Shown here: in pieces, positions 1-64,000 of the stretch | How positions within the stretch are numbered: position 1 is the first letter of the stretch | How the letters are laid out: the number at the start of each line of letters is the position of its first letter | Source: Magnetococcales bacterium | Lineage (GTDB): Bacteria > Pseudomonadota > Magnetococcia > Magnetococcales > UBA8363 | Reading direction: 5' to 3' | Length of the DNA: 64,000 nucleotides | Assembly (NCBI GenBank): GCA_015228815.1 | Contig: JADGCV010000023.1 | Span: 1 to 64,000, forward strand | Program-made: the position numbers and the translations under genes | Notes under the pieces: model-generated | What the model was told of the DNA's origin: nothing | Databases searched by the model: none | What the model saw: the letters and a program-made list of their open reading frames with translations, nothing else

Positions 1-18
1 ATCAAACTCTCCTAATTT
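1..18 (-). rRNA. rrs: 16S rRNA, extreme 5' end (gene continues off the left edge)
   Basis: Read on the minus strand, the first bases end in AGGAGAGTTTGAT, the conserved 5' start of bacterial 16S rRNA (the 27F primer site AGAGTTTGAT). Alignment with the E. coli mature end puts the first mature base near position 18. Only this fragment is inside the window. The upstream boxA-like site and promoter support the call. Confidence 0.85.
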
Positions 19-285
19 ATCTCCCTTAGGAGCTTTCGTCTCGCTCTTACTGTCCCCTTTCAAAGTCCATCTTCTCAGATGCCTTCAAAGGGACGCTCGC
101 ATTCACTCATTTGGCAATTGACTTGGTTCCTGCTTCCTGTTCCTCTCCTTACGAATCAAAACAAGAACTTAACCTTTGTCTCTACCTGATGTGAACGCAT
201 TCTTTGCTTCTTCTCCCCTGGACCCTTCAAACTTCAAGGCCAGGGTTCGTTGACGCACGTCATGCGCCCACACCTATGGTTACAC

Positions 286-302
286 CAGATTGTCAAAGAG
301 CG
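286..302 (-). promoter_or_regulatory. rRNA leader boxA-like antitermination site
   Basis: The minus strand reads CGCTCTTTGACAATCTG, closely matching the boxA/leader segment of enterobacterial rrn operons (TGCTCTTTAACAAT). It lies about 270 bp upstream of the 16S start, inside the presumed leader, where NusB/NusE antitermination complexes normally load. The rest of 19-424 is leader with no credible gene; the ORFs there overlap rRNA leader and are not real. Confidence 0.65.
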
Positions 303-424
303 TTTAAAGGCATACTTCCAATGCCGTGGCATCCACAATCCAACCTTGGGACACTCACTCGGAACCTTCTTTACAGTGATCTTCTCTCAAACTTGTTTTC
401 AGAACATCACCTCCAGAGCCAGTA

Positions 425-453
425 ACTCTACCAAACCACACATCGACCGTCAA
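425..453 (-). promoter_or_regulatory. rRNA operon promoter with A/T-rich UP element
   Basis: On the minus strand, TTGACG (453-448) and TAGAGT (430-425) are separated by 17 bp. Immediately upstream (454-500) is a strongly A/T-rich stretch with A and T tracts, like an rRNA UP element. Transcription would start near 418 and give a leader of about 400 nt before 16S. No other good promoter lies between the ccsA-like stop and the 16S gene. Confidence 0.6.
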
Positions 454-498
454 CAGAAAAAACAAGCAAATCTTCTTTTTTTGAACTTTTTTGCTAAC

Positions 499-1332
499 TC
501 ACTGATAAAAAAGAATATATTCGCGGACAAACTTCACCCCGAAAAACGCCAGAACCAAAAACAGATACCCCGAGACAATCCACTTCGCCCCCTTCATCCC
601 ACGCCATCCCCAGTAGTGCCGACCCACAAACAAAATCAACAAACTCAACCACGTCGCCCAGGTCAACACCACCTTGTGATTGAAAGCAAAGAACGTTCCA
701 TGATGCTCCCAGGAATAGACCCCCCCGGAAACAATCGACAGCGAAAGCAGCGCAAACCCCACGCGAACCATTTGATACAGCGTTGTTTCCAATCGATTCA
801 ACGCGGGCAGGATGTCGAACAGACGGCCCAGGTGTTTGCTCTTCAAGGCATGATCCTGAAAGGCGTCCATCAGCGCAAATATGGCCGCAATCGTCAAAAT
901 TCCGTAGGCCAAGAGCGACATCACCAGGTGGGCGATGAGCATCGGTTCCGTCACCGTCAGAATTTCGATGTTTCGCGACGCGGGCAGCACCCTGGACGCA
1001 AGAACCGACAGTGCAAGCATGGGCAATACCACAATCCCCGCCGCCGGCGCCTCCACCCCGGGCAGGCGGCAGCCCAGCAAATAGAGCATGGCCACCGCCA
1101 GGGATACAAATTCAAGCGATGTCTTCAAGTTGAAGGAGACCTCGCCATGATGGATCATGAGGGTACTGGACATCGCCGCCACATGGGTGAGAAAACCAAG
1201 AGCGACGAGCCACCACCCCATCCGCGAGGGGGCGCCATGGCCGCGGATCTGCCGGTAGGTGACAAGAATGGCCCCAACCCCATAGGCAATCGTGACCCAT
1301 CCAATGACAAGGTGGTCCATCCATTCACTCAT
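499..1332 (-). CDS. CcsA/YpjD-family cytochrome c assembly-like inner membrane protein
   Basis: 277 residues with about eight hydrophobic helices, the right size and shape for the YpjD/CcsA family (PF01578). The central WEHHG segment corresponds to the Trp-rich, His-containing region used in heme handling by CcsA and CcmC; additional histidines (AHLVMS, FNHKVV) sit near helix ends as in the family. In many proteobacteria ypjD lies alone near ffh and its function is unclear, so a heme-delivery role is inferred. The gene stands alone, on the same strand as the rRNA operon whose promoter begins just past its stop. Its ATG is 90 bp from the divergent ispD. Confidence 0.75.
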   Translation of the reverse strand: MSEWMDHLVIGWVTIAYGVGAILVTYRQIRGHGAPSRMGWWLVALGFLTHVAAMSSTLMIHHGEVSFNLKTSLEFVSLAVAMLYLLGCRLPGVEAPAAGIVVLPMLALSVLASRVLPASRNIEILTVTEPMLIAHLVMSLLAYGILTIAAIFALMDAFQDHALKSKHLGRLFDILPALNRLETTLYQMVRVGFALLSLSIVSGGVYSWEHHGTFFAFNHKVVLTWATWLSLLILFVGRHYWGWRGMKGAKWIVSGYLFLVLAFFGVKFVREYILFYQ

Positions 1333-1422
1333 GGTCGCTCCTTCTTTCCGGGTTAAGGTGGCTTGGGACCTTTATTCCCTGGCTGCGGTTTCGATCTTAC
1401 CCTTTTTTGTGGATTCACGCAC

Positions 1423-2136
1423 ATGAACCTTGATCATCCTTTGTCCATCGTCGTTGTCGCCGCCGGCAGTGGCCAGCGTTTTGGCGGACCCAGGCCGAAA
1501 CAATATCTTGATCTGGCGGGCCATCCCATCCTGTTTCATACCTTGAAGGCCTTTCATGATCATCCGGCCATCGGCGCCATCCTCCCGGTGATCGCCCCGG
1601 ACGGGGAGGCATTATGGCAACGCTGGCTCGGTCCTCTGCTCGCCCGATTGCCTCGGGTTCTTTCTCCGGTTCGCGGGGGGGCGACCAGACAGGAATCGGT
1701 CTGGCGGGGACTGGCCGCCCTTGCCCTTCCTGCCGACGCATGGGTGGCCATTCACGATGCGGCGCGTCCGTTTCCCGGAAAAAAACTCCTCGACCGTCTT
1801 CTGGAGGGGCGAAAGGATCATGTCGCCCTGATCCCTGCCCTTCCTGCCGCCGATACCGTCAAATCGGTCGATCCCGGCAGCAACATCATCCTGGAAACCC
1901 TCGATCGATCTCGGATATGGTTGGCGCAGACGCCGCAATTGTTTCACCATGGAACCATCCTCGACCTTCACGAACGCGCCCGCGCCGCCGGTTTTGTCGC
2001 CACCGACGATGCCTCGCTCGCTGAATGGGGAGGAATTGCCGTCCGCGTTGTCCCCGGGGACCACCGCAACATCAAAATCACCCACCCTTGGGACCTGGAG
2101 TTGGCCAATAAATGGCTGGAGGAGAATCAATCATGA
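1423..2136 (+). CDS. ispD: 2-C-methyl-D-erythritol 4-phosphate cytidylyltransferase
   Basis: 237 residues. IspD makes CDP-methylerythritol from MEP and CTP in the non-mevalonate isoprenoid pathway. The N-terminal nucleotide-binding loop AAGSGQRFGG with the following PKQYL, the VAIHDAARPF segment and LAQTPQLF near residue 165 are family signatures. I chose the ATG at 1423 because the protein from there begins with the usual short lead into the VVVAAGSG loop; an upstream in-frame start at 1363 would add 20 atypical residues. The stop overlaps the ispF start by ATGA, so the two consecutive-pathway enzymes are coupled. Confidence 0.93.
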   Translation: MNLDHPLSIVVVAAGSGQRFGGPRPKQYLDLAGHPILFHTLKAFHDHPAIGAILPVIAPDGEALWQRWLGPLLARLPRVLSPVRGGATRQESVWRGLAALALPADAWVAIHDAARPFPGKKLLDRLLEGRKDHVALIPALPAADTVKSVDPGSNIILETLDRSRIWLAQTPQLFHHGTILDLHERARAAGFVATDDASLAEWGGIAVRVVPGDHRNIKITHPWDLELANKWLEENQS

Positions 2137-2627
2137 AACTGCGGGTGGGTCAGGGACTGGATGTCCATCGCTGGGTCGAGGGACGGCCCTTGATGCTGGG
2201 AGGTATCCATGTTCCCCACGATCAGGGGTTGCTCGGCCATTCCGATGCCGACGTGTTGTTGCATGCCATCATCGATGCCCTCCTCGGGGGGGCGGGACTG
2301 GGTGACATCGGTCGCCATTTTCCCGATACCGATCCCCTCTACAAAGGAATCGACAGCAAGCGTCTTCTTGCTCATGTCTCCGAAATGATCCAATCGAACC
2401 ATTGGACAGTCCTCAATGTCGATGCCACCGTCATCTGTCAACGTCCCAGGCTCGTCCCCTTCATGCCTCTGATGTCCCAAACCATCGCCGGTCTCCTCGG
2501 CATCGACAGCGACGTGGTCAACGTCAAGGCGACGACCACCGAAAAACTGGGCTTCACCGGACGCAACGAAGGGGTCGCGGCCCAGGCGGTCGTTCTTCTG
2601 ATGGGGACGATGCCTATTCCATCCTGA
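2133..2627 (+). CDS. ispF: 2-C-methyl-D-erythritol 2,4-cyclodiphosphate synthase
   Basis: 164 residues, normal for IspF. Near the N-terminus RVGQGLDVHRW carries the metal-binding Asp-x-His pair, followed by LLGHSDADVLLHAIIDALLG, which supplies the third metal ligand. The C-terminal VNVKATTTEKLGFTGRNEGVAA is a classic IspF signature, with the conserved Thr and Glu. The start at 2133 overlaps the ispD stop (ATGA). The pair supplies IPP and DMAPP through the DOXP pathway. About 240 bp without a gene follow. Confidence 0.95.
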   Translation: MKLRVGQGLDVHRWVEGRPLMLGGIHVPHDQGLLGHSDADVLLHAIIDALLGGAGLGDIGRHFPDTDPLYKGIDSKRLLAHVSEMIQSNHWTVLNVDATVICQRPRLVPFMPLMSQTIAGLLGIDSDVVNVKATTTEKLGFTGRNEGVAAQAVVLLMGTMPIPS

Positions 2628-2869
2628 TGCCAACAAAAAAACGTCGCCGAGAACCCGACTTCGGGAACCAATTCCCCCCGCATCGTGTCCAAGATCAGGG
2701 GAAGACGAATAGGGTGTCCGCGTGTCTCGAACTTCCCCCACGAACGGCCCATGTCGTGGCCCGATCATGTCAACCCCATTCCCGTGCAATGGGGCATGAC
2801 GACCAGACCACAGTCATCGTGCGACCGATACCAGCAAGGCCGGCCGCAATCCTTTCAAGGGAGGTTGCC

Positions 2870-3343
2870 ATGTACCGAAAAACTTTGCTCGGCGTCCTGG
2901 ATCGGGAAGATTGGCAGGCGCTCAAGGAAATCACCACGACGGTCAAGGTCAGGGAAGGCAAAATCCTGTTCGAGGAGGGAGAACCGGAAGGGTACATCTA
3001 CTTTATCCGCAAGGGCTGCGTCTCACTGGGACACCTTTCCGACACCCATGAATGGGTCGATTTCGGGATCTATGGTGAAGTCGAAGTCCTCAAACAGATG
3101 GAGATGAAACAACTGGAAAACTCCGTTTGGCGCAACCGGATCGTCCTCAAACGGGGCGAAGTGGTCGGCGAACCCGTTGGAACATCGCTGCCCCATCATC
3201 ACCTTTCGGCACGCTGCGATGCCGACTGCGAACTGCTGCAAATCGATACCGACAAAATGGAACAACTGCAAAAAAAACATCCACACCTTTTCAACAGCCT
3301 GAACATGTTCATGAAAGAACATCTTCAGGCCCTCGGCGCATGA
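2870..3343 (+). CDS. Stand-alone cyclic-nucleotide-binding-fold protein
   Basis: 157 residues spanning only a CRP-type beta-roll: GKILFEEGEPEGYIYFIRKG is the typical entry motif of cNMP-binding domains. There is no helix-turn-helix, kinase or channel domain. The phosphate-binding cassette looks altered: where cAMP binders have GE(L/I)xxx...PRxA, this has VGEPVGTSLPHHH followed by LSARC, so the base-contacting Arg appears replaced and nucleotide binding is doubtful. AAGGGAGG precedes the ATG. The next gene follows after 13 bp and is probably co-transcribed. Role unknown; perhaps a ligand sensor or scaffold. Confidence 0.7.
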   Translation: MYRKTLLGVLDREDWQALKEITTTVKVREGKILFEEGEPEGYIYFIRKGCVSLGHLSDTHEWVDFGIYGEVEVLKQMEMKQLENSVWRNRIVLKRGEVVGEPVGTSLPHHHLSARCDADCELLQIDTDKMEQLQKKHPHLFNSLNMFMKEHLQALGA

Positions 3344-3356
3344 AAGGAGGTGCGCC

Positions 3357-3650
3357 ATGATCCGTGCCTACATGGTGTTCAGTGGTACAGGCCCCATCCT
3401 GGTTCTGACCCGGTCCGCCGACGGCATGCAATCGGAACGGGCAAAAACCTATTTTTCCGAGAAAGGGATCGATAAATACATCGCCATCGAGGTCTCGGCG
3501 GAACATGCCGAAAAAAAATACGGCACCCGTTTTCACACAACCGCCGCATGGTTGCAATCCGAAGAGGACATCCGGGTCCTGGATATCGAAGGACACCATG
3601 TCTTCTACAACTTTGAATACGAGGAGATGGGTGAACCGGTCTATGTCTAG
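3357..3650 (+). CDS. Conserved-looking small hypothetical protein
   Basis: 97 residues, soluble, no signal peptide or membrane segment, and I recognise no family. The N-terminal part (AYMVFSGTGPILVLT) predicts beta strands, then an acidic and lysine-rich middle, and a C-terminal LDIEGHHVFYNFEYEEMGEPVYV-type strand-rich end. It starts at ATG after the strong ribosome site AAAGGAGG and sits 13 bp behind the cNMP-fold gene, so the two likely work together. A perfect hairpin at 3662-3690 closes the unit. Confidence 0.65.
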   Translation: MIRAYMVFSGTGPILVLTRSADGMQSERAKTYFSEKGIDKYIAIEVSAEHAEKKYGTRFHTTAAWLQSEEDIRVLDIEGHHVFYNFEYEEMGEPVYV

Positions 3651-3661
3651 GTCGGACAACA

Positions 3662-3690
3662 CGACGGGAAGGGGTGATCCCTTCCCGTCG
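3662..3690. terminator. Convergent-gene hairpin, probable bidirectional terminator
   Basis: A perfect 12-bp stem (CGACGGGAAGGG and its complement) with a 5-nt loop lies between the convergent 97-residue gene and parC. There is no long T tract on either side, so intrinsic strength is uncertain. Confidence 0.5.
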
Positions 3691-3707
3691 CCACGCCATC
3701 GTCGCGC

Positions 3708-5969
3708 TCAGAACAATTCACCGGTATAGCCCTTTCCGGCCACCGGAAGCGAAGCCCCGGTCCCGCCAAACACCGCCCCGGCGCGAAACCCGACCGGCAA
3801 CATGCTGCCCCGGCTTCCCCGGTGTCCCCGCCAGGGTTCAAGCTCGTTCAAGAGCATGTTTTTCTTCCCCGAATCCAGCGTCACCCCCTGATCCGGGTCG
3901 AACGTGACGACATCCACCAACATCTCTTCCCGCGCCAGTTTCATGATCCGCACCCCCTTCCCCTTGGCCAACACGGGAAACTCGTCCAGAGTGCATACCA
4001 GCAGGGTACGACCACGACTGATGGCCGCCACCATCCCCCCCATCACCGGATGGACATGGAGCAGGACATCCGCCTCATCCTTATACGAAAGCACCTGTTT
4101 TCCGGCGCGAAAATTGGTCAGCAGATCCTTTCCAAGAATGCGAAACCCCTGTCCCAGGCGCGTCGCGACAAAATATTCCCGTTCCGCCTCCACCGCCATC
4201 CCCCAGACCACCCCATCCCCCGAATCCAGATCGAACAGCACCGACATCGGGTCGCCGAATCCCTTGCCATCGGCCAGACGGTAGGCCAACATCGAATAAA
4301 CCTTGCCCGACCGCCCGAAAAAGGAAATCTGTTGGGTCGAAACAGCGGAAAAGGCGCGCAATAAATCATCCTCCGCCTTGAACCGGACCTTTTCCACCAC
4401 CGACGGATCCTGGCCCTTGATGGACTTGACCCATCCCTTGCGCGACAGAATCACCGTGACCGGTTCCTTCTGCACCAGATCCTCCGGACGCAAGGTGATC
4501 TCCCTGGCGGCCTCTTCCAGGGTTGTCCGCCGGGGATCGGCGAAGGCCTTTCGGGTCCGGACCAGATCCTTGCGGACATCGCCCCACATTTTTTTTTCGT
4601 CGGCCAGCAATCCGCGCAACACGACCGCCCGTTCCTCCTTCTCGGCGATCTCCTTGCGAATGGCCATCTCTTCAAGCCTGCGCAGCGAACGCAGGCGCAT
4701 GTTGAGAATCGCCTCGGCCTGCCCCTCGTCCAGCCCGAACCGGGCCATCAACGCCGGGGCCGGGTCATCGTGTTCCTTGATGATGGCGATCACCTCGTCA
4801 ATATTGAGGTACACCACAAGATAACCGGCGAGAAGGTGCAGTCGTTGATCGATTTGCGCCAGTTCATGCCGGGCACGCCGGGTATGCACTTCGAACCGAT
4901 GGAACAACCATGCCTGCAACAACGACTTCAAGTCCATCACCTCGGGCCGCATCTGCCGGGTGATGACGTTGAAATTGATGGTGACCCGGGTTTCCAGTTC
5001 GCTGTTCTTGAACAGATAGGCCATCACCATCTCGGGATCGAGACGGCTGCTGCGTGGCTCCAGAACGATCCGGATCGCTTCGTCGGACTCGTCGCGCACA
5101 TCCACCAGAAAAGGGCATTTTCGTTCGGTGATCAGCAGGGCGATCCGTTCGATCAGCCGTGATTTCTGAACCTGATAGGGAATCTCGGTGACCACCACCT
5201 GCCACTGGCCATATTCAAGAGGCTCCTTGTGCCACCGCGCCCGAAGACGCAAACTGCCCCGACCCGTCTCATAGGCCTCGCGCCGCTCCTCCAGGTCCGA
5301 AACCAAAAGTCCACCCGTCGGAAAATCAGGCCCGGGAACCAGATTCAGAAGCGTCGCCACCGTGCATTCGGGATCGTCGATGAGGGCCATGCAGGCATCG
5401 AGGATTTCGCCGACATTGTGTGGCGGAATCGACGTGGACATCCCCACCGCGATCCCCGTGGAGCCATTGGCCAAAAGATTGGGAAAACGGGCGGGAAGGA
5501 CCCGGGGTTCCGTCATGGAGCCATCATAGGTCTCGTTGAAGTCCACGGTATCCTGGTCGAGGTCCTCCAAAAGGGCCATCGCCACCCGGGTGAGCCGGGC
5601 TTCGGTATAGCGCATGGCGGCGGCACCATCGCCATCGATGTTGCCAAAGTTTCCCTGGCCATCCACCAAAGGATAGCGGGCGGCAAATTCCTGGGCCATC
5701 CGCACCATGGCGTCATAGGCCGCCTGATCGCCATGGGGATGATATTTGCCGATGACGTCACCCACCACCCGCGCCGACTTCTTCGGCGGCAGCGCCGGTT
5801 CAAGATGAAGCCCCCGCATCGCAAAAAGAATACGCCGGTGGACCGGCTTCAGGCCATCGCGGACATCGGGCAGGGAACGGCTGATGATCGTCGAAAGGGC
5901 GTAGGCAAGATAGCGGCTTTCCAGTTCCAACCGGATCGGCGCATCCTGGATTCGATCATCCGCGGCCAT
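3708..5969 (-). CDS. parC: DNA topoisomerase IV subunit A
   Basis: 753 residues. ParC forms the breakage-reunion subunit of topoisomerase IV with ParE and decatenates replicated chromosomes. Visible features: [33 protein letters not shown], then [16 protein letters not shown] and [22 protein letters not shown], which holds the catalytic Tyr. The C-terminal part is shorter than in GyrA and lacks a clear GyrA-box, favouring ParC. The recA stop TGA overlaps the ATG at 5969 (TGATG); a TTG one codon upstream is the alternative start. Coupling of recA with parC is an unusual partnership, suggesting co-expression. No parE is in the window. Confidence 0.9.
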
Positions 5970-7021
5970 CAAACCGGCTCGGCCCCCGAGGACAGATTTC
6001 CCAACCTTCCCGCCATCCCATGTTTGGGAGGAAGGCCCGACTTCGACCGCAAGGTATCTTCCAACTCGTGCAGCAGGCCGGGATTTTCCTTGAGGTATTT
6101 CTTGGCGTTTTCCCGCCCCTGACCGATCCGTTCACTGTTGTGGGAATACCAGGCCCCTGACTTTTCGACAAGATTCTGCTCGACCGCCATGTCCAGGACC
6201 TCCCCTTCCAGAGAAATTCCCTCGCCATAGTTAATGTCGAATTCGACGCTGCAAAACGGCGGCGCCATCTTGTTCTTGACCACCTTGACCTTGGTGCGAC
6301 TGCCGACCACCTGGTCACGATCCTTGATCGAGTTGACACGCCGGATGTCCAGACGGACCGAGGCATAAAATTTAAGGGCATTGCCGCCCGTGGTTGTTTC
6401 GGGCGAACCGAACGACACACCGATCTTCATCCGGATCTGGTTGATGAACAGCACAATGGCCCGCGACCGGGAAATCGAGCCGGTCAATTTGCGCAACGCC
6501 TGCGACATGAGACGGGCCTGAAGTCCCATGTGGGCATCACCCATTTCCCCTTCCAGTTCCGCCTTCGGCGTCAACGCCGCCACCGAATCGACCACCACCA
6601 GATCGACCGCCCCCGATCGAATCAGCATATCGACGATTTCCAGCGCCTGTTCCCCGGTATCGGGCTGGGAAATCAGGAGTTCATCGACATTGACCCCAAG
6701 TTTCCGGGCATATCCCGGATCCAGGGCATGTTCCGCATCGACATAGGCCGCCACCCCCCCCTGACGCTGCACCTCCGCCGCCACATGCAAAGCCAGAGTC
6801 GTCTTTCCCGACGCCTCCGGGCCGAAAACCTCGCACACCCGACCGCGGGGCAGCCCGCCAATCCCAAGGGCAAGGTCCACACTCAACGAACCGGTGGAGA
6901 CGGTCGCGACATCGGGAACCACCTGGTCCCCCATACGCATGATCGAGCCTTTGCCGTATTGTCGTTCAATCTGCGCCAAGGCCGCTTCCAATGCCTTGGC
7001 CTTCTGTGGATCAATGGACAT
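5969..7021 (-). CDS. recA: Recombinase A
   Basis: 350 residues, typical for RecA. It binds single-stranded DNA, catalyses strand exchange and stimulates LexA self-cleavage. Walker A is [16 protein letters not shown], followed by YVDAEHALD, Walker [11 protein letters not shown] and the L2-flanking [21 protein letters not shown]. The ATG at 7021 has a good site (CAGGAGGAGC). The stop overlaps the parC start. I could not identify a LexA box with confidence in the 300 bp upstream; the operator sequence in this lineage is not one I can assert. Confidence 0.97.
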
Positions 7022-7216
7022 CGAAAAGCTCCTCCTGTTTCAACCCTGGTCCGTAATGCCGCCGCGTTCGGGCAATCAATCCCATTCCCGCACCGGGATC
7101 CCTCATCCCATCCATCCCCGATGCCCAACCACATTATCAGATTTCGCCAAATAGACAATGGCCCCGTCTCCCTCCTCCAAGGGTTGCATTCGTCTCTTTA
7201 AAAATTGACCTTGAAT

Positions 7217-7231
7217 TGAGAATAATTCTTA
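7217..7231. promoter_or_regulatory. Fur-box-like palindrome
   Basis: TGAGAATAATTCTTA matches the 7-1-7 Fur consensus TGATAATNATTATCA at 12 of 14 fixed positions, centred on a perfect AGAAT-A-ATTCT palindrome. It lies in the A/T-rich intergenic region between recA (minus) and the Phd antitoxin (plus). A TTGACC and a TATATG-like hexamer flank it on the plus strand, consistent with an operator over a promoter. No iron gene is adjacent. Confidence 0.4.
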
Positions 7232-7354
7232 TATGCCTTTCCCAGGAGGCGAACACGCTTGTCCAGGGAGAAAATGCCATCTCATTTCCACTCGCTCATT
7301 GCATCGAAAAGCACTATCTTCGCATTATGAACAGTGCGCACCAGAAGGATACCC

Positions 7355-7633
7355 ATGAACATCGTCGATGATATTCGGCCACTGACGGAATTCAAGCGCG
7401 ATACCGCGCAATTCGTTGCCCATCTCCGGGAGACGGGTCGGCCCGCCGTGTTGACGGTGAACGGCAAACCTGCGCTGGTGGTCATGGATGCCGCGGCCTG
7501 GCAGGAGGCACAGGATCAAATCGAGTATGCACGCACCGTGACTGCCATTCGCCAGGGACTGATTCAAGCCCGTGCCGGACAGGGCACGGAAGCGGCACTT
7601 TTTTTCGAGTCTCTTGGCGTCAAGGAACCATGA
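7355..7633 (+). CDS. Phd/YefM-family antitoxin
   Basis: 92 residues. The N-terminal half (RPLTEFKRDTAQFVAHLRETGRPAVLTVNGKPALVVMD) is the Phd/YefM fold that binds DNA and folds over a partner toxin. The acidic, helical C-terminus would be the toxin-neutralising tail. AGAAGGA precedes the ATG at 7355; an upstream GTG at 7334 is less likely. Its stop overlaps the start of a ParE-like toxin (ATGA), but that toxin is broken, so this is an orphan antitoxin. Confidence 0.85.
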   Translation: MNIVDDIRPLTEFKRDTAQFVAHLRETGRPAVLTVNGKPALVVMDAAAWQEAQDQIEYARTVTAIRQGLIQARAGQGTEAALFFESLGVKEP

Positions 7634-7755
7634 AGCGTTACCGCGTGGTCATCACTCCCAACGCGGCGGACAACCTCCACAAAGCCCATGAGTGGTTCAA
7701 GACGGAAAATCCACGTCATGTCCGACATGGCCGACGGGATCATTGGCAAAAGTAG
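7630..7755 (+). pseudogene. Truncated, frameshifted ParE/RelE-family toxin
   Basis: The ATG overlaps the antitoxin stop (ATGA), as in parDE or yefM-yoeB pairs. It opens MKRYRVVITPNAADNLHKAHEWF, the beta1-alpha1 start of ParE/RelE toxins, but stops after 41 residues against about 95 normally. After NPRHVRH, the next frame reads MADGIIGK, which fits the usual ADxIIxxI helix, so a small indel near 7725 broke the gene. No C-terminal beta-sheet is recognisable afterwards. The toxin is almost certainly dead. Confidence 0.7.
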
Positions 7756-7928
7756 TCAGGTCGTTCCCCCGCACAAAGATCCGATCCCGATTGCCGCCAT
7801 CCATCCGATCACGCTACCATGTCCCATCTTAAGGCCCCGGATCCTCCGGGAGCGCCATCACTCCACGCGGCGCCCGAATTGCGCGACCACGATCGCCGCA
7901 TCGACTCAAGTACCAAGGAAATCTTCCC

Positions 7929-8966
7929 ATGGAAATCTCCGAACTTCTCGCCTTCAGCGTCAAGAACAAGGCCTCCGACCTGCATCTTTCCGCCGGAATG
8001 CCACCCCTTATCCGGGTCGATGGCGACATCCGCCGCATCAATGTCCCCCCCCTGGAACACAAGGAGGTTCACGACCTGGTCTATGACATCATGAACGACA
8101 AGCAACGCAAGGCCTACGAAGAAACCCTGGAGGCCGATTTTTCCTTCGAGGTCCCCAAGCTGGCCCGATTCCGCGTCAACGCCTTCAATCAAAATCGCGG
8201 CGCCGCCGCCGTGTTCCGTACCATCCCCTCCGAAATCCTCAGCCTCGAACAACTCAACTGCCCCGCCATTTTCAAGGAATTCGCCGAAACCCCCCGCGGC
8301 ATCGTCCTCGTCACCGGTCCCACCGGCTCGGGTAAATCCACCACCCTGGCCGCCATCATCGATTACAAGAACAAAAACGAATACGGTCATATCCTCACCA
8401 TGGAAGACCCCATCGAATTTGTCCATCAATCCCAGAAATGCCTCATCAACCAACGCGAGGTCCATCGCGATACCCACAGTTTCGCCAACGCCCTCCGTTC
8501 CGCTCTGCGCGAAGACCCCGATGTCATCATGGTCGGCGAAATGCGCGACCTGGAAACCATCCGCCTCGCCCTCTCCGCCGCCGAAACAGGACACCTGGTG
8601 TTCGGCACCCTGCACACAACCTCCGCCGCCAAAACCATCGACCGCATCGTCGATGTCTTTCCCGCCGCGGAAAAAGACATGATCCGCACCATGCTCTCCG
8701 AATCCCTCCGGGCGGTCATCTCGCAAACCTTGCTCAAGAAAAAAGGGGGCGGACGGGTCGCGGCCCACGAAATACTCGTCGGAACCCACGCCATCCGCAA
8801 TCTGATCCGCGAAAACAAGGTCGCCCAGATGTATTCCTCCATCCAGACGGGTCGGAACTTTGGCATGCAAACTTTGGAACAATGCTTGCAAGAACTCGTG
8901 GACAAAAAATTGATCACCAAGGAGGCGGCCAGGGAAAAGGCCAATGTCAAGGACTCCTTCAAATAG
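7929..8966 (+). CDS. pilT: Type IV pilus retraction ATPase PilT
   Basis: 345 residues, standard PilT length. Hexameric inner-membrane ATPase that depolymerises type IV pili for twitching. N-terminal PAS-like domain KASDLHLSAGMPPLIRVDGDIRR; Walker A TGPTGSGKSTTLAA; Asp box TMEDPIEFVH; Walker B DPDVIMVGEMRD; His box TGHLVFGTLHT; the C-terminal AIRNLIRE is the PilT-specific AIRNLIRE motif required for retraction. That motif separates it from the two paralogues at 10.7 and 11.9 kb, which lack it. ATG follows CAAGGA. The pilMNOP assembly genes lie at the other end of the window. Confidence 0.95.
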   Translation: MEISELLAFSVKNKASDLHLSAGMPPLIRVDGDIRRINVPPLEHKEVHDLVYDIMNDKQRKAYEETLEADFSFEVPKLARFRVNAFNQNRGAAAVFRTIPSEILSLEQLNCPAIFKEFAETPRGIVLVTGPTGSGKSTTLAAIIDYKNKNEYGHILTMEDPIEFVHQSQKCLINQREVHRDTHSFANALRSALREDPDVIMVGEMRDLETIRLALSAAETGHLVFGTLHTTSAAKTIDRIVDVFPAAEKDMIRTMLSESLRAVISQTLLKKKGGGRVAAHEILVGTHAIRNLIRENKVAQMYSSIQTGRNFGMQTLEQCLQELVDKKLITKEAAREKANVKDSFK

Positions 8967-9005
8967 ATCAACATCCAGAACGTTGCGACGCGCGGGGAAA
9001 GCCTC

Positions 9006-9662
9006 ATGAAGAAATTTCTGCCACCCACATCCATGGCCTGTCTTGTCCTGGCCACAAGCCTTGGCGGCTGTCTGGCGCCACCACCGCCACCTGCGCCGGT
9101 CCCGGTCATGCCCGTGGCGGGACTTCCGGGGGCGCCGATCATGACGGAACTCCTGCCGCCGAAAATCGATGCCGAAATCGATCTGATCCGCATGAGCCAT
9201 GCCGTCACCGATGCCCTGGTCGCCGAACTGCGCAAGAATCATCCCTCCTTTCACCGCCGCAAACCGATCCTTGTCGCCAGTTTCGTCGATCGCAACAGCC
9301 TGGATTCCAGTTCGGAACTCGGATTGCTGATTTCCGACCATGTCTCCTCGCGGTTCACCCAGCAGGGCTTCCGCATCATCGAGCCCAAGCTGCGGGAAAA
9401 TCTGGCCATCCGCAAGGACAAGGGTGATTTCATCCTGTCACGCGACGTGGAAAAACTGGCCCAGGAAAACAAGGCCTATGCCGTCGTTGTCGGAACCTAT
9501 ACCGAAACACGCGATCTCCTTGATTTCACCGCCAAGCTCATCCAGATCGTCGATCGTCAAGTCCTGGCCTCGGTCGATGCCAAGATACCCCTGGGAACCA
9601 CCACCCGCGATCTGTTGTTGAATACCGGCGGTGGCACCCCCATGTCCATTGTGGAACGTTGA
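9006..9662 (+). CDS. FlgO-family outer-membrane lipoprotein (first copy)
   Basis: 218 residues with a lipoprotein signal (MKKFLPPTS...LGGC) and a Pro-rich linker after Cys. The body resembles the FlgO domain: RMSHAVTDALVAEL, a PILVASFVDRNSL strand, ISDHVSSRFTQQGF, then VVGTYTETRDLLDFTAKLI. In Vibrio, FlgO is a flagellum-linked outer-membrane protein. Here the gene stands 39 bp after pilT and before a paralogue and two more PilT-type ATPases, so I infer a pilus-related or general envelope role. It overlaps the next reading frame slightly. Confidence 0.72.
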   Translation: MKKFLPPTSMACLVLATSLGGCLAPPPPPAPVPVMPVAGLPGAPIMTELLPPKIDAEIDLIRMSHAVTDALVAELRKNHPSFHRRKPILVASFVDRNSLDSSSELGLLISDHVSSRFTQQGFRIIEPKLRENLAIRKDKGDFILSRDVEKLAQENKAYAVVVGTYTETRDLLDFTAKLIQIVDRQVLASVDAKIPLGTTTRDLLLNTGGGTPMSIVER

Positions 9663-9682
9663 CGCAAGGGGAGTGGACCTTC

Positions 9683-10249
9683 ATGTTGCGTTTCCTGTTG
9701 ACCTTTCCTCTGCTCGGCTTCGGACTCTTGACGGGGGGCTGTCTGCATGACACCGAGTCCTATCCCCTGGTGTCGCAACCCTTGACCCTCTATCAGGCCC
9801 CCGACCTGAAAATGACCGTCTACATGGCCGCCGATTCCATGATCAACGCCGTCCACGAAAAGATGCACAAGCGGGCCGCCATTCTTCCCGCCAGTTTCGT
9901 CGATGAACAGAACATGGACCAGACCACCCCTCTGGGGCGACTGCTGTCGCGACAGATGTCGGCACGGTTCACCCAGGCGGGGTATCGGATCCTCGAAGTC
10001 AAACTTAGGGATAACCTGTTGTTGCAAAAAGGAAAAGGACAATTTCTCCTTTCCGACGAGGTTGCCAAGATTCGCGACACCCACGAAGCCCACGTTGTCC
10101 TGGCCGGCAGTTATTCCGTCGCCAAGAATCGGGTCTTCGCCAATGCGCAACTGATCCGGATCGGCGATGGCGTCATCCTTGCCGCGGAAGATTTCAGCAT
10201 GCCCCTGACTCCCGATCTGCGCCGGCTCCTCCAGGTTTCGCAGTTCTGA
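9683..10249 (+). CDS. FlgO-family outer-membrane lipoprotein (second copy)
   Basis: 188 residues, lipoprotein signal ending LTGGC, and the same fold as its neighbour: ADSMINAVHEKM, AILPASFVDEQNM, LSRQMSARFTQAGY and VVLAGSYSVAKNRVFANAQLI. The two copies are clearly paralogous but diverged. The ATG at 9683 follows AAGGGGAG; an in-frame TTG at 9659 overlaps the previous gene and would disturb the signal peptide. Co-transcribed with pilT by spacing. Function inferred only from family and context. Confidence 0.72.
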   Translation: MLRFLLTFPLLGFGLLTGGCLHDTESYPLVSQPLTLYQAPDLKMTVYMAADSMINAVHEKMHKRAAILPASFVDEQNMDQTTPLGRLLSRQMSARFTQAGYRILEVKLRDNLLLQKGKGQFLLSDEVAKIRDTHEAHVVLAGSYSVAKNRVFANAQLIRIGDGVILAAEDFSMPLTPDLRRLLQVSQF

Positions 10250-10487
10250 TCGTTTGATGCAGACCTCTTTGGCCACATTTTTCCCTGCCATTCCCTTGTC
10301 ACGCCCGGGAGGAGGTTCTCCCCCCGGGTCCTTTTCACACCCACGCCCCCTTTTACACCGTGATTGATCACCAGTATCCTAAGGTCGTCGGTTCACCTGC
10401 CCACACACGCGCCATGAAACCGACACCCCATGCGTCATCATTGCCGCGCCCTAAGTCCGCAATCAATGATCCACGTCTCAAGAAAAA

Positions 10488-10640
10488 ATATTGAAGAAGA
10501 AAAGGGGTCTGTGGGATTGCCCCAAGATTTTGACTTTAAACAAAATCAAAAACTGAGGAATGAAGCTTTTTATTTAAGTTCAACAACAAAATCAAAACCC
10601 TGGGGGCAATCCCCCAGACCCCTTTTTTTTTCAATAATCC
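10488..10640. repeat. Composite inverted repeat (dispersed palindromic element)
   Basis: Two arms of about 45 bp, each reading roughly ATTGAA...AAGGGGTCTGGGGG and its complement, are inverted around about 60 bp of A/T-rich DNA. The right arm (about 10593-10640) also folds on itself (CTGGGGG-caat-CCCCCAG). The arm and its flank AATAATCC-GAACCGGGG recur at 52676-52750. The gap 10250-10688 holds only this element and no gene. It may also terminate the pilT-flgO unit. Confidence 0.7.
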
Positions 10641-10688
10641 AGAACCGGGGAAGCATCATGTTCATCTTGATCTTGAGGAGACGGGTTC

Positions 10689-11840
10689 ATGGAACGCGAT
10701 CAAGCCATTAAATTCATGTTGGACGCCTTGAAGGCGATGAAGTCCCAGGGAGGATCGGATCTGTTCATCACGGCAGGCTTTCCCCCCGCATGCAAACTCG
10801 ATGGCATCCTGACCCCCCTGACCAAACAACCCCTGGAAGCCAGGGATTCCAACATCCTGGTCCGCGCCATCATGAATGATCGCCAGATCAAGGAATTCGA
10901 CGCCACCCGGGAATGCAATTTTGCCATCGCCCCCCCAGGCATTGGCCGTTTCCGTGTCAACGCCTTCGTCCAACAGGGACTGGCAGGCATGGTCCTGCGC
11001 ACCATCACCACCGACATTCCCGATTTTCAACAACTGGGTCTGCCTCCCATACTCAAGGAAGTCATCATGGCCAAGACCGGGCTGGTCCTGGTCGTCGGCG
11101 GCACCGGATCGGGTAAATCAACCACCCTGGCGGCCATGATCGGCCTGCGCAACAAGGAAACCCATGGCCACATCATCACCATCGAAGATCCCATCGAATA
11201 CGTTCATCCGCATATCAACTGCATCATCACCCAGCGCGAAGTCGGCGTCGATACCGACTCCTGGCATGCCGCCCTGAAAAACACCCTGCGCCAAGCCCCC
11301 AACGTCATTCTGATCGGCGAAATACGCGACCAGGAAACCATGGAACACGCCATCAACTTTGCCGAAACCGGACACCTCGCCCTGTCCACCCTGCATGCCA
11401 ACAACGCCAATCAGGCCCTGGATCGCATCATCAACATGTTCCCCTCCGAAAAACGGCAGCAGCTCCTCATGGATCTGTCGCTGAACATTCGCGCCATCAT
11501 CTCGCAACGATTGTTGCGCAAAAAATCCGGGGGACGGGTCGCCGCCATCGAAATCATGCTCAACTCACCGCTCATTTCCGATCTGATTTTCAAGGGAGAG
11601 GTCGTCGGCATCAAGGAAATCATGTCCCGATCCAACGAACTGGGGATGAAAACCTTCGACCAGGCGCTGTTCGATCTGCATGAAACAGATCAGATCAGCT
11701 ATGAAGATGCCCTTCGTTCCGCCGATTCCGCCAACGAACTCAGACTCCGGATCAAACTCGAAGGAAAAGCATCAAAGAATAAAAGTCATGATTCCGGACT
11801 CGAAGGTCTTTCCCTCGTCGATAAAGAGGGCGAACACTGA
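10689..11840 (+). CDS. pilU: PilT/PilU-family twitching motility ATPase
   Basis: 383 residues, close to PilU length. N-terminal SQGGSDLFITAGFPPACKLDG resembles PilU; Walker A VVGGTGSGKSTTLAAM (GGTGSGKS rather than GPTGSGKS, as in PilU), IEDPIEYVHPHINC, Walker B APNVILIGEIRDQETM and TGHLALSTLHANNANQ. LNSPLISDLI stands where PilT has AIRNLIRE. The C-terminus extends in a charged tail. PilU assists PilT in retraction under load. Start ATG at 10689 after TTGAGGAGA. Followed 33 bp later by a third paralogue. Confidence 0.88.
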   Translation: MERDQAIKFMLDALKAMKSQGGSDLFITAGFPPACKLDGILTPLTKQPLEARDSNILVRAIMNDRQIKEFDATRECNFAIAPPGIGRFRVNAFVQQGLAGMVLRTITTDIPDFQQLGLPPILKEVIMAKTGLVLVVGGTGSGKSTTLAAMIGLRNKETHGHIITIEDPIEYVHPHINCIITQREVGVDTDSWHAALKNTLRQAPNVILIGEIRDQETMEHAINFAETGHLALSTLHANNANQALDRIINMFPSEKRQQLLMDLSLNIRAIISQRLLRKKSGGRVAAIEIMLNSPLISDLIFKGEVVGIKEIMSRSNELGMKTFDQALFDLHETDQISYEDALRSADSANELRLRIKLEGKASKNKSHDSGLEGLSLVDKEGEH

Positions 11841-11873
11841 TTCGGTCCATCAGCCAATCAGGAATCCAAAGCC

Positions 11874-12929
11874 ATGGACATCACTCCCCATCTGCACCTG
11901 ATGATACAAAAAAAAGGTTCCGATCTTTTTTTCACCCCCGGAACCACCGTCAAAATGAAACTTGACGGCCAACTGGCCGCCATCGGCAAGGAAATTCTGA
12001 CCCCCGAGGTTGTCACCGCTGCGGTCATGGGAATCATGACCGACGAGCAAAAAAAGATATTCGCCGAAAATCTGGAGGTCGATTTTGCCATCGCATTGGA
12101 CGACAAAGGGCGTTTCCGGGTCAATGCCTTTCGCCAGAAGGGTCATCCCGCCATGGTGTTGCGCCTGATCTCCGCCGAGGTCCCCAACATCGATGCGTTG
12201 CATGTTCCCGAGATTCTCAAGGAACTGATCATGCACAAGCGGGGTCTGCTCCTCATGGTCGGGGGGACCGGCTCGGGAAAGTCCACAACCCTGGCCGCCA
12301 TGCTCGACCATCGCAACGCCAATGCCGGCGGCCATATCCTGACCATCGAGGACCCCGTCGAATATGTCCACCCCCACAAACGTTCCATCGTCAACCAGCG
12401 CGAACTGGGTCCCGACACCCGATCCTATGCCAATGCCCTGAAAAGCAGCCTGCGCGAGGCTCCCGACGTCATCCTCATCGGGGAAATTCGTACCCGGGAA
12501 ACCATGGAGGCGGCCCTCGAACTCGCCGGAACCGGGCATCTGGCCATTTCCACCCTGCACGCCAACAATGCCTATCAGGCCTTGACCCGGATCATCAACA
12601 TGTTTCCCCAGAGTCACCACAAACAATTATTCATGGATCTTTCCCTGTACCTGCGGGCGATCCTGTCGCAACGACTGATCCGCTCCAGGGATGGCAAACG
12701 GCGCGCCGCCGTCGAGGTCATGGTCAATACCCCCCTGATCGCCGAAAACATTCTCAAAGGCGATATCGAAGCGGTCAAAGAGGCCCTGGAAACAGGATCG
12801 GAAAAGGGAATGCAATCCTTCGATGCCGCCCTTCTCCAGCTTTATCGCGACGAAATCGTCACCCTGGAAGAGGCCCTGGCCAACGCCGATTCCAAAGCCA
12901 ACCTTGAAGCCCGGCTGCATTTTGGATGA
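11874..12929 (+). CDS. Third PilT/PilU-family ATPase
   Basis: 351 residues, similar throughout to the preceding PilU: KKGSDLFFTPGTTVKMKLDG, Walker A VGGTGSGKSTTLAAM, IEDPVEYVHPHKRS, Walker B DVILIGEIRTRETM and TGHLAISTLHANNAYQ, then VNTPLIAENIL. All core ATPase motifs are intact, so it should be active. It arose by duplication of pilU and diverged. The final codons (EARLHFG) lie inside a 97-bp direct repeat whose second copy sits 540 bp downstream. No strong ribosome site is seen before the ATG. Confidence 0.85.
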   Translation: MDITPHLHLMIQKKGSDLFFTPGTTVKMKLDGQLAAIGKEILTPEVVTAAVMGIMTDEQKKIFAENLEVDFAIALDDKGRFRVNAFRQKGHPAMVLRLISAEVPNIDALHVPEILKELIMHKRGLLLMVGGTGSGKSTTLAAMLDHRNANAGGHILTIEDPVEYVHPHKRSIVNQRELGPDTRSYANALKSSLREAPDVILIGEIRTRETMEAALELAGTGHLAISTLHANNAYQALTRIINMFPQSHHKQLFMDLSLYLRAILSQRLIRSRDGKRRAAVEVMVNTPLIAENILKGDIEAVKEALETGSEKGMQSFDAALLQLYRDEIVTLEEALANADSKANLEARLHFG

Positions 12930-12984
12930 TCCTTCATGGAAAAACTTCCAACCGATCCAATGTATCGGAAAATCGATCCACCAT
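12888..12984. repeat. Direct duplication, copy 1
   Basis: This stretch contains the last codons and stop of the third pilT-like gene and, on the other strand, a relic of the last residues of an XRE antitoxin (DRFSDTLDRLEVFP). It is nearly identical to 13427-13521, with one 3-nt deletion and a few substitutions. Confidence 0.9.
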
Positions 12985-12986
12985 AG

Positions 12987-13376
12987 TCAATGGAAGACGG
13001 CCTGCAGGGAATCGGCTTTGAAAATCTTCCGTGCCCAGACGTTGATGTCGTCCAATTTTGCCGATTCCACATGTTTTTGAACAGATTCCGGAATCAGGCC
13101 AAAACGCTCTTGGAGCAGTTCGAGCAGCATTTCAGCCTTGCCGTCATGACGGCCTTTCTCTTCGCCCTTCCGCATTCCAATTCGTTCCACGCTTGTGATA
13201 TAAGGCATCTTTTGGTTCTCCTCGAAGTTGGATAAATTGACCCAGAATTGGTTGTCCAACTCTTCTGGCAGGTTCAGCACCCAATCATCATCGCCGACCT
13301 GTTCCGCAGCCGAACCATCTTGCAGATGGGAATCCTGGTTTTGCGACACCAACTGGCGGTCCTTCAGGGGAATCAA
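12987..13376 (-). pseudogene. Rpn/PD-(D/E)XK nuclease-transposase family, C-terminal fragment
   Basis: 129 codons open from a TTG. The part MPYITSVERIGMRKGEEKGRHDGKAEMLLELLQERFG followed by SVQKHVESA and a C-terminal ARKIFKADSLQAVF is typical of the C-terminal third of Rpn recombination-promoting nucleases, which are about 300 residues long and carry the catalytic PD-(D/E)XK core at the N-terminus. That core is absent, so this is a remnant. It lies between the two copies of the 95-bp direct repeat, so it may have arrived with the rearrangement. Confidence 0.7.
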
Positions 13377-13385
13377 CCTCGTCGC

Positions 13386-13429
13386 TCGATGGATTTGATC
13401 TCCATGAGCGACAGGTCTTTATACAGGAT
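13386..13429 (-). pseudogene. hicA toxin C-terminal scrap
   Basis: On the minus strand this reads KDLSLMEIKSIER, the same as the C-terminal segment of the intact HicA at 14811-15017 (KDLSLMEIKSIEK). About 43 bp are almost identical at DNA level to 14839-14881, with one indel. No start or N-terminal half is present. Confidence 0.75.
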
Positions 13430-13521
13430 TCCAAAGCCAACCGAAGCCCGGCTGCATTTTGGATGATCCTTCATGGAAGAACTTCCAACCGATCCAATGT
13501 ATCGGGAAATCGGTCCACCAT
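13427..13521. repeat. Direct duplication, copy 2
   Basis: Second copy of the 12888-12984 segment. It includes a stranded copy of the pilT-paralogue 3' end (GAAGCCCGGCTGCATTTT) next to the true 3' end of the higA antitoxin on the opposite strand. Confidence 0.9.
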
Positions 13522-13782
13522 CATGATCAATGCCGCTGCGGTTGGTGGTGGTTTCGTTCTGCCCTGCTCCCAATTCTTCAAGGTCGCTTCCGAAATGCGA
13601 AGCCTTCTGGCAAAAACCCCTTGCGACATTTGTCCACGCACCTTGACAATGAAAGCTGGCTCCACCTCCACCGGTGGTTTGGGTGCCACACGGTAGTGCT
13701 TCAGGGTCACCTTGCCTTTCTGAAACTCGTTAATATCGTTAATACCGTCAACCAGTTCATCGAACAGTTTGCGCCTGACCAT
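13471..13782 (-). CDS. higA: HigA-type XRE antitoxin
   Basis: 103 residues with a helix-turn-helix in the C-terminal half: MSQGVFARRLRISEATLKNWEQGRTKPPPTAAALIMMV, the standard Cro/CI pattern of HigA2/NadS antitoxins. The N-terminal part (ELVDGINDINEFQKGKVTLK) matches the usual antitoxin lead. It follows the toxin gene and overlaps it by 26 bp, the inverted toxin-first order typical of higBA. The last codons lie in copy 2 of the 95-bp repeat. Intact in length. Confidence 0.85.
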   Translation of the reverse strand: MVRRKLFDELVDGINDINEFQKGKVTLKHYRVAPKPPVEVEPAFIVKVRGQMSQGVFARRLRISEATLKNWEQGRTKPPPTAAALIMMVDRFPDTLDRLEVLP

Positions 13783-14101
13783 GGGTCCATCCCCTCACAA
13801 GCTGATTCAAAGCCTTGATTTCATCTTTGGTGAGGTCTTCAACATCACCTTTCCAGTACAAGGTAAGCAGGTAAATCTCGCATTTGGCCACGTGGTGGAA
13901 ATAAATGATCCGAAGTCCACCACGTTTGCCAGTGCTGTGTTCTTTCGATTGCCACCTGACTTTCCTGATACCACCACTCCCTGGGATTTTATCCCAAAAT
14001 TTCGGGTTTTTTATCAACTCCTGCTGCAATTCAGAAAACAAACTGTCCGTTAAATATTTTGGTAAATGGCGTGTAAATACACGAGTTTCTATAAATTCTA
14101 C
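13757..14101 (-). CDS. higB: HigB2-type RelE-superfamily toxin lacking a normal start codon
   Basis: From 14101 the reading frame gives EFIETRVFTRHLPKYL, then LQQELIKNPKFWDKIPGSGGIRKVRW and KRGGLRIIYFHHVAKCEIYLLTLYWKGD, a full HigB2/RelE toxin (an mRNA interferase family) of about 114 residues. A strong ribosome site, AAAGGAGGT, lies at 14105-14113, but the codon where Met should be is GTA (14101-14099), preceded by ATT. The only conventional start, TTG at 14041, would delete strand beta1 and helix alpha1. The gene may be silenced or start at a non-canonical codon. It overlaps higA by 26 bp. Confidence 0.72.
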   Translation of the reverse strand, partial: VEFIETRVFTRHLPKYLTDSLFSELQQELIKNPKFWDKIPGSGGIRKVRWQSKEHSTGKRGGLRIIYFHHVAKCEIYLLTLYWKGDVEDLTKDEIKALNQLVRGWTHGQAQTVR

Positions 14102-14190
14102 AATACCTCCTTTATTGAAATCAGCAAATCCGTCAAATGGACCTGGAAAATGAAATCTTTAAAAATGTACACTAACAACGTATTTGTTAT

Positions 14191-14217
14191 ATGGATCTTC
14201 ATCACGGACCATCAACT
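14191..14217 (-). pseudogene. hicB antitoxin scrap in an otherwise gene-free stretch
   Basis: 27 bp are identical to 14624-14650 inside the intact hicB and encode the LMVRDEDP segment on the minus strand. The rest of 14112-14384 shows no gene I can support. It probably derives from a second, decayed hicAB locus. Confidence 0.65.
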
Positions 14218-14384
14218 AAGAATGAACAGCGATTTCAAAGCTGGAAGAACTGTCATGATAACGATCAAGGCCAACATCCAAGTGAAATTACATTACATTC
14301 AAACCCTCATGCCAAGGAGCAGGTTGCCATCCAGATTGTCACCCTCCCGACGAAACGATTGGCCGTGACGGCATAATCGCTCAA

Positions 14385-14798
14385 CTACCGTGCATCCAGC
14401 GCCCGCCGCGCCGCATCGGCCAGGAATCCGGAGCGGCTCATCCCCAGATCCTTGGCCGCATGGTCAATCCGCATGACCAGATTTTCCGCCATGGAAAGGT
14501 TGATGCGAATCCAACGCGCCGGAATTTCCACCCGAACCAGAAAACGGGTGATTTCCGGTTCGTCGTCCGGTTCCGGCTCAGGCAACACCTCATTCAACCG
14601 ATCCAACGGGGTTGGATCCGGCAATGGATCTTCATCACGGACCATCAACTCGATATGACCGGTCAATGCCTCTTCAGCATGCATGGCCGCATCATGAATG
14701 GAGTCACCATGAGTGGTGCATCCAGGGAGGTCTGGAAAAACTACGCCGTATCCATCTCCCCCACGGTACATCACTGCTGCGTAGTGTCTTATTTCCAT
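14385..14798 (-). CDS. hicB: HicB antitoxin
   Basis: 137 residues. The N-terminal domain HYAAVMYRGGDGYGVVFPDLPGCTTHGDSIHDAAMHAEEAL is the RNase-H-like HicB fold, with the usual FPDLPGC motif. The C-terminal LSMAENLVMRIDHAAKDLGMSRSGFLADAARRAL looks like a ribbon-helix-helix DNA-binding domain, so it should autoregulate. It neutralises the upstream HicA by blocking its active site. 12 bp separate it from hicA. Intact, unlike its neighbours. Confidence 0.92.
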   Translation of the reverse strand: MEIRHYAAVMYRGGDGYGVVFPDLPGCTTHGDSIHDAAMHAEEALTGHIELMVRDEDPLPDPTPLDRLNEVLPEPEPDDEPEITRFLVRVEIPARWIRINLSMAENLVMRIDHAAKDLGMSRSGFLADAARRALDAR

Positions 14799-14810
14799 TC
14801 ATTTTTCTCC

Positions 14811-15017
14811 TTATCGAATCTTCTGGATCGCTTGCTTCTCGATGGATTTGATCTCCATGAGCGACAGATCTTTTACAGGATGCCGAACCGTCACCTTACC
14901 CGGCAAAGTCGGGTGCTTGAAATGGTGATGATCGCCACGGACCGAATCGAGCAGCCAACCCGCCTTGTTCAAGACTTCGATCACTTCCCTGCTGCTCATG
15001 CTCTTCCCCATCGCCAT
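14811..15017 (-). CDS. hicA: HicA mRNA interferase toxin
   Basis: 68 residues. SSREVIEVLNKAGWLLDSVRGDHHHFKHPTLPGKVTVRHP contains the HicA double-stranded-RNA-binding-like fold with the catalytic His in GDHHHF. It cleaves mRNA when unbound by HicB. Two ATGs (15017 and 15011) are possible; the GGGAG upstream is better spaced for 15011. The gene order toxin then antitoxin is standard for hicAB. A relic of the same C-terminus lies at 13386-13429. Confidence 0.92.
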   Translation of the reverse strand: MAMGKSMSSREVIEVLNKAGWLLDSVRGDHHHFKHPTLPGKVTVRHPVKDLSLMEIKSIEKQAIQKIR

Positions 15018-15139
15018 CCACTCCCGTTGACCACTGTTTTACGTATACGATGCGCAATATAAGATCCATCGTCAAGAGGATTTTCAAGCGTTATCTACTC
15101 AAGAAACCTTGTATCTATTGACAGGAACAACCTCATACC

Positions 15140-15177
15140 AAAAAAAAACCGGATCCCATCCTGGCGACGGGATCCGG
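15140..15177 (-). terminator. Rho-independent terminator of groESL
   Basis: On the minus strand a 9-bp stem (CCGGATCCC pairing with GGGATCCGG) around an 11-nt loop is followed by nine T residues. It lies about 30 bp after the groEL stop. Confidence 0.88.
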
Positions 15178-15208
15178 GTCGATTCAACAAAGCGGATGCG
15201 ACGCGGAT

Positions 15209-16879
<1,671 letters not shown>

Positions 16880-16912
16880 TCATGAACCGTCGCGTACAAA
16901 AGCGCACGGCGA

Positions 16913-17206
16913 TCAACCAATGATGCCCAGCACGTCCGATTCGCGCAGAATCAGGTACTCGTCGCCATCCATCTTGACTTCGGTACCACCATACTTGCCA
17001 AACAGGATCCGATCCCCCACCTTGACATCCATCGGACGAACCCGCCCCTCGTCATCCACCGCCCCCTTGCCAGCGGCGATCACCTCTCCCTGAATCGGCT
17101 TCTCCTTGGCGGTATCGGGAATGATGATCCCGCTCGCCGTCTTCTGTTCCTCTTCCACCCGCTTCACCAACAGACGATCATGCAAAGGGCGAAACTTTGT
17201 TTTCAT
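16913..17206 (-). CDS. groES: Co-chaperonin GroES (Hsp10)
   Basis: 97 residues. Heptameric lid of GroEL. Signatures: [33 protein letters not shown], with the mobile loop in the middle, then [37 protein letters not shown]. The ATG at 17206 follows GGAGAAAATG at a good distance. No CIRCE element (TTAGCACTC-N9-GAGTGCTAA) is seen upstream, so HrcA control is unlikely; a sigma-32-like promoter at 17452-17480 is the better candidate. Confidence 0.97.
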
Positions 17207-17451
17207 GACGCATTTTCTCCTTCCCAAAGCCTTCTGACATTCAAACCGTCCCTGGACCATACCGGTCACATTCATTCTGGTTCCGGAGCATACGGTCCAA
17301 TCGATCACCTTCGCCCCATGCGACACCATGTCGCACACGGCCATCATACGCAAAAGAATAGTTGATACCCTGTTTTCCCGCCGTTGTCACACATCTTTCG
17401 TCCAGGGCCAGGCGATCGACGACATCGCCAACCGCAGCCAAGACAGGCGAA

Positions 17452-17480
17452 TAAATAGGAAGTCCCACGCCCTTTTCAAG
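17452..17480 (-). promoter_or_regulatory. Sigma-32-like heat-shock promoter for groESL
   Basis: On the minus strand CTTGAAA (17480-17474), a 14-bp spacer and CCTATTTA (17459-17452) approximate the RpoH consensus CTTGAAA-N13-15-CCCCATNT. The first half is perfect, the second partial. It would leave a 5' leader of about 240 nt before groES. The same bases also read as a weak sigma-70 promoter (TTGAAA, TATTTA). Confidence 0.45.
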
Positions 17481-17518
17481 GGGGACGCTCATTTTTTTTC
17501 CCGTCTCCCGCCGCATCC

Positions 17519-18133
17519 TCAGCGAAAAAGAGGCAACGTCGCCATCGCTGCCAACAACAGAAAAAAAATACCGGAGACCCGGTTCACCGTCCGGAGCGAA
17601 ACGCGACGCAACAGTTTCTGTCCAACGACCACCGCCAACAAGACCGATCCCCCCTCCCCCATCGTCGCCCCGATCCATACCGGTAGCGCCGGCGCCATCG
17701 CCGCCAGTCCCGCCGCGGCAATCTGGGTCTTGTCCCCAAGTTCCGCCAGGAACACCATCAGGAAGGCCATGAGAAAAATTCCCCGGCCACCGGTTGCCGT
17801 CGGCATCCCCGCCCCCTCCTCCGCCCCGGCACCGCGCAGCGCCTGAATACCAAAAAAGGCGAAAAGAACCGCCACTCCCATGGTCAACCAATCCTCCGGA
17901 ACCAGTCGGGTCAGCGCCGCGCCAAAAACCACCGCCAGGGCATTGAGCACTCCAAATGCGGCCATGGCCCCCAAAGATACCCAACCCCCATGAAAACGAG
18001 ACGCCAGGGTCATGCACACCAGTTGGGTCTTGTCTCCAAGTTCGGCCAGAAACACGATCAGAAAGGACGTACCGACCGTTGATGTCCATCCGGCCAGCGC
18101 CTCCATCGATGGGCCAGTCGCCATTTGTTCCAT
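17519..18133 (-). CDS. Gdt1/UPF0016 (TMEM165-type) cation transporter, probable Mn2+ exporter
   Basis: 204 residues with six predicted membrane helices in two homologous halves. Each half carries the family hallmark ELGDKTQ (FLAELGDKTQLV and FLAELGDKTQIA), whose acidic residues bind Mn2+ or Ca2+. Bacterial members such as MneA export manganese. The ATG at 18133 is placed 5 nt after GGAGG; ATG at 18145 and GTG at 18157 are alternatives. A palindrome covers the apparent -10 hexamer upstream. No yybP-ykoY riboswitch could be recognised, though the leader is too short to hold one. Confidence 0.88.
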   Translation of the reverse strand: MEQMATGPSMEALAGWTSTVGTSFLIVFLAELGDKTQLVCMTLASRFHGGWVSLGAMAAFGVLNALAVVFGAALTRLVPEDWLTMGVAVLFAFFGIQALRGAGAEEGAGMPTATGGRGIFLMAFLMVFLAELGDKTQIAAAGLAAMAPALPVWIGATMGEGGSVLLAVVVGQKLLRRVSLRTVNRVSGIFFLLLAAMATLPLFR

Positions 18134-18162
18134 ATCCACCTCCATGATCAAAACCACTGTCG

Positions 18163-18181
18163 ATTGTATTAATGGTACAAA
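18163..18181 (-). promoter_or_regulatory. Palindromic operator over the -10 box of the Gdt1-family gene
   Basis: ATTGTA-N7-TACAAT is a perfect 6+6 palindrome. Its minus-strand left half, TACAAT, matches the -10 consensus at five of six bases and lies about 30 bp before the start codon, which suits a repressor or metal-responsive regulator. The -35 element is weak. Confidence 0.4.
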
Positions 18182-18335
18182 TTTTGCTTGATTCTAAACA
18201 AGAATCATGGACAAGAATCATCAACAGGGAATGTCGCCATGATCCACAATGCAAACACCCTTCCTCCCCCAGCCACCGCCGGAACCCCGCGCCGCGACAT
18301 TCCGGCAGCATCGCAAAAAAGGATGATGGCCAGGA

Positions 18336-19376
18336 ATGAACGCACCGGGTGAACCTTCAATCGCGATACTCCTCGCCTTCGGCGCCTCCTGGGCGTGGCT
18401 GGGTCTCCTTCGCCCCCTGGCCCCAGCGATGGGATTGCTGGATCGTCCGGGCGGTCGCAAACAACATTCCCACCCGACCCCCATGGTCGGCGGCATCGCC
18501 ATGTTCCTGTCCTTCTGGCCAGGGGTATTCCTCCTCGACCTCCCGCCAACCCCGATCCAACGCCTGTTCCTCGTCACCCTGCTCGTCATCGTCATCGGCG
18601 CCTGGGATGATGCCCGGAAACTGCGCGTCCGCCATCGCATCGCCGCGGAACTGGTGACGGGACTCCTCCTTTGCGCCGGTGGCGGCGTCACCGTCGTCAC
18701 CCTGGGCAACCTGCTCGGTCTGGGAACCCTCGACCTGGGCATCCTCGCCGTCCCCTTTTCGGTCGTCTGTTTCATCGGCGTCATCAACGCCGTCAACATG
18801 GCCGATGGCATCGATGGTCTGGCGGCGGGAACCTGTCTCGTCTCCACCATCATCATGCTCACGTTGTCCTGGTGGCGCCACCGCTTCGCCGAAGCCTGGA
18901 TCCTGGCCCTCCTCGTCGCCGCCCTGATCCCCTTCTTCTGTCTCAACGCCCGCCTGTTCACCAACAAAGCCCTCGTGTTCCTCGGAGATGCGGGCAGCCT
19001 GTTTTTGGGAACGACCATGGCCTTCTTCACCATGACCCTCTCCCAGGGAGAAAACCCCGCCTTCAAACCGGTCGTCGCCCTCTGGCTGATCGCGGTGCCG
19101 CTGATCGACATGTTCGCCTCCTTCCTGAGACGCCTCCTGGCCGGTCGTTCGCCATTCTCTCCCGACCGGCATCATGCCCACCATCTTCTGCGGCAACTGA
19201 AATTCAGTGAAAAAAGCGCCACCGGAATCCTCATGGCAACAACCTTCACCCTCGCCATCCTCGGAGTCGTCCTGGAACACCTCGGCGTCCCGGAAGTACT
19301 GATGTTTCTGTCGCTGCTGCTGTTGTACGCCCTCTATTGCGCGTTCACCATCCACTTTTGGCAACGCCATGTCTGA
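18336..19376 (+). CDS. Polyprenyl-phosphate glycosyl-1-phosphate transferase, WecA/MraY family
   Basis: 346 residues, about ten membrane helices. Transfers a sugar-1-phosphate (GlcNAc-1-P in WecA) from UDP-sugar to undecaprenyl phosphate and so starts repeat-unit synthesis. Key motifs: the cytoplasmic GAWDDARKLRVRHR with the DD pair, NAVNMADGIDGLAAG, the catalytic FLGDAGSLFLG and the His-rich loop SPDRHHAHHLL, which is WecA-like rather than MraY-like. It opens the exopolysaccharide operon, overlapping the next gene by 8 bp. Exact sugar not predictable. Confidence 0.88.
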   Translation: MNAPGEPSIAILLAFGASWAWLGLLRPLAPAMGLLDRPGGRKQHSHPTPMVGGIAMFLSFWPGVFLLDLPPTPIQRLFLVTLLVIVIGAWDDARKLRVRHRIAAELVTGLLLCAGGGVTVVTLGNLLGLGTLDLGILAVPFSVVCFIGVINAVNMADGIDGLAAGTCLVSTIIMLTLSWWRHRFAEAWILALLVAALIPFFCLNARLFTNKALVFLGDAGSLFLGTTMAFFTMTLSQGENPAFKPVVALWLIAVPLIDMFASFLRRLLAGRSPFSPDRHHAHHLLRQLKFSEKSATGILMATTFTLAILGVVLEHLGVPEVLMFLSLLLLYALYCAFTIHFWQRHV

Positions 19377-20577
19377 ACACCGCATCCTTCACCCGCTTCC
19401 CGGATCGATTCCCCCCCGGCGGGCCATCCCCGGAATCCTCCTGCTCCTGTCATCGATCCTCGGTCCCGCGCGGCAAGGATTCGCCGATGAACCGCGTGGC
19501 ATTCCCGTGGGCATCTTCAGGACCAAACCCAAGGTGACCCTGTCAAGCACCTGGGAAGACAACATCTACAAATCGGAAAACAATCCAACCCATGACTTCA
19601 TCACCGGCATCGAACCCGAAATCACCCTGGTCACCCACTGGCGCAAGGACCGCTACCAGATTTCCTGGAAGGGAAAACATCAGGATTACCTGAACCATAA
19701 CCGCGAAGATCGCACCGATCATACCCTCGCCGCCACGGCGGAATGGTCGCCAAACCGCAAAACGGTCCTCAACGTCGAATATCAGTTCAAGGATTCCCAT
19801 GACGAACGCGGCGCCCCCGGTACCGGTACGGTCAATCCCGCCACCCCGCCCAACGAATGGTTCGAAAACATACTCTCCGCTTCCGCCCAGTGGACCTCGG
19901 GACGCTTCAGGACGGTGCTCGATCTGGAACGGGGCTTCAAGGATTCGCAAAACAACGGTCAATCCCTTCAGGACCGCTATTGGGATGCCGTCGATCTGAC
20001 CCTCATGTTTGCCCTCGCCCCAAAAACAAAACTGTTGGTGGAAACCGGATTGAAGGACATCACCTACGACACCAATCCGCAAAACAACAGCCTCGAAAGC
20101 CGCATCCTCGCCGGCGTCACCTGGTCCGCCACCGCCAAAACCGAGGGGGGCTTCAAAATCGGCGCCATGCACAAGGAAATGGACGACGAAAACAAACCCG
20201 ATGGCAATGGCATCACCTTGTCCAGCGATGTCACCTGGAAACCCCTCTCCCGCTCCATGGTCCACCTCCTGGCCAAACGCGGGTTTGACGAGGGAGAAAC
20301 AGGCGCGGAACATTTCATCGCCACCGATTTCAAACTCGACGCCAGCCATGATATTCGTCCAAAAATAAAACTCAAGGGAGACATGGGCTTCAACAATTCC
20401 GACTATGCCGGATCGAAGGACGAAGACTTGTGGACCGCAGGCATCGGTCTTGACTATAAATTACCCAAGTGGTTTTTCGTCAGTGGACGCATCGGCCACA
20501 GCAGCAAAAACTCGACCGAGGCGGATGCCGATTACGACAGCGATCTGTTGACGATCGCCCTGACCGGATCCCTGTGA
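19369..20577 (+). CDS. Outer-membrane beta-barrel protein of the exopolysaccharide operon (BBP2-like)
   Basis: 402 residues. After a cleavable signal (LLLLSSILGPARQGFA) the sequence is almost wholly amphipathic strands ending in alternating aromatic residues, with regularly spaced ...NVEYQFKDSHDE..., TVLDLERGFKDSQNN and TKLLVETGLKDITYD hairpins. This resembles the putative beta-barrel porin 2 family that accompanies exosortase or EPS loci. Likely role: porin or anchoring partner for polysaccharide secretion. It overlaps the preceding transferase and precedes wza by 9 bp. No strand ends in a canonical final Phe (it ends TGSL). Confidence 0.72.
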   Translation: MSEHRILHPLPGSIPPRRAIPGILLLLSSILGPARQGFADEPRGIPVGIFRTKPKVTLSSTWEDNIYKSENNPTHDFITGIEPEITLVTHWRKDRYQISWKGKHQDYLNHNREDRTDHTLAATAEWSPNRKTVLNVEYQFKDSHDERGAPGTGTVNPATPPNEWFENILSASAQWTSGRFRTVLDLERGFKDSQNNGQSLQDRYWDAVDLTLMFALAPKTKLLVETGLKDITYDTNPQNNSLESRILAGVTWSATAKTEGGFKIGAMHKEMDDENKPDGNGITLSSDVTWKPLSRSMVHLLAKRGFDEGETGAEHFIATDFKLDASHDIRPKIKLKGDMGFNNSDYAGSKDEDLWTAGIGLDYKLPKWFFVSGRIGHSSKNSTEADADYDSDLLTIALTGSL

Positions 20578-20586
20578 TGAAATTCC

Positions 20587-21183
20587 ATGGTCGCCGCACT
20601 CCGCACGGTTAGATGGACGCTCCGATCCGGCCCGCGATTGCTGCTGTTGGCGTTGGCGAAACTGGCCCTTGTGTGGTGTTTCGTCCAGTTGGCGGTGATG
20701 GCGGGGCCGGAAAACCTGGAAGAGAGCGATTACCGCCTGGGGGCCGGAGATGTCATTCAGATTACCGTCAACGATGAACCCGACCTGACCCTTCAGTCCA
20801 AGATTTCGCTCAATGGCAAAATTTCCTTTTCCTTCCTCGGCGAAATCCATGTCTCGGGACTGACCGTCAAGGAATTGGAGGAACTCCTGCGGGCCAAACT
20901 TCTGGACGGCTACCTATTGAAGCCGGTCGTTTTCGTCTCGATCGTCGAACACCGGATCTACTTTGTCAACGGCGAGGTGGACAAGGCGGGCGGCTACCCC
21001 TTCAAGCCCGGTCTGACCGTCCGCAAAGCGGTCGTTCTGGCCGGGGGGTTCACCGAGCGGGCCGACCGCGACCGGATTGTCGTCATCCGCGGCAACGACC
21101 CGTTATACAAGGAACGGCCCATCGGCATGGACGACCGGATCTATCCCGGGGATATTCTGACCATTCAGGAAAGTTTCTGGTAG
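20587..21183 (+). CDS. Polysaccharide export protein, Wza/Poly_export-SLBB family
   Basis: 198 residues. Hydrophobic signal at residues 15-40, then the Poly_export domain DYRLGAGDVIQITVNDEPDLTLQSKISLNGKISFSFLGEIHVSGLTVKELE and an SLBB domain (IYFVNGEVDKAGGYPFKPGLTVRKAVVLAGG). It is shorter than E. coli Wza (379), with one SLBB repeat and no C-terminal barrel helix, as in many GumB-like proteins. I see no clear lipobox. The outer-membrane pore may therefore be completed by the preceding beta-barrel. Adjacent to the Wzc-type kinase. Confidence 0.88.
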   Translation: MVAALRTVRWTLRSGPRLLLLALAKLALVWCFVQLAVMAGPENLEESDYRLGAGDVIQITVNDEPDLTLQSKISLNGKISFSFLGEIHVSGLTVKELEELLRAKLLDGYLLKPVVFVSIVEHRIYFVNGEVDKAGGYPFKPGLTVRKAVVLAGGFTERADRDRIVVIRGNDPLYKERPIGMDDRIYPGDILTIQESFW

Positions 21184-21192
21184 GAATCGATC

Positions 21193-23607
21193 ATGGACGC
21201 GGTGTCAGACATGGGGGACAACCTTCCGGTGATGGAAACCGGCACGGTCCGCAACCAGCGCCGCATGCTTCCGGCACTGTCGGAGGAGGATCGCGACCAG
21301 GTCGTCCCCCTGCGCCAATACTGGTTGATCGTCCGCAAGCGCAAATGGCAGATCCTGATGGTCGTGTTTCTGATCTTGATGCCAACGGCGGTTCATGTCT
21401 CCTCGCTGGTGCCCCAATACCGTTCCGCGACATCATTGCTCATCGAAAAACAGACGACCAAACTGGTGTCCCTGTCCCTGGGCGACCTTCTGGGGACCGA
21501 TACCGGCGGCAAGGAATACATGCAAACCCAGTTGGAACTGCTCAAAAGCCGCAATCTGGTCGAGGAGGTGATCCGCAAGGAACGCCTGGACCTGGCCGCC
21601 GAATTCAATCCCAAACCCAAAAAAGGACGCAGCGGATGGAATGCCCATGATTGGATTCCAAAAAATTTGCGCGATTATCTCCCCGCCGAAGCCAAAATCC
21701 AACCCACGCCCCAATTGGGCAACCTTCAGGAAGCCAACCAGTTCGACAATCTGGTCACCGCGGTAACCAGTCGCATCGGTGTCGCGCTGGTCACCAACAG
21801 CCAACTCGTCATCGTCAGTTTCGTGGCGGAAGACCCGGAACTTGCCGCCCGTGGCGCCAATGCGGTGGCGCAAACCTACATCGATCAGCAACTGGAAGCC
21901 AAACTCCAGGTGACGCAACATGCCGCCAACTGGCTCATGAAACGGCTGGAAGGATTGCGCGCCGCCCTGGAAGAATCGGAAAAAAACCTCCAGACCTATC
22001 GCGAGGAAACAGGTCTGGTGGGTACCGAAGACAAGGAAAACATGGTGTCGCAGCAATTGGACGCCATCAACGTCCAGTGGGTCCGGGTGCAGACAAAAAA
22101 GAGCGAAACAAAAGCCCGATATGTCAAATTGCAGGAAATGCTCAAGGAATTCGGCAACAACCTCATCGACATGCCCGTCGATGACAGTCCACTGCTCGTC
22201 AGCCTCAAGGAGGAAAAACACAAGGCGGAACTGAAAGTCAGTGAATATTCGGAACGCTACGGCCCCAAACATCCCAAAATGATCCGCGCCCAGAACGAAC
22301 TGACTGCCATCACCGAAAAAATCACCGACGAGGTCAAACGATCCATCGAACGGATGAACCAGGAATACAACGTCGTCGATGCCCAGGAACGGCAACTGGC
22401 ACTGCAATTGGACAAACAAAAACAATCGGTCCAGGAATACCAGCAAAAAGCCTTCAAACTCGGCAAACTGGAACGCGAAACCGAGGCCAACCGCCAGCTC
22501 TACGACCTGTTTCTCAAACGTTTCAAGGAGGCCGGGGTCATCGAGGGAATGGAAGGGGCCAACGCCCGCATCGTCGATTCGGCCAGACCCCCCCAGTCAA
22601 GTTTCAAACCCAACAAAGGCAGAACCATGATGCTGGCCGGTCTGGTCGGATTGGCCATCGGGCTGTTGTTGGCGTTCACCCTCGAATACATGGATCGGAG
22701 CATCAAGACCCCCGAACAACTGGAAACCGCCTCGGGATTGCCCATCTTCGCCATCCTCCCATTGTTGCGCCTCAACAAGAAAGACAACATCGCCCCCGAG
22801 GAAATGGTGGCGGAACAACCCAAATCAACCTACGCCGAAGCGGTCCGCGGCATTCGTACCGGCATTCTTTTTGCGGACATCGACCATACCAATCAGGTGA
22901 TCATGATCACCTCCGCCGTTCCGGAAGAGGGAAAGACAACCGTTTCGGTCAATCTGGCCCAGGCCTTCTACCAGGCGGGAGACCGGGTCCTCCTCGTCGA
23001 GGCGGACCTGCGCCGTCCCCGGCTGGGCAAGGTCTTCAAGGGCCAATCCACCCAGGGAGTCACGGGATTGCTGGCACAACACGGTTCCATCGGACACCAG
23101 GATCCCTTTTCCCTTCATCCGGAAAGGGGCAGCCAATCCACTCGTTCCACGCTCGATCGGGATCGAATTCGAAACGAAATCATCCAATCCATCCATGGAC
23201 TGCACGTCCTCCTCGCCGGACCGATCCCCCCCTTCCCCAGCGAAATCCTCGCCTCCCAACGCTGGATGGACATGCTGGAACTGCTGCGACAAGATTATGA
23301 TCGGATCATCATCGACGCCCCGCCAACCCTGATGGTCACCGATTCGCAAATCCTCGGCGCCCGCGCCGATGGCGCCATCCTGGTGGTCCATTCCTCCAAG
23401 ACAACACTGGAAATGGCCCTGGCGGCCCTCAAACAACTGTATCAGTCCCATGTGCCGATGATGGGATGTGTGTTGAACCATGTCGATATGAAAAAATTGA
23501 TGTATTACAGCGGCGGCTATGGATACGGTTACGGCTATGGATACGGTTACGGCTACAAACGCGGTTATTACGGCGAGGCGGAACCATCGGTTCCGGTAAA
23601 CGGGTGA
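21193..23607 (+). CDS. Polysaccharide co-polymerase with BY-kinase domain (Wzc-like)
   Basis: 804 residues. Order: cytoplasmic N-tail, TM1 near residues 45-75, a long periplasmic coiled-coil Wzz region with ERYGPKHPKMIRAQNEL, the Pro-Gly TM2 near 475-500 (MMLAGLVGLAIGLLLAFTLEYMD), then a BY-kinase: Walker A TSAVPEEGKTTVSVN, Walker A' VEADLRRPRLGK and Walker B RIIIDAPPTL. The tail holds a striking Gly-Tyr repeat, GYGYGYGYGYG, which is the autophosphorylated Tyr cluster of this family. It sets chain length by phosphorylation cycling. ATG at 21193, 9 bp behind the export gene. Confidence 0.92.
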   Translation: MDAVSDMGDNLPVMETGTVRNQRRMLPALSEEDRDQVVPLRQYWLIVRKRKWQILMVVFLILMPTAVHVSSLVPQYRSATSLLIEKQTTKLVSLSLGDLLGTDTGGKEYMQTQLELLKSRNLVEEVIRKERLDLAAEFNPKPKKGRSGWNAHDWIPKNLRDYLPAEAKIQPTPQLGNLQEANQFDNLVTAVTSRIGVALVTNSQLVIVSFVAEDPELAARGANAVAQTYIDQQLEAKLQVTQHAANWLMKRLEGLRAALEESEKNLQTYREETGLVGTEDKENMVSQQLDAINVQWVRVQTKKSETKARYVKLQEMLKEFGNNLIDMPVDDSPLLVSLKEEKHKAELKVSEYSERYGPKHPKMIRAQNELTAITEKITDEVKRSIERMNQEYNVVDAQERQLALQLDKQKQSVQEYQQKAFKLGKLERETEANRQLYDLFLKRFKEAGVIEGMEGANARIVDSARPPQSSFKPNKGRTMMLAGLVGLAIGLLLAFTLEYMDRSIKTPEQLETASGLPIFAILPLLRLNKKDNIAPEEMVAEQPKSTYAEAVRGIRTGILFADIDHTNQVIMITSAVPEEGKTTVSVNLAQAFYQAGDRVLLVEADLRRPRLGKVFKGQSTQGVTGLLAQHGSIGHQDPFSLHPERGSQSTRSTLDRDRIRNEIIQSIHGLHVLLAGPIPPFPSEILASQRWMDMLELLRQDYDRIIIDAPPTLMVTDSQILGARADGAILVVHSSKTTLEMALAALKQLYQSHVPMMGCVLNHVDMKKLMYYSGGYGYGYGYGYGYGYKRGYYGEAEPSVPVNG

Positions 23608-23699
23608 CACGGTTGGCCGACGCATCTTCCCCCTTCAAGACCCCATTACCTGCAGCCGACGATCGCCTCCGGTCATCGGACGAAGCGCGGACACGTCTC

Positions 23700-24401
23700 A
23701 TGAAGCAAATCCCGCGGCTTTTCCCATGGTTGCTGTTGGTCACAAGCCTCGCCCTGACCGTGGGGGCGGCCATCCATCTGGTCGCCGAACTGTGGGTCAA
23801 CCCGGCACGCCACCTGATCCAGCACATCGGCAGCCCCGCCACTGCCAACGCCCGCAAGATCGATGAGGAATCCTGGTCGCACGCCATCTCTTCATTGCAA
23901 TCGGCCCGATTCCTGGTTCCCGGAAACGCCGAATACCACATGTGGAACGCCTGGCTCCATCAACGCCGCGCCGAAGGCTTCCCCCCCTGGTCCGACGCGG
24001 CCAAAACGGCGCTGCGGGTCGCCGAAACCTCCTATGGCGACGCGCTCCGCCAGCGCCCCTCGTGGGGATTGCTCTGGATCAACCGCGCCCAGGTCCGCGT
24101 CCGCCTCGGTTCCAGTCCGGACCTGGCCATGGCCGACCTGCAACGCGCCGTTCATTTCGACCCGCGCAATCCCCATGTCGTCAAACAGGCCATCCGTCTT
24201 GGTTTTGTCCTGTGGCACGGGATGGATCCCGAGGAACGCCGCGGATTTTTGTACCTGATCCGAAACAACGTTCATCGCATGCCCTACGACATCATCGACC
24301 TCGCCCGACGCCATGGCCTGCTCGATACCCTCCGTCCCCTCTACGCCACCGATCCCAAACTGAAAGAACTCTGGGAACGTAAACTGGGAGCGGAACAATG
24401 A
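23700..24401 (+). CDS. Membrane-anchored, TPR-like helper protein of the EPS operon
   Basis: 233 residues from ATG 23700: one N-terminal membrane segment (PRLFPWLLLVTSLALTVGAAIHLV), then helical repeats with NAEYHMWNAWLHQRR, LLWINRAQVRVRLGSSPDLAMADLQRAVHFDPRNPHVVKQ, which reads as tetratricopeptide-like. It may start at GTG 23604, overlapping the wzc stop (GTGA). It overlaps the ligase/polymerase by ATGA. In exosortase-type EPS loci, similar proteins accompany the O-antigen ligase; I infer a scaffold role with moderate doubt. Confidence 0.65.
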   Translation: MKQIPRLFPWLLLVTSLALTVGAAIHLVAELWVNPARHLIQHIGSPATANARKIDEESWSHAISSLQSARFLVPGNAEYHMWNAWLHQRRAEGFPPWSDAAKTALRVAETSYGDALRQRPSWGLLWINRAQVRVRLGSSPDLAMADLQRAVHFDPRNPHVVKQAIRLGFVLWHGMDPEERRGFLYLIRNNVHRMPYDIIDLARRHGLLDTLRPLYATDPKLKELWERKLGAEQ

Positions 24402-25849
24402 ACACCCCCCCCGTCATGAATCAACCCGATCCGCCCGGAAAGGATCCCCTCTCCGACCGGTGGGCCTTCCATGGACTTCTGGTGCTGCTCCTTTGGATCC
24501 CCCTTCCCTGGGGATCCAATCGTCCATGGGCCTGGGGTTTGATGGAACTCTGGATCTTCATGATCCTCTTCTTCTGGACCCTGGATCGCCTGCGAAATCC
24601 CCGCCCGTTGGCAGGAGTCTTCGTCCATCACCCCCTGGTGTTCGTGTTGCCGGCCCTGTGGACCGCTCTGCCCCTGTTGCAACTGATTCCCCTGCCCCTG
24701 TCCCTCCTGAAACTGCTCTCCCCCGCCGCCGAGGAAATCGCCCAATTCACCGAAATGACCCAACAGTGGCGGCCCATTTCCATGGATCCCCATCTGACGC
24801 GCATCGCCTGGCTCAAGGGAATGGCCTATCTGGCGGTCTTCTGGCTCACCCTGGTCACCAGCATTTCCCGACCGCGACTGCGGTTGCTGGCCATCACGAT
24901 CTTCTGCTCGGGGGCCCTTCAGGCCATCTGGGGACTCTTGGCCGGCAACCTGTTCTCGCCCATGGGATTGCATGGCACCTTCGTCAACCGCAATCATTTT
25001 GCCGGATTCCTGGAACTGACCATCCCCGTCGGCTTCGGTCTCCTGGTCGCCTGGCTCGATCATCAATCCATGCGCGAGCGGCCAACATGGCGTGAAAGCC
25101 TGGAAGATGCGTTCAACTCCCTGGGAACCGGAAAGGGCATGGTCTCGGTCCTCCTGGTGACCATGTTTCTCGCCCTGTTCCTGTCCCGATCACGGGGTGG
25201 AAGCATCGCCCTCCTGGTGGCACTGTTCCTGGTCAGTTTCCTCGCCAGGCAACGCATGCATCAATCCAGCCGCGAACGCCGTCTGATCCTCCCTCTGCTC
25301 CTGGTGGCGATCATCGCCAGCGCCTGGTTCGGTCTGGAACACCTCGTGGAACGGATGCTCTCCACCCAACTCCTCAAACTGGATCGCCTGGAAATCGCCA
25401 CGAGCGTGATCGACATGATCCGGGATTACCCATGGACCGGTGTCGGCGCCGGCGCCTTCGCCACCCTGTTTCCCATGTACCGCAATCCCTCACTGACCGG
25501 CGAATTCTATGACCATGCCCATAACGATCATCTGGAAATCCTCGCCGAACAGGGAATTGTAGGCTATCTGCTCCTGGCCCTGGCCATGGGTTATGCCTGG
25601 AGAATCATGGGACGGGCCTTCATTCAACGGCGCGACCCCTTTGCCCGGGGAATCCTCCTCGCGGGTTTGGCCGCGACCTTCTCCCTCGAACTCCATGCCC
25701 TGGTCGATTTCAATTTTCACATTCCCGCCAATGCCGTCTATTTCATGGTCGTCATGGCCATGGGACTCCAGGGGGCCTCGATCCAACATCCCAATCCCTC
25801 TTCCAAACGCACCTCCCATGACCGCCCGCCCCAAAATCCGCAACCTTGA
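24398..25849 (+). CDS. O-antigen ligase / Wzy-type polymerase family membrane protein
   Basis: 483 residues with about eleven hydrophobic helices. The large periplasmic loop contains the Wzy_C-type signature: GTFVNRNHFAGFLELTIPVGFGL, ARSRGG-like SRSRGGSIALL, and GVGAGAFATLFPMYRNPSLTGEFYDHAHNDHLEILAEQGIVG, whose AHNDHL with preceding Arg residues marks the O-antigen ligase fold. It either polymerises repeat units or ligates chains in the periplasm. ATGA overlap with the helper gene. Confidence 0.87.
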   Translation: MNTPPVMNQPDPPGKDPLSDRWAFHGLLVLLLWIPLPWGSNRPWAWGLMELWIFMILFFWTLDRLRNPRPLAGVFVHHPLVFVLPALWTALPLLQLIPLPLSLLKLLSPAAEEIAQFTEMTQQWRPISMDPHLTRIAWLKGMAYLAVFWLTLVTSISRPRLRLLAITIFCSGALQAIWGLLAGNLFSPMGLHGTFVNRNHFAGFLELTIPVGFGLLVAWLDHQSMRERPTWRESLEDAFNSLGTGKGMVSVLLVTMFLALFLSRSRGGSIALLVALFLVSFLARQRMHQSSRERRLILPLLLVAIIASAWFGLEHLVERMLSTQLLKLDRLEIATSVIDMIRDYPWTGVGAGAFATLFPMYRNPSLTGEFYDHAHNDHLEILAEQGIVGYLLLALAMGYAWRIMGRAFIQRRDPFARGILLAGLAATFSLELHALVDFNFHIPANAVYFMVVMAMGLQGASIQHPNPSSKRTSHDRPPQNPQP

Positions 25850-25919
25850 AACCAACCCTCGATTCCGGAAAGTCCCATCCCCATGCCGGGGAGCCATCGG
25901 ATACAACGACCTCCAGACG

Positions 25920-27431
25920 ATGATCCGCTCCCGCTCCCTTCAATCCCCGAACCATCGCCGTCCCTCAGCGTTCCCCCTTTTTGCCGGGCTCCTCCTTTTG
26001 CTGTCATCCATCGCCCTCGCCCACGCCGGGGCCCCCGGGGCATTGCGGGGTTCCCTTTCCATCGAAGAGTCGGCGCGACAATGGCTCGATTGGGTTGAAC
26101 ATCATGTTCCGCCTCTGAGGCATCCCCGAGGAAAACGCTGGCCTCTGGTCACCTGGCTCGGTCCGGAACACCTTCCCCTGACCCCTGAACAGGCAAACCT
26201 CCTGTTGGCCCGCGGATTGACCCAACATCTGGAAATCGATGTCGCCATGATTCCGGCGGCCAAGATCCTGCAAGCCGCCGGATCGCCCGTCATCCTCATG
26301 GAGGGAAAACGGGGACCTTGGCCCTATGACCAGGGCGGCGATCCCACCCTCTGGAGCCACGATCACCCCGACAATCTTCCCGTTCCCGATTCCTGGCGCA
26401 CCATCCCCTCTCCGGGCCTCTTCCAGGGATGGGCCAGAGCGGCGGACCAGCTGCGTCACACCCTCCAGGAATTCAAAAACCAGGGGGTGACCATCGACGG
26501 CCTGTGGCTCGATCATGAAGGACAGCCCAGCCAGGCCGCCTATCTTCCCGCCCTCTTGTCCCCCCGCACCCGGTCCATTCTGCCCCGTGGCGCCCTGAAA
26601 GACGAACCTTCATTCGCCATCTTCCGGCGACAACTCTGGATGCAACTCCTCTCCGCCTACATCGCCGCCCCGGCGCGGGAAATCTTTCCCGCCATCGCCG
26701 TCACCAACTGGGTCGCCGCCCTTTCCACCCCTGAACACCCCCTCTACGGGTGGGACGACCGCCCTCATCCCCTTACCGGTCCGACCCTGATGACCCATTC
26801 CGCGCCGCTCGCCTATGGTGTGGATACCTATCTCCTGACCGTCCGCGACAAGGAAAAGCCCCTCGATGCCGCCATGGTTGACCGTCTGTTCACCCATCTG
26901 CTGCTGCGGCAGGTCTCCGAGGATGCCTTCAACCGAACCCGCCTCGCACCCCACCTCGGGTCCCTTCCCTGGGTCGCCCGCCGCGTGGTCGATCATCCCG
27001 ACACCACCACCCCAGCTCTAAGCCGTTCCACCTACCGGGAAATCCTGCGGCACCTCTGGCTGCGCGGCATCGATGGCATGCAGGTCTTCAATGTCGGTCC
27101 CGGCGGCGCCAACGATCCACTGGCCCGCGAGGAAATCCTCGATGCCCAGGCCGTCTACGACGAAATGCTCGCTTTTCGTCCCTTTCTCGAAGAGGGGACC
27201 GTCATGAATCTTGACAATCCCGGTCCACGGGATGAAACCATCGTCTGGTCCGGGCTCAGACGGCGCAACCAAGCGCTGATTCGCCTCTTCTTCCACGGCA
27301 GGGGACATCAAACCCGTTCCATCGAACCCTGGCCCGGGCAAAAGGTCTCCCTGACGACCTCTTCCTCCGGAACGACCTGCCTCCTGACACGAAAAACAAA
27401 ACCCGAGGACATCCAGATCGATTGTAATTAA
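25920..27431 (+). CDS. Secreted protein with putative glycoside-hydrolase-like domain
   Basis: 503 residues. Signal peptide SAFPLFAGLLLLLSSIALAHAGAP. The body shows alternating strand-helix stretches with VTIDGLWLDHEGQP, IFPAIAVTNWVAAL, GIDGMQVFNVGPGG and, near the end, a beta-sandwich-like IVWSGLRRRNQALIRLFFHGRG, suggesting a TIM barrel with a small C-terminal domain. The Asp-His-Glu in LWLDHEG could supply acid residues. I could not name the family. Position after the polymerase suggests trimming or release of the polymer. ATG at 25920 is chosen for the signal peptide; 70 bp follow the preceding stop. Confidence 0.6.
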   Translation: MIRSRSLQSPNHRRPSAFPLFAGLLLLLSSIALAHAGAPGALRGSLSIEESARQWLDWVEHHVPPLRHPRGKRWPLVTWLGPEHLPLTPEQANLLLARGLTQHLEIDVAMIPAAKILQAAGSPVILMEGKRGPWPYDQGGDPTLWSHDHPDNLPVPDSWRTIPSPGLFQGWARAADQLRHTLQEFKNQGVTIDGLWLDHEGQPSQAAYLPALLSPRTRSILPRGALKDEPSFAIFRRQLWMQLLSAYIAAPAREIFPAIAVTNWVAALSTPEHPLYGWDDRPHPLTGPTLMTHSAPLAYGVDTYLLTVRDKEKPLDAAMVDRLFTHLLLRQVSEDAFNRTRLAPHLGSLPWVARRVVDHPDTTTPALSRSTYREILRHLWLRGIDGMQVFNVGPGGANDPLAREEILDAQAVYDEMLAFRPFLEEGTVMNLDNPGPRDETIVWSGLRRRNQALIRLFFHGRGHQTRSIEPWPGQKVSLTTSSSGTTCLLTRKTKPEDIQIDCN

Positions 27432-27463
27432 AGAAAAAGGCGCACCGAAGTGCGCCTTTTCTT
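27431..27463. terminator. Bidirectional terminator
   Basis: AAGAAAAAGGCGCAC-cgaa-GTGCGCCTTTTCTT forms a 9-10-bp G/C stem with A and T tracts on both sides, right after the last EPS gene and 22 bp from the convergent lipoprotein stop. It can terminate both transcripts. Confidence 0.85.
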
Positions 27464-27485
27464 GAACCAGATCCCTTGAACCGGC

Positions 27486-29393
27486 TTATTTGGCGGTGAA
27501 GGTACCCTTGACTTGGCTGAACGTGGACGTATTGCTGCTGGAATCGACCGCAGACAGCGAGATTCCGCTGAAATCGATCGAGTAGTAGTAGGATCCGGTG
27601 GAAACCGCCGAGGTCATCGCCGAAGCAAGAGCAGCATTGCCATGCTTGGAGGCGGTGTTGAACAGTTCGGCGATTTGCAGCTTCAGCTGGGTGGTCTGAG
27701 CGCTTTGGCTGGAACCGGAAGAAGTGATGGCCAAGCTGCCGATGACACTCTGAGACAGGGTGGCACTGGAAGCGGAGGTGTCGGTCGATGAATAGTAGGA
27801 AACCGAGGCACCCGACGGTGCAGTCAGCGTCAAAGTCGTGCCATTGCTGCTCCAGGGCATGTTGAACGATGCCGTAACCATGCGCTCGCCGGAACTCCGG
27901 GTGGAATCGCTGCCATCGAGCAAGGTCATCGCCACCCCGGCGGTACCACTGCCCTGGGGCAGATTGCTCAGGGTGAAATTCATCACCGGCGGCGTGGCGG
28001 AAGCCGTGGACGCGGACTTGCTGGCCAGGAGCGACAGGTTGGAGGCGCTCAGGGTCGTGGTCGAGGACAACGACACCGTCAAGGATCCCGAGGAAACCGA
28101 ACGGGTCGAAGGGGTCAGGGTCGTCGCGGTGTTGTTCGGATAATCGGTCAGAGTGATGGAACTGAGCGCGACATTGAAGGTCGATGCGGCAACAGCGGCA
28201 TTGTTGGCCTTGGTGACATTCCCGGAGTAGGTCGAAACCTTCGAGGAATCCGCCACATTGGCCGCAGCCGTCGAGGACACCTTCAGAGCGCCACGACCAC
28301 TGATGGATGTCGTGGTGGAAATGTCGGAGGAAATTCCAAGATCAGCCAAGGAACTGACACCCAGAAGCGCCATGGTCGCGCTCTTGGCCGTATTCCATTG
28401 GGCCGCCAGATTGCTGCTCGGTTTCACGCTGTCAAAAGTGGCGGTGGCGGAGCTGTTGACGGTCCCGATGGCTGTTTTGAGGGCTGAAAGGGCCGACTTC
28501 TGGCTACCGGCGCTGTCGGTAACCGACAATCCCGTCGTCGAGAAGATTTCGTTCAGAACGAACGTGGCGTTCGACAGGGCATAGGCACGGACCGTACTGA
28601 AGTCGAAGCCGGAAATCCCGGAACTCACGGCGGAAGACCCCATCATGCCGTCAAGGCTGTCATCGGAGAGGTCCTGCCCGAGGGATTTCAGAATCAGCCC
28701 CAGATTGCTGGCGGAAACACCGCCCGCCGCCTTGGCAACGCGACGGATGGTCTCGGAGAGGGCTTCGCTCGCTTGAACGAAGGTTGCCAGGGAGGTCGTC
28801 CCCATCGACTGGGTGATCGGGTTGTAGCTGCTCACGGTGCTGCCATCGGTCAGCGAGTCAACACCAAAACCGAAGGCCTGAATGACCGAGGTCGCCTTGG
28901 TGGAAATCTTGTCGCTGGCATTGCTGGTGGTGATGCCGGCGGCGGTAAGGCTCGCGGAATCCTTGATCAGCGAATGATAGATCAGAGTCGAGAACGGAGA
29001 GATGTTGGCGACGGTCTGCGTGCTGGCACCGATGATCGAACGCATGGTGGTTTGGGGAACGGTCACACCCAGGGTACTGTGGACCGAGTCGGTGCCGCCG
29101 GAGAGTTCAAGTACCAGGGGCGGGGTGCAGGAGCCGATGCTCAACGTGAAGGTGGCGCTGGAGTTGGTCGAAGTCGATGCGGCGGAACATTTGGTTCCAT
29201 CCGCATTGTAGACGGTGATGCTACCGCTCGTCACCGGACCTTCGACCGCGACACCCGCGACCGATCCCGAGGAAGAGGTTGAAGAGCTGCTTCCACCGCC
29301 GCCGCCGCAGGCAGCGATTCCGACGGTAAATGCCGCGGCCAGAGCCAGTACACTTGCTTTCTTGGACATGGTACACATTCCCCATTGTTCCAT
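27486..29393 (-). CDS. Large Ser/Thr/Ala-rich surface lipoprotein
   Basis: 635 residues. Lipoprotein signal ending VGIAAC, followed by a flexible GGGGGSSSSTSSSGS linker. The following ~90 residues (VAVEGPVTSGSITVYNADGTKC) resemble a carboxypeptidase-regulatory-type beta fold. The rest is unusually rich in Ser, Thr, Ala, Asn and very poor in charged residues, as in surface matrix or adhesin proteins. A strong site TAAGGAG lies 9 nt before ATG 29393; the in-frame ATG 29369 would give a tidier signal peptide. It is convergent with the EPS operon and could be a matrix or biofilm protein; family unrecognised. Confidence 0.68.
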   Translation of the reverse strand: MEQWGMCTMSKKASVLALAAAFTVGIAACGGGGGSSSSTSSSGSVAGVAVEGPVTSGSITVYNADGTKCSAASTSTNSSATFTLSIGSCTPPLVLELSGGTDSVHSTLGVTVPQTTMRSIIGASTQTVANISPFSTLIYHSLIKDSASLTAAGITTSNASDKISTKATSVIQAFGFGVDSLTDGSTVSSYNPITQSMGTTSLATFVQASEALSETIRRVAKAAGGVSASNLGLILKSLGQDLSDDSLDGMMGSSAVSSGISGFDFSTVRAYALSNATFVLNEIFSTTGLSVTDSAGSQKSALSALKTAIGTVNSSATATFDSVKPSSNLAAQWNTAKSATMALLGVSSLADLGISSDISTTTSISGRGALKVSSTAAANVADSSKVSTYSGNVTKANNAAVAASTFNVALSSITLTDYPNNTATTLTPSTRSVSSGSLTVSLSSTTTLSASNLSLLASKSASTASATPPVMNFTLSNLPQGSGTAGVAMTLLDGSDSTRSSGERMVTASFNMPWSSNGTTLTLTAPSGASVSYYSSTDTSASSATLSQSVIGSLAITSSGSSQSAQTTQLKLQIAELFNTASKHGNAALASAMTSAVSTGSYYYSIDFSGISLSAVDSSSNTSTFSQVKGTFTAK

Positions 29394-29816
29394 GGCAGAT
29401 CACTCCTTACTTAGGTTGAAGTCCCCATGAAGGGGATAGTCCGTATTGGTTAAACGTTGGAAAAAGAAACAGAAAAAAAATACCCATCAAAACTCCATGG
29501 CAGGACCACATCAATCCATCCAGGCAAAACATTTAAAATGGCGGGGATTCTGTCAGATGGATAGCATCATTGTCAACAGAAAAACGCATGCTGCCTGTGG
29601 ATGACGAAGAAAAATCGTGATCTTACCTCGACTTATGATTATCGCAACCTGGTCCGGGAAACGTTTCCCACCACGAATGCTGTCCGGCGGCCAACCCTCT
29701 CCCTTGGATACTGGAACGGATTGTAAAGGTATCGGCGGCAAAAGGGAAGGGATTGAGATGAATTTTGCGCCATGAAAGGGAGAATCCATAATAAACAGTT
29801 GAAAATATTATCGTTA
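29394..29816. other. Intergenic region with a 14-bp perfect palindrome
   Basis: No gene is supported here. 29656-29669 is the perfect palindrome GGGAAACGTTTCCC, which has operator symmetry. The stretch 29480-29500 is an A-rich tract upstream of the lipoprotein gene. The A/T-rich 29790-29816 abuts the gltX stop, with no obvious terminator. Confidence 0.4.
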
Positions 29817-31262
29817 TTATACAACCATCCCGGTCTGCGAACGCATCGGAACCAAGGCATCGAACCGTTTCACCCCCTCTTCCAACCGTTTTACGGTCGG
29901 TCCCTTGCCCAGGAGGATCAGGGTTTCGAAAATACCCGGGGAAACGGTCGTCCCCGTCAAGGCCAGACGCACAGGTTGTGCCAGTTTTCCCATCTTGAGT
30001 CCATGATCGGCGAGGACCCCCTGGAAAACCTCCGTGACTGCCCCCTGATCCCAGGACGATTCCTCGATCCGATGCAAGCGCCGGCACAAATCCGCCAACG
30101 GAAGGCGCAATTCGGGCGAATAATGACGGCGGATTCCTTCCTCGTCATGGGTGGACAGTTCATCGACAAGAAGAAATCGACATTTTTCCAGCATTTCCAC
30201 CATGGTTTTGCTGCGTTCCCGAAAATGGGGAATGATGGCAAGAAGACGTTCTCTTCCCGGATGCGGCAGCCCGTGACGCGCCAGTTGCCAGGAGAGTTCC
30301 GGCTCCAGATCTTCGGGGCTGGCGGCGCGGATGTGTTGTCCGTTGAGCCAGAGGAGTTTGTCGGGATTGAAAATGGAGGCAGAGCGTCCCAGACGGGTCA
30401 CGTCGAACAGACGTTCCAGCTCCGACATGGAAAAGATCTCCTGGTCGCCATGGGACCAGCCCAGCCGCGCCAGATAATTGTTGATCGCCGCCGGAAGAAA
30501 ACCGTCATCGCGGTATTGCAGGACACTCACCGCCCCGTGGCGCTTGGACAGCTTGGCCCCATCGGCGCCATGGAGGAGCGGCATGTGGGCATATTCGGGA
30601 CGGCGGTAGCCCAGGGCCTCGATCAGATGAATCTGTCGCGGGGTGTTGGAAATATGATCCTCGCCCCGCAACACCAGAGTGATTCCCATGTCGTGGTCAT
30701 CCACCACCACCGCCAGATTGTAGGTCGGCGATCCATCGGAACGGACCAGGATCAGATCGTCGAGTTCTTCGTTGTCGAAACGGATTTCACCCTGGATCAG
30801 GTCGTTCCACGAGACCACCCCCGTCACGGGGGTCTTGAAACGGATGACCGACGGGACCGATCCCAACGATGCGGGATCGATGTCGCGGCAACGACCGTCA
30901 TAACGCGGCTTGATCCCCTTTTCCCTCTGCTCCTCGCGCATGGCATCGAGCCGGGCGACGCTGCATGTGCAACGATAGGCCCGTCCTTCGGCCAGGAGAC
31001 GATGGGCCTCGTCCAGGTGTCTTTGATGATGCGCCGACTGAAAAAAAGGTCCTTCATCCGGCGACAGCCCCATCCAGCGCATCCCTTCGAGAATCGCCGC
31101 CACTGCCTCGCCGGTCGAGCGCTCGCGATCGGTATCCTCGATGCGCAACACCGTCGTACCGCCGTGGGCCCGGGCATGAAGATGACAAAACAGGGCAGTA
31201 CGCGCCCCGCCGATGTGGAGAAAACCGGTTGGTGAGGGGGCGAAACGGGTTCTAAGCGTCAT
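29817..31262 (-). CDS. gltX: Glutamyl-tRNA synthetase
   Basis: 481 residues. Class I synthetase charging tRNA-Glu. HIGH-type motif RFAPSPTGFLHIGGARTALF at the N-terminus, a cysteine-containing zinc-binding-like region (YRCTCSVARLDAM), IRFKTP, and the KMSKS-type motif GAKLSKRHGAVSVLQYRDDG. The C-terminal anticodon domain is present. ATG at 31262 matches the family N-terminus; upstream in-frame codons add atypical residues. It is divergent from the SEC-C gene. As no glutaminyl-tRNA synthetase is visible, it may be non-discriminating, but that cannot be judged here. Confidence 0.95.
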   Translation of the reverse strand: MTLRTRFAPSPTGFLHIGGARTALFCHLHARAHGGTTVLRIEDTDRERSTGEAVAAILEGMRWMGLSPDEGPFFQSAHHQRHLDEAHRLLAEGRAYRCTCSVARLDAMREEQREKGIKPRYDGRCRDIDPASLGSVPSVIRFKTPVTGVVSWNDLIQGEIRFDNEELDDLILVRSDGSPTYNLAVVVDDHDMGITLVLRGEDHISNTPRQIHLIEALGYRRPEYAHMPLLHGADGAKLSKRHGAVSVLQYRDDGFLPAAINNYLARLGWSHGDQEIFSMSELERLFDVTRLGRSASIFNPDKLLWLNGQHIRAASPEDLEPELSWQLARHGLPHPGRERLLAIIPHFRERSKTMVEMLEKCRFLLVDELSTHDEEGIRRHYSPELRLPLADLCRRLHRIEESSWDQGAVTEVFQGVLADHGLKMGKLAQPVRLALTGTTVSPGIFETLILLGKGPTVKRLEEGVKRFDALVPMRSQTGMVV

Positions 31263-31511
31263 GGAAACCATCGGGCCTTTCTTAAGAAACTGTCGCACGG
31301 GTTACGGTACACAGGGGGTGAACGGGGCACTTCCATGCCTGAAACCTTCCCCAAGAGTACATCATCGAAGCGGGTCTGTCATGTTTTTGCATCCTGGCTT
31401 CCTGGACAGGGGTCGATTAGAATCCAGCGGTTTGATGTCCGACATCCTGATTCCTGATCAAAAGGATCGTCGCGTCATCCTCAAGGAAGTGTGGGAAAGG
31501 AGCCAATTGCC

Positions 31512-32528
31512 GTGGGAACACCCAAAGATCTGAACAATCCCGGAATCTATGCCGAAGCCCTTTATCAGGCGGCGAAAATGGGCGATGCCATCGCTCTGGC
31601 CCGATGGCTCGCCGACGACCCCGAGGCGGAAAACGGCCCTTTCTGGAAATGGTACCGCCATTTTGCCGAGCGCCTGCTCGACATGGCCCCCGAACCGGAA
31701 CGCGCTTTTGCCGTCCGCGACCGCCGCGCCGCTCCACCCCCCACCATCGGTCGCAACGACCCGTGCCCCTGCGGCTCGGGCAAGAAATTCAAACAGTGCC
31801 ATCTGGGTCGGGAGGAAAAGGTCGACTGGAAACTGGGATCGCCAACCCCCGTCATCCGCGCCATGGCCACCGCCCGGCTGATTCACGAATGTTCCCCGGA
31901 AACCCTCGACCGGGTCCCCCGCGAAAAAGCGAGTCCCATGGTCCTGACCGAAATGGCCGCCACCTATCATGGCCATGGCCTTCTCGACGAAGCCCTGGAT
32001 CTTCTCGAAGAGGTGTTGGAAGGTGACCGCGACGACCCCCATATCCTGTGGGATTACTGGATCGCCCGTTTCGCCGAATGGCTCGTCGAGGCGGACCGGG
32101 AAAAGGATGGCGAGGAATTTCTGCTCGACGAATACGATACCCCGCGCCAGGTCCTCAAATGGCAGGTCGCGCAAAAACTGGCCGCCTTCTATATCGATCT
32201 TGGCGATACCGACAACGCCGAAACCTGGGTCACCGCCGCCATGGAGGGCAATCCCGACAACCCGTTCAACCATTATCTCAAGGGAATGCTCCTGCACCTT
32301 GTCGAATCCTGGGACGCCGCCATCGACGCCTACCACCGCGCCGGGGAATTGATGACCGATTTCCGGGAAGAGGAAAAGATGTACATGAATCAACTCATCA
32401 CCGAATCCCTCGCCCGGGCGAAAAACCGGCAACCCCTCGAAGAGGACGACGCGAATGGAGAAAACCCCTCGTCGAACTCCGAAACTTCCGAGGATCGTGC
32501 AACCGCCGCCCAGGATCCCGCTCCATGA
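31512..32528 (+). CDS. SEC-C zinc-binding motif protein with TPR-like repeats
   Basis: 338 residues from GTG 31512, 9 nt after AAGGAG. The zinc-binding SEC-C motif PCPCGSGKKFKQCH is near residue 85, the same metal motif found at the SecA C-terminus. The rest is helical with repeats such as MAATYHGHGLLDEALDLLEEVLEGDRDDPHILWDYWI and a later KLAAFYIDLGDTDNAETWVTAAMEGNPDNPFNHYLKGMLL, which read as TPRs. Function unknown; SEC-C TPR proteins are often linked to translation or secretion. It overlaps aspS by ATGA, so it is translated with a tRNA synthetase. Confidence 0.82.
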   Translation: MGTPKDLNNPGIYAEALYQAAKMGDAIALARWLADDPEAENGPFWKWYRHFAERLLDMAPEPERAFAVRDRRAAPPPTIGRNDPCPCGSGKKFKQCHLGREEKVDWKLGSPTPVIRAMATARLIHECSPETLDRVPREKASPMVLTEMAATYHGHGLLDEALDLLEEVLEGDRDDPHILWDYWIARFAEWLVEADREKDGEEFLLDEYDTPRQVLKWQVAQKLAAFYIDLGDTDNAETWVTAAMEGNPDNPFNHYLKGMLLHLVESWDAAIDAYHRAGELMTDFREEEKMYMNQLITESLARAKNRQPLEEDDANGENPSSNSETSEDRATAAQDPAP

Positions 32529-34345
32529 ACAGAACCCACTATTGCACCGATGTCCGCGATCCTCTGATCGGCGCCCGGGTCACCCTGGCAGGCTGGGTCC
32601 ACCGACGCCGCGACCATGGCGGGGTCATCTTCGTCGATCTGCGCGACCGTTCCGGGCTGGTTCAGGTCGTCTTCAGCCCCGAACGGGATGCGGCGGTCCA
32701 TCGCCTCGCCCACGAACTCAGAAGCGAATACGTCATCGAGGTCGCGGGTCTCGTCGCCCCCCGGCCCCGTGAAACCGAAAACCCCAACCTTGCCACCGGA
32801 ATGATCGAAATCAACGTCGATCACCTGGTCATCCTCAACGCTGCCAAACCCCTTCCCTTTCAAATCGACGATGACCTGGTCAGTGAAACGGTCCGGCTGC
32901 AATACCGCTACCTTGACCTTCGCACCCCCAGAATGCAGAAAAACCTCCAGTTGCGCCATCGGGCCAACCAACTGGCGCGCCGCATCCTCGATGAGGCCAA
33001 TTTCCTGGAAATCGAAACCCCCATGCTCACCCGCAGCACTCCGGAAGGGGCGCGCGATTATCTGGTTCCCAGCCGGGTCAATCCCGGGCAGTTTTATGCC
33101 CTGCCGCAAAGTCCGCAATTGTTCAAGCAACTCCTGATGATTTCCGGCTATGACCGGTATTTCCAGATTGTCCGTTGCTTTCGCGACGAGGATCTGCGCG
33201 CCGACCGTCAGCCCGAATTCACGCAACTTGATCTTGAAATGTCCTTCGTCGGCCCCGATGATGTCATGTCCGCGACCGAACAGGTGGTCGCCGGCATCTT
33301 CAAGGGGACCCTGGGCATCGACATTCCCCGCCCCATCCCGCGCATGACCTATGCCGAGGCGATGCGTCGCTACGGCCTGGATGCCCCCGATGTCCGCATC
33401 CCCATGGAATTGGCGGACCTGACCGAAACCATGGCCGGCACCCGTTTCAAGGTGTTCGCCGACCAGGTCCGCCAGGACGAACAGGGACGCCGCCGGGGCA
33501 TCATCAAGGCATTGCGTGTTCCGGGGGGAGGAAACCGCCTGAGCCGCAAGCAGATCGACGATTATACCGGATTCGTCTCCGTCTATGGCGCCAAGGGGCT
33601 TGCCTGGATCAAGGTCAACGGTCCCTGGCAACAAGACGGCTGGCAGTCCCCCATCGTCAAGCATTTCTCCGAAGAGGAAAAAAACGCCATTCAGGAACGG
33701 ACCGGGGCCGAAGCGGGTGATCTGATTTTCTTCGGCGCCGATACGGCCAAGGTCGTCAACGAATCGCTGGGACGACTCCGGGTTCGTCTGGCAAAGGACC
33801 TGGATCTTTACGAGGACACACCCTTTTCGCTGGTCTGGGTGACCGATTTTCCCCTTCTGGACTGGGATGCCGAGGCCAAACGTCCCGTCTCCGTCCATCA
33901 TCCCTTCACCGCCCCGGCGGCGGCGGACCTTGCCCTGCTCGATTCCACCGACATCCATGATCTTCTCGGAGTCCGGTCCCGCGCCTACGACCTGGTCCTC
34001 AACGGCATCGAGGTCGGAGGCGGATCGATCCGCATCCACGACCCCGCCTTGCAGCGAAAAATCCTTGCCCTCCTCGACATCGGCGAGGAGGAGGCCGCGC
34101 GCAAATTCGGCTTCCTGCTTCAGGCCCTGGAATTCGGCGCCCCGCCTCATGGCGGCCTGGCCTTGGGAATGGACCGCCTGATGGCCCTTTTGTCGGGTTC
34201 CGAGTCGATCCGCGACGTCATCGCCTTCCCGAAAACGCAAAAAGCGGGATGCGCCCTGACCCAGGCACCCTCGGAGGTCGATGAACTCCAATGGCGCGAA
34301 CTGCACCTTCGTCGGGCCATCCGCCCCAAGGGAGAAACGGGATAA
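32525..34345 (+). CDS. aspS: Aspartyl-tRNA synthetase
   Basis: 606 residues, bacterial type with the GAD insertion. Class II synthetase. N-terminal OB fold with GWVHRRRDHGGVIFVDLRDRSGLVQVV, class II motif 2 FRDEDLRADRQPEFTQLDLEMSF and motif 3 GLALGMDRLMALLSG, plus ETPMLTRSTPEGARDYLVPSR. ATG at 32525 overlaps the SEC-C stop. Bacterial AspRS may be non-discriminating when GatCAB is used for Asn-tRNA formation; not decidable here. Confidence 0.96.
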   Translation: MNRTHYCTDVRDPLIGARVTLAGWVHRRRDHGGVIFVDLRDRSGLVQVVFSPERDAAVHRLAHELRSEYVIEVAGLVAPRPRETENPNLATGMIEINVDHLVILNAAKPLPFQIDDDLVSETVRLQYRYLDLRTPRMQKNLQLRHRANQLARRILDEANFLEIETPMLTRSTPEGARDYLVPSRVNPGQFYALPQSPQLFKQLLMISGYDRYFQIVRCFRDEDLRADRQPEFTQLDLEMSFVGPDDVMSATEQVVAGIFKGTLGIDIPRPIPRMTYAEAMRRYGLDAPDVRIPMELADLTETMAGTRFKVFADQVRQDEQGRRRGIIKALRVPGGGNRLSRKQIDDYTGFVSVYGAKGLAWIKVNGPWQQDGWQSPIVKHFSEEEKNAIQERTGAEAGDLIFFGADTAKVVNESLGRLRVRLAKDLDLYEDTPFSLVWVTDFPLLDWDAEAKRPVSVHHPFTAPAAADLALLDSTDIHDLLGVRSRAYDLVLNGIEVGGGSIRIHDPALQRKILALLDIGEEEAARKFGFLLQALEFGAPPHGGLALGMDRLMALLSGSESIRDVIAFPKTQKAGCALTQAPSEVDELQWRELHLRRAIRPKGETG

Positions 34346-34459
34346 GGCTTCCTGGAAACAACGGCACGAAACATGGCCCGGACTTGCGGATGGAACACTT
34401 TGTTGGCGGTCCATAGGCACCCAAGTAAATTGCCAACGCCACCATCGGGAAGATTTGTC

Positions 34460-34567
34460 ATGACTGGAAATTCATCCGAATCGGGGGGCCTTTTGGATGC
34501 CATCCATGAAACCGCCTGTGACCTCCACAACTTGCCTTCAGCCCGTTCCAGAATGCGACGTCTGTAA
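34460..34567 (+). pseudogene. XRE/NadS-type antitoxin, N-terminal relic
   Basis: The ATG at 34460 begins MTGNSSESGGLLDAIHETACDLHNL, matching the N-terminal lead of HigA2/NadS antitoxins (typically ...EAIHESAxxLHxxG). It stops after 35 residues with no helix-turn-helix. No toxin is nearby. Confidence 0.5.
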
Positions 34568-34689
34568 AAGCCAGAGTTGATGCCCTGACAAAACTGGTCG
34601 TCTTATCCAGGTTGCGCAGGCTGGAAACGATCGCCAAAACGGAGGCTGAAGAAATGTCATCGTAAACTATAAAAAGAAAAATAAGAACC

Positions 34690-34737
34690 TTGGGGCGTTG
34701 CCCCAAACCCCACTGGGAAGGGGTTCCCCCTTCCCAG
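34690..34737. repeat. Double-hairpin palindromic element
   Basis: Two adjacent hairpins: TTGGGGC-gtt-GCCCCAA (34690-34706), then an 11-bp perfect stem CTGGGAAGGGG-ttc-CCCCTTCCCAG (34713-34737). This is the same style as the hairpin at 43505-43530 and sits immediately before aas. Confidence 0.65.
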
Positions 34738-34751
34738 ACCCATCCGTAATA

Positions 34752-36824
34752 ATGAAACCACTGAGGTGGATCCGCGTGGTCATGTCCTTTCTCAGGCTGT
34801 TGATCGGACGACTGTTTCGCCTTCGACCTTTGGGCCTTGAACATCTGCCGGGCCGTCTGGTGGCGGCCAACCGCCATTCCCGATGGGATTGGCTGATCCT
34901 GGCCCCCTTCCTGAAACCCGAGTCCCGGATCGTTCTTCCACGGGCGGAACTCCCTGCGACAACCGTTGCCTTCCTGTTTCGTGGTCTCCATTTTCTCGCC
35001 GAGGACGACCTCGACGACGCGCATCTGGCCTTCCTGGTCCAACAGGGCCATACCGTCCTTTTTTTTCCCGAACCTCCGGGTCCGGCCTCCGGTTTTTTTC
35101 GCAAGATTGATTTTCTTCCAGGGCTTTCTCTCCCCTGGAGCGTCCTTGCCCTGGAAGGAACGGAGCGGTGGCAGCGCCTTCCCCGATGGAACATGACGGT
35201 CGTTCCCCTCGCAAACGCCGATGATCCCCCACCAACGGCCCGCGAACTTCAGGATGGGCTGGGTCGGGCGCTGCTTGCGGCCCGGGAGAAAAGAATGACC
35301 CTGTGGCACTCCTTGATCACCGCCGCCCGGCGCCAGGGCCGGAAAACCGTCATCCTGGAAGACGCGGACGGACAGCGTCTCGATTACCAGACACTGATCT
35401 TCAAGGCCATCCTTTTGAGCCGTCTCCTGGAATCGCGTACCGCACCGGGAGAACATGTCGGTCTGATGCTCCCGACCACCGTGGGGGCCGTCGTCACCTT
35501 TTTCGCCTTCCAGGCGGGGGGACGGATTCCCGCGATGCTCAATTTCACGGCAGGATCCCAACCCCTTCGCGCCTCCTGCCGAACGGCGCATATTCGCCGG
35601 GTGGTGACGGCGCACCGGTTCGTTCGCAAAGCCCGGTTGCAAGACCTGATCTCGGACCTCGACGACCTCGACTTCATCTACCTGGAAGACCTGAAACCCT
35701 CGGTCACGTTGCAACTCCTGCTCGGCTCCTGGTGGTCGTCGCGGTTTCCCCGACCGGCACCCATCAAGGAAAAAACGCATGAGATGGCGGTCATTCTCTT
35801 CACCTCGGGGTCGGAGGGCGACCCCAAGGGGGTGGCGCTGTCCCACGACAATCTGCTGGCCAACATCACCCAGTTTCTTTCGCGACTGGATTTCGGCCCG
35901 AAGGATGTCATCCTCAACATGTTGCCGATGTTCCATGCCTTTGGTCTGACGGTCACCACCCTGGCGCCACTGTTCAGGGGAATGCGGGTATTCTGTCACC
36001 CGGCCCTTCTCGACTACCGCGCCGTGGCGCGAATGGCCTGGAAATCGGGGGCGACCGTCTTGGCGGCAACCGATACCTTTCTTCGCGGCTATGGCCGCGT
36101 GGCCGATCCGGTCGATTTTTCTTCCGTGCGCTATTGTTTCGCCGGCGCCGAACCGTTGCAGGAACCGACACGCACGCTGTGGATGGAAAAGTTCGGCATC
36201 CGCATCCTCGAAGGATATGGCGCCACCGAAACCGCCCCGGTATTGTCGTTCAACGTCCCGGAAGCCTGTCGCACGGGGAGCGTCGGACGGTTGTTGCCCG
36301 GAGTGGAATGGCGCCTGGAACCGATTCCGGGAATCGACGCGGGAGGACGCCTGGTGGTTTCCGGTCCCAACGTGATGATGGGCTATTTCAAACCCGAGGA
36401 CCCGGGGCGGGTGCATCCTTCCCGAACGGAGGACGGGTTCACGGGATATGACACGGGAGACGTGGTCCGGATCGACGCGGATGGATTCGTCTGGGTCCTG
36501 GGACGGGTCAAACGGTTTGCCAAGATCGGCGGCGAAATGGTTTCCCTGGCCGCCGTCGAAGCGGTGGCAATGGCCCGATGGCCCGAGGCAACACATGCCG
36601 TGGTCGCCCTGGCGGACCCACGAAAAGGGGAAACCCTGGTCCTTGTCACAACCGAACACACCCTCGACCGCCTCGACTTCGTCCAGGCGCTCAAGGATCG
36701 AGGGGCGAGCCTCCTCATGCTCCCCTCGCGCCTGGTCCATTGTGACACAATGCCGCTCCTGGCCAACGGCAAGGTCGATTTTCCCCGGCTGCATCGGTTG
36801 ATACAGGAAGAAACACCCCTTTGA
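34752..36824 (+). CDS. Aas-like bifunctional acyltransferase / acyl-ACP synthetase with degenerate acyltransferase motif
   Basis: 690 residues. N-terminal PlsC-like domain (residues 1-190) then an AMP-binding acyl-ACP/CoA ligase: FTSGSEGDPKG (351-360), GYGATETAPV and YDTGDVVRIDADGF, ending with GKVDFPRL, the catalytic-lysine region. Aas re-acylates lysophospholipids. In this copy the PlsC motif NHxSxxD reads NRHSRWD (N40-D46), so the catalytic His is Arg, and FPEG reads FPEP (105-108); acyltransferase activity is doubtful. The ligase part looks intact. ATG at 34752 without a strong ribosome site, 15 bp after a hairpin element. Confidence 0.8.
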   Translation: MKPLRWIRVVMSFLRLLIGRLFRLRPLGLEHLPGRLVAANRHSRWDWLILAPFLKPESRIVLPRAELPATTVAFLFRGLHFLAEDDLDDAHLAFLVQQGHTVLFFPEPPGPASGFFRKIDFLPGLSLPWSVLALEGTERWQRLPRWNMTVVPLANADDPPPTARELQDGLGRALLAAREKRMTLWHSLITAARRQGRKTVILEDADGQRLDYQTLIFKAILLSRLLESRTAPGEHVGLMLPTTVGAVVTFFAFQAGGRIPAMLNFTAGSQPLRASCRTAHIRRVVTAHRFVRKARLQDLISDLDDLDFIYLEDLKPSVTLQLLLGSWWSSRFPRPAPIKEKTHEMAVILFTSGSEGDPKGVALSHDNLLANITQFLSRLDFGPKDVILNMLPMFHAFGLTVTTLAPLFRGMRVFCHPALLDYRAVARMAWKSGATVLAATDTFLRGYGRVADPVDFSSVRYCFAGAEPLQEPTRTLWMEKFGIRILEGYGATETAPVLSFNVPEACRTGSVGRLLPGVEWRLEPIPGIDAGGRLVVSGPNVMMGYFKPEDPGRVHPSRTEDGFTGYDTGDVVRIDADGFVWVLGRVKRFAKIGGEMVSLAAVEAVAMARWPEATHAVVALADPRKGETLVLVTTEHTLDRLDFVQALKDRGASLLMLPSRLVHCDTMPLLANGKVDFPRLHRLIQEETPL

Positions 36825-36987
36825 AACACCACGTCGCCGATCCCGACATCTCCGATTCATTCCATCCGAAAAAAGATTGTCCCTTGACCGACGCGATATT
36901 TTCCTTATCCGCGCCACGCCCCCTGCCGATACCATCCTGCGGAAAACATCGGAAAAGTCCGGCAACCCATCTCCCAAGGATCGCACC

Positions 36988-38529
36988 TTGTCCCGTCGAA
37001 CGTTCTTCCCCCCCACGATCCCGATGCTCCTTTTGGCAGCCCTCCTGCAATCGGCCTGCGCCGTCAAGCCGGAACCCCTGGCGGAAACCCAGATCCTGCG
37101 CCGGGCCCAGGAGGACAAGGTCTCCTTCCGACAGGGGGTGCAGCCGGTCGTCCGCCCCATCTCCCTGGCGGAGGCGATGGCCCGGGCGATCCGTTACAAT
37201 CTCGATCACCGCCTCAAGGCCATGGAGACGGCCCTGGCGCTGGGGCAATCCCGTCTTTCGCGCTATCAACTCCTCCCCCAGGTCACCCTCCAGGCCGGAT
37301 ATTCAGGCCGGAACAATGATCAGGGATCGTCCAGCCGCTCGCTCCTGACCGGAGAAAGCAGCCTTGAGGCCTCGACCTCCTCCGACCGATGGGTCGGCGA
37401 CGCCGATCTGGCGATGACCTGGAATGTCCTCGATTTCGGAGTGAGTTATTACCGCGCCCGACAACAGGCGGACCGTCATCTGGTTGCCCGGCAACGGCAA
37501 CGCAAGGTGATCCACAACATCATCCAGGAGGTACGTCAGGCCTACTGGCGCGCCGCCGTCGCCCAGGAATTGTTGCCCGACATCGACACCTTCCTGGCAG
37601 AGGCCAATCTTGCCCTGGAAGACGCGAAAAAATCGGAAGAAGCGCTGTTGCAACAGCCCATGGATACCCTGCGCTATCGGATGGGTCTCCTGGAAACGGT
37701 GTATCAAATCATCACCCTGCAACGTGACCTGTCGGTCGCCAAGACGCAACTGGCGGCATTGATCAACCATGATCTGACGAAGGAATTCACCCTCGAAATT
37801 CCCGATCATGAAAAACTGCCCTTGCCCGCGGTCCCCCAGGACATCCAGCTCATGGAACGAATGGCGCTGTATCTGCGTCCGGAGTTGCGCGAGGAGGATT
37901 ATCAAAAACGGATCGATGTCGCCGAAACCCGACTGACCTTGTTGCAGGCCCTTCCCGGCCTTGGTCTGGAAGCGGGGGTTCACGGATCGACCAATCGATT
38001 TCTCTATCATGGACAATGGGCCGATGGTGGACTCAAACTGGCGTGGAACCTGATCAATCTGGCTGCCGGCAACGATACCCTCGCCGCCGCCGACCTCCGG
38101 GAGGAGACCGGAAATGTGCGCCGTCTGTCCCTGGGAATGGCCATCCTGACCCAGCTTCATGTGGCCCTGATCCGCTACAACCAGACCCTGGAAGAGTATG
38201 AACTGGTCAAGAACATGAGCCAGACCGCCGACCGGATACAACACCATGCCAACGAGGCCCGCCAGACCATGACCGGACTGGATGTCATTCAGGCGCAGGC
38301 GCGGGCCATCTACCGCCGCATGCAACTGGGACTTTCCCATGCCGAACTGCAAAACGCGGCAAGCCAGATCCAGGTCACCATCGGCCTCGATCCCCTTCCC
38401 TCTTCCCTGGAATCGGGCGATCTGAAAAGCCTGACCCACACCCTCGAAAAAGTCCTCCAACACTGGCAAACGGGAGAAATCGAACTGGGCACCCTTGCCG
38501 CGCACTCCCAGGAGCAGGACAAAGGATGA
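36988..38529 (+). CDS. TolC-family outer-membrane efflux/secretion lipoprotein
   Basis: 513 residues from TTG 36988, with AAGGA at the right distance; ATG 37024 is an alternative. A lipobox LLQSAC follows the hydrophobic stretch MLLLAALLQ. The body is TolC-like: long helices with MARAIRYNLDHRLKAMETALALGQSRLSRYQLLP, beta-barrel stretches, and two structural repeats. TolC channels cross the outer membrane for type I secretion or efflux. The next gene is its periplasmic adaptor (ATGA overlap), but no ABC or RND partner follows. The gene starts 163 bp after aas. Confidence 0.82.
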   Translation: MSRRTFFPPTIPMLLLAALLQSACAVKPEPLAETQILRRAQEDKVSFRQGVQPVVRPISLAEAMARAIRYNLDHRLKAMETALALGQSRLSRYQLLPQVTLQAGYSGRNNDQGSSSRSLLTGESSLEASTSSDRWVGDADLAMTWNVLDFGVSYYRARQQADRHLVARQRQRKVIHNIIQEVRQAYWRAAVAQELLPDIDTFLAEANLALEDAKKSEEALLQQPMDTLRYRMGLLETVYQIITLQRDLSVAKTQLAALINHDLTKEFTLEIPDHEKLPLPAVPQDIQLMERMALYLRPELREEDYQKRIDVAETRLTLLQALPGLGLEAGVHGSTNRFLYHGQWADGGLKLAWNLINLAAGNDTLAAADLREETGNVRRLSLGMAILTQLHVALIRYNQTLEEYELVKNMSQTADRIQHHANEARQTMTGLDVIQAQARAIYRRMQLGLSHAELQNAASQIQVTIGLDPLPSSLESGDLKSLTHTLEKVLQHWQTGEIELGTLAAHSQEQDKG

Positions 38530-39335
38530 AGATTTTTGTCGTTCCATGGATCCTGGGAATCGTTCTGGGACTCGCCCCGCCACTTGCCGTGGCAGGTCCT
38601 GATACTGCCGATGCCCCGTCAAAAATCCAGACAGCGGAAAATACAGAAGAGGCGGAAGGATTGCGCGGATTACTGGTGGCTTCCCAGGAGGCGATTCTTT
38701 CCAGCGACCTGGCGGGACGCATTCTTGAAATCCGGCGCGACACCCGGCAAAAATTCAACAAGGGCGAAGTCCTGATCCGCTTTCATTGTCCCGACCGCGA
38801 GGCGCGACTGCAAAAGGCCAAGGCACAATTGGCCGCCATCGACAAACGGTTGAACGTCCAGCGCAAACTTGTCGAACTGCGCTCGACCAGCCTTCTGGAT
38901 GTCGAACTCCTCGAAGCGGAACGGCTGGGCGCCCTGGCGGAAATGGCCATTCACCAGGCCGAAATCGGCCAATGCACCCTGCTGGCCCCATTCGACGGTC
39001 GCGTCGCCGAACGCCTCGTCAAACCGTTCGAAACCGTCACCCAGGGACAACCCCTGTTGGACATCACAGGTCTGCTCCCCTTCGAAATCCATATCCTCCT
39101 GCCATCGAACCTGTTGTCGCGCATCAAATCGGGAATGCCGGTCTCAATCGACCTGGATGAAACGGGAAAACATTATCCGGCCCGCATCGACCACGCGGGG
39201 GGACGCATCAATCCCGCCGGACAAACAGTGCGCGTGGTCGCCAGAATGGCCACCTTCGAGGAAGAACTCCTCCCCGGAATGAGCGGACCGGTCCGCATCG
39301 AATTTTCCCCCTCGATCGAAAACCGGTCTCAATAA
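38526..39335 (+). CDS. HlyD/RND-type periplasmic adaptor protein
   Basis: 269 residues with signal peptide (LGIVLGLAPPLAVAGP). Shows the adaptor order: biotinyl-lipoyl half SSDLAGRILEIRRDTRQKFNKGEVLIRFHCPDREARLQKAKAQL, a short coiled coil, GQCTLLAPFDGRVAERLVKPFETVTQGQPLLDI, the second lipoyl half, and a beta-barrel end with PARIDHAGGRINPAGQTVRV. Short for the class. Overlaps the TolC-like gene by ATGA and the convergent flhB 3' end by 7 bp. It should bridge the TolC-like channel to an inner-membrane transporter not present here. Confidence 0.85.
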   Translation: MKIFVVPWILGIVLGLAPPLAVAGPDTADAPSKIQTAENTEEAEGLRGLLVASQEAILSSDLAGRILEIRRDTRQKFNKGEVLIRFHCPDREARLQKAKAQLAAIDKRLNVQRKLVELRSTSLLDVELLEAERLGALAEMAIHQAEIGQCTLLAPFDGRVAERLVKPFETVTQGQPLLDITGLLPFEIHILLPSNLLSRIKSGMPVSIDLDETGKHYPARIDHAGGRINPAGQTVRVVARMATFEEELLPGMSGPVRIEFSPSIENRSQ

Positions 39336-40402
39336 TTCCGATTGCGCCGCAGACTGTAGACATAGGCCAAAACCTGGGCCACCGCCTTGAACAGTTGCGG
39401 CGGGATGACCGCTTCCAAAGGGACGTCGGAATACAATGAGCGGGCCAGAGGCGGGTTTTCCACCAGAACGACCTTGTGTTCCCGGGCGATTTCCCGAATA
39501 CGCTGGGCAATGCGGCCACGCCCCTTGGCGATCAGCTTCGGGGCCATCATCTCCCCCTGCTTGTAAAGCAGAGCCACGGCATACTGGGTGGGATTGGTGA
39601 TGACGACATCCGCCTTGGGCACCTCTTCCATCATGCGTCGCTGCGCCATTTCCCGTTGAATCTGACGGATCCGCCCCTTGATCAACGGGTCACCTTCCAT
39701 CTGTTTGAGTTCGTCCTTGACCTCCTGTTTGGTCATGCGCAAATTTTTGACATAATCATGCTGCTGATAGACAAAATCGACGACCGCCAAACCGACGAAG
39801 GCAATGGTCACAAGGATCAACAGATGCATCACATCGGCACCGAGAACCCGAACCACATGGCCCAGATTGGTATCGGAAAGACGGAAGATTTCCAGAGCGC
39901 TGCCTTCGAGGGCAATATAGACCGCGACCGAAATGACCGAAATCTTGATGATCGACTTGATCAATTCGACGATGGATCGCATCGAGAACAGACGCGACAA
40001 CCCCTGAATCGGATTGATCTTGCTCAACTTGGGCATGATCGGGTCGAAGGTGAACAAAAATCCGTGCTGCATGATGGACCCGAGAATGCTGACGATGGTC
40101 AACAGAATGAACAAGGGCATCAGGTCGAGCAGCAGACCGGTGATCATTTCCTGGACCAGGACGACGACCCCCTGGGGTTGAAGACCGTCGTTGATGAATC
40201 CGGCAAAGAAGATCCGCATTTTATTCTGCATCGACATCCAGAGGTTCTCCCCCTGGAAATAGAACGTTCCGGTCGCGGCCATCAGCAGCAGGGCAGTGCC
40301 AACCTCCCGAGAAGAGGTGACCTGTCCCTTGTTGCGGGCATCCTGGACCCGCTTCGAGGTCGGTTCCTCGGTTTTTGACTCCTGGTCGGTATCCTCGGCC
40401 AT
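39329..40402 (-). CDS. flhB: Flagellar export switch protein FlhB
   Basis: 357 residues: four membrane helices then the cytoplasmic domain. N-terminus DQESKTEEPTSKRVQDARNKGQVTSSREV is typical. FlhB cleaves itself between Asn and Pro in NPTH; here the motif reads NPTQ (nt 39584-39595), then YAVALLYKQGEMMAPKLIAKGRG. Cleavage controls the hook-to-filament substrate switch. The gene is last in fliQ-fliR-flhB, 41 bp after fliR. Its 3' end overlaps the adaptor gene on the other strand. Confidence 0.94.
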   Translation of the reverse strand: MAEDTDQESKTEEPTSKRVQDARNKGQVTSSREVGTALLLMAATGTFYFQGENLWMSMQNKMRIFFAGFINDGLQPQGVVVLVQEMITGLLLDLMPLFILLTIVSILGSIMQHGFLFTFDPIMPKLSKINPIQGLSRLFSMRSIVELIKSIIKISVISVAVYIALEGSALEIFRLSDTNLGHVVRVLGADVMHLLILVTIAFVGLAVVDFVYQQHDYVKNLRMTKQEVKDELKQMEGDPLIKGRIRQIQREMAQRRMMEEVPKADVVITNPTQYAVALLYKQGEMMAPKLIAKGRGRIAQRIREIAREHKVVLVENPPLARSLYSDVPLEAVIPPQLFKAVAQVLAYVYSLRRNRNY

Positions 40403-40443
40403 CGATCGAAACCCTCGATTTCCTTAACGCAAAAAACTTGCCG

Positions 40444-41238
40444 TCAAAACCCCACTGCCTTGAACGCAAAGGCAAAAAACGTATCCATTTCCTGCATCAT
40501 GACCTTGCCGAACAGAATCAGGGTCAGCCCCATGATGAGGAAACCGACCATCTGAGCCACCGGCATGGCCAGGAAAAACACCTGGATCTGCGGCGAGGCG
40601 CGGTTGATGAGTCCCATGCCGATGTAAAGCAGCGTGGTCGCCACAAGGATGGGGGCGGAAATCAACAGGGAAAGCTCGAACATGGTCGCCATCGCCTTCA
40701 TGGCCGATTCCAGAAGGTTGCCCGCATGGGGCAATCCTTCACCCAGGGGAAGGGTTTGAAACGAACGGGCGATTCCCTCCAGAAGCAGGTAATGTCCGCC
40801 AACCGACAAAAACAGCATCAGCACCGTCAGATAGAGCAGGTTGGAAAGGACCCCTTCCTGCATCCCCGAGGTCGGATCCATCACCATGGCCATCGACAGG
40901 CCCATTTGAAAGCCAATCAGGCTGCCCGCGACCTGAACCGCCACCAACACCCAGTGAACCAGCATGCCGATGACGGCGCCGATGACGACCTCGGAGACCC
41001 CGGCGGCGATCATGGAGGTCACCTGTCCCTTGCCCTCGCCGCTCCACGGGTCCACCAGCGGAAAAAGAACCACCGTAAGGGCCAGGATCAGCGCCGATTT
41101 GACCCGTCTGGGACCCGCGGCCCGCGAATAGAACGGCGCCGCGAGAAACAGACCCGTGAGCCGCGACAGAATCAGAAAGGCCCGTTCCACCTCACCGACG
41201 CCAAAACCGAGAAAATCGATGAGCGCCAATGGATCCAA
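40444..41238 (-). CDS. fliR: Flagellar export gate protein FliR
   Basis: 264 residues, six membrane helices; the sequence has FLILSRLTGLFLAAPFYSRAAGPRRVKSALILALT and the conserved GFQMGLSMAMVMDPTSG. Part of the FliP5Q4R1 gate complex for flagellar protein export. 19 bp separate it from fliQ upstream on the same strand and 41 bp from flhB downstream. Confidence 0.94.
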   Translation of the reverse strand: MDPLALIDFLGFGVGEVERAFLILSRLTGLFLAAPFYSRAAGPRRVKSALILALTVVLFPLVDPWSGEGKGQVTSMIAAGVSEVVIGAVIGMLVHWVLVAVQVAGSLIGFQMGLSMAMVMDPTSGMQEGVLSNLLYLTVLMLFLSVGGHYLLLEGIARSFQTLPLGEGLPHAGNLLESAMKAMATMFELSLLISAPILVATTLLYIGMGLINRASPQIQVFFLAMPVAQMVGFLIMGLTLILFGKVMMQEMDTFFAFAFKAVGF

Positions 41239-41257
41239 CGCCGTTCTCCAACCCCGT

Positions 41258-41527
41258 CTAATTGACGATTCCGGGGATGGAATCGAACAGCCGCTTGAAA
41301 TAATCCATCATGGTTTCAAGCATCCACGGCAGGGTCAGCGACAGCGCCAGAAAGGTTGCGAGAATCTTCGGAATGAACGTCAGGGTCATTTCCTGGATTT
41401 GGGTGACCGACTGAAACAATGAAATGACGATGCCCACCACCAGCGCGGTCAGCAACATGGGTGCGGAAATGATCAAGGCGGTTTTCAGGGCATCGATGAC
41501 CAGTTCCAGGACAGTTTCGGTGGGCAT
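41258..41527 (-). CDS. fliQ: Flagellar export gate protein FliQ
   Basis: 89 residues with two membrane helices and the signature VGIVISLFQSVTQIQEMTLTFIPKILATFLALSL, standard for FliQ. Forms the export gate with FliP and FliR. It is the first gene of this unit; the typical fliP upstream is not here, so the flagellar operon has been split or rearranged. The ATG lies 117 bp from the PerM-family gene on the same strand. Confidence 0.95.
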   Translation of the reverse strand: MPTETVLELVIDALKTALIISAPMLLTALVVGIVISLFQSVTQIQEMTLTFIPKILATFLALSLTLPWMLETMMDYFKRLFDSIPGIVN

Positions 41528-41643
41528 GAGTCTTCCTCATGAGGCGGCAAGAGGGACGACCAAAGATCGGGCGGCTCGGGGACATTGTAGCCGAACGGTG
41601 TCTCATGTCCATGGAAAATAATGAATCCCAGAAATCGATCTGG

Positions 41644-42783
41644 TCAGGATTGGTCCAGGCGATCGCGATTGATCCTTTCGTAGAGTTCGAAGACGGCAAT
41701 GGCCATGGCGGCGATGACCGGGCCAAAGAACAGGCCCAGAATGCCGAAACTCATGATCCCGCCAAACGTCGCCAAGGTTGTCAACAACGTATGTCCCAGG
41801 GCGGAAAGATCGTTGCCGGGATCCCCGGTCGCACACCAGGAGGAAAGACGCCCGATCAGGATGGGACGGAGAATATTGTCGATGAGAAAACCATTGACGA
41901 TGGCCCCCCAGAACAACAAAAACATCCCCGCCCCCGTTCGTCCGCTCGCCAGAAGATGGTACCCCAGAGGTCCCCAGACGATAAACCCGCCGAGAATGGG
42001 AATGAAGGAAGCGACCGCAAGAGCGACCCCGAGGAAAAACCAGGGCAACCCCAGGATCGCGGCGATCAATGCGAAGGAGAGCCCCTGAGACAAAGCGATG
42101 GTCAGGGTACTCAAGGTAAGGACGGTCGCAAGGCCCGAGAACCGTCCGAGAAGAAAGTCGTCATGATGATTGGGCAACGGTGTCAGCAATCGCAGCCGAT
42201 GGATCAGTTTCGGGCCATCGCGATAAAAGAAGAACAACGAAAACACCACCCAGATCAAAGAGGAAACGAACGCCAGGCTGTTGTTGGTGATTCCCCGGAA
42301 CAGGAACAGCACCCCCTGGGTCGCCCCCTGGATCAAAGCCTCGCGGTTTCCCGTCGCCTGCTCGATGAGAAATTGGGAAAAAAACGCCGGCAGGGGAACG
42401 GATTGGATCACCCCGCCAAGCCCCTGGGCCAGGGCATCCCTGTTTTCGAATCCGGTCAACCATTCGCGCAGCGCACCCGCCATTTCTCCCGCCGTGACGG
42501 CGATGGCCGACAACAGATAAAGAACCGGGGAAACGACAAGGAGCAGGATCAAAAGAGTCATGATCAGGGCCGCTTTTTCCGATCCTAATGAAAAGCGCCG
42601 GGCAAGGTGTTCATACAGGGGATAGGTGGCGGTCGCCAGCAACACCGCCAGAAACAGCCCCGGAAGAAACGGGATGAACAACCATAGAAGCCCCCCCGTG
42701 GCCAAGGCCAGGAGCAACAACAAAAATCCACGCTGGTGCGGCGCCGCGCCATCGGGATCGAGTGTTTTCTGTTTTTTTGCCAT
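41644..42783 (-). CDS. AI-2E/PerM-family (UPF0118) membrane protein
   Basis: 379 residues with eight predicted helices: paired N-terminal helices FLLLLLALATGGLLWLFIPFLPGLFLAVLLATATYPLYEHLARR, a periplasmic stretch, and the C-terminal VALAVASFIPILGGFIVWGPLGYHLLASGRTGAGMFLLFWG. This is the UPF0118/AI-2E transporter family; substrates vary (AI-2 export was proposed for TqsA, Na+/H+ antiport for others), so none is assigned. ATG at 42783 is chosen because the upstream in-frame extension lacks a ribosome site. Confidence 0.85.
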   Translation of the reverse strand: MAKKQKTLDPDGAAPHQRGFLLLLLALATGGLLWLFIPFLPGLFLAVLLATATYPLYEHLARRFSLGSEKAALIMTLLILLLVVSPVLYLLSAIAVTAGEMAGALREWLTGFENRDALAQGLGGVIQSVPLPAFFSQFLIEQATGNREALIQGATQGVLFLFRGITNNSLAFVSSLIWVVFSLFFFYRDGPKLIHRLRLLTPLPNHHDDFLLGRFSGLATVLTLSTLTIALSQGLSFALIAAILGLPWFFLGVALAVASFIPILGGFIVWGPLGYHLLASGRTGAGMFLLFWGAIVNGFLIDNILRPILIGRLSSWCATGDPGNDLSALGHTLLTTLATFGGIMSFGILGLFFGPVIAAMAIAVFELYERINRDRLDQS

Positions 42784-42885
42784 GGGATGCACACCTGTAT
42801 CGTGTATTGAAAATTTTGGAACCATCCGACATGGACACGCGCATGTCTCGGGAAAGGGACAACCCAATCATTGTGGAGGAGCACC

Positions 42886-43476
42886 ATGAAGTTCAAACAC
42901 GGATTTCCGGCATTCCGGATGATTCTGGCCTGTAGCGCGCTCGCCATGGTCACCTGGATCATGGCCCCCCTGCCCAACGCCTTTGGGACGGGGTACTGGA
43001 CCTATCCCGAAAACGGGTCGGACAGGATGCAACGGATTCAGGAATTGAATGGCGCACTGGAAGGACTGAGCGCTGCCCATGTCCAGCAACAGATGGCGAT
43101 CGGTCAGGGCCAGAAGGCGCTCGCCGACACCGAGGCGGAACTGGCCGCGGCACGCAAAGCCCTGGTTTCCGAGGAGCGTCCCGTCACCGAAGCGCTCAAT
43201 CAATACCGCAAGGCCCAGGAACTGTCCCTCGTCGATCCCCTGATTTCCACGGAACAGCAACGACTGGCGGTCGTCAAGGCCAAGGAAGCCCATGCCGCCA
43301 CCATCAACAAACGCAAGGGACAAATCGAGACCCTCGAAGGGAGAATCCCCTTGATCCGCACCGACATGGAGCGGGGGCGGCAGCAATTGAACGTCATTCT
43401 GCAACAGATCGATGCGGTCATCAAGCAACGCGATGAAGTGGCGGAACATGTATTCCTGAAAAATGTCGCCAACTGA
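42886..43476 (+). CDS. Secreted coiled-coil protein of unknown function
   Basis: 196 residues. Signal peptide (ILACSALAMVTWIMAPLPNAFG), then a short GTGYWTYPENGSDRMQ leader and a long alpha-helical, Gln/Ala/Glu-rich stretch (residues 50-190) with heptad-like spacing and no Cys. It could form a periplasmic coiled coil. Start ATG 42886 after GGAGGAGC. It is divergent from the PerM gene and convergent with the FecR-repeat gene. No family recognised. Confidence 0.65.
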   Translation: MKFKHGFPAFRMILACSALAMVTWIMAPLPNAFGTGYWTYPENGSDRMQRIQELNGALEGLSAAHVQQQMAIGQGQKALADTEAELAAARKALVSEERPVTEALNQYRKAQELSLVDPLISTEQQRLAVVKAKEAHAATINKRKGQIETLEGRIPLIRTDMERGRQQLNVILQQIDAVIKQRDEVAEHVFLKNVAN

Positions 43477-43504
43477 ACACCCAGGATTCCGCTGCAAACC
43501 CCCT

Positions 43505-43530
43505 CCGGGAAGAGGCCTGCCCCTTCCCGG
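43505..43530. repeat. Palindromic element between convergent genes
   Basis: CCGGGAAGAGG-cctg-CCCCTTCCCGG forms an 11-bp stem with one mismatch. It resembles the second hairpin at 34713-34737 and lies between the coiled-coil gene and the FecR-repeat gene stop; likely terminator and dispersed repeat. Confidence 0.55.
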
Positions 43531-43559
43531 ATCCCACCAGAGCGAATGCTGATCCAGGC

Positions 43560-46500
43560 TCACGATGGACTGGGGACGGCGCCATTATCGATGAGCGGAG
43601 AATCAATCTGTTGCCCTGCCGATCCGGCCGACTCGGCGGTACCCGGATCCATTCCCGACCGAACCGCCGTATCCACGATGGCGCGCACCTGATCGGGGGC
43701 TGCCGATGTTGCCCCGACCACCACCTCATAGGGTTGCCCCCCCGCCGCCAAAACCGCCTGAACCACTGCTTGGACCTCACCGCCCGCCCGGATCAGCGCT
43801 GCGGTAACCGCCCCCACATTGGCCCCGGCCTGAACGGCAGCGGTGGCCATGGCGGCAGGATTGGCCCCCGAGGCCAGAGCGGCCTGCGCCACTTCGCGAA
43901 CATCCATCCCCAATCTCGACGCCGCGGCCAGCGCCGCGCCGGCATCCCCCCCGGAAGAAATGATCGCCTGGGTCACCCCCCGTTCCCCAAGCCCCACCTG
44001 CAACGCCCCACTCATGATCGCCCCGGTATCGGCTCCCGCCGCGAGCAACGCCCGGGCGATCTCTCCAGTGTTGCCTCCCGACTGGATCGCCGCCCGGGTC
44101 AGCGCCGCCACATCCCCCCCCATGGCCATGGCCGCGGCGGCGATTTGCGCCGCATCGCCACCCGAGGCGATCGCCGCCGCCGTCACATCGACCGCATTGC
44201 CACCCGCGCCGATGGCCGCCTGGGCCATCGATTCGGGATCCCCCCCCGCACCGATGGCCGCCGCCGCCACCTGCGCCGAATCGGCCCCCGCCGCCACCGC
44301 CGCCGCCACCACCTCGGCGGGATCGATCCCCAATCCGACCGCAGCCTGAGTCAAGGTGGCCGGATCGATCCCCGCCGCCACCGCCGTGGCAATGATGTCG
44401 GCGGCACTCATCGACCCTTCGCGCTGGGCCTGCATGAGAACCACCGCTACCGGAGTTCCCGAGGCAATGGCCGAGGCCATCGCCCGTGATTCGGGAGTCT
44501 GGGGAAGTTGTACCGGTTGTTCGGAGGTCGTCAAGGAACGAGAAGCCTCCCCCGGCGCCGCCGAACCGGTTTGACCGGTTACGGAAGATGAAGAAGCCTG
44601 TGATTCCGGAGTATTTCCCCCCTCGCGCGTCGTGGCTGGGGGAGATTGTTTTCCGTCTTCGACGGGGGCGGTCGCCTTGTCGGCCTTGTCGTCCGCCTCC
44701 CTGGCCTTGTCGCCGCTGGTACGGGCCTGATCGCGAATTTCCTGAGATTGTTTAAGAACCTGAGCGATTTCCGGAGACGATGCCGCCTGGGTGACATTTT
44801 GTTTGAAGGCCTCCGTCCCGATCCCCACCGATCCGGCCACTGCCTTGACGATGGCATCAGCGGCACCAGGGCCTGCGACCTGGACCACCACGGCGGCCAC
44901 CTTGGCCGCCGTTGCGGGATCGAGGGAACGGGCCACTGCCGCCGCCACCTGGGCCGCGGCCTCGCCACCCGCGACCTGAGCGACCGCCGCCGCAACCTTG
45001 AGGGCGTTGCCGGCCCCGGCGCTCGCCATGACTGCCTCGGCCACCTTGGCCGCCGCCGCCGCGCCCGCGACCTGGGTCACCGCCGCCGCGACCAGGGCCG
45101 CCCCGTCCGGCCCCGCCGCCCTGGCCGCCGCATCCGCGACAAGGGCAGCACTGCTCACCCCAGCCGCCAGAGTCACCGCCGCCGCGACATCACCGGCCAT
45201 CTTGGCCCCCGCAACCTCAATAACTTTGGTCGCGATACTCGCCGCCGCTTCCGGGGCTGCTTTGACCGCGGCGGAAGCCACCTGGGCCGTCGCCTCGGCC
45301 CTTATCCCTTCCGGCAATCCCGAGATTGCCGCCCCCGCCGCCACCCCTGCCACCCCCGGATCCGCCGTCGCCGCGGCCTGGGCGATCAGGGATGCGGCAT
45401 CGGCATTGTCGGTCGTCCCCTTGGCGGAAACCGCCGCGCCGACAATGATCGCCGCCACCGCCCCATCCCCCTTGGGCGAGGCCTCCACGGCACTTTTGAC
45501 AATGGAGGCGACCTCCGATCCATCCTTGGCCACCGAGGCGGCCCCCTCGATGACGCCCTTCGTCGAATCCATGGTGTTGCGCCGGTTCGATTCGGCCTGT
45601 TTTTCCTGATGGGCGCCGAGGATGGCCTGGGCATCGGGAACGGTGTCGCGGGCCTCGCGTTGAAATGCCTCTCGTGCCTGAATCTGCCGCGGCGTCTGGT
45701 TTCCCGTCACGGGTTCAAGAATTCCCACCTCCGCCGCCTTGACCAGGAGGGACAGGGATCGCAACCCCTCTTCCGCCGACGCCGCCATGGCCTGCCGGAC
45801 AAACGAACCGGCCAGATGCTCCAACCATTCCCCCAGGGTGGCAACCCATCCCCGGAGCCGTTGCACCAACCAGCGCACGACGGTCCGGAACAGTCCCGAT
45901 AACGAAAAGGAATCGGAAACCGCTTTTTCCCCCCCGGAAATCTGTTGCTCCACCGACAGACGGTTGGCAAGGGCATCGGCGCGAATCTGTTCCTCCGTCA
46001 AAGGCAGTCCTTCGGGGAGTTCGTCACCGATTTCGCCGCGCAACAGCATGATCCCCTGGGCCGCGATCGCCTGGGGCAGGTGTTCGGATGCGACCGGCGG
46101 GTTGGCGGCAGCCGCCGACGCGGCATAATGGCCGTCCGAAAGATCGATCGATCCGGCGCCGGTTTGCATCGTGGCCGTCCCCTTGGGCAGATTGATGAAC
46201 TCCGGAAGGTGTTCATCGACAAACCCTTCCGCCACCGTCCCGCGGACGCCGATGGCGGCAGTGCGCGTCCGCACGGTGACATCGGAATTCTTGGTCTTGA
46301 ACCCCGAGGTCAGACGAAAGGCCCCCTTCTCCACCTTGACCGAGTTTTTGGTTGCGCTGCCGGCGGGGTTGAAGACAAATTCATCGAGGACCACCTTGCC
46401 GTCGGGACCGACGGTGAACGTCGTCCCATCGCGAAACTTGAGGATGGCGACCGCACCCGCCTTGGTGACGATCTCCTCGCCCGCCATGAGTTCATCATTG

Positions 46501-46721
46501 GCCCGGAGGGGTTTGGCCGGTTCTCCCTTGACCACCCCCTGGGCATCGCCGGTGACATGAAAAACCCGTCCGATATGAACCGGTTCCGCCTCGGCCCAGA
46601 CCGGGGCGATTGCCAATGACAGAGATCCCTCCTGGAAAACACTTCCGAAGGCCAACAAGAACGAAAGAAGAAAAGATAACAACCGACCGATCCCGCAACG
46701 CACCCCACCCACGCGCGTCAT
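43560..46721 (-). CDS. FecR-domain exported protein with two Ala-rich tandem-repeat arrays
   Basis: 1053 residues from ATG 46721, after GGGAGAAGG. Signal peptide (GRLLSFLLSFLLAFGSV...WAEAE), then a FecR-type domain at about residues 45-170: HVTGDAQGVVKGEPAKPLRANDELMAGEEIVTKAGAVAILKFRDGTTFTVGPDGKVVLDEF and VRTRTAAIGVRGTVAEGF. A helical segment with LFRTVVRWLVQRLRGWVATLGEWLE follows. Then come about ten 16-residue units, a Ser/Thr/Pro/Gln linker, and about 18 units of 14 residues. There is no anchor or transporter-signal I can recognise at the C-terminus. Divergent (273 bp) from the cytochrome-CHAT-TAXI operon. Role unknown. Confidence 0.75.
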   Translation of the reverse strand: MTRVGGVRCGIGRLLSFLLSFLLAFGSVFQEGSLSLAIAPVWAEAEPVHIGRVFHVTGDAQGVVKGEPAKPLRANDELMAGEEIVTKAGAVAILKFRDGTTFTVGPDGKVVLDEFVFNPAGSATKNSVKVEKGAFRLTSGFKTKNSDVTVRTRTAAIGVRGTVAEGFVDEHLPEFINLPKGTATMQTGAGSIDLSDGHYAASAAAANPPVASEHLPQAIAAQGIMLLRGEIGDELPEGLPLTEEQIRADALANRLSVEQQISGGEKAVSDSFSLSGLFRTVVRWLVQRLRGWVATLGEWLEHLAGSFVRQAMAASAEEGLRSLSLLVKAAEVGILEPVTGNQTPRQIQAREAFQREARDTVPDAQAILGAHQEKQAESNRRNTMDSTKGVIEGAASVAKDGSEVASIVKSAVEASPKGDGAVAAIIVGAAVSAKGTTDNADAASLIAQAAATADPGVAGVAAGAAISGLPEGIRAEATAQVASAAVKAAPEAAASIATKVIEVAGAKMAGDVAAAVTLAAGVSSAALVADAAARAAGPDGAALVAAAVTQVAGAAAAAKVAEAVMASAGAGNALKVAAAVAQVAGGEAAAQVAAAVARSLDPATAAKVAAVVVQVAGPGAADAIVKAVAGSVGIGTEAFKQNVTQAASSPEIAQVLKQSQEIRDQARTSGDKAREADDKADKATAPVEDGKQSPPATTREGGNTPESQASSSSVTGQTGSAAPGEASRSLTTSEQPVQLPQTPESRAMASAIASGTPVAVVLMQAQREGSMSAADIIATAVAAGIDPATLTQAAVGLGIDPAEVVAAAVAAGADSAQVAAAAIGAGGDPESMAQAAIGAGGNAVDVTAAAIASGGDAAQIAAAAMAMGGDVAALTRAAIQSGGNTGEIARALLAAGADTGAIMSGALQVGLGERGVTQAIISSGGDAGAALAAASRLGMDVREVAQAALASGANPAAMATAAVQAGANVGAVTAALIRAGGEVQAVVQAVLAAGGQPYEVVVGATSAAPDQVRAIVDTAVRSGMDPGTAESAGSAGQQIDSPLIDNGAVPSPS
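43632..44474 (-). repeat. Array of about 20 14-residue (42-bp) protein repeats
   Basis: Residues 750-1030 of the FecR protein. In-register units include AAVGLGIDPAEVVA, AAIGAGGDPESMAQ, AAIASGGDAAQIAA and AALASGANPAAMAT. Consensus A-A-[IV]-x-[AS]-G-[GAI]-[DN]-x-x-x-[VIML]-x-x. Sixteen units run without a gap; edge units are degenerate. Only protein-level similarity is high, so the array is old. Confidence 0.85.
44808..45284 (-). repeat. Array of about ten 16-residue protein repeats
   Basis: Residues 480-638 of the FecR protein. Units such as KVAAAVAQVAGGEAAA, QVAAAVARSLDPATAA and KVAAVVVQVAGPGAAD have a consensus [KLQ]-V-A-x-A-V-x-x-x-A-G-x-x-x-A-x. This period is distinct from the 14-residue array further on. 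Confidence 0.8.
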
Positions 46722-46994
46722 CCTTCTCCCGCGATCATGACAATATCCGAAGGAAAACAAATTCCCGATCATGGCCGACCGTTGACGAATGAATTGAAGA
46801 ACCCGAGAATCCGGAAAACAGAAACGACAAAGGACATCCCGACCGACGCCCACCGGATCATAGTATCATGTCACAGTCCGGGATTTCATCATTATTTCCA
46901 CCCGTTTCGTTGACGACAAGGGTATCATCGCGCCACGTTTTTCAGTATTCTTCCATACCAGGAACAACGTCACCCTCCGAATGCACCGTGATCC

Positions 46995-47813
46995 ATGATC
47001 CCAATCCGTACCGTGACCCTGCTGGCATGTTTCTGGCCGTTTTTACCCATTCATGCCGAATCGGACCCCCCCGCCACCCCTTTTCGCCGTTTCCTGACCG
47101 TTCCCGCCCCGTCCAAAAGCCTTGTCGAAAGCTGGAAAAACCAATCCCGTGGCGAACGCGAGGCGGCCTTGCATCTGGTCGGAAATGTCGCGAACGGTCT
47201 GCGGGTCTATCTTGAATCCTGTTCCAACAAATGTCACCTCCCCCACGGTCAGGGTTCGATCAACGGGGAATATCCACAAATCGCCGGGCAGTTGCGCGAG
47301 GTCACCATCAAACAACTGGCCGACATCCGGGCCAAGAACCGCGACAATCCCACCATGTACCGCTTTGCCCTTCCCAGCGAAATCGGCGGGGTTCAGAACA
47401 TGGCGGATGTCGCCGCCTACATCGAAACGATGCCGATGACCCTGGATACCGGCAAAGGCCCCGGCACCGAGCTGGAACTCGGTCGGCGCATTCATGACAG
47501 GGATTGCGCGATCTGTCATGGCGCCAATGGCGAGGGCAAGGCCGAACAGTATTATCCTCTGATCCAGGGCCAGCACTACGAATACATGGTGCGGCAGTAC
47601 CAATGGATTCGCGATGGACGCCGCCGCAATGCCCACCCGATGATGGTGGAACAGATTCAAGGCTACAGCCAACGCGATATTGCCGCGGTCATGGACTTTG
47701 TATCGCGACAGGTCCCCAATGCGGCCAAACTCAAGGGATCGGCTCCGTCCACCCCACCCCCTTCCCCTGTTTCCACTCCCGGGGATGATCCGCGAAAAGA
47801 TGATCTGCTATGA
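46995..47813 (+). CDS. Diheme c-type cytochrome, c553/c4-like, one site CX3CH
   Basis: 272 residues. Signal peptide (VTLLACFWPFLPIHAES). First heme site C76-SNK-C80-H81, then LPHGQGSINGEYPQIAGQ, typical of cytochromes c4/c553 except that the motif is CX3CH, not CX2CH. Second site is canonical, CAICHGANGEG, then YYPLIQGQHYEYMVRQYQ. Axial Met candidates include the MADVAAYIETMP region. It should carry electrons in the periplasm; whether heme 1 attaches is uncertain. It overlaps the CHAT gene by ATGA, and lies divergent from the FecR-repeat gene. Confidence 0.88.
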   Translation: MIPIRTVTLLACFWPFLPIHAESDPPATPFRRFLTVPAPSKSLVESWKNQSRGEREAALHLVGNVANGLRVYLESCSNKCHLPHGQGSINGEYPQIAGQLREVTIKQLADIRAKNRDNPTMYRFALPSEIGGVQNMADVAAYIETMPMTLDTGKGPGTELELGRRIHDRDCAICHGANGEGKAEQYYPLIQGQHYEYMVRQYQWIRDGRRRNAHPMMVEQIQGYSQRDIAAVMDFVSRQVPNAAKLKGSAPSTPPPSPVSTPGDDPRKDDLL

Positions 47814-50800
47814 GGCCCCCCCTTTTTCCAGGCCGTTGGCTGGCTGGCCTCCTGATGGGATTGGTCTTGTGTCTGACCGCGGCGGAGACGGTCGCCGGCG
47901 CCTCTGACCCGCTCGACCAGACGGCACAAAGCGAAGCGGACAAGGGACAGGTGGCATGGGACCAGAAGGAGATTGCCACGGCCCTGGGCCATTTTCTCGC
48001 CGCCCATGCCCTGCGCCCCGACAATCTTGATTATATCCGCAATGCCGGCACCCTCGCCATGATGGCGGGCGATCACGCCGGCGCGTTGGATCTTTTCAGA
48101 AAGGGCATCGAGACCGCGGTCCAGGCGGAGGATCGCGCGACACTGGCCCTGTTTCACGAGCAACTCGCCAAACTCCTGGAGGAATCCCTTCCGGAATGGG
48201 TCGAAAGCCGACTGGCGGCGGCGGAATCCCTCCCGGACACGCCCGAAATCCAGACCGCGGTCGCCGTGTGGAGCGCGCTCATGGAACAGGTCGCCACCCT
48301 GCGCGCCGCGGGAACACCCGACCAGGCACTGCCCCTGGCCAGGGAAGCGATGAAAACCGCCTCGACCCAATTCGGTCCCGATCATCTGGCCACCATCAAC
48401 AGCCTGCGTGAAATGGCGGCGTTGCATACCGAAATGGATCAGGGCGAACAGGCCGGGGCCATCTATCGGCAACTTCTCGAATCGGCCCGGAAATCCTTGG
48501 GGGAAGAACATCCCGAAACCCTTGCCGTCCAACAACAGATTGCCGATTTCGAACACCTGCGCGGCAACGGAGAGACGGCGGAAAAAATTCTGGAACACAT
48601 ACGACACACCCAGACCACAGCCCTTGGCCAGGATCACCCGCTGACCCTGGGGGCGGAGGTCCGATGGGCTTCCTTTCTGATCGGACAGGGACGATTCGCC
48701 GAAGCGGTCGCCATTCTTTCGCCTGTCTGTTCGCGGTATGCCGCCAGTCACGGGGAATGGCATCCCCTTGTTTTCGATTGTCACCGCAGGCATGCCGAGG
48801 CCGCCATGGGCCAGGGAGACATGAAAGAGGCGGAACGCCACTTTCTCCGCGCCCGGGATGCGAGTCGTCTGTCCGGTCCGGACACCGATCCCAAACGAAT
48901 CGAGATTCAAACCGGATTGGCCGAAAGCCTCCGCCTCCAGGCGCGGTTCGACGAGGCGGAAAAAATCCTCGCGTCCCTGCTGGCCCTGCCTCTTTCCAAG
49001 GATGCGCCGGGCGATACGGTTCGATCCCAGATGCTTGGCGCCATGGCCCGTCTGGACGAAGACATGGGCCGCTTCGGGCCGGCGGAGGATCGCTACCGTG
49101 AAGTGTTGGCCCTCGAAAAGAAAACCCTTGGAGAAAACCATCCCAACACCATCGCCACCCAGAGCGACCTGGCGGGACTGTTGCGCCGCAAGGGAGAACT
49201 GGTCCAGGCGGAAAAAATGTTCCTCGATGCCTATGAACGCTTTCGCCGCCTGCTCGGACCACGACATCCCAACACCCTGGTCGCGGCCAACGATTTTTCG
49301 CTGACTCTGGAAGAAGAGGGGCTTTACGAAACCGCCGAACCCTTGTTTCGCATGGTCTACAACCTTTCCAGCGAGGTTTTTGGCGCCGAACACCCGAGCA
49401 CGCTGGCCAATCTGAACAATCTTGCCCTGTTGTACGAAAGCCAGGGCACCTTCGACAAGGCCCAACCTCTTTATGAACAGGCCATCGCCATCGCCCGGAA
49501 GACCCGGGGCGACGGTCATCCCGATACCGTGGCCTTTCTCAACAATCTTGGCTATCTGCACATGTTGCGGGGGCATTTTACCAAGGCGCGGGAAGTATTC
49601 GACGAGGTCTACACCTCCTGGAGCGTCTCCCTGGGCGAGGAACATCAAAAAACCCTCAAGGCATTGAACAATCTGGCCCGGTCCATCCTGGGACAACAAA
49701 AGCCCCAGGAAGCCCTTTCCCTGTTCGAAAAAGCGCTCGGCCTGCGCCGTTCGGTTCTGGGCGATCGACATCCCGATACGCAACGCACCATGCTCGATCT
49801 GGGCCGGACCTTTCTGGCCCAGGGAAAGACCTCCGAGGGCCGGGACCTTCTCGCCCGCACCCTTGAACTGAATGAAACAACCCTGGGGCCGGAACATCCC
49901 TATACCTTCGAAACCCGCAATGCCCTGGCGGAGGCGTTCGAACAGGGCAACGACATGAAGGGGGCCTTTTCGGTACGCAAGGAAGGATTTGTCCGGCGCA
50001 ACCGTTTTCTTGAACGGGTTCTCTGGGTTGCCGGGGCGAATGCCCGCGAGGGATACATTCGCCTGCACCGTCCCGAGCTTGATTCCTTCATCGCGCTGTT
50101 GGCGCGCATGCCGGGGACGGATGAGGAGATCGCCCGGATGGCCCTTGACATCAGCCTGGAACGCAAAGGATTGCTGTTGAAGATTTCCTCGGAGGTTCAA
50201 CAGATCGCCACCCTTGGCCAGGACCCACAACTGGCGCCCCTGGGACAACGGTTGAAAAATCTGCGCAAGAAATTCACCGCCCTGACCCTTTCGGGACCTA
50301 CGCCGCAAACGGGAACGCGCCATCTTTCCTATCTCAATGCCCTTGAAGAAAAAATTGAACGCCTCGAAGGTGAATTGGGACGAGCGAGTCAAAAATATCG
50401 TCAGAGCGTCGCCCCCGTCGGGATCGATGACCTTGTCGCTCATCTGCCGGATCAGAGCCTTCTGGTCGATTTCATCGTCTACCACACCGATGACAAACAG
50501 ATGCTTCTGGCGGCGACCCTGCGGATGGACGAGGATACCCCCCACTTCCAACTGATCACCTACGATGATTTCGACGGCATCAAAACCCTGATCGCCGAAT
50601 TCCGCGAGAGCATCCAAAGCGAGGAATTGGAAGAGGACGAGGTCAAACAGGTCGGCCAGAAGCTGTACCGCCAGTTGTGGGGGCCCATTGCCCATGTGGC
50701 GGGTTCCCTGGAAAAGGTGTTCATCGTTCCCGATGGCCTGCTCAACATTGCCCCGTTCAACGCCCTGGTCAACGAAGAGGAGGAATTTCTCCTGAAGGCG

Positions 50801-51688
50801 GTGGATTTGTACATTCTCCCTTCGAGCCGCGATCTTGTCCCCAGGGAGACCCCGCGGGCCAAGGGTCCGATCTTCATCGTGGCGGGTCCCGATTACGATG
50901 CCAGGGAGGACGTTCTGGAGGAAAATCTGGAGGTTCTCGACAAGAAGCGCCGTTCGAGTGAATTGCCCGATGCCATGCGCGGCGCCTCCACCGGCATGCG
51001 CGGGCTCAAGTTCGATCCCCTTCCCGGTGCCGAAAAGGAAGGAAAGGTCATCATGCAGACCATCGGGCATCGCGAATCCTGGGGAAGCCGTTTTTTCAAA
51101 AAACAGGTGGCCATGGAGATGGTTTTGCGTGAGATCGCCGCATCACCTGAAATCGTGCATATCGCCACCCATGGATTTTTCCTGAAACCCGATACAACCT
51201 TGAAGAAGCGGTTGCTCAAGATGCAGCGGGGGGCCGAAACCAACATTCCTCCTCCGGGTGACAATCCCTTGTTGCGGGCCGGTTTAGCCTTCGCGGGGAT
51301 CAATCAAAGCGCTCCTTTCCTTGGAGAAATCGATACCGACAACGATGGTGTCCTGACTGCCATGGAGGTTCTGGGGCTCAATCTGGGGGGGACTCGGGTG
51401 GCGGTGTTGTCGGCGTGCGAGACCGGACTTGGGGAAATTCATGAAGGAGAGGGGGTCTACGGTTTGCGCCGTGCCTTTACCGAAGCCGGGGTCCAGACGG
51501 TGATCAATTCCCTGTGGGAGGTCAGCGACGCGGGAACCCAGGCGTTGATGACCCTGTTCTATGGCAAGTTGATGAAGGGGATCCCGGCCCATGACGCTTT
51601 GCGGGAATCCCAGATCGAACTTCTTGATTCATCCGAATGGAGCAATCCCTACATCTGGTCTGCCTTCTTCATGGTAGGAATGGGATGA
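47810..51688 (+). CDS. Exported TPR-CHAT protein (caspase-like peptidase fold)
   Basis: 1292 residues. N-terminal signal-like helix (WLAGLLMGLVLCLTAAETVAGA). Residues about 40-720 are tandem TPR units of the 42-residue type, with the recurrent LGEDHPxTLxxxxNLAxL pattern (for example FGAEHPSTLANLNNLALLYESQG). The C-terminal CHAT domain holds the two-residue catalytic pair: His1121 in HIATHGFFL and Cys1203 in LSACETGLG, then GLRRAFTEAGVQTVINSLWEV. Known CHAT proteins process peptides or regulate death and defence (Csx29 is CRISPR-linked), but I see no CRISPR here. ATGA overlaps couple it to the cytochrome and the TAXI protein. Export makes a periplasmic or surface target likely. Confidence 0.9.
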   Translation: MRPPLFPGRWLAGLLMGLVLCLTAAETVAGASDPLDQTAQSEADKGQVAWDQKEIATALGHFLAAHALRPDNLDYIRNAGTLAMMAGDHAGALDLFRKGIETAVQAEDRATLALFHEQLAKLLEESLPEWVESRLAAAESLPDTPEIQTAVAVWSALMEQVATLRAAGTPDQALPLAREAMKTASTQFGPDHLATINSLREMAALHTEMDQGEQAGAIYRQLLESARKSLGEEHPETLAVQQQIADFEHLRGNGETAEKILEHIRHTQTTALGQDHPLTLGAEVRWASFLIGQGRFAEAVAILSPVCSRYAASHGEWHPLVFDCHRRHAEAAMGQGDMKEAERHFLRARDASRLSGPDTDPKRIEIQTGLAESLRLQARFDEAEKILASLLALPLSKDAPGDTVRSQMLGAMARLDEDMGRFGPAEDRYREVLALEKKTLGENHPNTIATQSDLAGLLRRKGELVQAEKMFLDAYERFRRLLGPRHPNTLVAANDFSLTLEEEGLYETAEPLFRMVYNLSSEVFGAEHPSTLANLNNLALLYESQGTFDKAQPLYEQAIAIARKTRGDGHPDTVAFLNNLGYLHMLRGHFTKAREVFDEVYTSWSVSLGEEHQKTLKALNNLARSILGQQKPQEALSLFEKALGLRRSVLGDRHPDTQRTMLDLGRTFLAQGKTSEGRDLLARTLELNETTLGPEHPYTFETRNALAEAFEQGNDMKGAFSVRKEGFVRRNRFLERVLWVAGANAREGYIRLHRPELDSFIALLARMPGTDEEIARMALDISLERKGLLLKISSEVQQIATLGQDPQLAPLGQRLKNLRKKFTALTLSGPTPQTGTRHLSYLNALEEKIERLEGELGRASQKYRQSVAPVGIDDLVAHLPDQSLLVDFIVYHTDDKQMLLAATLRMDEDTPHFQLITYDDFDGIKTLIAEFRESIQSEELEEDEVKQVGQKLYRQLWGPIAHVAGSLEKVFIVPDGLLNIAPFNALVNEEEEFLLKAVDLYILPSSRDLVPRETPRAKGPIFIVAGPDYDAREDVLEENLEVLDKKRRSSELPDAMRGASTGMRGLKFDPLPGAEKEGKVIMQTIGHRESWGSRFFKKQVAMEMVLREIAASPEIVHIATHGFFLKPDTTLKKRLLKMQRGAETNIPPPGDNPLLRAGLAFAGINQSAPFLGEIDTDNDGVLTAMEVLGLNLGGTRVAVLSACETGLGEIHEGEGVYGLRRAFTEAGVQTVINSLWEVSDAGTQALMTLFYGKLMKGIPAHDALRESQIELLDSSEWSNPYIWSAFFMVGMG

Positions 51689-52662
51689 TGAACCGCATCG
51701 CCTCGTGTCGGAAACAGGGAAAACCCCTTGTGATCCAGTGGATCGCGCTGTGGTTGATGGTCATGGGGACATGGTGTGCCATGAGTGAACCCCAGGCGCG
51801 GGAGCGACTGGTCGTCGCGAGCGCGACCAATGCTCCTCTGATGCGGGTTGCGGCGAACGCCTTATGCCGTCTGACCGCCAGCGAAGAAGATTTTTCCTGC
51901 CGTTCCCTGGCTGCCGTCGATGCCACCGACGCCATCGACCTGTTACGCCACGGCAAAGTCCATTTTGCCATCGTCTCCAGCCGGGATGCCCTTCGCGCCT
52001 GGACGGGGGCCGCCCCTTTCAATGGCAAGGTGGAGGGACTCAGGCTTGTCTTCCGCCTCCATCCCGAGGCGGTCGTCCTGGTCGGACGCAAGGATGCGGC
52101 GATCGGCCAGTTGAAGGACATCTTCGAAAAGAGGGTCAACATTGGTCCTGCCGGGTCGGAAATCGAACAATGGGTGCTGGACCTGATGGTGGCCTGTCAG
52201 GTCTGGCCGAGCGACCTTTTGGAAATCAGACGCGAAGACCTGGCGGCAATGCCCGGGGCCTTGCATGAGGGGCGGATCGATGCCTTTTTCGTGATGGGCG
52301 GACATCCGGCCCGGGTGATCGGTCCGATGGGAAAGCAATCCTCCATCGACCTCGTCCCCTTGAATGATCCCTGCATCGATGGGTTGATCAAAAACCATCC
52401 CTCCGTGCGCAAGATGGTGATCGAAGGAAAAACCTATCCTGGGATCATCCGCGACGTTCCGACCTTTGGCACCGACGCGCTGCTCCTGACCCATGCGGAA
52501 GTTTCTCCGAAACTCGTTGGTCTCTTTGCGGAGTTTCTGTTGCGCAACATTGACGATTTCCGGCAACGGCACTCCGCCTTTGCCCCCATCGACAGAAAAA
52601 CTCTGCGCCTGCGCTTTCCCATCCCCCACCATCGAGGAATGAAAGGCTTGGTGGATCCCTGA
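51685..52662 (+). CDS. TAXI-type TRAP transporter solute-binding protein
   Basis: 325 residues. Signal peptide (IQWIALWLMVMGTWCAMSE), then a two-lobed binding-protein fold typical of the TAXI family: RLVVASATNAPLMRVAANAL, DATDAIDLLRHGKVHFAIVSSRDAL, VNIGPAGSEIEQWVLDLM and GRIDAFFVMGGHPARVI. Membrane subunits of a TRAP transporter are absent from the window. Start ATG 51685 overlaps the CHAT stop (51686-51688); ATG 51688 is the alternative. A long hairpin element follows. Its tie to CHAT suggests a sensor role rather than plain uptake; inferred only. Confidence 0.85.
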   Translation: MMNRIASCRKQGKPLVIQWIALWLMVMGTWCAMSEPQARERLVVASATNAPLMRVAANALCRLTASEEDFSCRSLAAVDATDAIDLLRHGKVHFAIVSSRDALRAWTGAAPFNGKVEGLRLVFRLHPEAVVLVGRKDAAIGQLKDIFEKRVNIGPAGSEIEQWVLDLMVACQVWPSDLLEIRREDLAAMPGALHEGRIDAFFVMGGHPARVIGPMGKQSSIDLVPLNDPCIDGLIKNHPSVRKMVIEGKTYPGIIRDVPTFGTDALLLTHAEVSPKLVGLFAEFLLRNIDDFRQRHSAFAPIDRKTLRLRFPIPHHRGMKGLVDP

Positions 52663-52675
52663 AAACCAATTCAAA

Positions 52676-52738
52676 ATTATTGAAAGAAAAAAGGGGTCTG
52701 GGGGATTAGCCCCCAGACCCCTTTTTTCTTTCAATAAT
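52676..52738. repeat. 29-bp perfect hairpin, dispersed extragenic element
   Basis: Starts ATTATTGAAAGAAAAAAGG, then GGTCTGGGGG, a 5-nt loop, and the exact complement: a perfect 29-bp stem. It resembles the right arm at about 10593-10640, including the flank CC-GAACCGGGG. With A and T runs on both sides it should also stop transcription in both directions, between the TAXI gene and the convergent HybE-like gene. Confidence 0.85.
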
Positions 52739-52777
52739 CCCGAACCGGGGGGAACCGGAGGAAGGGTCTCTGGACAG

Positions 52778-53410
52778 TTACCTGTCGGTTTTCAACAGGG
52801 AAGAAAGACGAAACATCCCCCTGCGGGAAACCTTTCTTTGCAACTGATCCGTAAGTGATCGCCTGTCCCGAGCCAGATGATGAACCCCCAACGCCTCGCC
52901 AATCGCCTCATCGACCGAACGAAATTCCAACACCTGATGCAACAAGGTCTGGATAAAATGATGCCCCGTTTCAGGCTCCCAGGCGATGACCACCGGATAG
53001 GTCCGCTCCCGTGTCTCCAGAATCACCCCCTGCCCCGCGGCAATCCGCCCTTCAGTGTCCAAATCCAATTCCGCCGCATAACGCACCGGCGGGATGGATC
53101 CTGGCTGATTGAGATGCCAAAAAACCCGTTCCACTGCCCAAGGAGTCACAAGAATGGCATGGACCGGATCATCCCCATCTCCAGGAGATTCCATCCGAAC
53201 CGTCACCCCCAGGCGACGGTTCAGAGTCGGATCATCGATCGGACGACCCGCGAGAAGACGATCCGAGGCCACCTTGAGCGCCACCGGATCGGGCCAGCGA
53301 CAATCCCATCGGGGTTTGGACGAAGGACGAAACACAAAAACACCTTGCAATTCAGAAGGAATCATGTGGAAGAATCCGAAGTGGGTCCCTTCCGCCCAAC
53401 CCCACCACAC
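52778..53410 (-). CDS. HybE-like [NiFe]-hydrogenase assembly chaperone-like protein
   Basis: 210 residues, soluble. The segment LAGRPIDDPTLNRRLGVTVRM, then HAILVTPWAVERVFWHL, resembles the HybE/HupJ family core (GVLVTPWFMNLVL); later FIQTLLHQVLEF fits its helix. No hydrogenase gene is in this window, so the assignment is by motif only. The GTG at 53410 is the longest start; ATG 53365 is possible. It begins 5 bp after the thiS-thiG stop on the same strand, so it may be read with it. Confidence 0.45.
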   Translation of the reverse strand: MWWGWAEGTHFGFFHMIPSELQGVFVFRPSSKPRWDCRWPDPVALKVASDRLLAGRPIDDPTLNRRLGVTVRMESPGDGDDPVHAILVTPWAVERVFWHLNQPGSIPPVRYAAELDLDTEGRIAAGQGVILETRERTYPVVIAWEPETGHHFIQTLLHQVLEFRSVDEAIGEALGVHHLARDRRSLTDQLQRKVSRRGMFRLSSLLKTDR

Positions 53411-53415
53411 CGTTT

Positions 53416-54396
53416 TCAGAAAAAAGTTCCATCCAGAGGACTCGAAGCAGTGGCATAGAGTTTTCTGGGAATTCTTCCCGACAAATAGGCGTCACGCCCC
53501 GCCTGGACAGCGCGTCGCATCGCCCGCGCCATCCGTACCGGATCCCTTGCCCCGGCAATGGCAGTATTCATGAGAACCCCGTCACACCCCAACTCCATCG
53601 CCAAGGCCGCATCGGAAGCAGTCCCCACCCCCGCGTCCACCAACACCGGAACCTTGGCCTGCTCGATGATGATGCGAATGGTATAGGGATTGCGGACTCC
53701 CAATCCGGAACCGATCGGCGCAGCCAGAGGCATGACCGCAACACAACCCATCTGTTCGAATACCTGACACAAATAAGGGTCGTCGGTCGTGTACACCATG
53801 ACCTTGAAGCCGTCGCGAATCAACACCTCGGCAGCCTTGAGTGTCTCGGGATTGTTGGGCCACAGGTATTTGGGATCGGAAAGGACCTCCAGCTTCACCA
53901 GATCCCACCCACCCGCCTCCCGCGCCAGACGAAGAGTCCGCACCGCATCCTCGGCGGTGAAACAACCAGCCGTGTTGGGCAGATAGGTGTATTTTTTGGG
54001 ATCCAGATAGTCGGTCAACATGGGCGCCTTGGGATCGCTGACATTGACCCGCCGCACCGCGACCGTGACGATCTCGGCCCCCGAAGCCTCGATTGCCGCC
54101 CTGGTCTCGTCGAAATCCTTGTATTTTCCCGTCCCCACCAAAAGCCGACTGCCAAAAGAACGCCCCGCCACCACCAGAGGATCGGCCACTTCCTCCTGAC
54201 CACCACCGATAAAATGAACCACCTCCACCCGATCGCCATCCGTCAAAAAAATCTCGGCAAAACGCTCCCTCCGGGCCACTTCAAGATTGCGTTCCACCGC
54301 CACCCGCCCCGGTTCAAACCCCAGACGAGCCAAAAGCCCGGCGATGGTCGTAGGCTCGGCCAGCTCGGTCGATTCGCCATTGAGAATGATCTTCAT
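53416..54396 (-). CDS. thiG: ThiS-ThiG fusion (sulfur carrier + thiazole synthase)
   Basis: 326 residues. Residues 1-66 are Thi[28 protein letters not shown] and [33 protein letters not shown]. The rest is Thi[63 protein letters not shown], and [35 protein letters not shown]. ThiG builds the thiamine thiazole ring, with sulfur carried as the thiocarboxylate at the ThiS C-terminal Gly-Gly. Here Gly-Gly-Gly is internal (about residues 67-69), so a free thiocarboxylate needs cleavage or another carrier. Start ATG 54396 chosen because ThiS begins there. Confidence 0.92.
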
Positions 54397-55011
54397 GATT
54401 CCCTTCACTCCCTGTCTCACGCCACCGCCCACGGTGGCCATCGTCACCAGAACGCCATTCTAGCCAATTCAGACTTGAGGACAAGGAATTTCCACGTGGT
54501 ATCCCCCTGGAAAGAAATTGATGATATGCCATTATTGAAGAAACAGACAATTGACAAACCAAGCAGGATTCAGAAGACAATCCATGGTATATGAAAACAT
54601 TATCGATATGTAAAATTTACACATTTTTTCACAATCATCCGCCATCTAATATATTTTATTTACAATAAAATATATTATCATACATATTCCATTGAAACGC
54701 CACTCAATTCTCAACGTCTCATCACAAAAATATATTGCTGATAATTAAATAAGCGCGATATACTGTAACAGCAATGAAGAAAGAATGCCGCACAAGGATC
54801 TGTCAATCCTCTGGTCATGGCCATCGGCGTCGTGCGTCACGAAGGCAAGTACACGTTTCATGATGTCAGCGCAATCGCCCTCTCCGGCATCTCCTGCACC
54901 CTGGCCCTTTGGCTGATGCGACTGTAGGGAAATCTTGACAATTCAATGGAAATATGGCATAGCCTCGTGACTGATGAAGCGTGATCGGAGGGCCTTAACG
55001 GAGATCCACAC
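54397..55011. other. A/T-rich intergenic region with a transporter relic
   Basis: 54520-54780 is distinctly A/T-rich compared with its GC-rich surroundings (runs of ATATATTTTATT type) and holds no gene I can support. It likely contains promoters for thiS-thiG and cheV, but none is clear. 54778-54927 is listed separately. Confidence 0.55.
54778..54927 (+). pseudogene. C-terminal scrap of a membrane transporter
   Basis: Open frame reads GSVNPLVMAIGVVRHEGKYTF then an amphipathic SAIALSGISCTLALWLMRL to a TAG. The pattern resembles the C-terminal helix of NhaD/ArsB-type ion transporters (..GKYTFxxxLKxxxxIALGY...). No upstream reading frame continues it (stop at 54775). Possibly transfer debris. 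Confidence 0.3.
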
Positions 55012-55962
55012 ATGGATGATTTGATGTCGGAGGTGAACCAGCGAACCAATCTGGCATTCAGCAATGAAATGGAAATGCTGACCTTCTTTTTGACCGATGG
55101 CCAGCTGTACGGACTGAACGTCTTCAAGATCATCGAAATTCTCGAAACCCCGAAAAACATCACCGTCATGCCCGACTCGGGTCCCGGAGTGATCGGCACC
55201 ATCGATTTTCGCGGGCACCCCATCACCGTCATCGATCTGTCGATCGCCCTCGGCCTGCCCCCCACCGACCTGTCGCAAGGGGTTTCCTATATTCTTGTCT
55301 GCGAATACAGCGTTTCGACCCAGGGGTTTCTCATCTCCCGCCCCGACCGATTGATCAACAAAAGCTGGACCGACATCATCGCGCCACAGGGAACCATCTT
55401 CGAAGGCAGTTTTCTGACCGCCATCACCTACCATCAGGGGGTTCCCATCCAGATTCTCGATGTCGAAATGATCCTGGCCAACATTATCGGCATCGACGAT
55501 CATGTCTCGGCAGCGGTGGTCGCCCAGGGAAAAACCATCGTCCACAAGGAACACCACATCCTGGCCGCCGACGACTCCAGAGCCGCCCGGACCCTGCTCG
55601 CCTCCGCCCTCGATCAGCTCGGAATCAAGCATACCATCGTCGAAAACGCAGAACGGGCCTACGAACTCCTGGAACAATCGGTCCGCGATGGCCACGGGCA
55701 TTGTCCCTACAATCTGGTCATCTCCGACATCGAAATGCCGATCATGGATGGCTTCACCTTCACCCGCAAAGTCAAGCAAAACCCGAAGCTCGCCCACATC
55801 TATCTGGTGCTGCACAGTTCCTTGAGCAACAAGTCCAACAGCGACAAGGCCAGGAAAATGGGTGCCAACGATTTCATCCCCAAGTTTCAACCCGACAAGA
55901 TCATGTCGGTCATCCTCGAACAACTGGCCAATGCGGAAAACCATGGCCAGCCCGCTTCCTGA
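55012..55962 (+). CDS. cheV: Chemotaxis coupling protein CheV
   Basis: 316 residues: a CheW domain (1-160; FFLTDGQLYGLNVFKIIEILE, VIGTIDFRGHPITVIDL and NIIGIDDH) followed by a receiver domain (residues ~180-310) with AADDSRAARTLL, the phospho-acceptor Asp in NLVISDIEMPIMDGF, the conserved Ser in LHSSLSN, and the Lys in DFIPKF. It links receptors to CheA and can be adaptively phosphorylated. It stands alone, plausible start ATG 55012; another M occurs five codons on. Flagellar genes elsewhere in the window support a chemotaxis role. Confidence 0.93.
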   Translation: MDDLMSEVNQRTNLAFSNEMEMLTFFLTDGQLYGLNVFKIIEILETPKNITVMPDSGPGVIGTIDFRGHPITVIDLSIALGLPPTDLSQGVSYILVCEYSVSTQGFLISRPDRLINKSWTDIIAPQGTIFEGSFLTAITYHQGVPIQILDVEMILANIIGIDDHVSAAVVAQGKTIVHKEHHILAADDSRAARTLLASALDQLGIKHTIVENAERAYELLEQSVRDGHGHCPYNLVISDIEMPIMDGFTFTRKVKQNPKLAHIYLVLHSSLSNKSNSDKARKMGANDFIPKFQPDKIMSVILEQLANAENHGQPAS

Positions 55963-56088
55963 AGAAAGCGGGCGGCTGATTCAATCGAAAAAAAAATGTC
56001 TCCGTCACCCTCTGGCCCGGTCCGAAACCTTCAATAACGTTTCGAATGGCGCCAGTTCTGTCGGGCCGACGGAGACATCGGTACAGCG

Positions 56089-56113
56089 TCAGGGGATCAC
56101 GAAGATCCCCTGA
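56089..56113. terminator. Hairpin after the PsiF-like gene
   Basis: TCAGGGGATC-acgaa-GATCCCCTGA is a perfect 10-bp stem with a 5-nt loop, between convergent cheV and the PsiF-like gene. There is no long T tract, so termination is only probable. Confidence 0.5.
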
Positions 56114-56124
56114 TGGGTCATGGC

Positions 56125-56310
56125 TTACTTGCCACCCTTCTTGACGCACTCGTCGATGAAGGCTTTGGCTTTGTCGCCGGCCAGCTTCTGCTCTTCGGCC
56201 TGCTTGACGCAAGCAGCATGCACCGGATCAGCCGCATCCGCAGCGGAAGCCAGGCCGCTGAAACCAACACCGACAAACATGGCGACAAAAACGGGGATCA
56301 ATTTCTTCAT
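56125..56310 (-). CDS. Small secreted PsiF-like protein
   Basis: 61 residues. Signal peptide (MKKLIPVFVAMFVGVGFSGLASA) then a 38-residue mature part with two cysteines: HAACVKQAEEQKLAGDKAKAFIDECVKKG. The pattern CxxxAxxxxLxGxxxxxFxxxC resembles one PsiF repeat (phosphate-starvation-inducible periplasmic protein; function unknown). The two Cys could form a disulfide. TGAGGAG precedes the ATG. Upstream lies a mini-ORF within a hairpin. Confidence 0.72.
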   Translation of the reverse strand: MKKLIPVFVAMFVGVGFSGLASAADAADPVHAACVKQAEEQKLAGDKAKAFIDECVKKGGK

Positions 56311-56338
56311 GGTAAAACTCCTCAGTCAAAGTTGATTG

Positions 56339-56377
56339 TCACTTCTTGATGCACCACTCGTCCTGAAGGCGCTGCAT
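56339..56377 (-). CDS. Possible 12-residue leader peptide or decayed paralogue
   Basis: On the minus strand GAAGGAGATTCC precedes an ATG encoding MQRLQDEWCIKK before TGA, 29 bp before the PsiF-like ATG. The ending DEWCIKK resembles DECVKKG of the next gene. Its start and ribosome site lie partly within a hairpin (CCTGAAGG, 56362-56369, pairing with CCTTCAGG, 56385-56392). Confidence 0.3.
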   Translation of the reverse strand: MQRLQDEWCIKK

Positions 56378-56887
56378 GGAATCTCCTTCAGGAAAAAGCC
56401 AAAAAAATAAACTCCGTAGATACATTCCTTATAAAAAAAGCGACAATTACACGATCGGACTATAATACCCGGCACCCAGTTTCATTCTGTCATTCTCATA
56501 CTTCAAGCCGCCGATCCTACTACCGATCCCATCCTCTTTTCAAGTGTTTTATTACAGGTTCCTTCTGAATCCGTTCCCCTCTTCAGCCCCCTCTTTGACT
56601 CTTGAGTACCGTTCCTGGGCGAAAAGGTTTCAAATTTTCTTGCGACCGGGATTTTTTTCTCTTTCTTTATTATCGAACGCTAACGATGTAACCGCGACAC
56701 AAGAACACCATGAATCACCCGGCAATTGTGCAGTGAGTATCAAACCGAAGGAGAATCGTTTCATCGATTTCTCCATTTTTTCCATGATTCCGTTTGAAAA
56801 ATATCCTTGACAATTACGATATAAAATGTTCTCCATCACCATCTGGATCACGGTGGCCCTGGATGTATCAACCACGGGAGAAGTAGG
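56378..56887. other. Intergenic, A/T-rich; no gene seen
   Basis: Between the PsiF-like leader and rsmA. Includes TTGACA at 56807-56812 and TATAAA at 56820-56825, but their spacing is wrong for one promoter. An 88-codon open frame at 56544 has no ribosome site or recognisable composition and is probably not a gene. Confidence 0.5.
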
Positions 56888-57766
56888 ATGAACCATGAAG
56901 AACCCCTGCCGACTGCCCTGACGCTTCCCGCCCTGATCCGCCACCTGGGCCTGACGCCACGCAGGGAAATGGGGCAAAATTTCCTGGTGGATGAAAACAT
57001 TGCCGAGAAAATCGTCCGTTGTGCCCATCTGCGTTCCCAGGACCGGGTCGTCGAAATCGGTCCGGGACTTGGAAGTCTGACGCTTCCCTTGTCGCAAGCT
57101 GTTGGGCGTTTGTGTGTCATCGAACGCGACCACCGTCTCCTTCCCGCACTGCGACTTCGGCTTGGGGAAACGTTTCCCTTGGTGGTGGAACAGGCGGATG
57201 TCCTTGAGTTCGACTTTTCGGAGTTGGGAACGCGCCTGGGGGGGGCGATGAAGATTGTCGGCAATCTTCCGTACAACATCAGCTCCCCTCTTCTCATCCA
57301 TCTTCTGGACCACCGGCAGGCAATCGAGTCCATGACGTTGATGTTTCAAAAGGAGGTCGCCCAGCGCATCACCGCCTGTCCCGGAAGCGGGAATTATGGA
57401 TCGTTGGCGGTGCAGACGGGGCAATGGATGGTGGCGGATCGATTGTTCGACATCGGACCGGGGGCATTTTTTCCCGCGCCCAAGGTTCAATCGAGCGTTG
57501 TTCACTTTAAACGGCGCGACCAGCCCCTCGCGCCGGTCGTGGACGAGGCGTTGTTTCGCCGGGTTGTCCGCACAGCCTTCAATCAACGCCGTAAAACCCT
57601 TGCCAACGCCCTGCATCCCATGCACCCGGAGACAAAAAAATGGCTGACGGTGGCGGGGATCGACCCCTCCCGCCGTGCCGAAACCCTTTCGGTCGCCGAA
57701 TTTGCCCAGCTGACCAATACGTATGCCACGCATGGACAAGACAAAGAGGGCGGGACCGGGCCTTGA
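56888..57766 (+). CDS. rsmA: 16S rRNA (adenine1518/1519-N6,N6)-dimethyltransferase
   Basis: 292 residues. Dimethylates the two adjacent adenines in the 3'-terminal loop of 16S rRNA. Motifs: GQNFLVDENIAEKIV, SAM motif I VVEIGPGLGSLTLPL, the acidic loop with VIERD, VVEQADVLEFDF, and the catalytic motif IV NLPYNISSPLL, followed by FFPAPKVQSSVVHF. ATG at 56888 follows a weak AGTAGG. Convergent with plsC. Confidence 0.95.
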   Translation: MNHEEPLPTALTLPALIRHLGLTPRREMGQNFLVDENIAEKIVRCAHLRSQDRVVEIGPGLGSLTLPLSQAVGRLCVIERDHRLLPALRLRLGETFPLVVEQADVLEFDFSELGTRLGGAMKIVGNLPYNISSPLLIHLLDHRQAIESMTLMFQKEVAQRITACPGSGNYGSLAVQTGQWMVADRLFDIGPGAFFPAPKVQSSVVHFKRRDQPLAPVVDEALFRRVVRTAFNQRRKTLANALHPMHPETKKWLTVAGIDPSRRAETLSVAEFAQLTNTYATHGQDKEGGTGP

Positions 57767-57804
57767 GCGATACGGGATTTTCCAGGGGGGACCGGAACAA
57801 TCAC

Positions 57805-58530
57805 CTACAATGATTCCATCATCGTTTCCACCTGATCGCGAGCCATTTCCAACAGGCGTTTGCGATCTTTCCGGTCACAGCCGGCCGTTTGGATGGGGTA
57901 TCCGATCCGGACATCGATCACCCCCGGTTTTTTCAGAAACGCCCTGCGTCCCCAAAACCGTCCCGCGTTGTGCGCCACGGGAACGATCGGAACCCCCCCC
58001 CTGAGCGCCAGAGCGATCCCCCCGCCATTGTATTTTCCCACTGCCCCAGGCGCCGTCCGGGTCCCCTCGGGAAACACCACAACCGACACCCCGCGCCGGA
58101 ATTCCTCCACGCCCCGTTCTTCCAAGAGATGCATCGCCCGCACCCCCTGATCCCGGTCGATGGCAATCTGTTCCGTGGCCCGCAGCGACCAACCAAAAAA
58201 AGGAATGAACATCAGGCTTTTCTTCAGAACGAGAACAAACGGGGGAAACAAGGCATGCAACGTCAACGTCTCCCATGCCGACTGATGTTTGACAAACAGA
58301 AGATAGGGCGGTGGGGGAAGGCGTTCCAACCCCGTGACACGGTCCGAAAGTCCACAGGTGATCCTCAGCATCCATCGATTGAAACCAGCCCATTTGCGGG
58401 CAACCTCGCGACGGTATGCCAATCGGGAAAACGGCCAGACCACCATGAGCCAGAACGTGAAAAAGACCACCCCCACCATCAATACAAGGAAAAACATTCC
58501 CGATCCCAAAATGCTTCTGATGTCGGTCAT
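57805..58530 (-). CDS. plsC: 1-acyl-sn-glycerol-3-phosphate acyltransferase
   Basis: 241 residues. Makes phosphatidic acid from lysophosphatidic acid. Membrane helix at residues 10-35 (MFFLVLMVGVVFFTFWLMVVW). The acyltransferase motif is KHQSAWET (H-x4-E in place of H-x4-D, a variant common in PlsC), then IPFFGWSLRATEQIAIDRD, FPEGTRTAPG and VPIVPVAHNAG. Intact, unlike the degenerate PlsC-like domain at 34.8 kb, so it is the likely essential enzyme. 51 bp after mrcA on the same strand. Confidence 0.93.
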   Translation of the reverse strand: MTDIRSILGSGMFFLVLMVGVVFFTFWLMVVWPFSRLAYRREVARKWAGFNRWMLRITCGLSDRVTGLERLPPPPYLLFVKHQSAWETLTLHALFPPFVLVLKKSLMFIPFFGWSLRATEQIAIDRDQGVRAMHLLEERGVEEFRRGVSVVVFPEGTRTAPGAVGKYNGGGIALALRGGVPIVPVAHNAGRFWGRRAFLKKPGVIDVRIGYPIQTAGCDRKDRKRLLEMARDQVETMMESL

Positions 58531-58581
58531 CCCCGCCCCACATGATCTTGTTGAAAGAAAATCTGCCGTGATGGTTGCGGT

Positions 58582-61158
58582 TCAATAAAGGCCATCCCCA
58601 ATCGCAGGCGCCGGAGAACCACCACCGCCACCTCCGCCGCCACCTCCACCGCCACTGTCGCCCGACTCCTCGGAGGAATCCCTGGAATCGGAACGAATCG
58701 GCAGTTGACCGGGTTTGAACGCCTCCATCACCATCCCCTTGCTGTCAGGATGGGCAAACTCACCCGTCTCGGCATTGATCGGTTCCAACTGAATCCCCCT
58801 GGGGACGGTAAAATCGGTCAGGGGCTGTTCCTTCAACGCCTCGCGCATGAAATCCATCCAGATCGGAAGCGCCGCCATCGACCCCGTCTCCGCATTCCCC
58901 AGAACGCCATAGTCGTCAAAACCAACCCATACCCCCGCCACAAGCGCCGGACTGAAACCAATGAACCAGGCATCGCGAAGATCGTTGGTGGTTCCGGTCT
59001 TGCCCGCCAGCGGACGCCCCAACTGCATCGCCTTGCGCGCCGTCCCATGGCTGATCACCCCTTTCAACAGACTCGTGATCTGATAGGCAGTCGGCGGATC
59101 CAAAACCCTCTTGCCAAAAAGCGTCGGCGGCTTCTGACCCTGCTGTTCCTTGGGATTCACGACGACAGTCTTGGGCTCCTGATGACACAACAGACAATCC
59201 CCCCCACGATGACGATGCACCGTCCGCCCATAACGATCCTGAATGCGTGCGATATACACCGGCTCGACCAACTTGCCACCATTGGCAAAAGCGGCATATC
59301 CAGTCACCATCTGCAACGGAGTGAATCCATAGGACCCCAGGGAAATGGTCAAATCACGCCGCTCGGGAGGGATGTCCAAACCAAAACGGCGCAACAACGG
59401 AATGACCTTGGACAGCCCGATCCGCTTGACCAGCCGGATCGTCACCAGGTTGCGCGAATGGACCAGGGCACTGCGCAAGGTGGTTGGTCCATAGAATTTA
59501 TGCTCATAGTTTTCTGGCCGCCATTCCTTGAGCGTCCCCGTCTCGGGATCGACATAGGCCATCGGCATGGGACTGTCGTCGATCCGCGTCGTCGGACTGT
59601 AGCCCCGATCCAGGGCCGCGGCATAGAGGAACGGTTTGAAGGCCGATCCCGGCTGACGCCGGCTCTGGGTGGCACGGTTGAACTCGCTCTTGCCGAAATC
59701 CCGCCCCCCGACCATCGCCAACAATTGCCCCGTATGCGGATCCATCACCACGATCGCCCCTTCCGCCTGGGGTTCCTGGGCCAGCTTCCAGATCTGCCCC
59801 TTTTCATCGCGCTCCACCCAGACGACATCGCCAACCGCCAGCACCTCCTCGACCTTGGCGATCACCGGACCAAGGGTTTTCTTTTCACCCTCCATTTTGC
59901 GCGCCCACTGCACCCCCTCCAGGGTCAGAAGAATTTTTCGCCCCTCCTCCACCAGGACCACCGTCGCCCCGGAATTTTGTTTGCCCAATGACGTCACCAG
60001 CCCCTTGATGTAGCCGTTGACACTGCGCTGTTCCCCCTTGTGTTGCGCCAACCAGGCCGACAGCGACTCGGGATCGGTCCGTTCCAGTCGCTCGATCGGC
60101 CCGCGGTAACCATGGCGCCGGTCATAGGCCGCCAATCCGTCAAGCAACGCCTTGTAGGCGGTCCGTTGCAGATTGGGATCCAACGCGGTGTAGACATCCA
60201 GCCCCCCGCGGTACAATTGCCCGTTCCCCCACTCGTTCTGAATCGTCCGCCGCACATGTTCCAGATAATGCGGAGCGACCTGCTCCAAAGGCTTCTCCGG
60301 TCGCGCCAACCCGAAATCACGTTCCGACCACAGATCCGCCTGCTCCGTGGTGATCAATCCGACCTCGACCATCCGCCCCAGGACCAGCTTCTGCCGCTGC
60401 CGCGCCCGCTCCGGAAACCGCCATGGACTGTACCGGCTCGGCGCCTTGGGCAACCCCGCCAGCAACGCCATCTGGCCAATGTTCAACTCCGACACGTCCT
60501 TGTCGAAATAAATACGCGACGCCGCCGCCACCCCATAAGCCCCCGCCCCCAGATAAATCTGATTGACGTACAACTCCAGAATCTCCTCCTTGGTGAACTT
60601 TCTTTCGATGCTCACCGACAGGATGATCTCCTTGATCTTGCGGTCCAATGTCCGGATCGAACTCAGAAGGAACGTCCGGGCCACCTGCTGCGTGATCGTC
60701 GAGGCCCCCTGCGTCACCCGCCCCGCCACCAGATTGGCCACCGCCGCGCGCGCAATGCCCACCGGATCGATCCCGTAATGCTCGTAGAACCGATTGTCCT
60801 CCACTGCCAGAAAAGAGTTTACCAACATCGGCGGCACATCCTTCATCGGCACGAACTGCCGCCTCTGGATGTAAAACTCCCCCAACAACTGATAGTCCCG
60901 GGCAAAAATGCGCGTCACCAGACTCGGTTGATAGTCGGTCAGCTCGTCGAGCGAAGGAAGCCCCCGCATGTGATGCCGCAATACCATCAACAGCGCCACG
61001 CCGCCGACGACGAATAAAAACAACAACATCCCCAGGATACGGGACAGACAGCCTCGGCCCTTCGGTTTTTCGGGTGGTGTCTCCGGAGATTGCCGCGATG
61101 GCCTGGGGATTGCCATTCTTCGATTGGACTGTGCTGGATTTCGCGTTCTGACAACCAT
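58582..61158 (-). CDS. mrcA: Penicillin-binding protein 1A
   Basis: 858 residues. TM helix near residues 35-60; glycosyltransferase domain with EDNRFYEHYGIDPVGI and QGASTITQQVAR; transpeptidase with catalytic SxxK in RQPGSAFKPFLYA and KTG in LAGKTGTTNDL. An insertion carries CLLCH (nt 59182-59196), corresponding to the CxxC present in some PBP1A but with a following His. The C-terminus is a poly-Gly tail. It polymerises and cross-links peptidoglycan. The ATG 61158 is chosen because an alternative at 61221 lies inside the promoter -10 box. Confidence 0.93.
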   Translation of the reverse strand: MVVRTRNPAQSNRRMAIPRPSRQSPETPPEKPKGRGCLSRILGMLLFLFVVGGVALLMVLRHHMRGLPSLDELTDYQPSLVTRIFARDYQLLGEFYIQRRQFVPMKDVPPMLVNSFLAVEDNRFYEHYGIDPVGIARAAVANLVAGRVTQGASTITQQVARTFLLSSIRTLDRKIKEIILSVSIERKFTKEEILELYVNQIYLGAGAYGVAAASRIYFDKDVSELNIGQMALLAGLPKAPSRYSPWRFPERARQRQKLVLGRMVEVGLITTEQADLWSERDFGLARPEKPLEQVAPHYLEHVRRTIQNEWGNGQLYRGGLDVYTALDPNLQRTAYKALLDGLAAYDRRHGYRGPIERLERTDPESLSAWLAQHKGEQRSVNGYIKGLVTSLGKQNSGATVVLVEEGRKILLTLEGVQWARKMEGEKKTLGPVIAKVEEVLAVGDVVWVERDEKGQIWKLAQEPQAEGAIVVMDPHTGQLLAMVGGRDFGKSEFNRATQSRRQPGSAFKPFLYAAALDRGYSPTTRIDDSPMPMAYVDPETGTLKEWRPENYEHKFYGPTTLRSALVHSRNLVTIRLVKRIGLSKVIPLLRRFGLDIPPERRDLTISLGSYGFTPLQMVTGYAAFANGGKLVEPVYIARIQDRYGRTVHRHRGGDCLLCHQEPKTVVVNPKEQQGQKPPTLFGKRVLDPPTAYQITSLLKGVISHGTARKAMQLGRPLAGKTGTTNDLRDAWFIGFSPALVAGVWVGFDDYGVLGNAETGSMAALPIWMDFMREALKEQPLTDFTVPRGIQLEPINAETGEFAHPDSKGMVMEAFKPGQLPIRSDSRDSSEESGDSGGGGGGGGGGGGSPAPAIGDGLY

Positions 61159-61200
61159 CCTGGACCCGGAAAGCAAGAGAAAGGACGACGAAAAGGCTTG

Positions 61201-61248
61201 ATGGAGATTGGCAATCTCCATTATAAATCAGAGTTATCGTAATTCAAA
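61201..61248. promoter_or_regulatory. Overlapping divergent promoters with a 21-bp palindrome (mrcA / pilM)
   Basis: Minus strand: TTGAAT (61247-61242), 16 bp, TATAAT (61225-61220), for mrcA. Plus strand: TTGATG (61198-61203), 18 bp, TATAAA (61222-61227), for pilM. The plus spacer is the perfect palindrome ATGGAGATTG-g-CAATCTCCAT (61201-61221), just at the mrcA start point, ideal for a regulator acting on both. Confidence 0.6.
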
Positions 61249-61272
61249 CCACCACCCGACGGATCGCTCCAC

Positions 61273-62454
61273 ATGCCCCTTTTCGGCCCAAAATATAAAC
61301 CCATTGTCGGCCTGGATATAGGGACATCGGTGATTCGGGCCATGGAAGTCCGTCCCCATGGACGCCACTGGCGCCTTCTGCGTTGTCATCAGGCCCCCCT
61401 CCCGCCATTCATGCTCGCCGACGGAAAAATAAAAAAATCGGACGAAGCGGTCGATTTCATCGGAAACTTCCACAAGGAAGGGCGATTCACCACCCCCAGG
61501 ATCGCCCTTTCCGTCGGCGGCCCCTCGATCATCAGCAAAAAAATCATCGTCGATCGCATGAGCGAAATGGACCTCGAAGACCAGATCACCCTCGAAGCGG
61601 AAGAATACATCCCATTCGACATCGACGAAGTCTTCCTCGATTTCCAGATCCTGGGCGACGCCGAGGAACGAATGGCCGTCCTCCTGACCGCCTGCAAAAA
61701 AGATTTTGTCAACGACAAACTCGAATTATGCCGACTCGCCGGTCTCGATCCCGTGTTTCTCGACCTCGACTGCCTCTGCATCGCCAATGCCCATGCCGCT
61801 TTCCATGAGGACCCCGTCGGAAAAAGAAAAGAAAGAAAACCCTTCTTTTCCCTGACAAGAAAACCGAAAGCTGGCGCGAAAAGTGCATTAAAACCCGGAG
61901 CATCGACCACAGGCTCCCGCGGCGGCGCGGAACATTCCGCCGCCGACATCGTCGCCCTGGCCAACATCGGGGGCCAACATCTCAATACCGTCATCCTGGT
62001 CGATGGCAAGATCGACTATACCCGGGATCTGTCCTTTGGCGCCCGGTCCCTGATGAACGAACTGACAGAGCAGACAGGTTGGACGATGGACGAATTGCAC
62101 CAGTCCCTGAAAAATCCCGACTCCGCCGCTCCCGCATCGGCGCTGCACGAGGCCTGGGACAACCTGATCCTCCCCTTCGAAACCAAACTCGCCGGCCAAA
62201 TCCGGCAATCCCTCGATTTTTTTCAGGCCTCCCGTCCCCACAAGGAAACAGCCGGCATCCTCCTGCTGTCGGGAGGAGCGACGGTGATCGCCGGAATCGA
62301 ACAACGGCTGTCACAAACGTTGGGCCTCCCGGTGGCGATTTTCGATCCCGCGGGCAAACTCAAGAAGGATCGCGGTCCCCGCGGTCCGCGAATGGAGCAT
62401 CCGGTCGGCTTTGCCGTCGCCCTGGGTCTGGCCTTGCGGGGTCTGTCGCCGTGA
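61273..62454 (+). CDS. pilM: Type IV pilus inner-membrane platform protein PilM
   Basis: 393 residues with an actin/FtsA-like fold: IVGLDIGTSVIRAM phosphate-1 loop, a central insert rich in Lys/Pro around residues 180-215, VALANIGGQHLNTVILVDGKIDYTRDL, and ILLLSGGATVIAGIEQRL near the C-terminus. PilM binds PilN's N-terminal peptide and ATP in the cytoplasm. Start ATG 61273. Stop overlaps pilN (GTGA). Divergent from mrcA, the frequent genomic arrangement in proteobacteria. Confidence 0.94.
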   Translation: MPLFGPKYKPIVGLDIGTSVIRAMEVRPHGRHWRLLRCHQAPLPPFMLADGKIKKSDEAVDFIGNFHKEGRFTTPRIALSVGGPSIISKKIIVDRMSEMDLEDQITLEAEEYIPFDIDEVFLDFQILGDAEERMAVLLTACKKDFVNDKLELCRLAGLDPVFLDLDCLCIANAHAAFHEDPVGKRKERKPFFSLTRKPKAGAKSALKPGASTTGSRGGAEHSAADIVALANIGGQHLNTVILVDGKIDYTRDLSFGARSLMNELTEQTGWTMDELHQSLKNPDSAAPASALHEAWDNLILPFETKLAGQIRQSLDFFQASRPHKETAGILLLSGGATVIAGIEQRLSQTLGLPVAIFDPAGKLKKDRGPRGPRMEHPVGFAVALGLALRGLSP

Positions 62455-63083
62455 TTGCGACCATCAATCTGCTTCCGTATCGCCAGGCACGACGACTCGC
62501 CAAGGCCAACCGGATCATCGCCTCCTGGGGTGGCACCTTCGTCGCGACCATCGCCATCCTGTTTTTGATCCATCTCCAGTTTACCGGTCACCTTGAAGCA
62601 CGCGAGGCACAAGCACGCGACAACGAGGCCATCATCGCCGACCTCGACAAAAAACTGGGCGAGGTGAAAAATATTCGCGAACTGAAGAAATTCATCGAAA
62701 ACAAACTGAAGCTCATCGAGGAACTGAAACAAAGCCGCAATCTTCCGGTGCGCATCATCGACGAGGTCATCACCGCCCTGCCCGAAAAAAGCTGGCTCAA
62801 GGGGATCCAGATGCAGGACCGGACCCTGAAGCTCAACGGCATGGCCCAGTCCAACGCCGTCGTCGCCGGTTTCATGGAACGCCTCAATGCCTCCCCCTTC
62901 ATCGACAACGTCCGCCTGGGACAGGTATCGCTCAACGCCACCAAGGACAAGGTCAAGGCCTTCAGCCTCGAAGCCAGCTACGCCCCCCTCGAACAGAAGA
63001 AGGAGGAACCCGAACCCGGCCATGGCGGGCTGGTATCGGGTACGGGGAGACACCAAAAAGATCCGGCTCCGGGGAAACGCTGA
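62451..63083 (+). CDS. pilN: Type IV pilus assembly protein PilN
   Basis: 210 residues starting GTG 62451, overlapping pilM. The N-terminal ATINLLPYRQARR is the PilM-binding peptide (INLLPxR), followed by one membrane helix (FVATIAILFLIHLQF) and a periplasmic coiled coil and ferredoxin-like domain. Pairs with PilO. The stop TGA overlaps the pilO ATG (TGATG). Confidence 0.92.
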   Translation: MIATINLLPYRQARRLAKANRIIASWGGTFVATIAILFLIHLQFTGHLEAREAQARDNEAIIADLDKKLGEVKNIRELKKFIENKLKLIEELKQSRNLPVRIIDEVITALPEKSWLKGIQMQDRTLKLNGMAQSNAVVAGFMERLNASPFIDNVRLGQVSLNATKDKVKAFSLEASYAPLEQKKEEPEPGHGGLVSGTGRHQKDPAPGKR

Positions 63084-63688
63084 TGGATCTCGGCTTCGAC
63101 CCCATCGGCCTGTTGCGCCTGCCGGCAAAGAAAAAAGCGGCCATCGTCCTGGGGGTCATCGCACTCCTGTCGGGAGGATACGGGTACCTGTATCTTCAGG
63201 ATGTCTTGGACCAGATCGACAAGGTCAACGCCAGGATCCATGAACAGGAAGAAAAGATCAACGGCAAAAGAGCCATGCTCGCAAGCCTGCCGAAACTGCG
63301 CAAGGAACTGGAAGAACTCAAGAAACTCGAAGCCAAGGCCGCCCGCGATCTTCCCTCGAAACAGGAGATTCCCGCCCTGCTCGCCACCATTTCGCAGGCG
63401 GGGCATGAACAGGGGCTCGAATTTGTCCTGTTTGCCCCCAAGCAGGAACTCTCCGTCGATATTTATGCCGAAGTTCCGGTCGATGTTCATGTATCGGGAA
63501 GTTTTCAGTCCACGGTCGTGTTCATGGACAAGGTGACCCGGATGAACCGGATCGCCACCTTCACCCATGTGACCATGACCCCCAGCACCACCAAGGCCGG
63601 GCTGATCACGACGACCTCCCGTTTGACCACCTATCGTTTTCTGGATACCCATGACGCCGGTTTCAAATCACCCACGGACAAGAAATAG
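63083..63688 (+). CDS. pilO: Type IV pilus assembly protein PilO
   Basis: 201 residues: short cytoplasmic tail with FDPIGLLRLPAKKK, one membrane helix (AAIVLGVIALLSGGYGYLYL), coiled coil (DQIDKVNARIHEQEEKINGK), then a periplasmic ferredoxin-like domain. Forms heterodimers with PilN and contacts PilP. Followed 13 bp later by pilP. Confidence 0.92.
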   Translation: MDLGFDPIGLLRLPAKKKAAIVLGVIALLSGGYGYLYLQDVLDQIDKVNARIHEQEEKINGKRAMLASLPKLRKELEELKKLEAKAARDLPSKQEIPALLATISQAGHEQGLEFVLFAPKQELSVDIYAEVPVDVHVSGSFQSTVVFMDKVTRMNRIATFTHVTMTPSTTKAGLITTTSRLTTYRFLDTHDAGFKSPTDKK

Positions 63689-63701
63689 GGAACGTCCCCT
63701 C

Positions 63702-64000
63702 ATGAACCGTTTGTCCACGGCGCTCCCCGTCGTCTTGTGGCTGCTGTCGTTCACGGCAATCCCGACCGTCATGGGAGAACAGGCCGTGCCCGCCAACGGG
63801 TCGAAAACTTCCGGCGCGGAAAAGAACGAAGCCGCCATCACCCCGCCCCCCTTGTGGACCTACACCCCCTACAACCGCAAGGACCCGTTCCAGGCCCCCC
63901 CCGACGTCCAAGAGGCCGAAGAACGCCCCCAGGGCGCGGTCATTCCGGAAAAACCAAAACGGACGAAGGAATTTCTCGAATCCTTCGAGCTGGACAGCCT
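63702..64000 (+). CDS. pilP: Type IV pilus assembly protein PilP, N-terminal part
   Basis: At least 99 residues, cut by the window edge. After a signal-like helix (ALPVVLWLLSFTAIPTVMG) comes the disordered Pro/Ala/Lys-rich segment with YNRKDPFQAP, the PilP motif that binds PilN-PilO. No lipobox Cys is seen, whereas PilP is often a lipoprotein. pilQ should follow. Confidence 0.85.
   Translation, partial: MNRLSTALPVVLWLLSFTAIPTVMGEQAVPANGSKTSGAEKNEAAITPPPLWTYTPYNRKDPFQAPPDVQEAEERPQGAVIPEKPKRTKEFLESFELDS

Follow-up and report, generated by a model that had tools for sequence, protein, structure and literature searches.

Several described toxin-antitoxin (TA) systems bear on the locus presented here. 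In Rpn systems, for which PMC10327210 is the only literature found on RpnS antitoxins, RpnS is an intragenic antitoxin with an internal start and its own ribosome site, as that paper sets out. The same paper reports this start for E. coli and C. difficile and the expression of separate rpnS genes in E. coli, and describes four-residue repeats that differ in number, one added repeat having abolished inhibition (PMC10327210). HicAB systems are type II TA modules in which hicA precedes hicB on one strand. In HigBA-like type II systems the toxin also comes first, followed by an antitoxin of the XRE family. Finally, orphan antitoxins that persist after toxin loss have been described (PMC7192599, PMC10790755). 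For TA systems in Magnetococcales, the literature found concerns a protist endosymbiont only, with nothing on the present locus.

Architecture of the pilU-groEL gap

The locus is a patchwork of broken and duplicated TA pieces in a Magnetococcales bacterium, flanked by the pilus motor gene pilU and by groEL (Table 1), and lies in a window of 64,000 nucleotides, the whole stretch of DNA that was analysed. The pilU protein is 94% identical to that of G002. The gap simply comes after this gene, and its pilus neighbours are probably a coincidence. The pieces in the gap have survived to different degrees: hicAB remains whole, higA is undamaged but stands next to a higB that lacks its usual start, and the Rpn remnant holds a whole RpnS reading frame. 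Across the patchwork, antitoxin parts thus look more intact than toxin parts, a state shared with the orphan antitoxins cited above, to which this locus adds an intragenic antitoxin domain. No RNA family was found in the window at gathering scores, and none of 6 proteins matched the PADLOC defence-system models.

Table 1. Features of the pilU-groEL gap and its borders (positions in the window)
Feature	Position	Strand	Remarks
pilU, second PilT/PilU-family ATPase, intact	11874..12929	+	TIGR01420 418 bits vs cut-off 319
Repeat copy 1: pilU 3' end + higA 3' end	12890-12984
pilU 3' end, left part of repeat copy 1	12890-12929
Remnant of the higA 3' end in repeat copy 1	12930..12984	-	96% identity with copy 2 (79 nt)
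Rpn-like (DUF4351) 3' part	12985..13286	-	87% DNA identity to full-length rpn, G000:C31
Stand-alone rpnS frame, 73 codons	12987..13208	-	ATG at 13208, GAGGAG upstream, no internal stop
IS3/IS481-like transposase gene fragment, codons about 47-80, 98 nt	13287..13384	+	84-88% over matched segments
hicA scrap	13385..13432	-	joined to repeat copy 2 via GGATTCC/GATTCC microhomology
Repeat copy 2	13427..13521		pilU 3' end 13427-13466 + higA 3' end 13467-13521
higA-like XRE antitoxin, 103 aa, intact	13471..13782	-	HTH_31 29.9 bits vs cut-off 27
higB-like (RelE-like) toxin frame, open	13757..14098	-	GTA where G002 has ATG
hicB scrap, perfect 27 nt	14191..14217	-	27/27 to 14624-14650
CCDC90-like gene 3'-end scrap, 57 nt	14224..14280	-	48/57 to G000:C33
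hicB antitoxin, 137 aa, intact	14385..14798	-	PF15919 88.4 bits vs 27
hicA toxin, 68 aa, intact	14811..15017	-	PF07927 54.1 bits vs 27
groEL (ORF, presumably GroEL by inspection), right border of gap	15209..16864	-	right border common to G001, G002, G006

The initial annotation described a duplicated segment of about 95 bp carrying the 3' ends of a pilT paralogue and of an XRE antitoxin, and this description holds under alignment. The core of the repeat comprises 79 nt at 96% identity (12906-12984 versus 13443-13521), with three differing sites, and can be extended leftwards across a 3-nt gap to 12890 and 13427. In 200 mononucleotide shuffles of 12000-16000 the longest exact repeat was 15 nt, far below the repeats observed, so that neither the direct repeat nor the hicA and hicB scraps can be attributed to chance. 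The higA remnant in copy 1 matches the end of the G002 higA at 37/40 nt. In G007 the tail behind pilU is higA-like, matching window copy 1 at 21/24, where the best of 20,000 random 60-mers reached 17.

The higBA-like pair noted earlier is likewise present, with its toxin first and an XRE antitoxin second. It departs from described HigBA-like systems in that the toxin scores below the RelE cut-off (PF06296, E 0.0041, 17.8 bits vs cut-off 27) and has no canonical start, a feature absent from the initial annotation: no ATG, GTG or TTG is found near the expected site, where its closest relative, the G002 gene, uses ATG. A non-canonical ATT start is possible. The dN/dS values against G002 (higA 0.09, higB 0.44) favour decay of the toxin ahead of the antitoxin, although they mostly reflect divergence preceding truncation. 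Damage to higB in congeners points the same way: the gene carries a frameshift in G004, is truncated in G005 and is missing beside higA in G007.

A stand-alone RpnS frame in the Rpn remnant

The Rpn-like piece had been taken for a C-terminal fragment of an Rpn nuclease. It is indeed Rpn-like, matching residues 222-317 of the 317-residue C31 protein, and holds all of the RpnS region, preceded by some 26 codons from the end of the long-protein part. The N-terminal PD-(D/E)XK nuclease domain is absent from it; region 67-90 of the C31 protein, which we take to be the nuclease motif, is not covered. It ends in a complete 73-codon frame matching RpnS, with its internal ATG and GAGGAG, that the first reading had missed, and a free-standing rpnS antitoxin frame is the better reading of the piece.

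The frame shares several features with the Rpn long/short systems described in PMC10327210, namely the internal ATG with its ribosome site, a variable number of four-residue repeats and an RpnS encoded on its own, to which a putative C-terminal DUF4351-type domain may be added. In 40 retrieved loci, the internal Met is kept in 34/34 near-full-length rpn copies and GAG-GAG in 32/34, compared with a GAG share that ranges over 5-68% among 12 further columns of conserved Glu (19 genes). Four aligned copies differ in whether they carry an RHDG-type four-residue unit, and larger arrays occur in others. DUF4351 (PF14261) matches the frame below cut-off (20.4 bits vs 25, E 0.00056); a single-sequence fold predicts helices with low confidence (pLDDT 59.5), and a sequence search of solved structures with the 73-aa protein returned three weak matches only. 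The differences from PMC10327210 are that the window piece has no nuclease domain and that the nearest long protein, C31, has one four-residue repeat fewer. Moreover, this C31 relative has no Pfam match to an Rpn/transposase model. Given the reported effect of one added repeat (PMC10327210), the window RpnS may thus have no partner, although by analogy it could still make an antitoxin pairing with an Rpn long protein.

That the piece is no more than a young dead fragment, with an unbroken frame and a ribosome site still awaiting decay, has about an even chance of being right. The repeat copies differ by ~4%, so that few mutations would be expected in 222 nt since the event, no sigma-70-like promoter was found for the RpnS frame, and the nearest long protein differs in repeat number. 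Against this stand the separate rpnS genes expressed in E. coli (PMC10327210), a stand-alone rpnS copy directly behind an rpn gene in G002, and the way in which rpn genes break in the genus. Among 25 selected loci, several of them at contig ends, where pieces were left unscored, the nuclease motif region is lost and the RpnS region kept in G000:C51, G000:C27, G004:C2, G005:C152, G001:C173 (partial) and an extra G002:C32 copy, and by internal deletion in G000:C4 and G001:C103, as it is in the window. Conversely, G007:C203 and perhaps G002:C76 (weak) retain the long part, with no RpnS found, and a stop breaks RpnS in G004:C78. G004:C200 and G006:C92 are frameshifted or internally deleted with both parts kept, and the remaining loci are contig-end pieces, one full-length gene and DUF4351-only matches. 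This selected set hints that truncated rpn genes mostly lose the nuclease and keep RpnS, with the caveat that a second DUF4351 family could inflate the C-terminal-only matches. A bolder proposal, which we regard as doubtful, is that the 73-codon frame would be a working orphan antitoxin, freed after loss of the nuclease and kept as a guard against Rpn nucleases, resident or arriving on mobile DNA, and that Magnetococcales rpn loci would generally break nuclease-first with RpnS kept.

Two further scraps had escaped the first reading. The transposase fragment matches a gene beside rpn in L032, L037, L013 and L015 (protein match 71%), its NCBIfam IS3/IS481 models remaining below cut-off, and a deletion of about 700-800 bp presumably brought it next to the Rpn piece. 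A reading of 13287-13384 as an Rpn N-terminus or as filler was ruled out, the segment being transposase sequence. The CCDC90-like scrap sits between higB and hicB and matches a gene located elsewhere in this genome, whose family assignment (27.3 bits) falls short of the cut-off (33.5).

hicAB and its scraps

The HicA and HicB domains, both above their family cut-offs, are encoded in one operon that shows no notable difference from described HicAB systems. As noted earlier, this intact hicAB is accompanied by a hicA scrap and a perfect hicB scrap, both near-identical to resident segments: the hicA scrap matches 14838-14873 at 35/36 over 13385-13420, or 47/51 when extended over the junction. From this near-identity the initial annotation concluded that a complete second hicAB had stood here and recently decayed, which we consider improbable. 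Nowhere else in the genome is there a near-identical hicAB, the next HicB being 49% identical; the scraps measure only 48 and 27 nt and lie on opposite sides of higBA; and hicA of G011 matches the hicA scrap (45/47) as well as the resident hicA does. A partial local duplication would be enough to produce the two scraps, and a whole second module need not be assumed.

An assembly artefact, with unrelated pieces put together because the source contained a mixture of strains, is very improbable: the source is a draft of 96 contigs and its closest named relative a MAG, but the junctions share only ~2-7 nt, probably too short for k-mer overlap joins, the repeat copies differ at three sites, and there are no runs of N.

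Comparison with congeners and gene exchange

The same arrangement was not found in any of seven congeners. The pilU-groEL gap is readable in three of them, and its content differs each time: in G001 it spans 290 bp and is empty, in G002 a 233-aa ORF occupies it, and in G006 it carries an ORF for a chemotaxis receptor. This bears out the earlier suggestion of repeated TA turnover at the locus. In G002, G004, G005 and G007, higBA relatives and pilU lie on different contigs. Synonymous divergence is lower for the TA genes than for pilU, both against G007 (hicAB dS 0.30-0.31, pilU 1.30) and against G002 (higA 0.48, higB 0.28, pilU 0.77), which indicates that the TA genes moved between lineages. 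The higA-like tail behind pilU in G007 hints that higA may have stood there before G000 and G007 split, or that it was exchanged.

Proposed history of the locus

Taken together, the gap is fairly likely to be a small insertion hotspot, in which horizontally acquired TA modules underwent duplication, deletion and erosion, with the toxins going first and the antitoxins later. No intermediate stage was found in the genomes compared, so the order of events is reconstructed from the anatomy observed. A higBA-like module would have inserted immediately after the stop codon of pilU, and hicAB between higBA and groEL. A local duplication that started at the 3' end of pilU and reached into hicA, with 6-7 nt of microhomology at the join, would have produced the second copy of the pilU and higA ends. 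Rpn and IS material may then have entered the left copy, and deletions would have removed most of its higBA and hicAB, along with the nuclease domain of Rpn and the bulk of the transposase. The scraps carry similar and low numbers of substitutions (3/79, 1/36 and 0/27; for comparison, hicAB differs by 11% from G007 and higBA by 14% from G002), and one recent local event can therefore explain most of them. For the hicB scrap of 27 nt and the CCDC90 scrap of 57 nt, additional small events have to be assumed. The process behind the patchwork is an ordinary one, TA decay being the likeliest: toxin loss would be harmless and loss of the antitoxin first would not, so that antitoxin parts outlive toxin parts.

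Implications

The locus is a readable case of TA modules coming and going in one small gap. The GAG-GAG before the internal ATG provides codon-level evidence for an intragenic RpnS start in Magnetococcales too, and suggests that annotated rpn 'scraps' merit checking for complete RpnS frames. If the RpnS frame were indeed a working orphan antitoxin, decayed gene-within-gene TA loci in Magnetococcales would turn into immunity loci.

Composition of the pilU–groEL region

The region lies in a draft genome of 4.2 Mb and 96 contigs. Relatives of the window belong to the Magnetococcales, and its PilU is 90% identical to the closest named match, from Magnetococcales bacterium DCbin2. The elements placed by the initial annotation were recovered at their stated positions: direct repeat, Rpn-like piece, scraps of hicA and of hicB, higBA-like pair, and hicAB. 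Two further pieces had been missed (see table), as had the state of the higB start: the higB frame is open, with GTA at the position of the ATG in the congener G002, and no canonical start was found near its beginning.

Features of the pilU–groEL region (window coordinates)
Feature	Position	Remarks
pilU	11874-12929	PilT/PilU family; left border
Repeat copy 1	12890-12984	true pilU end, then 55 nt of higA tail
RpnS-type frame	12987-13208	complete, 73 codons; GAGGAG nine bases before ATG
Transposase gene part	13287-13384	missed initially
Repeat copy 2	13427-13521	40-nt pilU end, then the 3′ end of a complete higA, which runs on beyond the repeat
3′ end of CCDC90-like gene	14224-14280	second occurrence on contig C33 of the same genome; missed initially
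groEL	15209-16864	− strand; presumed groEL, named by inspection; right border

A related transposase gene stands head to head with the rpn gene on contig C31 of the same genome, and the same transposase sequence adjoins rpn sequence in three further genomes (G026, G033, and G027). In the window, the Rpn 3′ part is joined to the transposase piece, about 700–800 bp having been lost between them. Elsewhere in the window, GGGGGCAATCCCCCAGACCCCTTTTTT-type sequence, possibly a dispersed repeat, occurs in intergenic positions at 10602-10631 and 52684-52730, with a similar form in the congeners G002 and G005.

Duplication and recent rearrangement

Between the two repeat copies there are substitutions at 3 of 79 sites and one 3-nt gap. 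Exact repeats at the locus reach 27 nt and more, against a maximum of 15 nt in 200 shuffles with the same base composition. At the hicA–pilU junction, GGATTCC/GATTCC is common to both sides, as in short-homology joining. Relative to G007, dS is 0.30–0.31 for hicAB and 1.30 for pilU; relative to G002, it is 0.48 for higA, 0.28 for higB, and 0.77 for pilU. By these values the toxin–antitoxin (TA) modules seem to postdate the species splits, as genes that move horizontally should. The scraps diverge by 0–4% from their probable local sources, which dates the rearrangement later still; the hicA scrap is equally close to the resident hicA and to that of another genome (G011).

Some part of the query was matched in 37 of 41 genomes, and among the matches listed, those outside its own locus end at or near module borders (Rpn, transposase, higBA, hicAB, pilU, groEL). 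The gap was readable in three of the seven congeners, and contains 290 bp without a gene in G001, a 233-aa ORF in G002, and a chemotaxis receptor ORF in G006. No groEL match was present in the 4 kb taken in G004 and G005 or the 3 kb taken in G003, and in G007 the contig ends less than 700 bp from pilU. Relatives of higA lie on contigs other than that of pilU in G002, G004, G005, and G007. Given these other gap contents and the separate location of higA, the shared arrangement in relatives that the initial annotation had named as a refutation was not seen in these congeners. The tail behind pilU in G007 (C78, L024) matches the higA-end scrap of the window at 21/24 positions, against 15/24 for that genome's own higA end and a random best of 17/24 among 20,000. 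In G043, from another family within the order, pilU is preceded at a distance of about 1 kb by a hicB relative (68–70%; C364, L186, 136-531).

A complete RpnS frame

In one study, Rpn genes have an internal start from which their C-terminal domain is translated, and this product, RpnS, blocks the toxic long protein; RpnS further exists as a separate gene, annotated DUF4351 (PMC10327210). In 40 loci related to rpn, the site is covered by 34 near-full-length matches; all 34 carry the internal methionine and 32 the preceding GAG-GAG. In a set of 19 genes, all 19 have GAG-GAG, against a GAG share of 5–68% in 12 other columns of conserved Glu. Copies vary by whole four-residue repeats, in line with the account in that study (PMC10327210). 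This anatomy identifies the Rpn piece as a putative RpnS frame. Its nearest long protein, on C31, has one repeat fewer, a mismatch of the kind that abolished inhibition in the same study (PMC10327210). The DUF4351 score of the frame is below cut-off, its predicted structure is of low confidence, and no promoter-like site was found for it; its dN/dS against C31 (0.05) largely reflects the time before truncation. G002 harbors a stand-alone rpnS with its own GAGGAG and ATG (C32:40150-41600, L211, 1081 onwards); it follows a full-length rpn gene at a distance of about 37 bp, a pair resembling E. coli rpnE-ypaA. G006 carries five tandem rpn matches on one strand within 4.8 kb (C88:1161-5925).

Probable loss of toxins ahead of antitoxins

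Toxin loss may precede antitoxin loss, not the reverse, and orphan antitoxins are a well-known phenomenon. The dN/dS is 0.44 for higB against 0.09 for higA, and the higB relative beside higA is frameshifted in G004, truncated in G005, and missing in G007. In a set of truncated rpn copies of the genus that we selected, RpnS is kept more often than the nuclease part. The higB/higA contrast and the rpn truncation pattern both fit loss of the toxin before the antitoxin. The pilU–groEL region is an insertion hotspot with a real and recent patchwork, for which ordinary gain and decay of TA modules, together with local duplication, are the best explanation; what raises the locus above the ordinary is the complete RpnS frame inside an apparent nuclease scrap.

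Follow-up and report, generated by a model that had tools for sequence, protein, structure and literature searches.

The gene at 43560..46721 (minus strand) encodes an exported-type protein in which a FecR beta-domain is followed by two different helical repeat arrays, both predicted as solenoids. The family of this protein, including stand-alone forms, is tied to composite short-OPX/beta-barrel exopolysaccharide (EPS) operons, a link that is well supported by gene neighbourhoods. The role put forward here, which is held with slightly more confidence than doubt, is that of an exported accessory or solenoid scaffold of Wzx/Wzy-type EPS export through a short OPX and a beta-barrel. The window is the whole stretch of 64,000 nucleotides that was analysed (Magnetococcales bacterium, contig JADGCV010000023.1, positions 1 to 64,000).

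Gene structure and surroundings

The enclosing open reading frame (43560..46853, minus strand) has 1097 aa counted from a GTG, and M45, at 46721, is likely the real start as judged from the ortholog alignment. The region 46590..46721 reads as a Sec-type signal sequence, the orthologs also have hydrophobic N-terminal segments, and no lipobox cysteine was seen in this region. The FecR beta-domain (46116..46577) comes next, followed by array A of about ten 16-residue single-helix units (aa ~512-676, 44826..45320), a Ser/Pro/Gly low-complexity linker whose length differs among orthologs (aa ~729-785, 44499..44669), array B of 14-residue helix-loop units with the C-terminal cap APxQ...A...G.DP (43608..44495) and a C-terminal tail ending in VPSPS (43563..43607), all on the minus strand. 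Two distinct Ala-rich arrays in one exported FecR protein had been claimed in the initial annotation, and autocorrelation, Pfam and AF2 bear this out. The coordinates given there (aa 524-1074) left out the beginning of the helical region as well as the C-terminal tail.

By its layout the gene is monocistronic, convergent with 42871-43476 and divergent from 46995. Genes for a cytochrome c, a TPR-CHAT protein, a coiled-coil-like protein, an AI-2E-family transporter and flagellar export proteins, the last identified from reading the sequences, lie next to it. The exported TPR-CHAT protein (47810-51688), a possible protease partner, adjoins the gene in genus g1 (L037, L038) and in L082. An antisense open frame of 1135 aa over the TPR-CHAT gene (47663-51070, minus strand) was judged spurious.

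The FecR domain

PF04773 matched aa 127-208 with an E value of 7.7e-7 and 29.9 bits, above the gathering score of 24, and the Pfam scan of the 1097-aa frame gave no domain besides FecR. The AF2 model of this part has the FecR beta fold. Foldseek against the PDB returned PupR/FecR-type domains (6ovk and 4m0h, rmsd ~2.6) and the 5ix9 cell surface anchoring domain (rmsd 1.1 over 61 columns). PF04773 also occurs in exported proteins that are not regulatory. The window protein shares the beta-domain fold of its N-terminal part with FecR/PupR cell-surface signalling domains and with 5ix9, but unlike FecR/PupR signalling proteins it is fused to alpha-solenoids and has no anti-sigma region or TM anchor.

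The initial annotation had described the FecR domain as one that normally senses or anchors. With such a domain, whose fold matches the PupR/FecR signalling domains, the protein might sense an envelope signal and control a sigma factor or EPS genes. However, the window protein has neither an anti-sigma N-terminus nor any TM segment downstream of the signal sequence, no sigma factor was noticed among the identified neighbours of the gene (by eye, without a dedicated search), and a FecR domain is missing entirely from the stand-alone homologs. The sensor role is thus unsupported, and signal transduction of the FecR type is very unlikely. This part of the protein is a FecR beta-domain of the usual kind that lacks an anti-sigma region. 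Several further FecR-domain proteins are encoded in the same genome (L002-L006, open frames of 2182-6406 aa), and these are probably giant adhesins.

Two arrays of short helical units

Array A sits inside a longer helical region (aa 408-728). Self-identity over aa 431-680 was 0.34 at lag 32 and 0.30 at lag 16, compared with a maximum of 0.27 in 500 shuffles. AF2 was run on alignments of the window protein and the fetched relatives. The model of the FecR domain with array A reached a pLDDT of 84.9 overall and a pTM of 0.80, array A being mostly above pLDDT 90, and has 15-residue helices with 1-residue breaks at 16-residue spacing over aa ~515-676. These peaks and helices agree with the separate array of about ten 16-residue units that had been described before. 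At the DNA level, TRF reported in array A a weak 48-bp array alone (2.4 copies, 69%).

Array B has 16 units in exact register and ~18 in all. Self-identity over aa 781-1097 at lag 14/28 was 0.29, above all 500 shuffles (maximum 0.20). The AF2 model (pLDDT 86.8, pTM 0.75) contains 21 helices, the central ones of 10 residues with 4-residue loops. Sixteen consecutive 10-residue helices are placed at exact 14-residue spacing (model residues 38-257, corresponding to aa 817-1036) and are flanked by 14/15-residue units and the C-cap. Most helices exceed pLDDT 90, the tail is mostly of low confidence, and residues 306-314 of the model are below pLDDT 50. The earlier count of at least 16 exact repeats of a 14-residue unit therefore holds, and its consensus is that measured over 165 units, [AS]-G-[GA]-[DN]-x3-[VI]-x2-A-A-[IVLM]-x, in another register.

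No repeat was reported by TRF in array B, which is no young repeat at the DNA level. Its units are just 29% identical mutually. Between genera, the units are 42% identical at equal positions versus 28% at unequal positions, and the main difference inside the array is an indel 14 columns long, the exact length of one unit. The positional conservation and the exact indel indicate that array B is old and that its positions are constrained individually. An Ala-rich low-complexity spacer without a fold, retained for its length alone, would have the Ala/Gly-rich composition that array B has, and AF2 can over-predict order in repetitive sequences. However, such a spacer does not fit units that diverge from each other yet are conserved by position, a length difference of exactly one unit, or the high pLDDT across most helices, and it is considered highly improbable. 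The AF2 models of both arrays instead favour ordered helical solenoids over a disordered linker, as had been anticipated.

Comparison with known repeat families

In Pfam and NCBIfam, with E values up to 1, no repeat model covers array A or array B. Besides FecR these scans yielded chance-level matches only, so that a known repeat family for the arrays was rejected, in line with the earlier statement that no named family has these repeats. Neither curated models nor Foldseek placed the arrays in the TPR, Sel1, HEAT, ARM, PPR, ANK or LRV families. No global counterpart of array B was found by Foldseek against the PDB (TM to the query ≤0.27 among the matches listed), and no viral structural counterpart was found at E ≤ 0.001. 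The predicted unit of array B, with 14 residues and 28 per hairpin, is shorter than common curated alpha-solenoid units. A match of NF033682 (LapA retention module) to the relative L062 (E 7e-6) is far below the cut-off and was judged a repeat artefact.

The best PDB sequence matches of the array B profile were the designed toroids 5byo and 4yxz (E 4e-18 and 4e-13). These proteins (dTor_12x31L and dTor_9x31L) are closed, left-handed two-helix toroids. Like array B they have two short helices joined by Gly-containing loops, but they are man-made, with a two-helix unit of 31 residues versus 28 in array B. Single natural array B sequences, unlike the profile, did not match the designed toroids. 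Together with the Foldseek result, this tempers the likeness as proof of fold identity. The FecR-solenoid proteins, which lie outside every tested repeat family, form a new one that may work like known polysaccharide-export solenoids.

Distribution of the family and the C-terminal tail

Two congeners have full-length orthologs with 65-72% identity, and six genomes of a different Magnetococcales genus have them with 36-43%. Three architectures were observed: FecR with array A (such as L021 and L025), FecR with both arrays as in the window, and array B alone (L031, L034, L035, L062, L071-L073 and others). The stand-alone 14-mer proteins include small forms of ~190-310 aa without a FecR domain. 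They match array B in profile comparison (hhalign, 98.3%) and have the same C-terminal cap. Cadherin domains follow array A in the FecR-array A relatives L043 and L017-L019, some of them in very long frames.

Array B is present in 12 of 48 Magnetococcales genomes, and two further weak matches among these were rejected on reading. Among 398 genomes sampled across the phylum, G218 gave the sole further convincing match. Weak array B matches in G012, G014, G167 and G381 were rejected on reading as coiled coils of the chemoreceptor type or as frames that lie antisense to a likely gene, and similarly weak A4 matches came from five further genomes. In the order of G218, nine of 399 genomes match the stand-alone profile, two of the nine more weakly.

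Nearly all members without cadherin domains end in a tail of the type [AP]S[PAG][SAGN] directly before the stop codon. This tetrapeptide is found in the tail of the window protein and at the C-termini of L008-L015, L024, L025, L031, L046, L062 and L071-L073, and in the betaproteobacterium-like stand-alone proteins it is preceded by a Gly run. Among 402 called ORFs, 18 family members and one other protein had such a C-terminus. The conserved tail may act as a signal for docking or sorting.

Linkage to exopolysaccharide operons

In Magnetococcales, 12 of the 27 gene-carrying genomes have a Poly_export gene within 10 kb, where ~0.2 (0.24) would be expected (nominal p 3e-18, a value that ignores shared ancestry). 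The distance is 12-46 kb on the same contig in four further genomes, the window included. Co-occurrence of the gene with BBP2_2 was 23/4/3/18 (Fisher p 1e-6, again ignoring shared ancestry): BBP2_2 occurs without the gene in three genomes, and four carry the gene with BBP2_2 undetected (draft genomes). FecR-solenoid genes adjoin BBP2_2 and Wza in L080, L082, L083 and L084, and follow Wzy_C in L081 and L046. In genus g17 they come after a Sel1 gene and a gene of an unknown family, with glycosyltransferase genes in the region, and some g17 regions also carry polysaccharide deacetylase and FemAB-like genes.

All 11 stand-alone 14-mer loci that were examined, in two orders, have Wzy_C or BBP2_2 in their neighbourhood, in most cases together with Wza and Wzc. 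Wzy_C is adjacent or within ~3 kb at L066, L067, L068 and L114; BBP2_2-Wza-Wzc come next at L076, L077, L078 and L113; BBP2_2 is at the contig end at L115; L065 has a full EPS cluster, and L116 has EPS genes within ~10 kb. As L066 and L067 are closely related, the eleven loci are not all independent. Gene order varies among the loci of the two bacterial orders, which argues against simple inherited synteny. These counts, which ignore phylogeny, provide the genomic linkage across lineages expected of an EPS-system component. A description of FecR-solenoid proteins in EPS operons was not found in the literature, and the systematic link to composite OPX/beta-barrel EPS operons is new and was missing from the initial annotation.

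The window itself contains an EPS operon (18336-27431, plus strand) about 16 kb from the FecR-double-solenoid gene. It starts with a WecA-like phosphoglycosyltransferase (PGT; 18336..19376; PF00953, E 4.9e-32; TIGR02380, E 1.1e-69, below cut-off), followed by an EpsL/VpsM-like outer-membrane beta-barrel BBP2_2 protein of 402 aa (19369..20577; PF10082, E 1.2e-41), a short OPX of 198 aa with Poly_export and one SLBB (20587..21183; PF02563, E 1.5e-22; EpsE/EpsY below cut-off), a Wzc-type polysaccharide co-polymerase/BY-kinase (PCP; 21193..23607; GNVR, Wzz and AAA_31; TIGR01007 above cut-off), a VpsP-family-like protein (23466..24401, with the actual start likely around 23604; NF038257, E 5e-12, below cut-off) and a Wzy_C polymerase/ligase-type membrane protein (24398..25849; PF04932, E 1.7e-23). 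With the short OPX, a type of protein that has no OM-spanning domain, beside the barrel and the PCP, VpsP-like and Wzy_C proteins after them, this is a composite OPX/beta-barrel locus, and its order, PGT-barrel-OPX-PCP-VpsP-Wzy, is the vps-II type order. The last gene (25917..27431) encodes an exported-looking protein of ~504 aa without Pfam or NCBIfam family, homologs of which lie immediately upstream of FecR-solenoid genes, or directly follow them, in L041, L042, L044, L045 and L046. By eye this protein recalls glycosidase-like sequences. Convergent with the operon lies a gene for an exported-looking protein of 635 aa without Pfam family, in which a Cys is followed by a Gly/Ser run (27486-29393).

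That the gene of the window genus lies outside the operon, beside the cytochrome c and TPR-CHAT genes, speaks against the EPS-accessory role. In this genus the gene might have left the EPS system and might work with the exported TPR-CHAT neighbour, for example as its substrate, as the two are side by side in each of the three contexts from g1 that were read (window, L037 and L038) and also in L082. However, the EPS operon is adjacent in L082 too, which shows that the two links are not exclusive, the TPR-CHAT gene was not seen by the gene in other relatives examined, and the EPS operon of the window is on the same contig. Such a departure is improbable, and TPR-CHAT as a family-wide partner was rejected because it was seen only in genus g1 and L082.

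Discussion

The exported-type N-terminus, the FecR beta-domain, the two predicted solenoids, the association with EPS operons and the conserved tail together suggest the EPS-accessory role. The proposed site of the protein is the periplasm or the inner side of the outer membrane. There the FecR domain would dock in the way that FecR/PupR domains dock on outer-membrane partners. As a long scaffold, the solenoids may connect or arrange the co-polymerase, the OPX and the barrel, or may bind the polymer, and this role would parallel that of the TPR solenoids AlgK, PelB, PgaA and BcsC in synthase-dependent export. An exported solenoid encoded beside short-OPX/barrel genes offers itself as a candidate bridge or polymer-binding scaffold, and the extended periplasmic or cell-surface scaffold proposed initially is compatible with these results. 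Against a core role stands the small share of genomes sampled outside Magnetococcales that carry the family, so the family is not a core part of such EPS systems.

The main rival to the periplasmic scaffold is a surface or matrix protein, with the FecR domain holding the N-terminus at the outer membrane and the exposed solenoids binding or cross-linking polysaccharide, as an EPS-matrix scaffold or adhesin. The close fit to the 5ix9 anchoring domain agrees with this, the cadherin-like domains after array A in some relatives fit surface exposure better than a periplasmic location, and the same EPS linkage would be expected. However, no type I or two-partner secretion partner was noticed adjacent to genes of the family, neither a lipobox nor a cell-wall anchor was seen, and the small stand-alone forms have no FecR domain. 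A surface location is thus possible but rather doubtful, and the periplasmic EPS accessory is preferred.

AlgK, PelB, PgaA and BcsC, like the FecR-solenoid protein, are exported alpha-solenoids whose genes accompany those for polysaccharide export and for an outer-membrane beta-barrel. Their units are of the TPR/Sel1 type with 34-36 residues, and their systems have a synthase, whereas the FecR-solenoid protein has single-helix units of 14 and 16 residues, a FecR domain and a Wzx/Wzy-type short-OPX system. The OPX/beta-barrel system including VpsN/VpsM is described in PMC9601211, and composite systems (EpsX/EpsY and VpsM/VpsN) in PMC9601211 and PMC9603273. Like these, the operon near the gene has a short OPX, a BBP2_2 barrel, a co-polymerase and Wzy. 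Compared with the systems described, the FecR-solenoid protein would be an added, lineage-limited component. The word FecR was not found in either paper, nor the word solenoid in PMC9603273.

More tentatively, array B could be a natural alpha-solenoid, with a 10-residue helix and a 4-residue loop per unit, that founds a family of polysaccharide-export scaffolds bridging the periplasm together with the FecR domain and the [AP]SPS tail. The 14-residue helical unit extends the catalogue of natural solenoids, and its sequence pattern resembles that of de novo designed toroids. PMC9601211 points out that with a short OPX it still has to be explained how the periplasm is spanned, and proposes long co-polymerases for this. 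The hand-over of polysaccharide across the periplasm by a short OPX and a barrel has so far only been modelled, and an unnamed solenoid family tied to short-OPX operons in two orders is a concrete candidate part. If the proposal is true, the array B scaffold family would fill the spanning gap raised for short-OPX/beta-barrel systems.

Follow-up and report, generated by a model that had tools for sequence, protein, structure and literature searches.

A Magnetococcales locus linking a putative envelope TPR-CHAT peptidase to a FecR-domain surface protein, a cytochrome and a TAXI binding protein

The TPR-CHAT protein of Craspase (Csx29) and separase are cytosolic or nuclear, and are controlled by RNA targeting or securin. 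Both have a CHAT/caspase-type fold, a His-Cys pair and a helical repeat array, as does the TPR-CHAT protein described here; in contrast to Craspase, its locus has no RNA-guided partner. DdvA (8rot, 8rw5), which is membrane-anchored and CHAT-containing, was the only PDB sequence match of the CHAT profile at E < 0.001, but it is a single anti-sigma protein and only its CHAT part aligns with the protein described here, over 86 columns. In Magnetococcales, the mtx (magnetotaxis) cluster includes MtxA and a CHASE2 adenylate/guanylate cyclase, with a "Sel1 domain" protein in Magnetofaba IT-1 and MC-1 (PMC4439547, PMC5088516); the IT-1 gene list gives a Sel1-domain protein, mtxA and the cyclase (PMC5088516), and deleting mtxA is reported to have given no clear phenotype. 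We infer that the "Sel1 domain" protein of IT-1 and MC-1 is a TPR-CHAT, which suggests that a component of this poorly understood cluster, recorded as a Sel1-domain protein in one genome paper, is an exported caspase-like protein.

The window, the whole stretch of 64,000 nucleotides analyzed here (positions 1-64,000 of contig JADGCV010000023.1), belongs to the genome of a magnetotactic Magnetococcales bacterium (GCA_015228815.1; hereafter G000, 99% complete) with a MamA match above its curated cut-off. A sequence-only reading of the window had described three genes, for a cytochrome, a TPR-CHAT protein and a TAXI protein, overlapping by ATGA-type contacts, and the coordinates and overlaps bear this out (Table 1): the cytochrome and TPR-CHAT genes share an ATGA, and the TPR-CHAT and TAXI genes share a second if the TAXI start is at 51685, which is probably the case, rather than at 51637. 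The corresponding junctions in two orthologous loci (genomes G002 and G007) touch or overlap too, with ATGA at the first and TAATG and GTGATGA at the second. The divergent exported FecR neighbor of that reading was likewise recovered, with a signal peptide and a FecR domain above the Pfam cut-off of 24; its gene probably starts near 46721, though an in-frame GTG further upstream at 46853 is possible. Promoter-like sites in the divergent intergenic region were not above chance. The hairpin following the TAXI stop, present in a single copy between convergent genes, is probably a bidirectional terminator ending the transcription unit, and a large antisense ORF facing the CHAT gene was treated as a by-product of base composition. 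A small conserved gene of ~92 aa lies between the FecR and cytochrome genes of G002 and G007 (L080:6642-6968 and L082:3701-4084); it is missing in the window, and is present elsewhere in genomes G001, G003 and G006.

Table 1. Features of the locus, in window coordinates.
Feature	Coordinates	Strand	Details
FecR-domain repeat protein	43560..46721	-	Signal peptide, FecR beta-domain, two short-helical-repeat arrays; PF04773 29.9 bits, AF2 model
Divergent intergenic region	46722..46994	.	
Exported c-type cytochrome	46995..47813	+	Heme motifs CX3CH (C76) and CXXCH (C171); C-terminus DDLL
TPR-CHAT protein, 1292 aa	47810..51688	+	Signal-peptide-like N-terminus; nine TPR_12 stretches
CHAT peptidase domain, residues 947-1290	50648..51679	+	Pfam CHAT 248.7 bits; fold like Craspase TPR-CHAT and separase
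Catalytic His1121 codon (ATHGF)	51170..51172	+	Invariant column
Catalytic Cys1203 codon (SACETG)	51416..51418	+	Invariant column
TAXI-family solute-binding protein, exported	51685..52662	+	TIGR02122 153.5 bits vs cut-off 84.35
29-bp perfect hairpin, T/A-rich arms	52676..52738	.	-51 kcal/mol, z -10.7

The sequence-only reading of the central gene as a 1292-residue TPR-CHAT protein with a signal peptide and an intact His1121/Cys1203 pair agrees with the length, residues and signal-peptide-like N-terminus found here. Its CHAT domain scores above the Pfam cut-off and contains both catalytic residues of a cysteine peptidase, whose columns are invariant in an alignment of 45 sequences. Residues 763-1292, modeled with AlphaFold2 (pLDDT 79), have fold matches in Craspase TPR-CHAT, separase, DdvA and SAVED-CHAT, the best being Craspase TPR-CHAT (8d9f, E 1.5e-14) and separase. 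By a simple home-made signal-peptide rule (not SignalP), every complete TPR-CHAT homologue found in the order (50 of 50) has a signal-peptide-like N-terminus, compared with 8 of 34 cytosolic-type controls; the eight passing controls show how coarse the rule is, yet the two groups differ clearly. Exported TPR-CHATs had been implied to be rare. Instead, export prevails throughout the order and is common in the rest of a phylum sample of 399 genomes, with 10 of the 17 distant TPR-CHATs from other orders passing the same rule. Close relatives of the window protein occur in most Magnetococcales genomes, and outside the order only G290 in the phylum sample encodes one of comparable identity. From its sequence and modeled fold, we infer that the TPR-CHAT protein is a periplasmic cysteine peptidase of the caspase/separase type. 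The CHAT fold common to Craspase and SAVED-CHAT could also point to a defense or cell-suicide system like those of known CHAT defense proteins. This is very improbable, as the N-termini are signal-peptide-like, the distribution is order-wide, PADLOC returned a generic TPR match only, and no Cas7-11/gRAMP or SAVED partner was found among the neighbors scanned.

The window locus resembles the mtx cluster in that both contain a homologous exported TPR-CHAT, which in mtx stands first, followed by an exported partner; the mtx TPR-CHATs of the genus are 48-51% identical to the window's, with Sel1 repeats in the one member scanned. The two differ in that the window locus has no adjacent MtxA and no CHASE2 cyclase, and has the cytochrome, TAXI and FecR repeat proteins instead. 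G000 retains a separate TPR-CHAT-MtxA locus on contig C59. In the order sample (Magnetococcales genomes, with families numbered f1, f2 and so on), TPR-CHAT adjoins MtxA at 18 loci in families f1, f2, f3, f5, f6 and f12, and a CHASE2 cyclase accompanies the pair at 14 of these; the tree makes this arrangement the probable ancestral state. The window TPR-CHAT clade (support 100/100) is not nested within the mtx TPR-CHATs of the genus, though its deep placement is weak; a third TPR-CHAT clade of the genus has no constant partners. These comparisons identify the window locus as a putative lineage-specific paralogue or variant of the Magnetococcales mtx TPR-CHAT module. Its earlier description as a candidate undescribed envelope system fits the combination of cytochrome, TPR-CHAT, TAXI and FecR, of which no description was found in the literature searched, but overlooked the mtx cluster as its parent. 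A possible FecR-like identity for the N-terminus of MtxA (DUF7354; e.g. L054:11363-12304) was weak and was set aside (hhalign P 0.0015, probability 17%).

The prevalence of the MtxA-cyclase arrangement suggests an alternative: the TPR-CHAT may be an envelope signaling scaffold that relays periplasmic ligand or redox state through its partners, without cleaving, toward an output elsewhere in the genome. For the CHAT-cyclase linkage in mtx, signaling without substrate cleavage fits equally well, and DdvA offers a solved CHAT-containing transmembrane anti-sigma factor that is similar in fold and sequence. However, the His and Cys are invariant, which a pure scaffold would not need, and the window locus has neither a cyclase nor a sigma gene. 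We regard a scaffold role here as unlikely, though a serious contender.

All four genes occur in identical order in three of the eight genomes/species of the genus sample: G000, its congener G002 (Magnetococcales bacterium DCbin4) and G007. The other five species lack the set, among them G005 (99% complete) and G006 (97%), and a scan of genome contigs returned only one locus, that of DCbin4. G000 and G002 have a common upstream flank that includes FlhB, an AI-2E transporter and FecR; G007 has different flanks, with an mtx-type TPR-CHAT a few kb past its FecR gene. Amino-acid identity among the three loci is 78-80% for the cytochrome, 71-74% for CHAT, 64-71% for FecR and 46-51% for TAXI. Where dS is defined, dN/dS is ~0.1-0.2 for every gene (NG86; dS near saturation): all four are under purifying selection, and the locus is real and conserved rather than an artefact. 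Co-occurrence, which the earlier reading had proposed to count, is complete within this clade, where cytochrome, TAXI and FecR are kept in all three orthologue-bearing genomes, but it does not extend further: an order-wide search found no TAXI or cytochrome relatives adjoining other TPR-CHATs of the family, and their linkage to TPR-CHAT is known from one clade of three genomes. The free variation of neighbors in related genomes that the earlier reading named as refuting is therefore borne out in part. One cytochrome ~5 kb from another CHAT gene (G026:C43) looked incidental.

The cytochrome is, as first read, an exported c-type protein, but its description as diheme needs correction: the second heme motif is CXXCH (C171), while the first is a noncanonical CX3CH (C76-SNK-C80-H81) in all three orthologues. 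Members of this cytochrome family with two CXXCH motifs also occur in clusters of other families that were read from their sequences as nos-type (N2O reductase); CX3CH at heme 1 is instead common to the window orthologues and to TPR-cytochromes beside TolC and giant FecR proteins (G000:C11, G005). On contig C11 of G000 (L110:6643-17477), a TolC-like protein, a TPR-cytochrome c lipoprotein with CX3CH and a FecR/cadherin giant of 2466 aa lie together; L114 has a similar TolC-like/TPR-cytochrome/FecR run with a giant of ~2100 aa.

The TAXI protein scores above the TIGR02122 cut-off and has TAXI relatives in the PDB. The earlier observation that no transporter subunits lie nearby holds for the locus, which has no TRAP permease gene in its vicinity, and extends to the whole genome: DctM had no matches in G000 or G007, and one in G002. 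Since G000 is 99% complete and lacks DctM, the protein is an orphan binding protein, and a TRAP transporter at the locus was rejected. TAXI evolves quickly, and its ligand need not be fixed. Could ordinary co-transcription account for the arrangement, with a cytochrome of respiration and the binding protein of a transporter flanking the CHAT gene by chance? The nos-type relatives of the cytochrome and the presence of TAXI paralogues throughout the order would fit this explanation, which is nonetheless rather improbable: the translational overlaps and gene order are retained in three species, one with changed context, two of the three genomes lack the DctM permease, and the CX3CH subfamily is distinct from the nos-type cytochromes.

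The link to FecR-domain surface proteins is broader. With a FecR profile seeded in part from these same loci, TPR-CHAT genes adjoin FecR genes in four lineages: the window clade; f7, with giant FecR proteins directly 3' of TPR-CHAT at seven loci; f12, where the FecR gene is divergent; and f2, in which the TPR-CHAT, MtxA and cyclase genes are preceded by one for a relative of the FecR protein in the window. With the Pfam FecR model alone, the adjacency holds in two lineages and nine genomes. By our estimate, with 1-9 FecR domains per ~4 Mb genome, chance would place a FecR gene no more than 1.5 kb from any one CHAT gene in well below 1% of cases. Given the recurrence in four lineages, the FecR protein, first proposed as a possible substrate or scaffold, is a likely partner. 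In its AF2 model, a FecR beta-domain is accompanied by two arrays of helical repeats, the arrays mostly at pLDDT 80-95. Over 61 columns the FecR domain superposes with an rmsd of 1.2 on 5ix9, a cell-surface anchoring domain of an RTX adhesin (prob 1.00, target-based TM 0.75), though with an E-value of 0.22; a PDB fold search with the whole repeat protein gave nothing at E < 0.001. A classical FecI/FecR regulator was rejected, as the N-terminus is signal-peptide-like rather than that of a cytoplasmic anti-sigma protein and no sigma gene was found among the neighbors scanned. Relatives of the FecR protein in f9 and G006 adjoin secretin-type genes, as read from the sequences. At L066:7998-11708 (G012:C323), a TPR-CHAT with its N-terminus cut by the contig end retains, upstream of its TPRs, the final part of a FecR-like domain (RTPTARINVRGT), and is possibly a FecR-TPR-CHAT fusion.

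The unusual CX3CH heme site, in a cytochrome whose gene is first in the operon, raises the alternative that the peptidase performs envelope quality control or maturation of the cytochrome or other exported proteins, with the FecR neighbor incidental. This is improbable, given that FecR adjacency recurs in separate lineages and that the CX3CH cytochrome is also found without CHAT. On the gene associations and predicted folds, the reading we prefer, though tentatively and at somewhat less than even confidence, is an envelope TPR-CHAT peptidase working with the FecR-domain surface protein, with the cytochrome and TAXI proteins as inputs. The TPR-CHAT would be a periplasmic cysteine peptidase of the caspase/separase type, its TPR superhelix docking the FecR-domain protein; the TAXI protein would signal ligand and the cytochrome redox or respiratory state, and the triggered CHAT domain would cleave or remodel the FecR protein and thereby alter the cell surface. 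The four-gene set may serve to monitor the surroundings and to cut or regulate proteins at the cell surface. If FecR-domain cleavage does occur, Craspase and separase would have a counterpart in the periplasm, and surface attachment or motility would be controlled in a new way.

TPR-CHATs of this type also occur repeatedly beside secretion genes and putative surface adhesins. Type I secretion runs include TPR-CHAT-TolC-ABC-HlyD-PEGA in f9, a clade that groups as sister with the FecR clade of f7 (98/95), and TolC-ABC-HlyD-TPR-CHAT in f8; TPR-CHAT lies in one run with TolC, ABC and HlyD at L091, L041, L059, L095 and L087. Like LapG/LapA, the related loci associate a predicted cysteine peptidase of the envelope with giant surface proteins and type I secretion. 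LapG, however, belongs to family C93 and is unrelated to CHAT, and the window's FecR protein differs from LapA in having a signal peptide, with no type I secretion genes seen nearby. No C93 peptidase was found in G000, G002 or G007, whereas three of the five genus genomes without the window locus have one; eight genomes are too few to establish a replacement of LapG within the genus. In these three (G001, G004 and G006) its neighbors are type I secretion genes, joined in G001 and G006 by the gene for a giant surface protein; C93 genes adjoin type I secretion genes at L150, L151 and L157. C93 thereby occupies the place held by TPR-CHAT in the f9 loci, which suggests, without proving, that the two are functionally analogous. 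A wider proposal, that exported TPR-CHAT peptidases serve Magnetococcales generally in controlling FecR-anchored surface proteins, as LapG does elsewhere, with the window locus gated by ligand and redox state and mtx wired to a cyclic-nucleotide cyclase, appears unlikely to us. Elsewhere in the window, a single ORF at 53416-54447 carries fused ThiS and ThiG domains (each above its Pfam cut-off), two tandem T2SSE-family ATPase genes (pilT-like) occupy 10689-12929, and PilM is encoded at 61273-62454.
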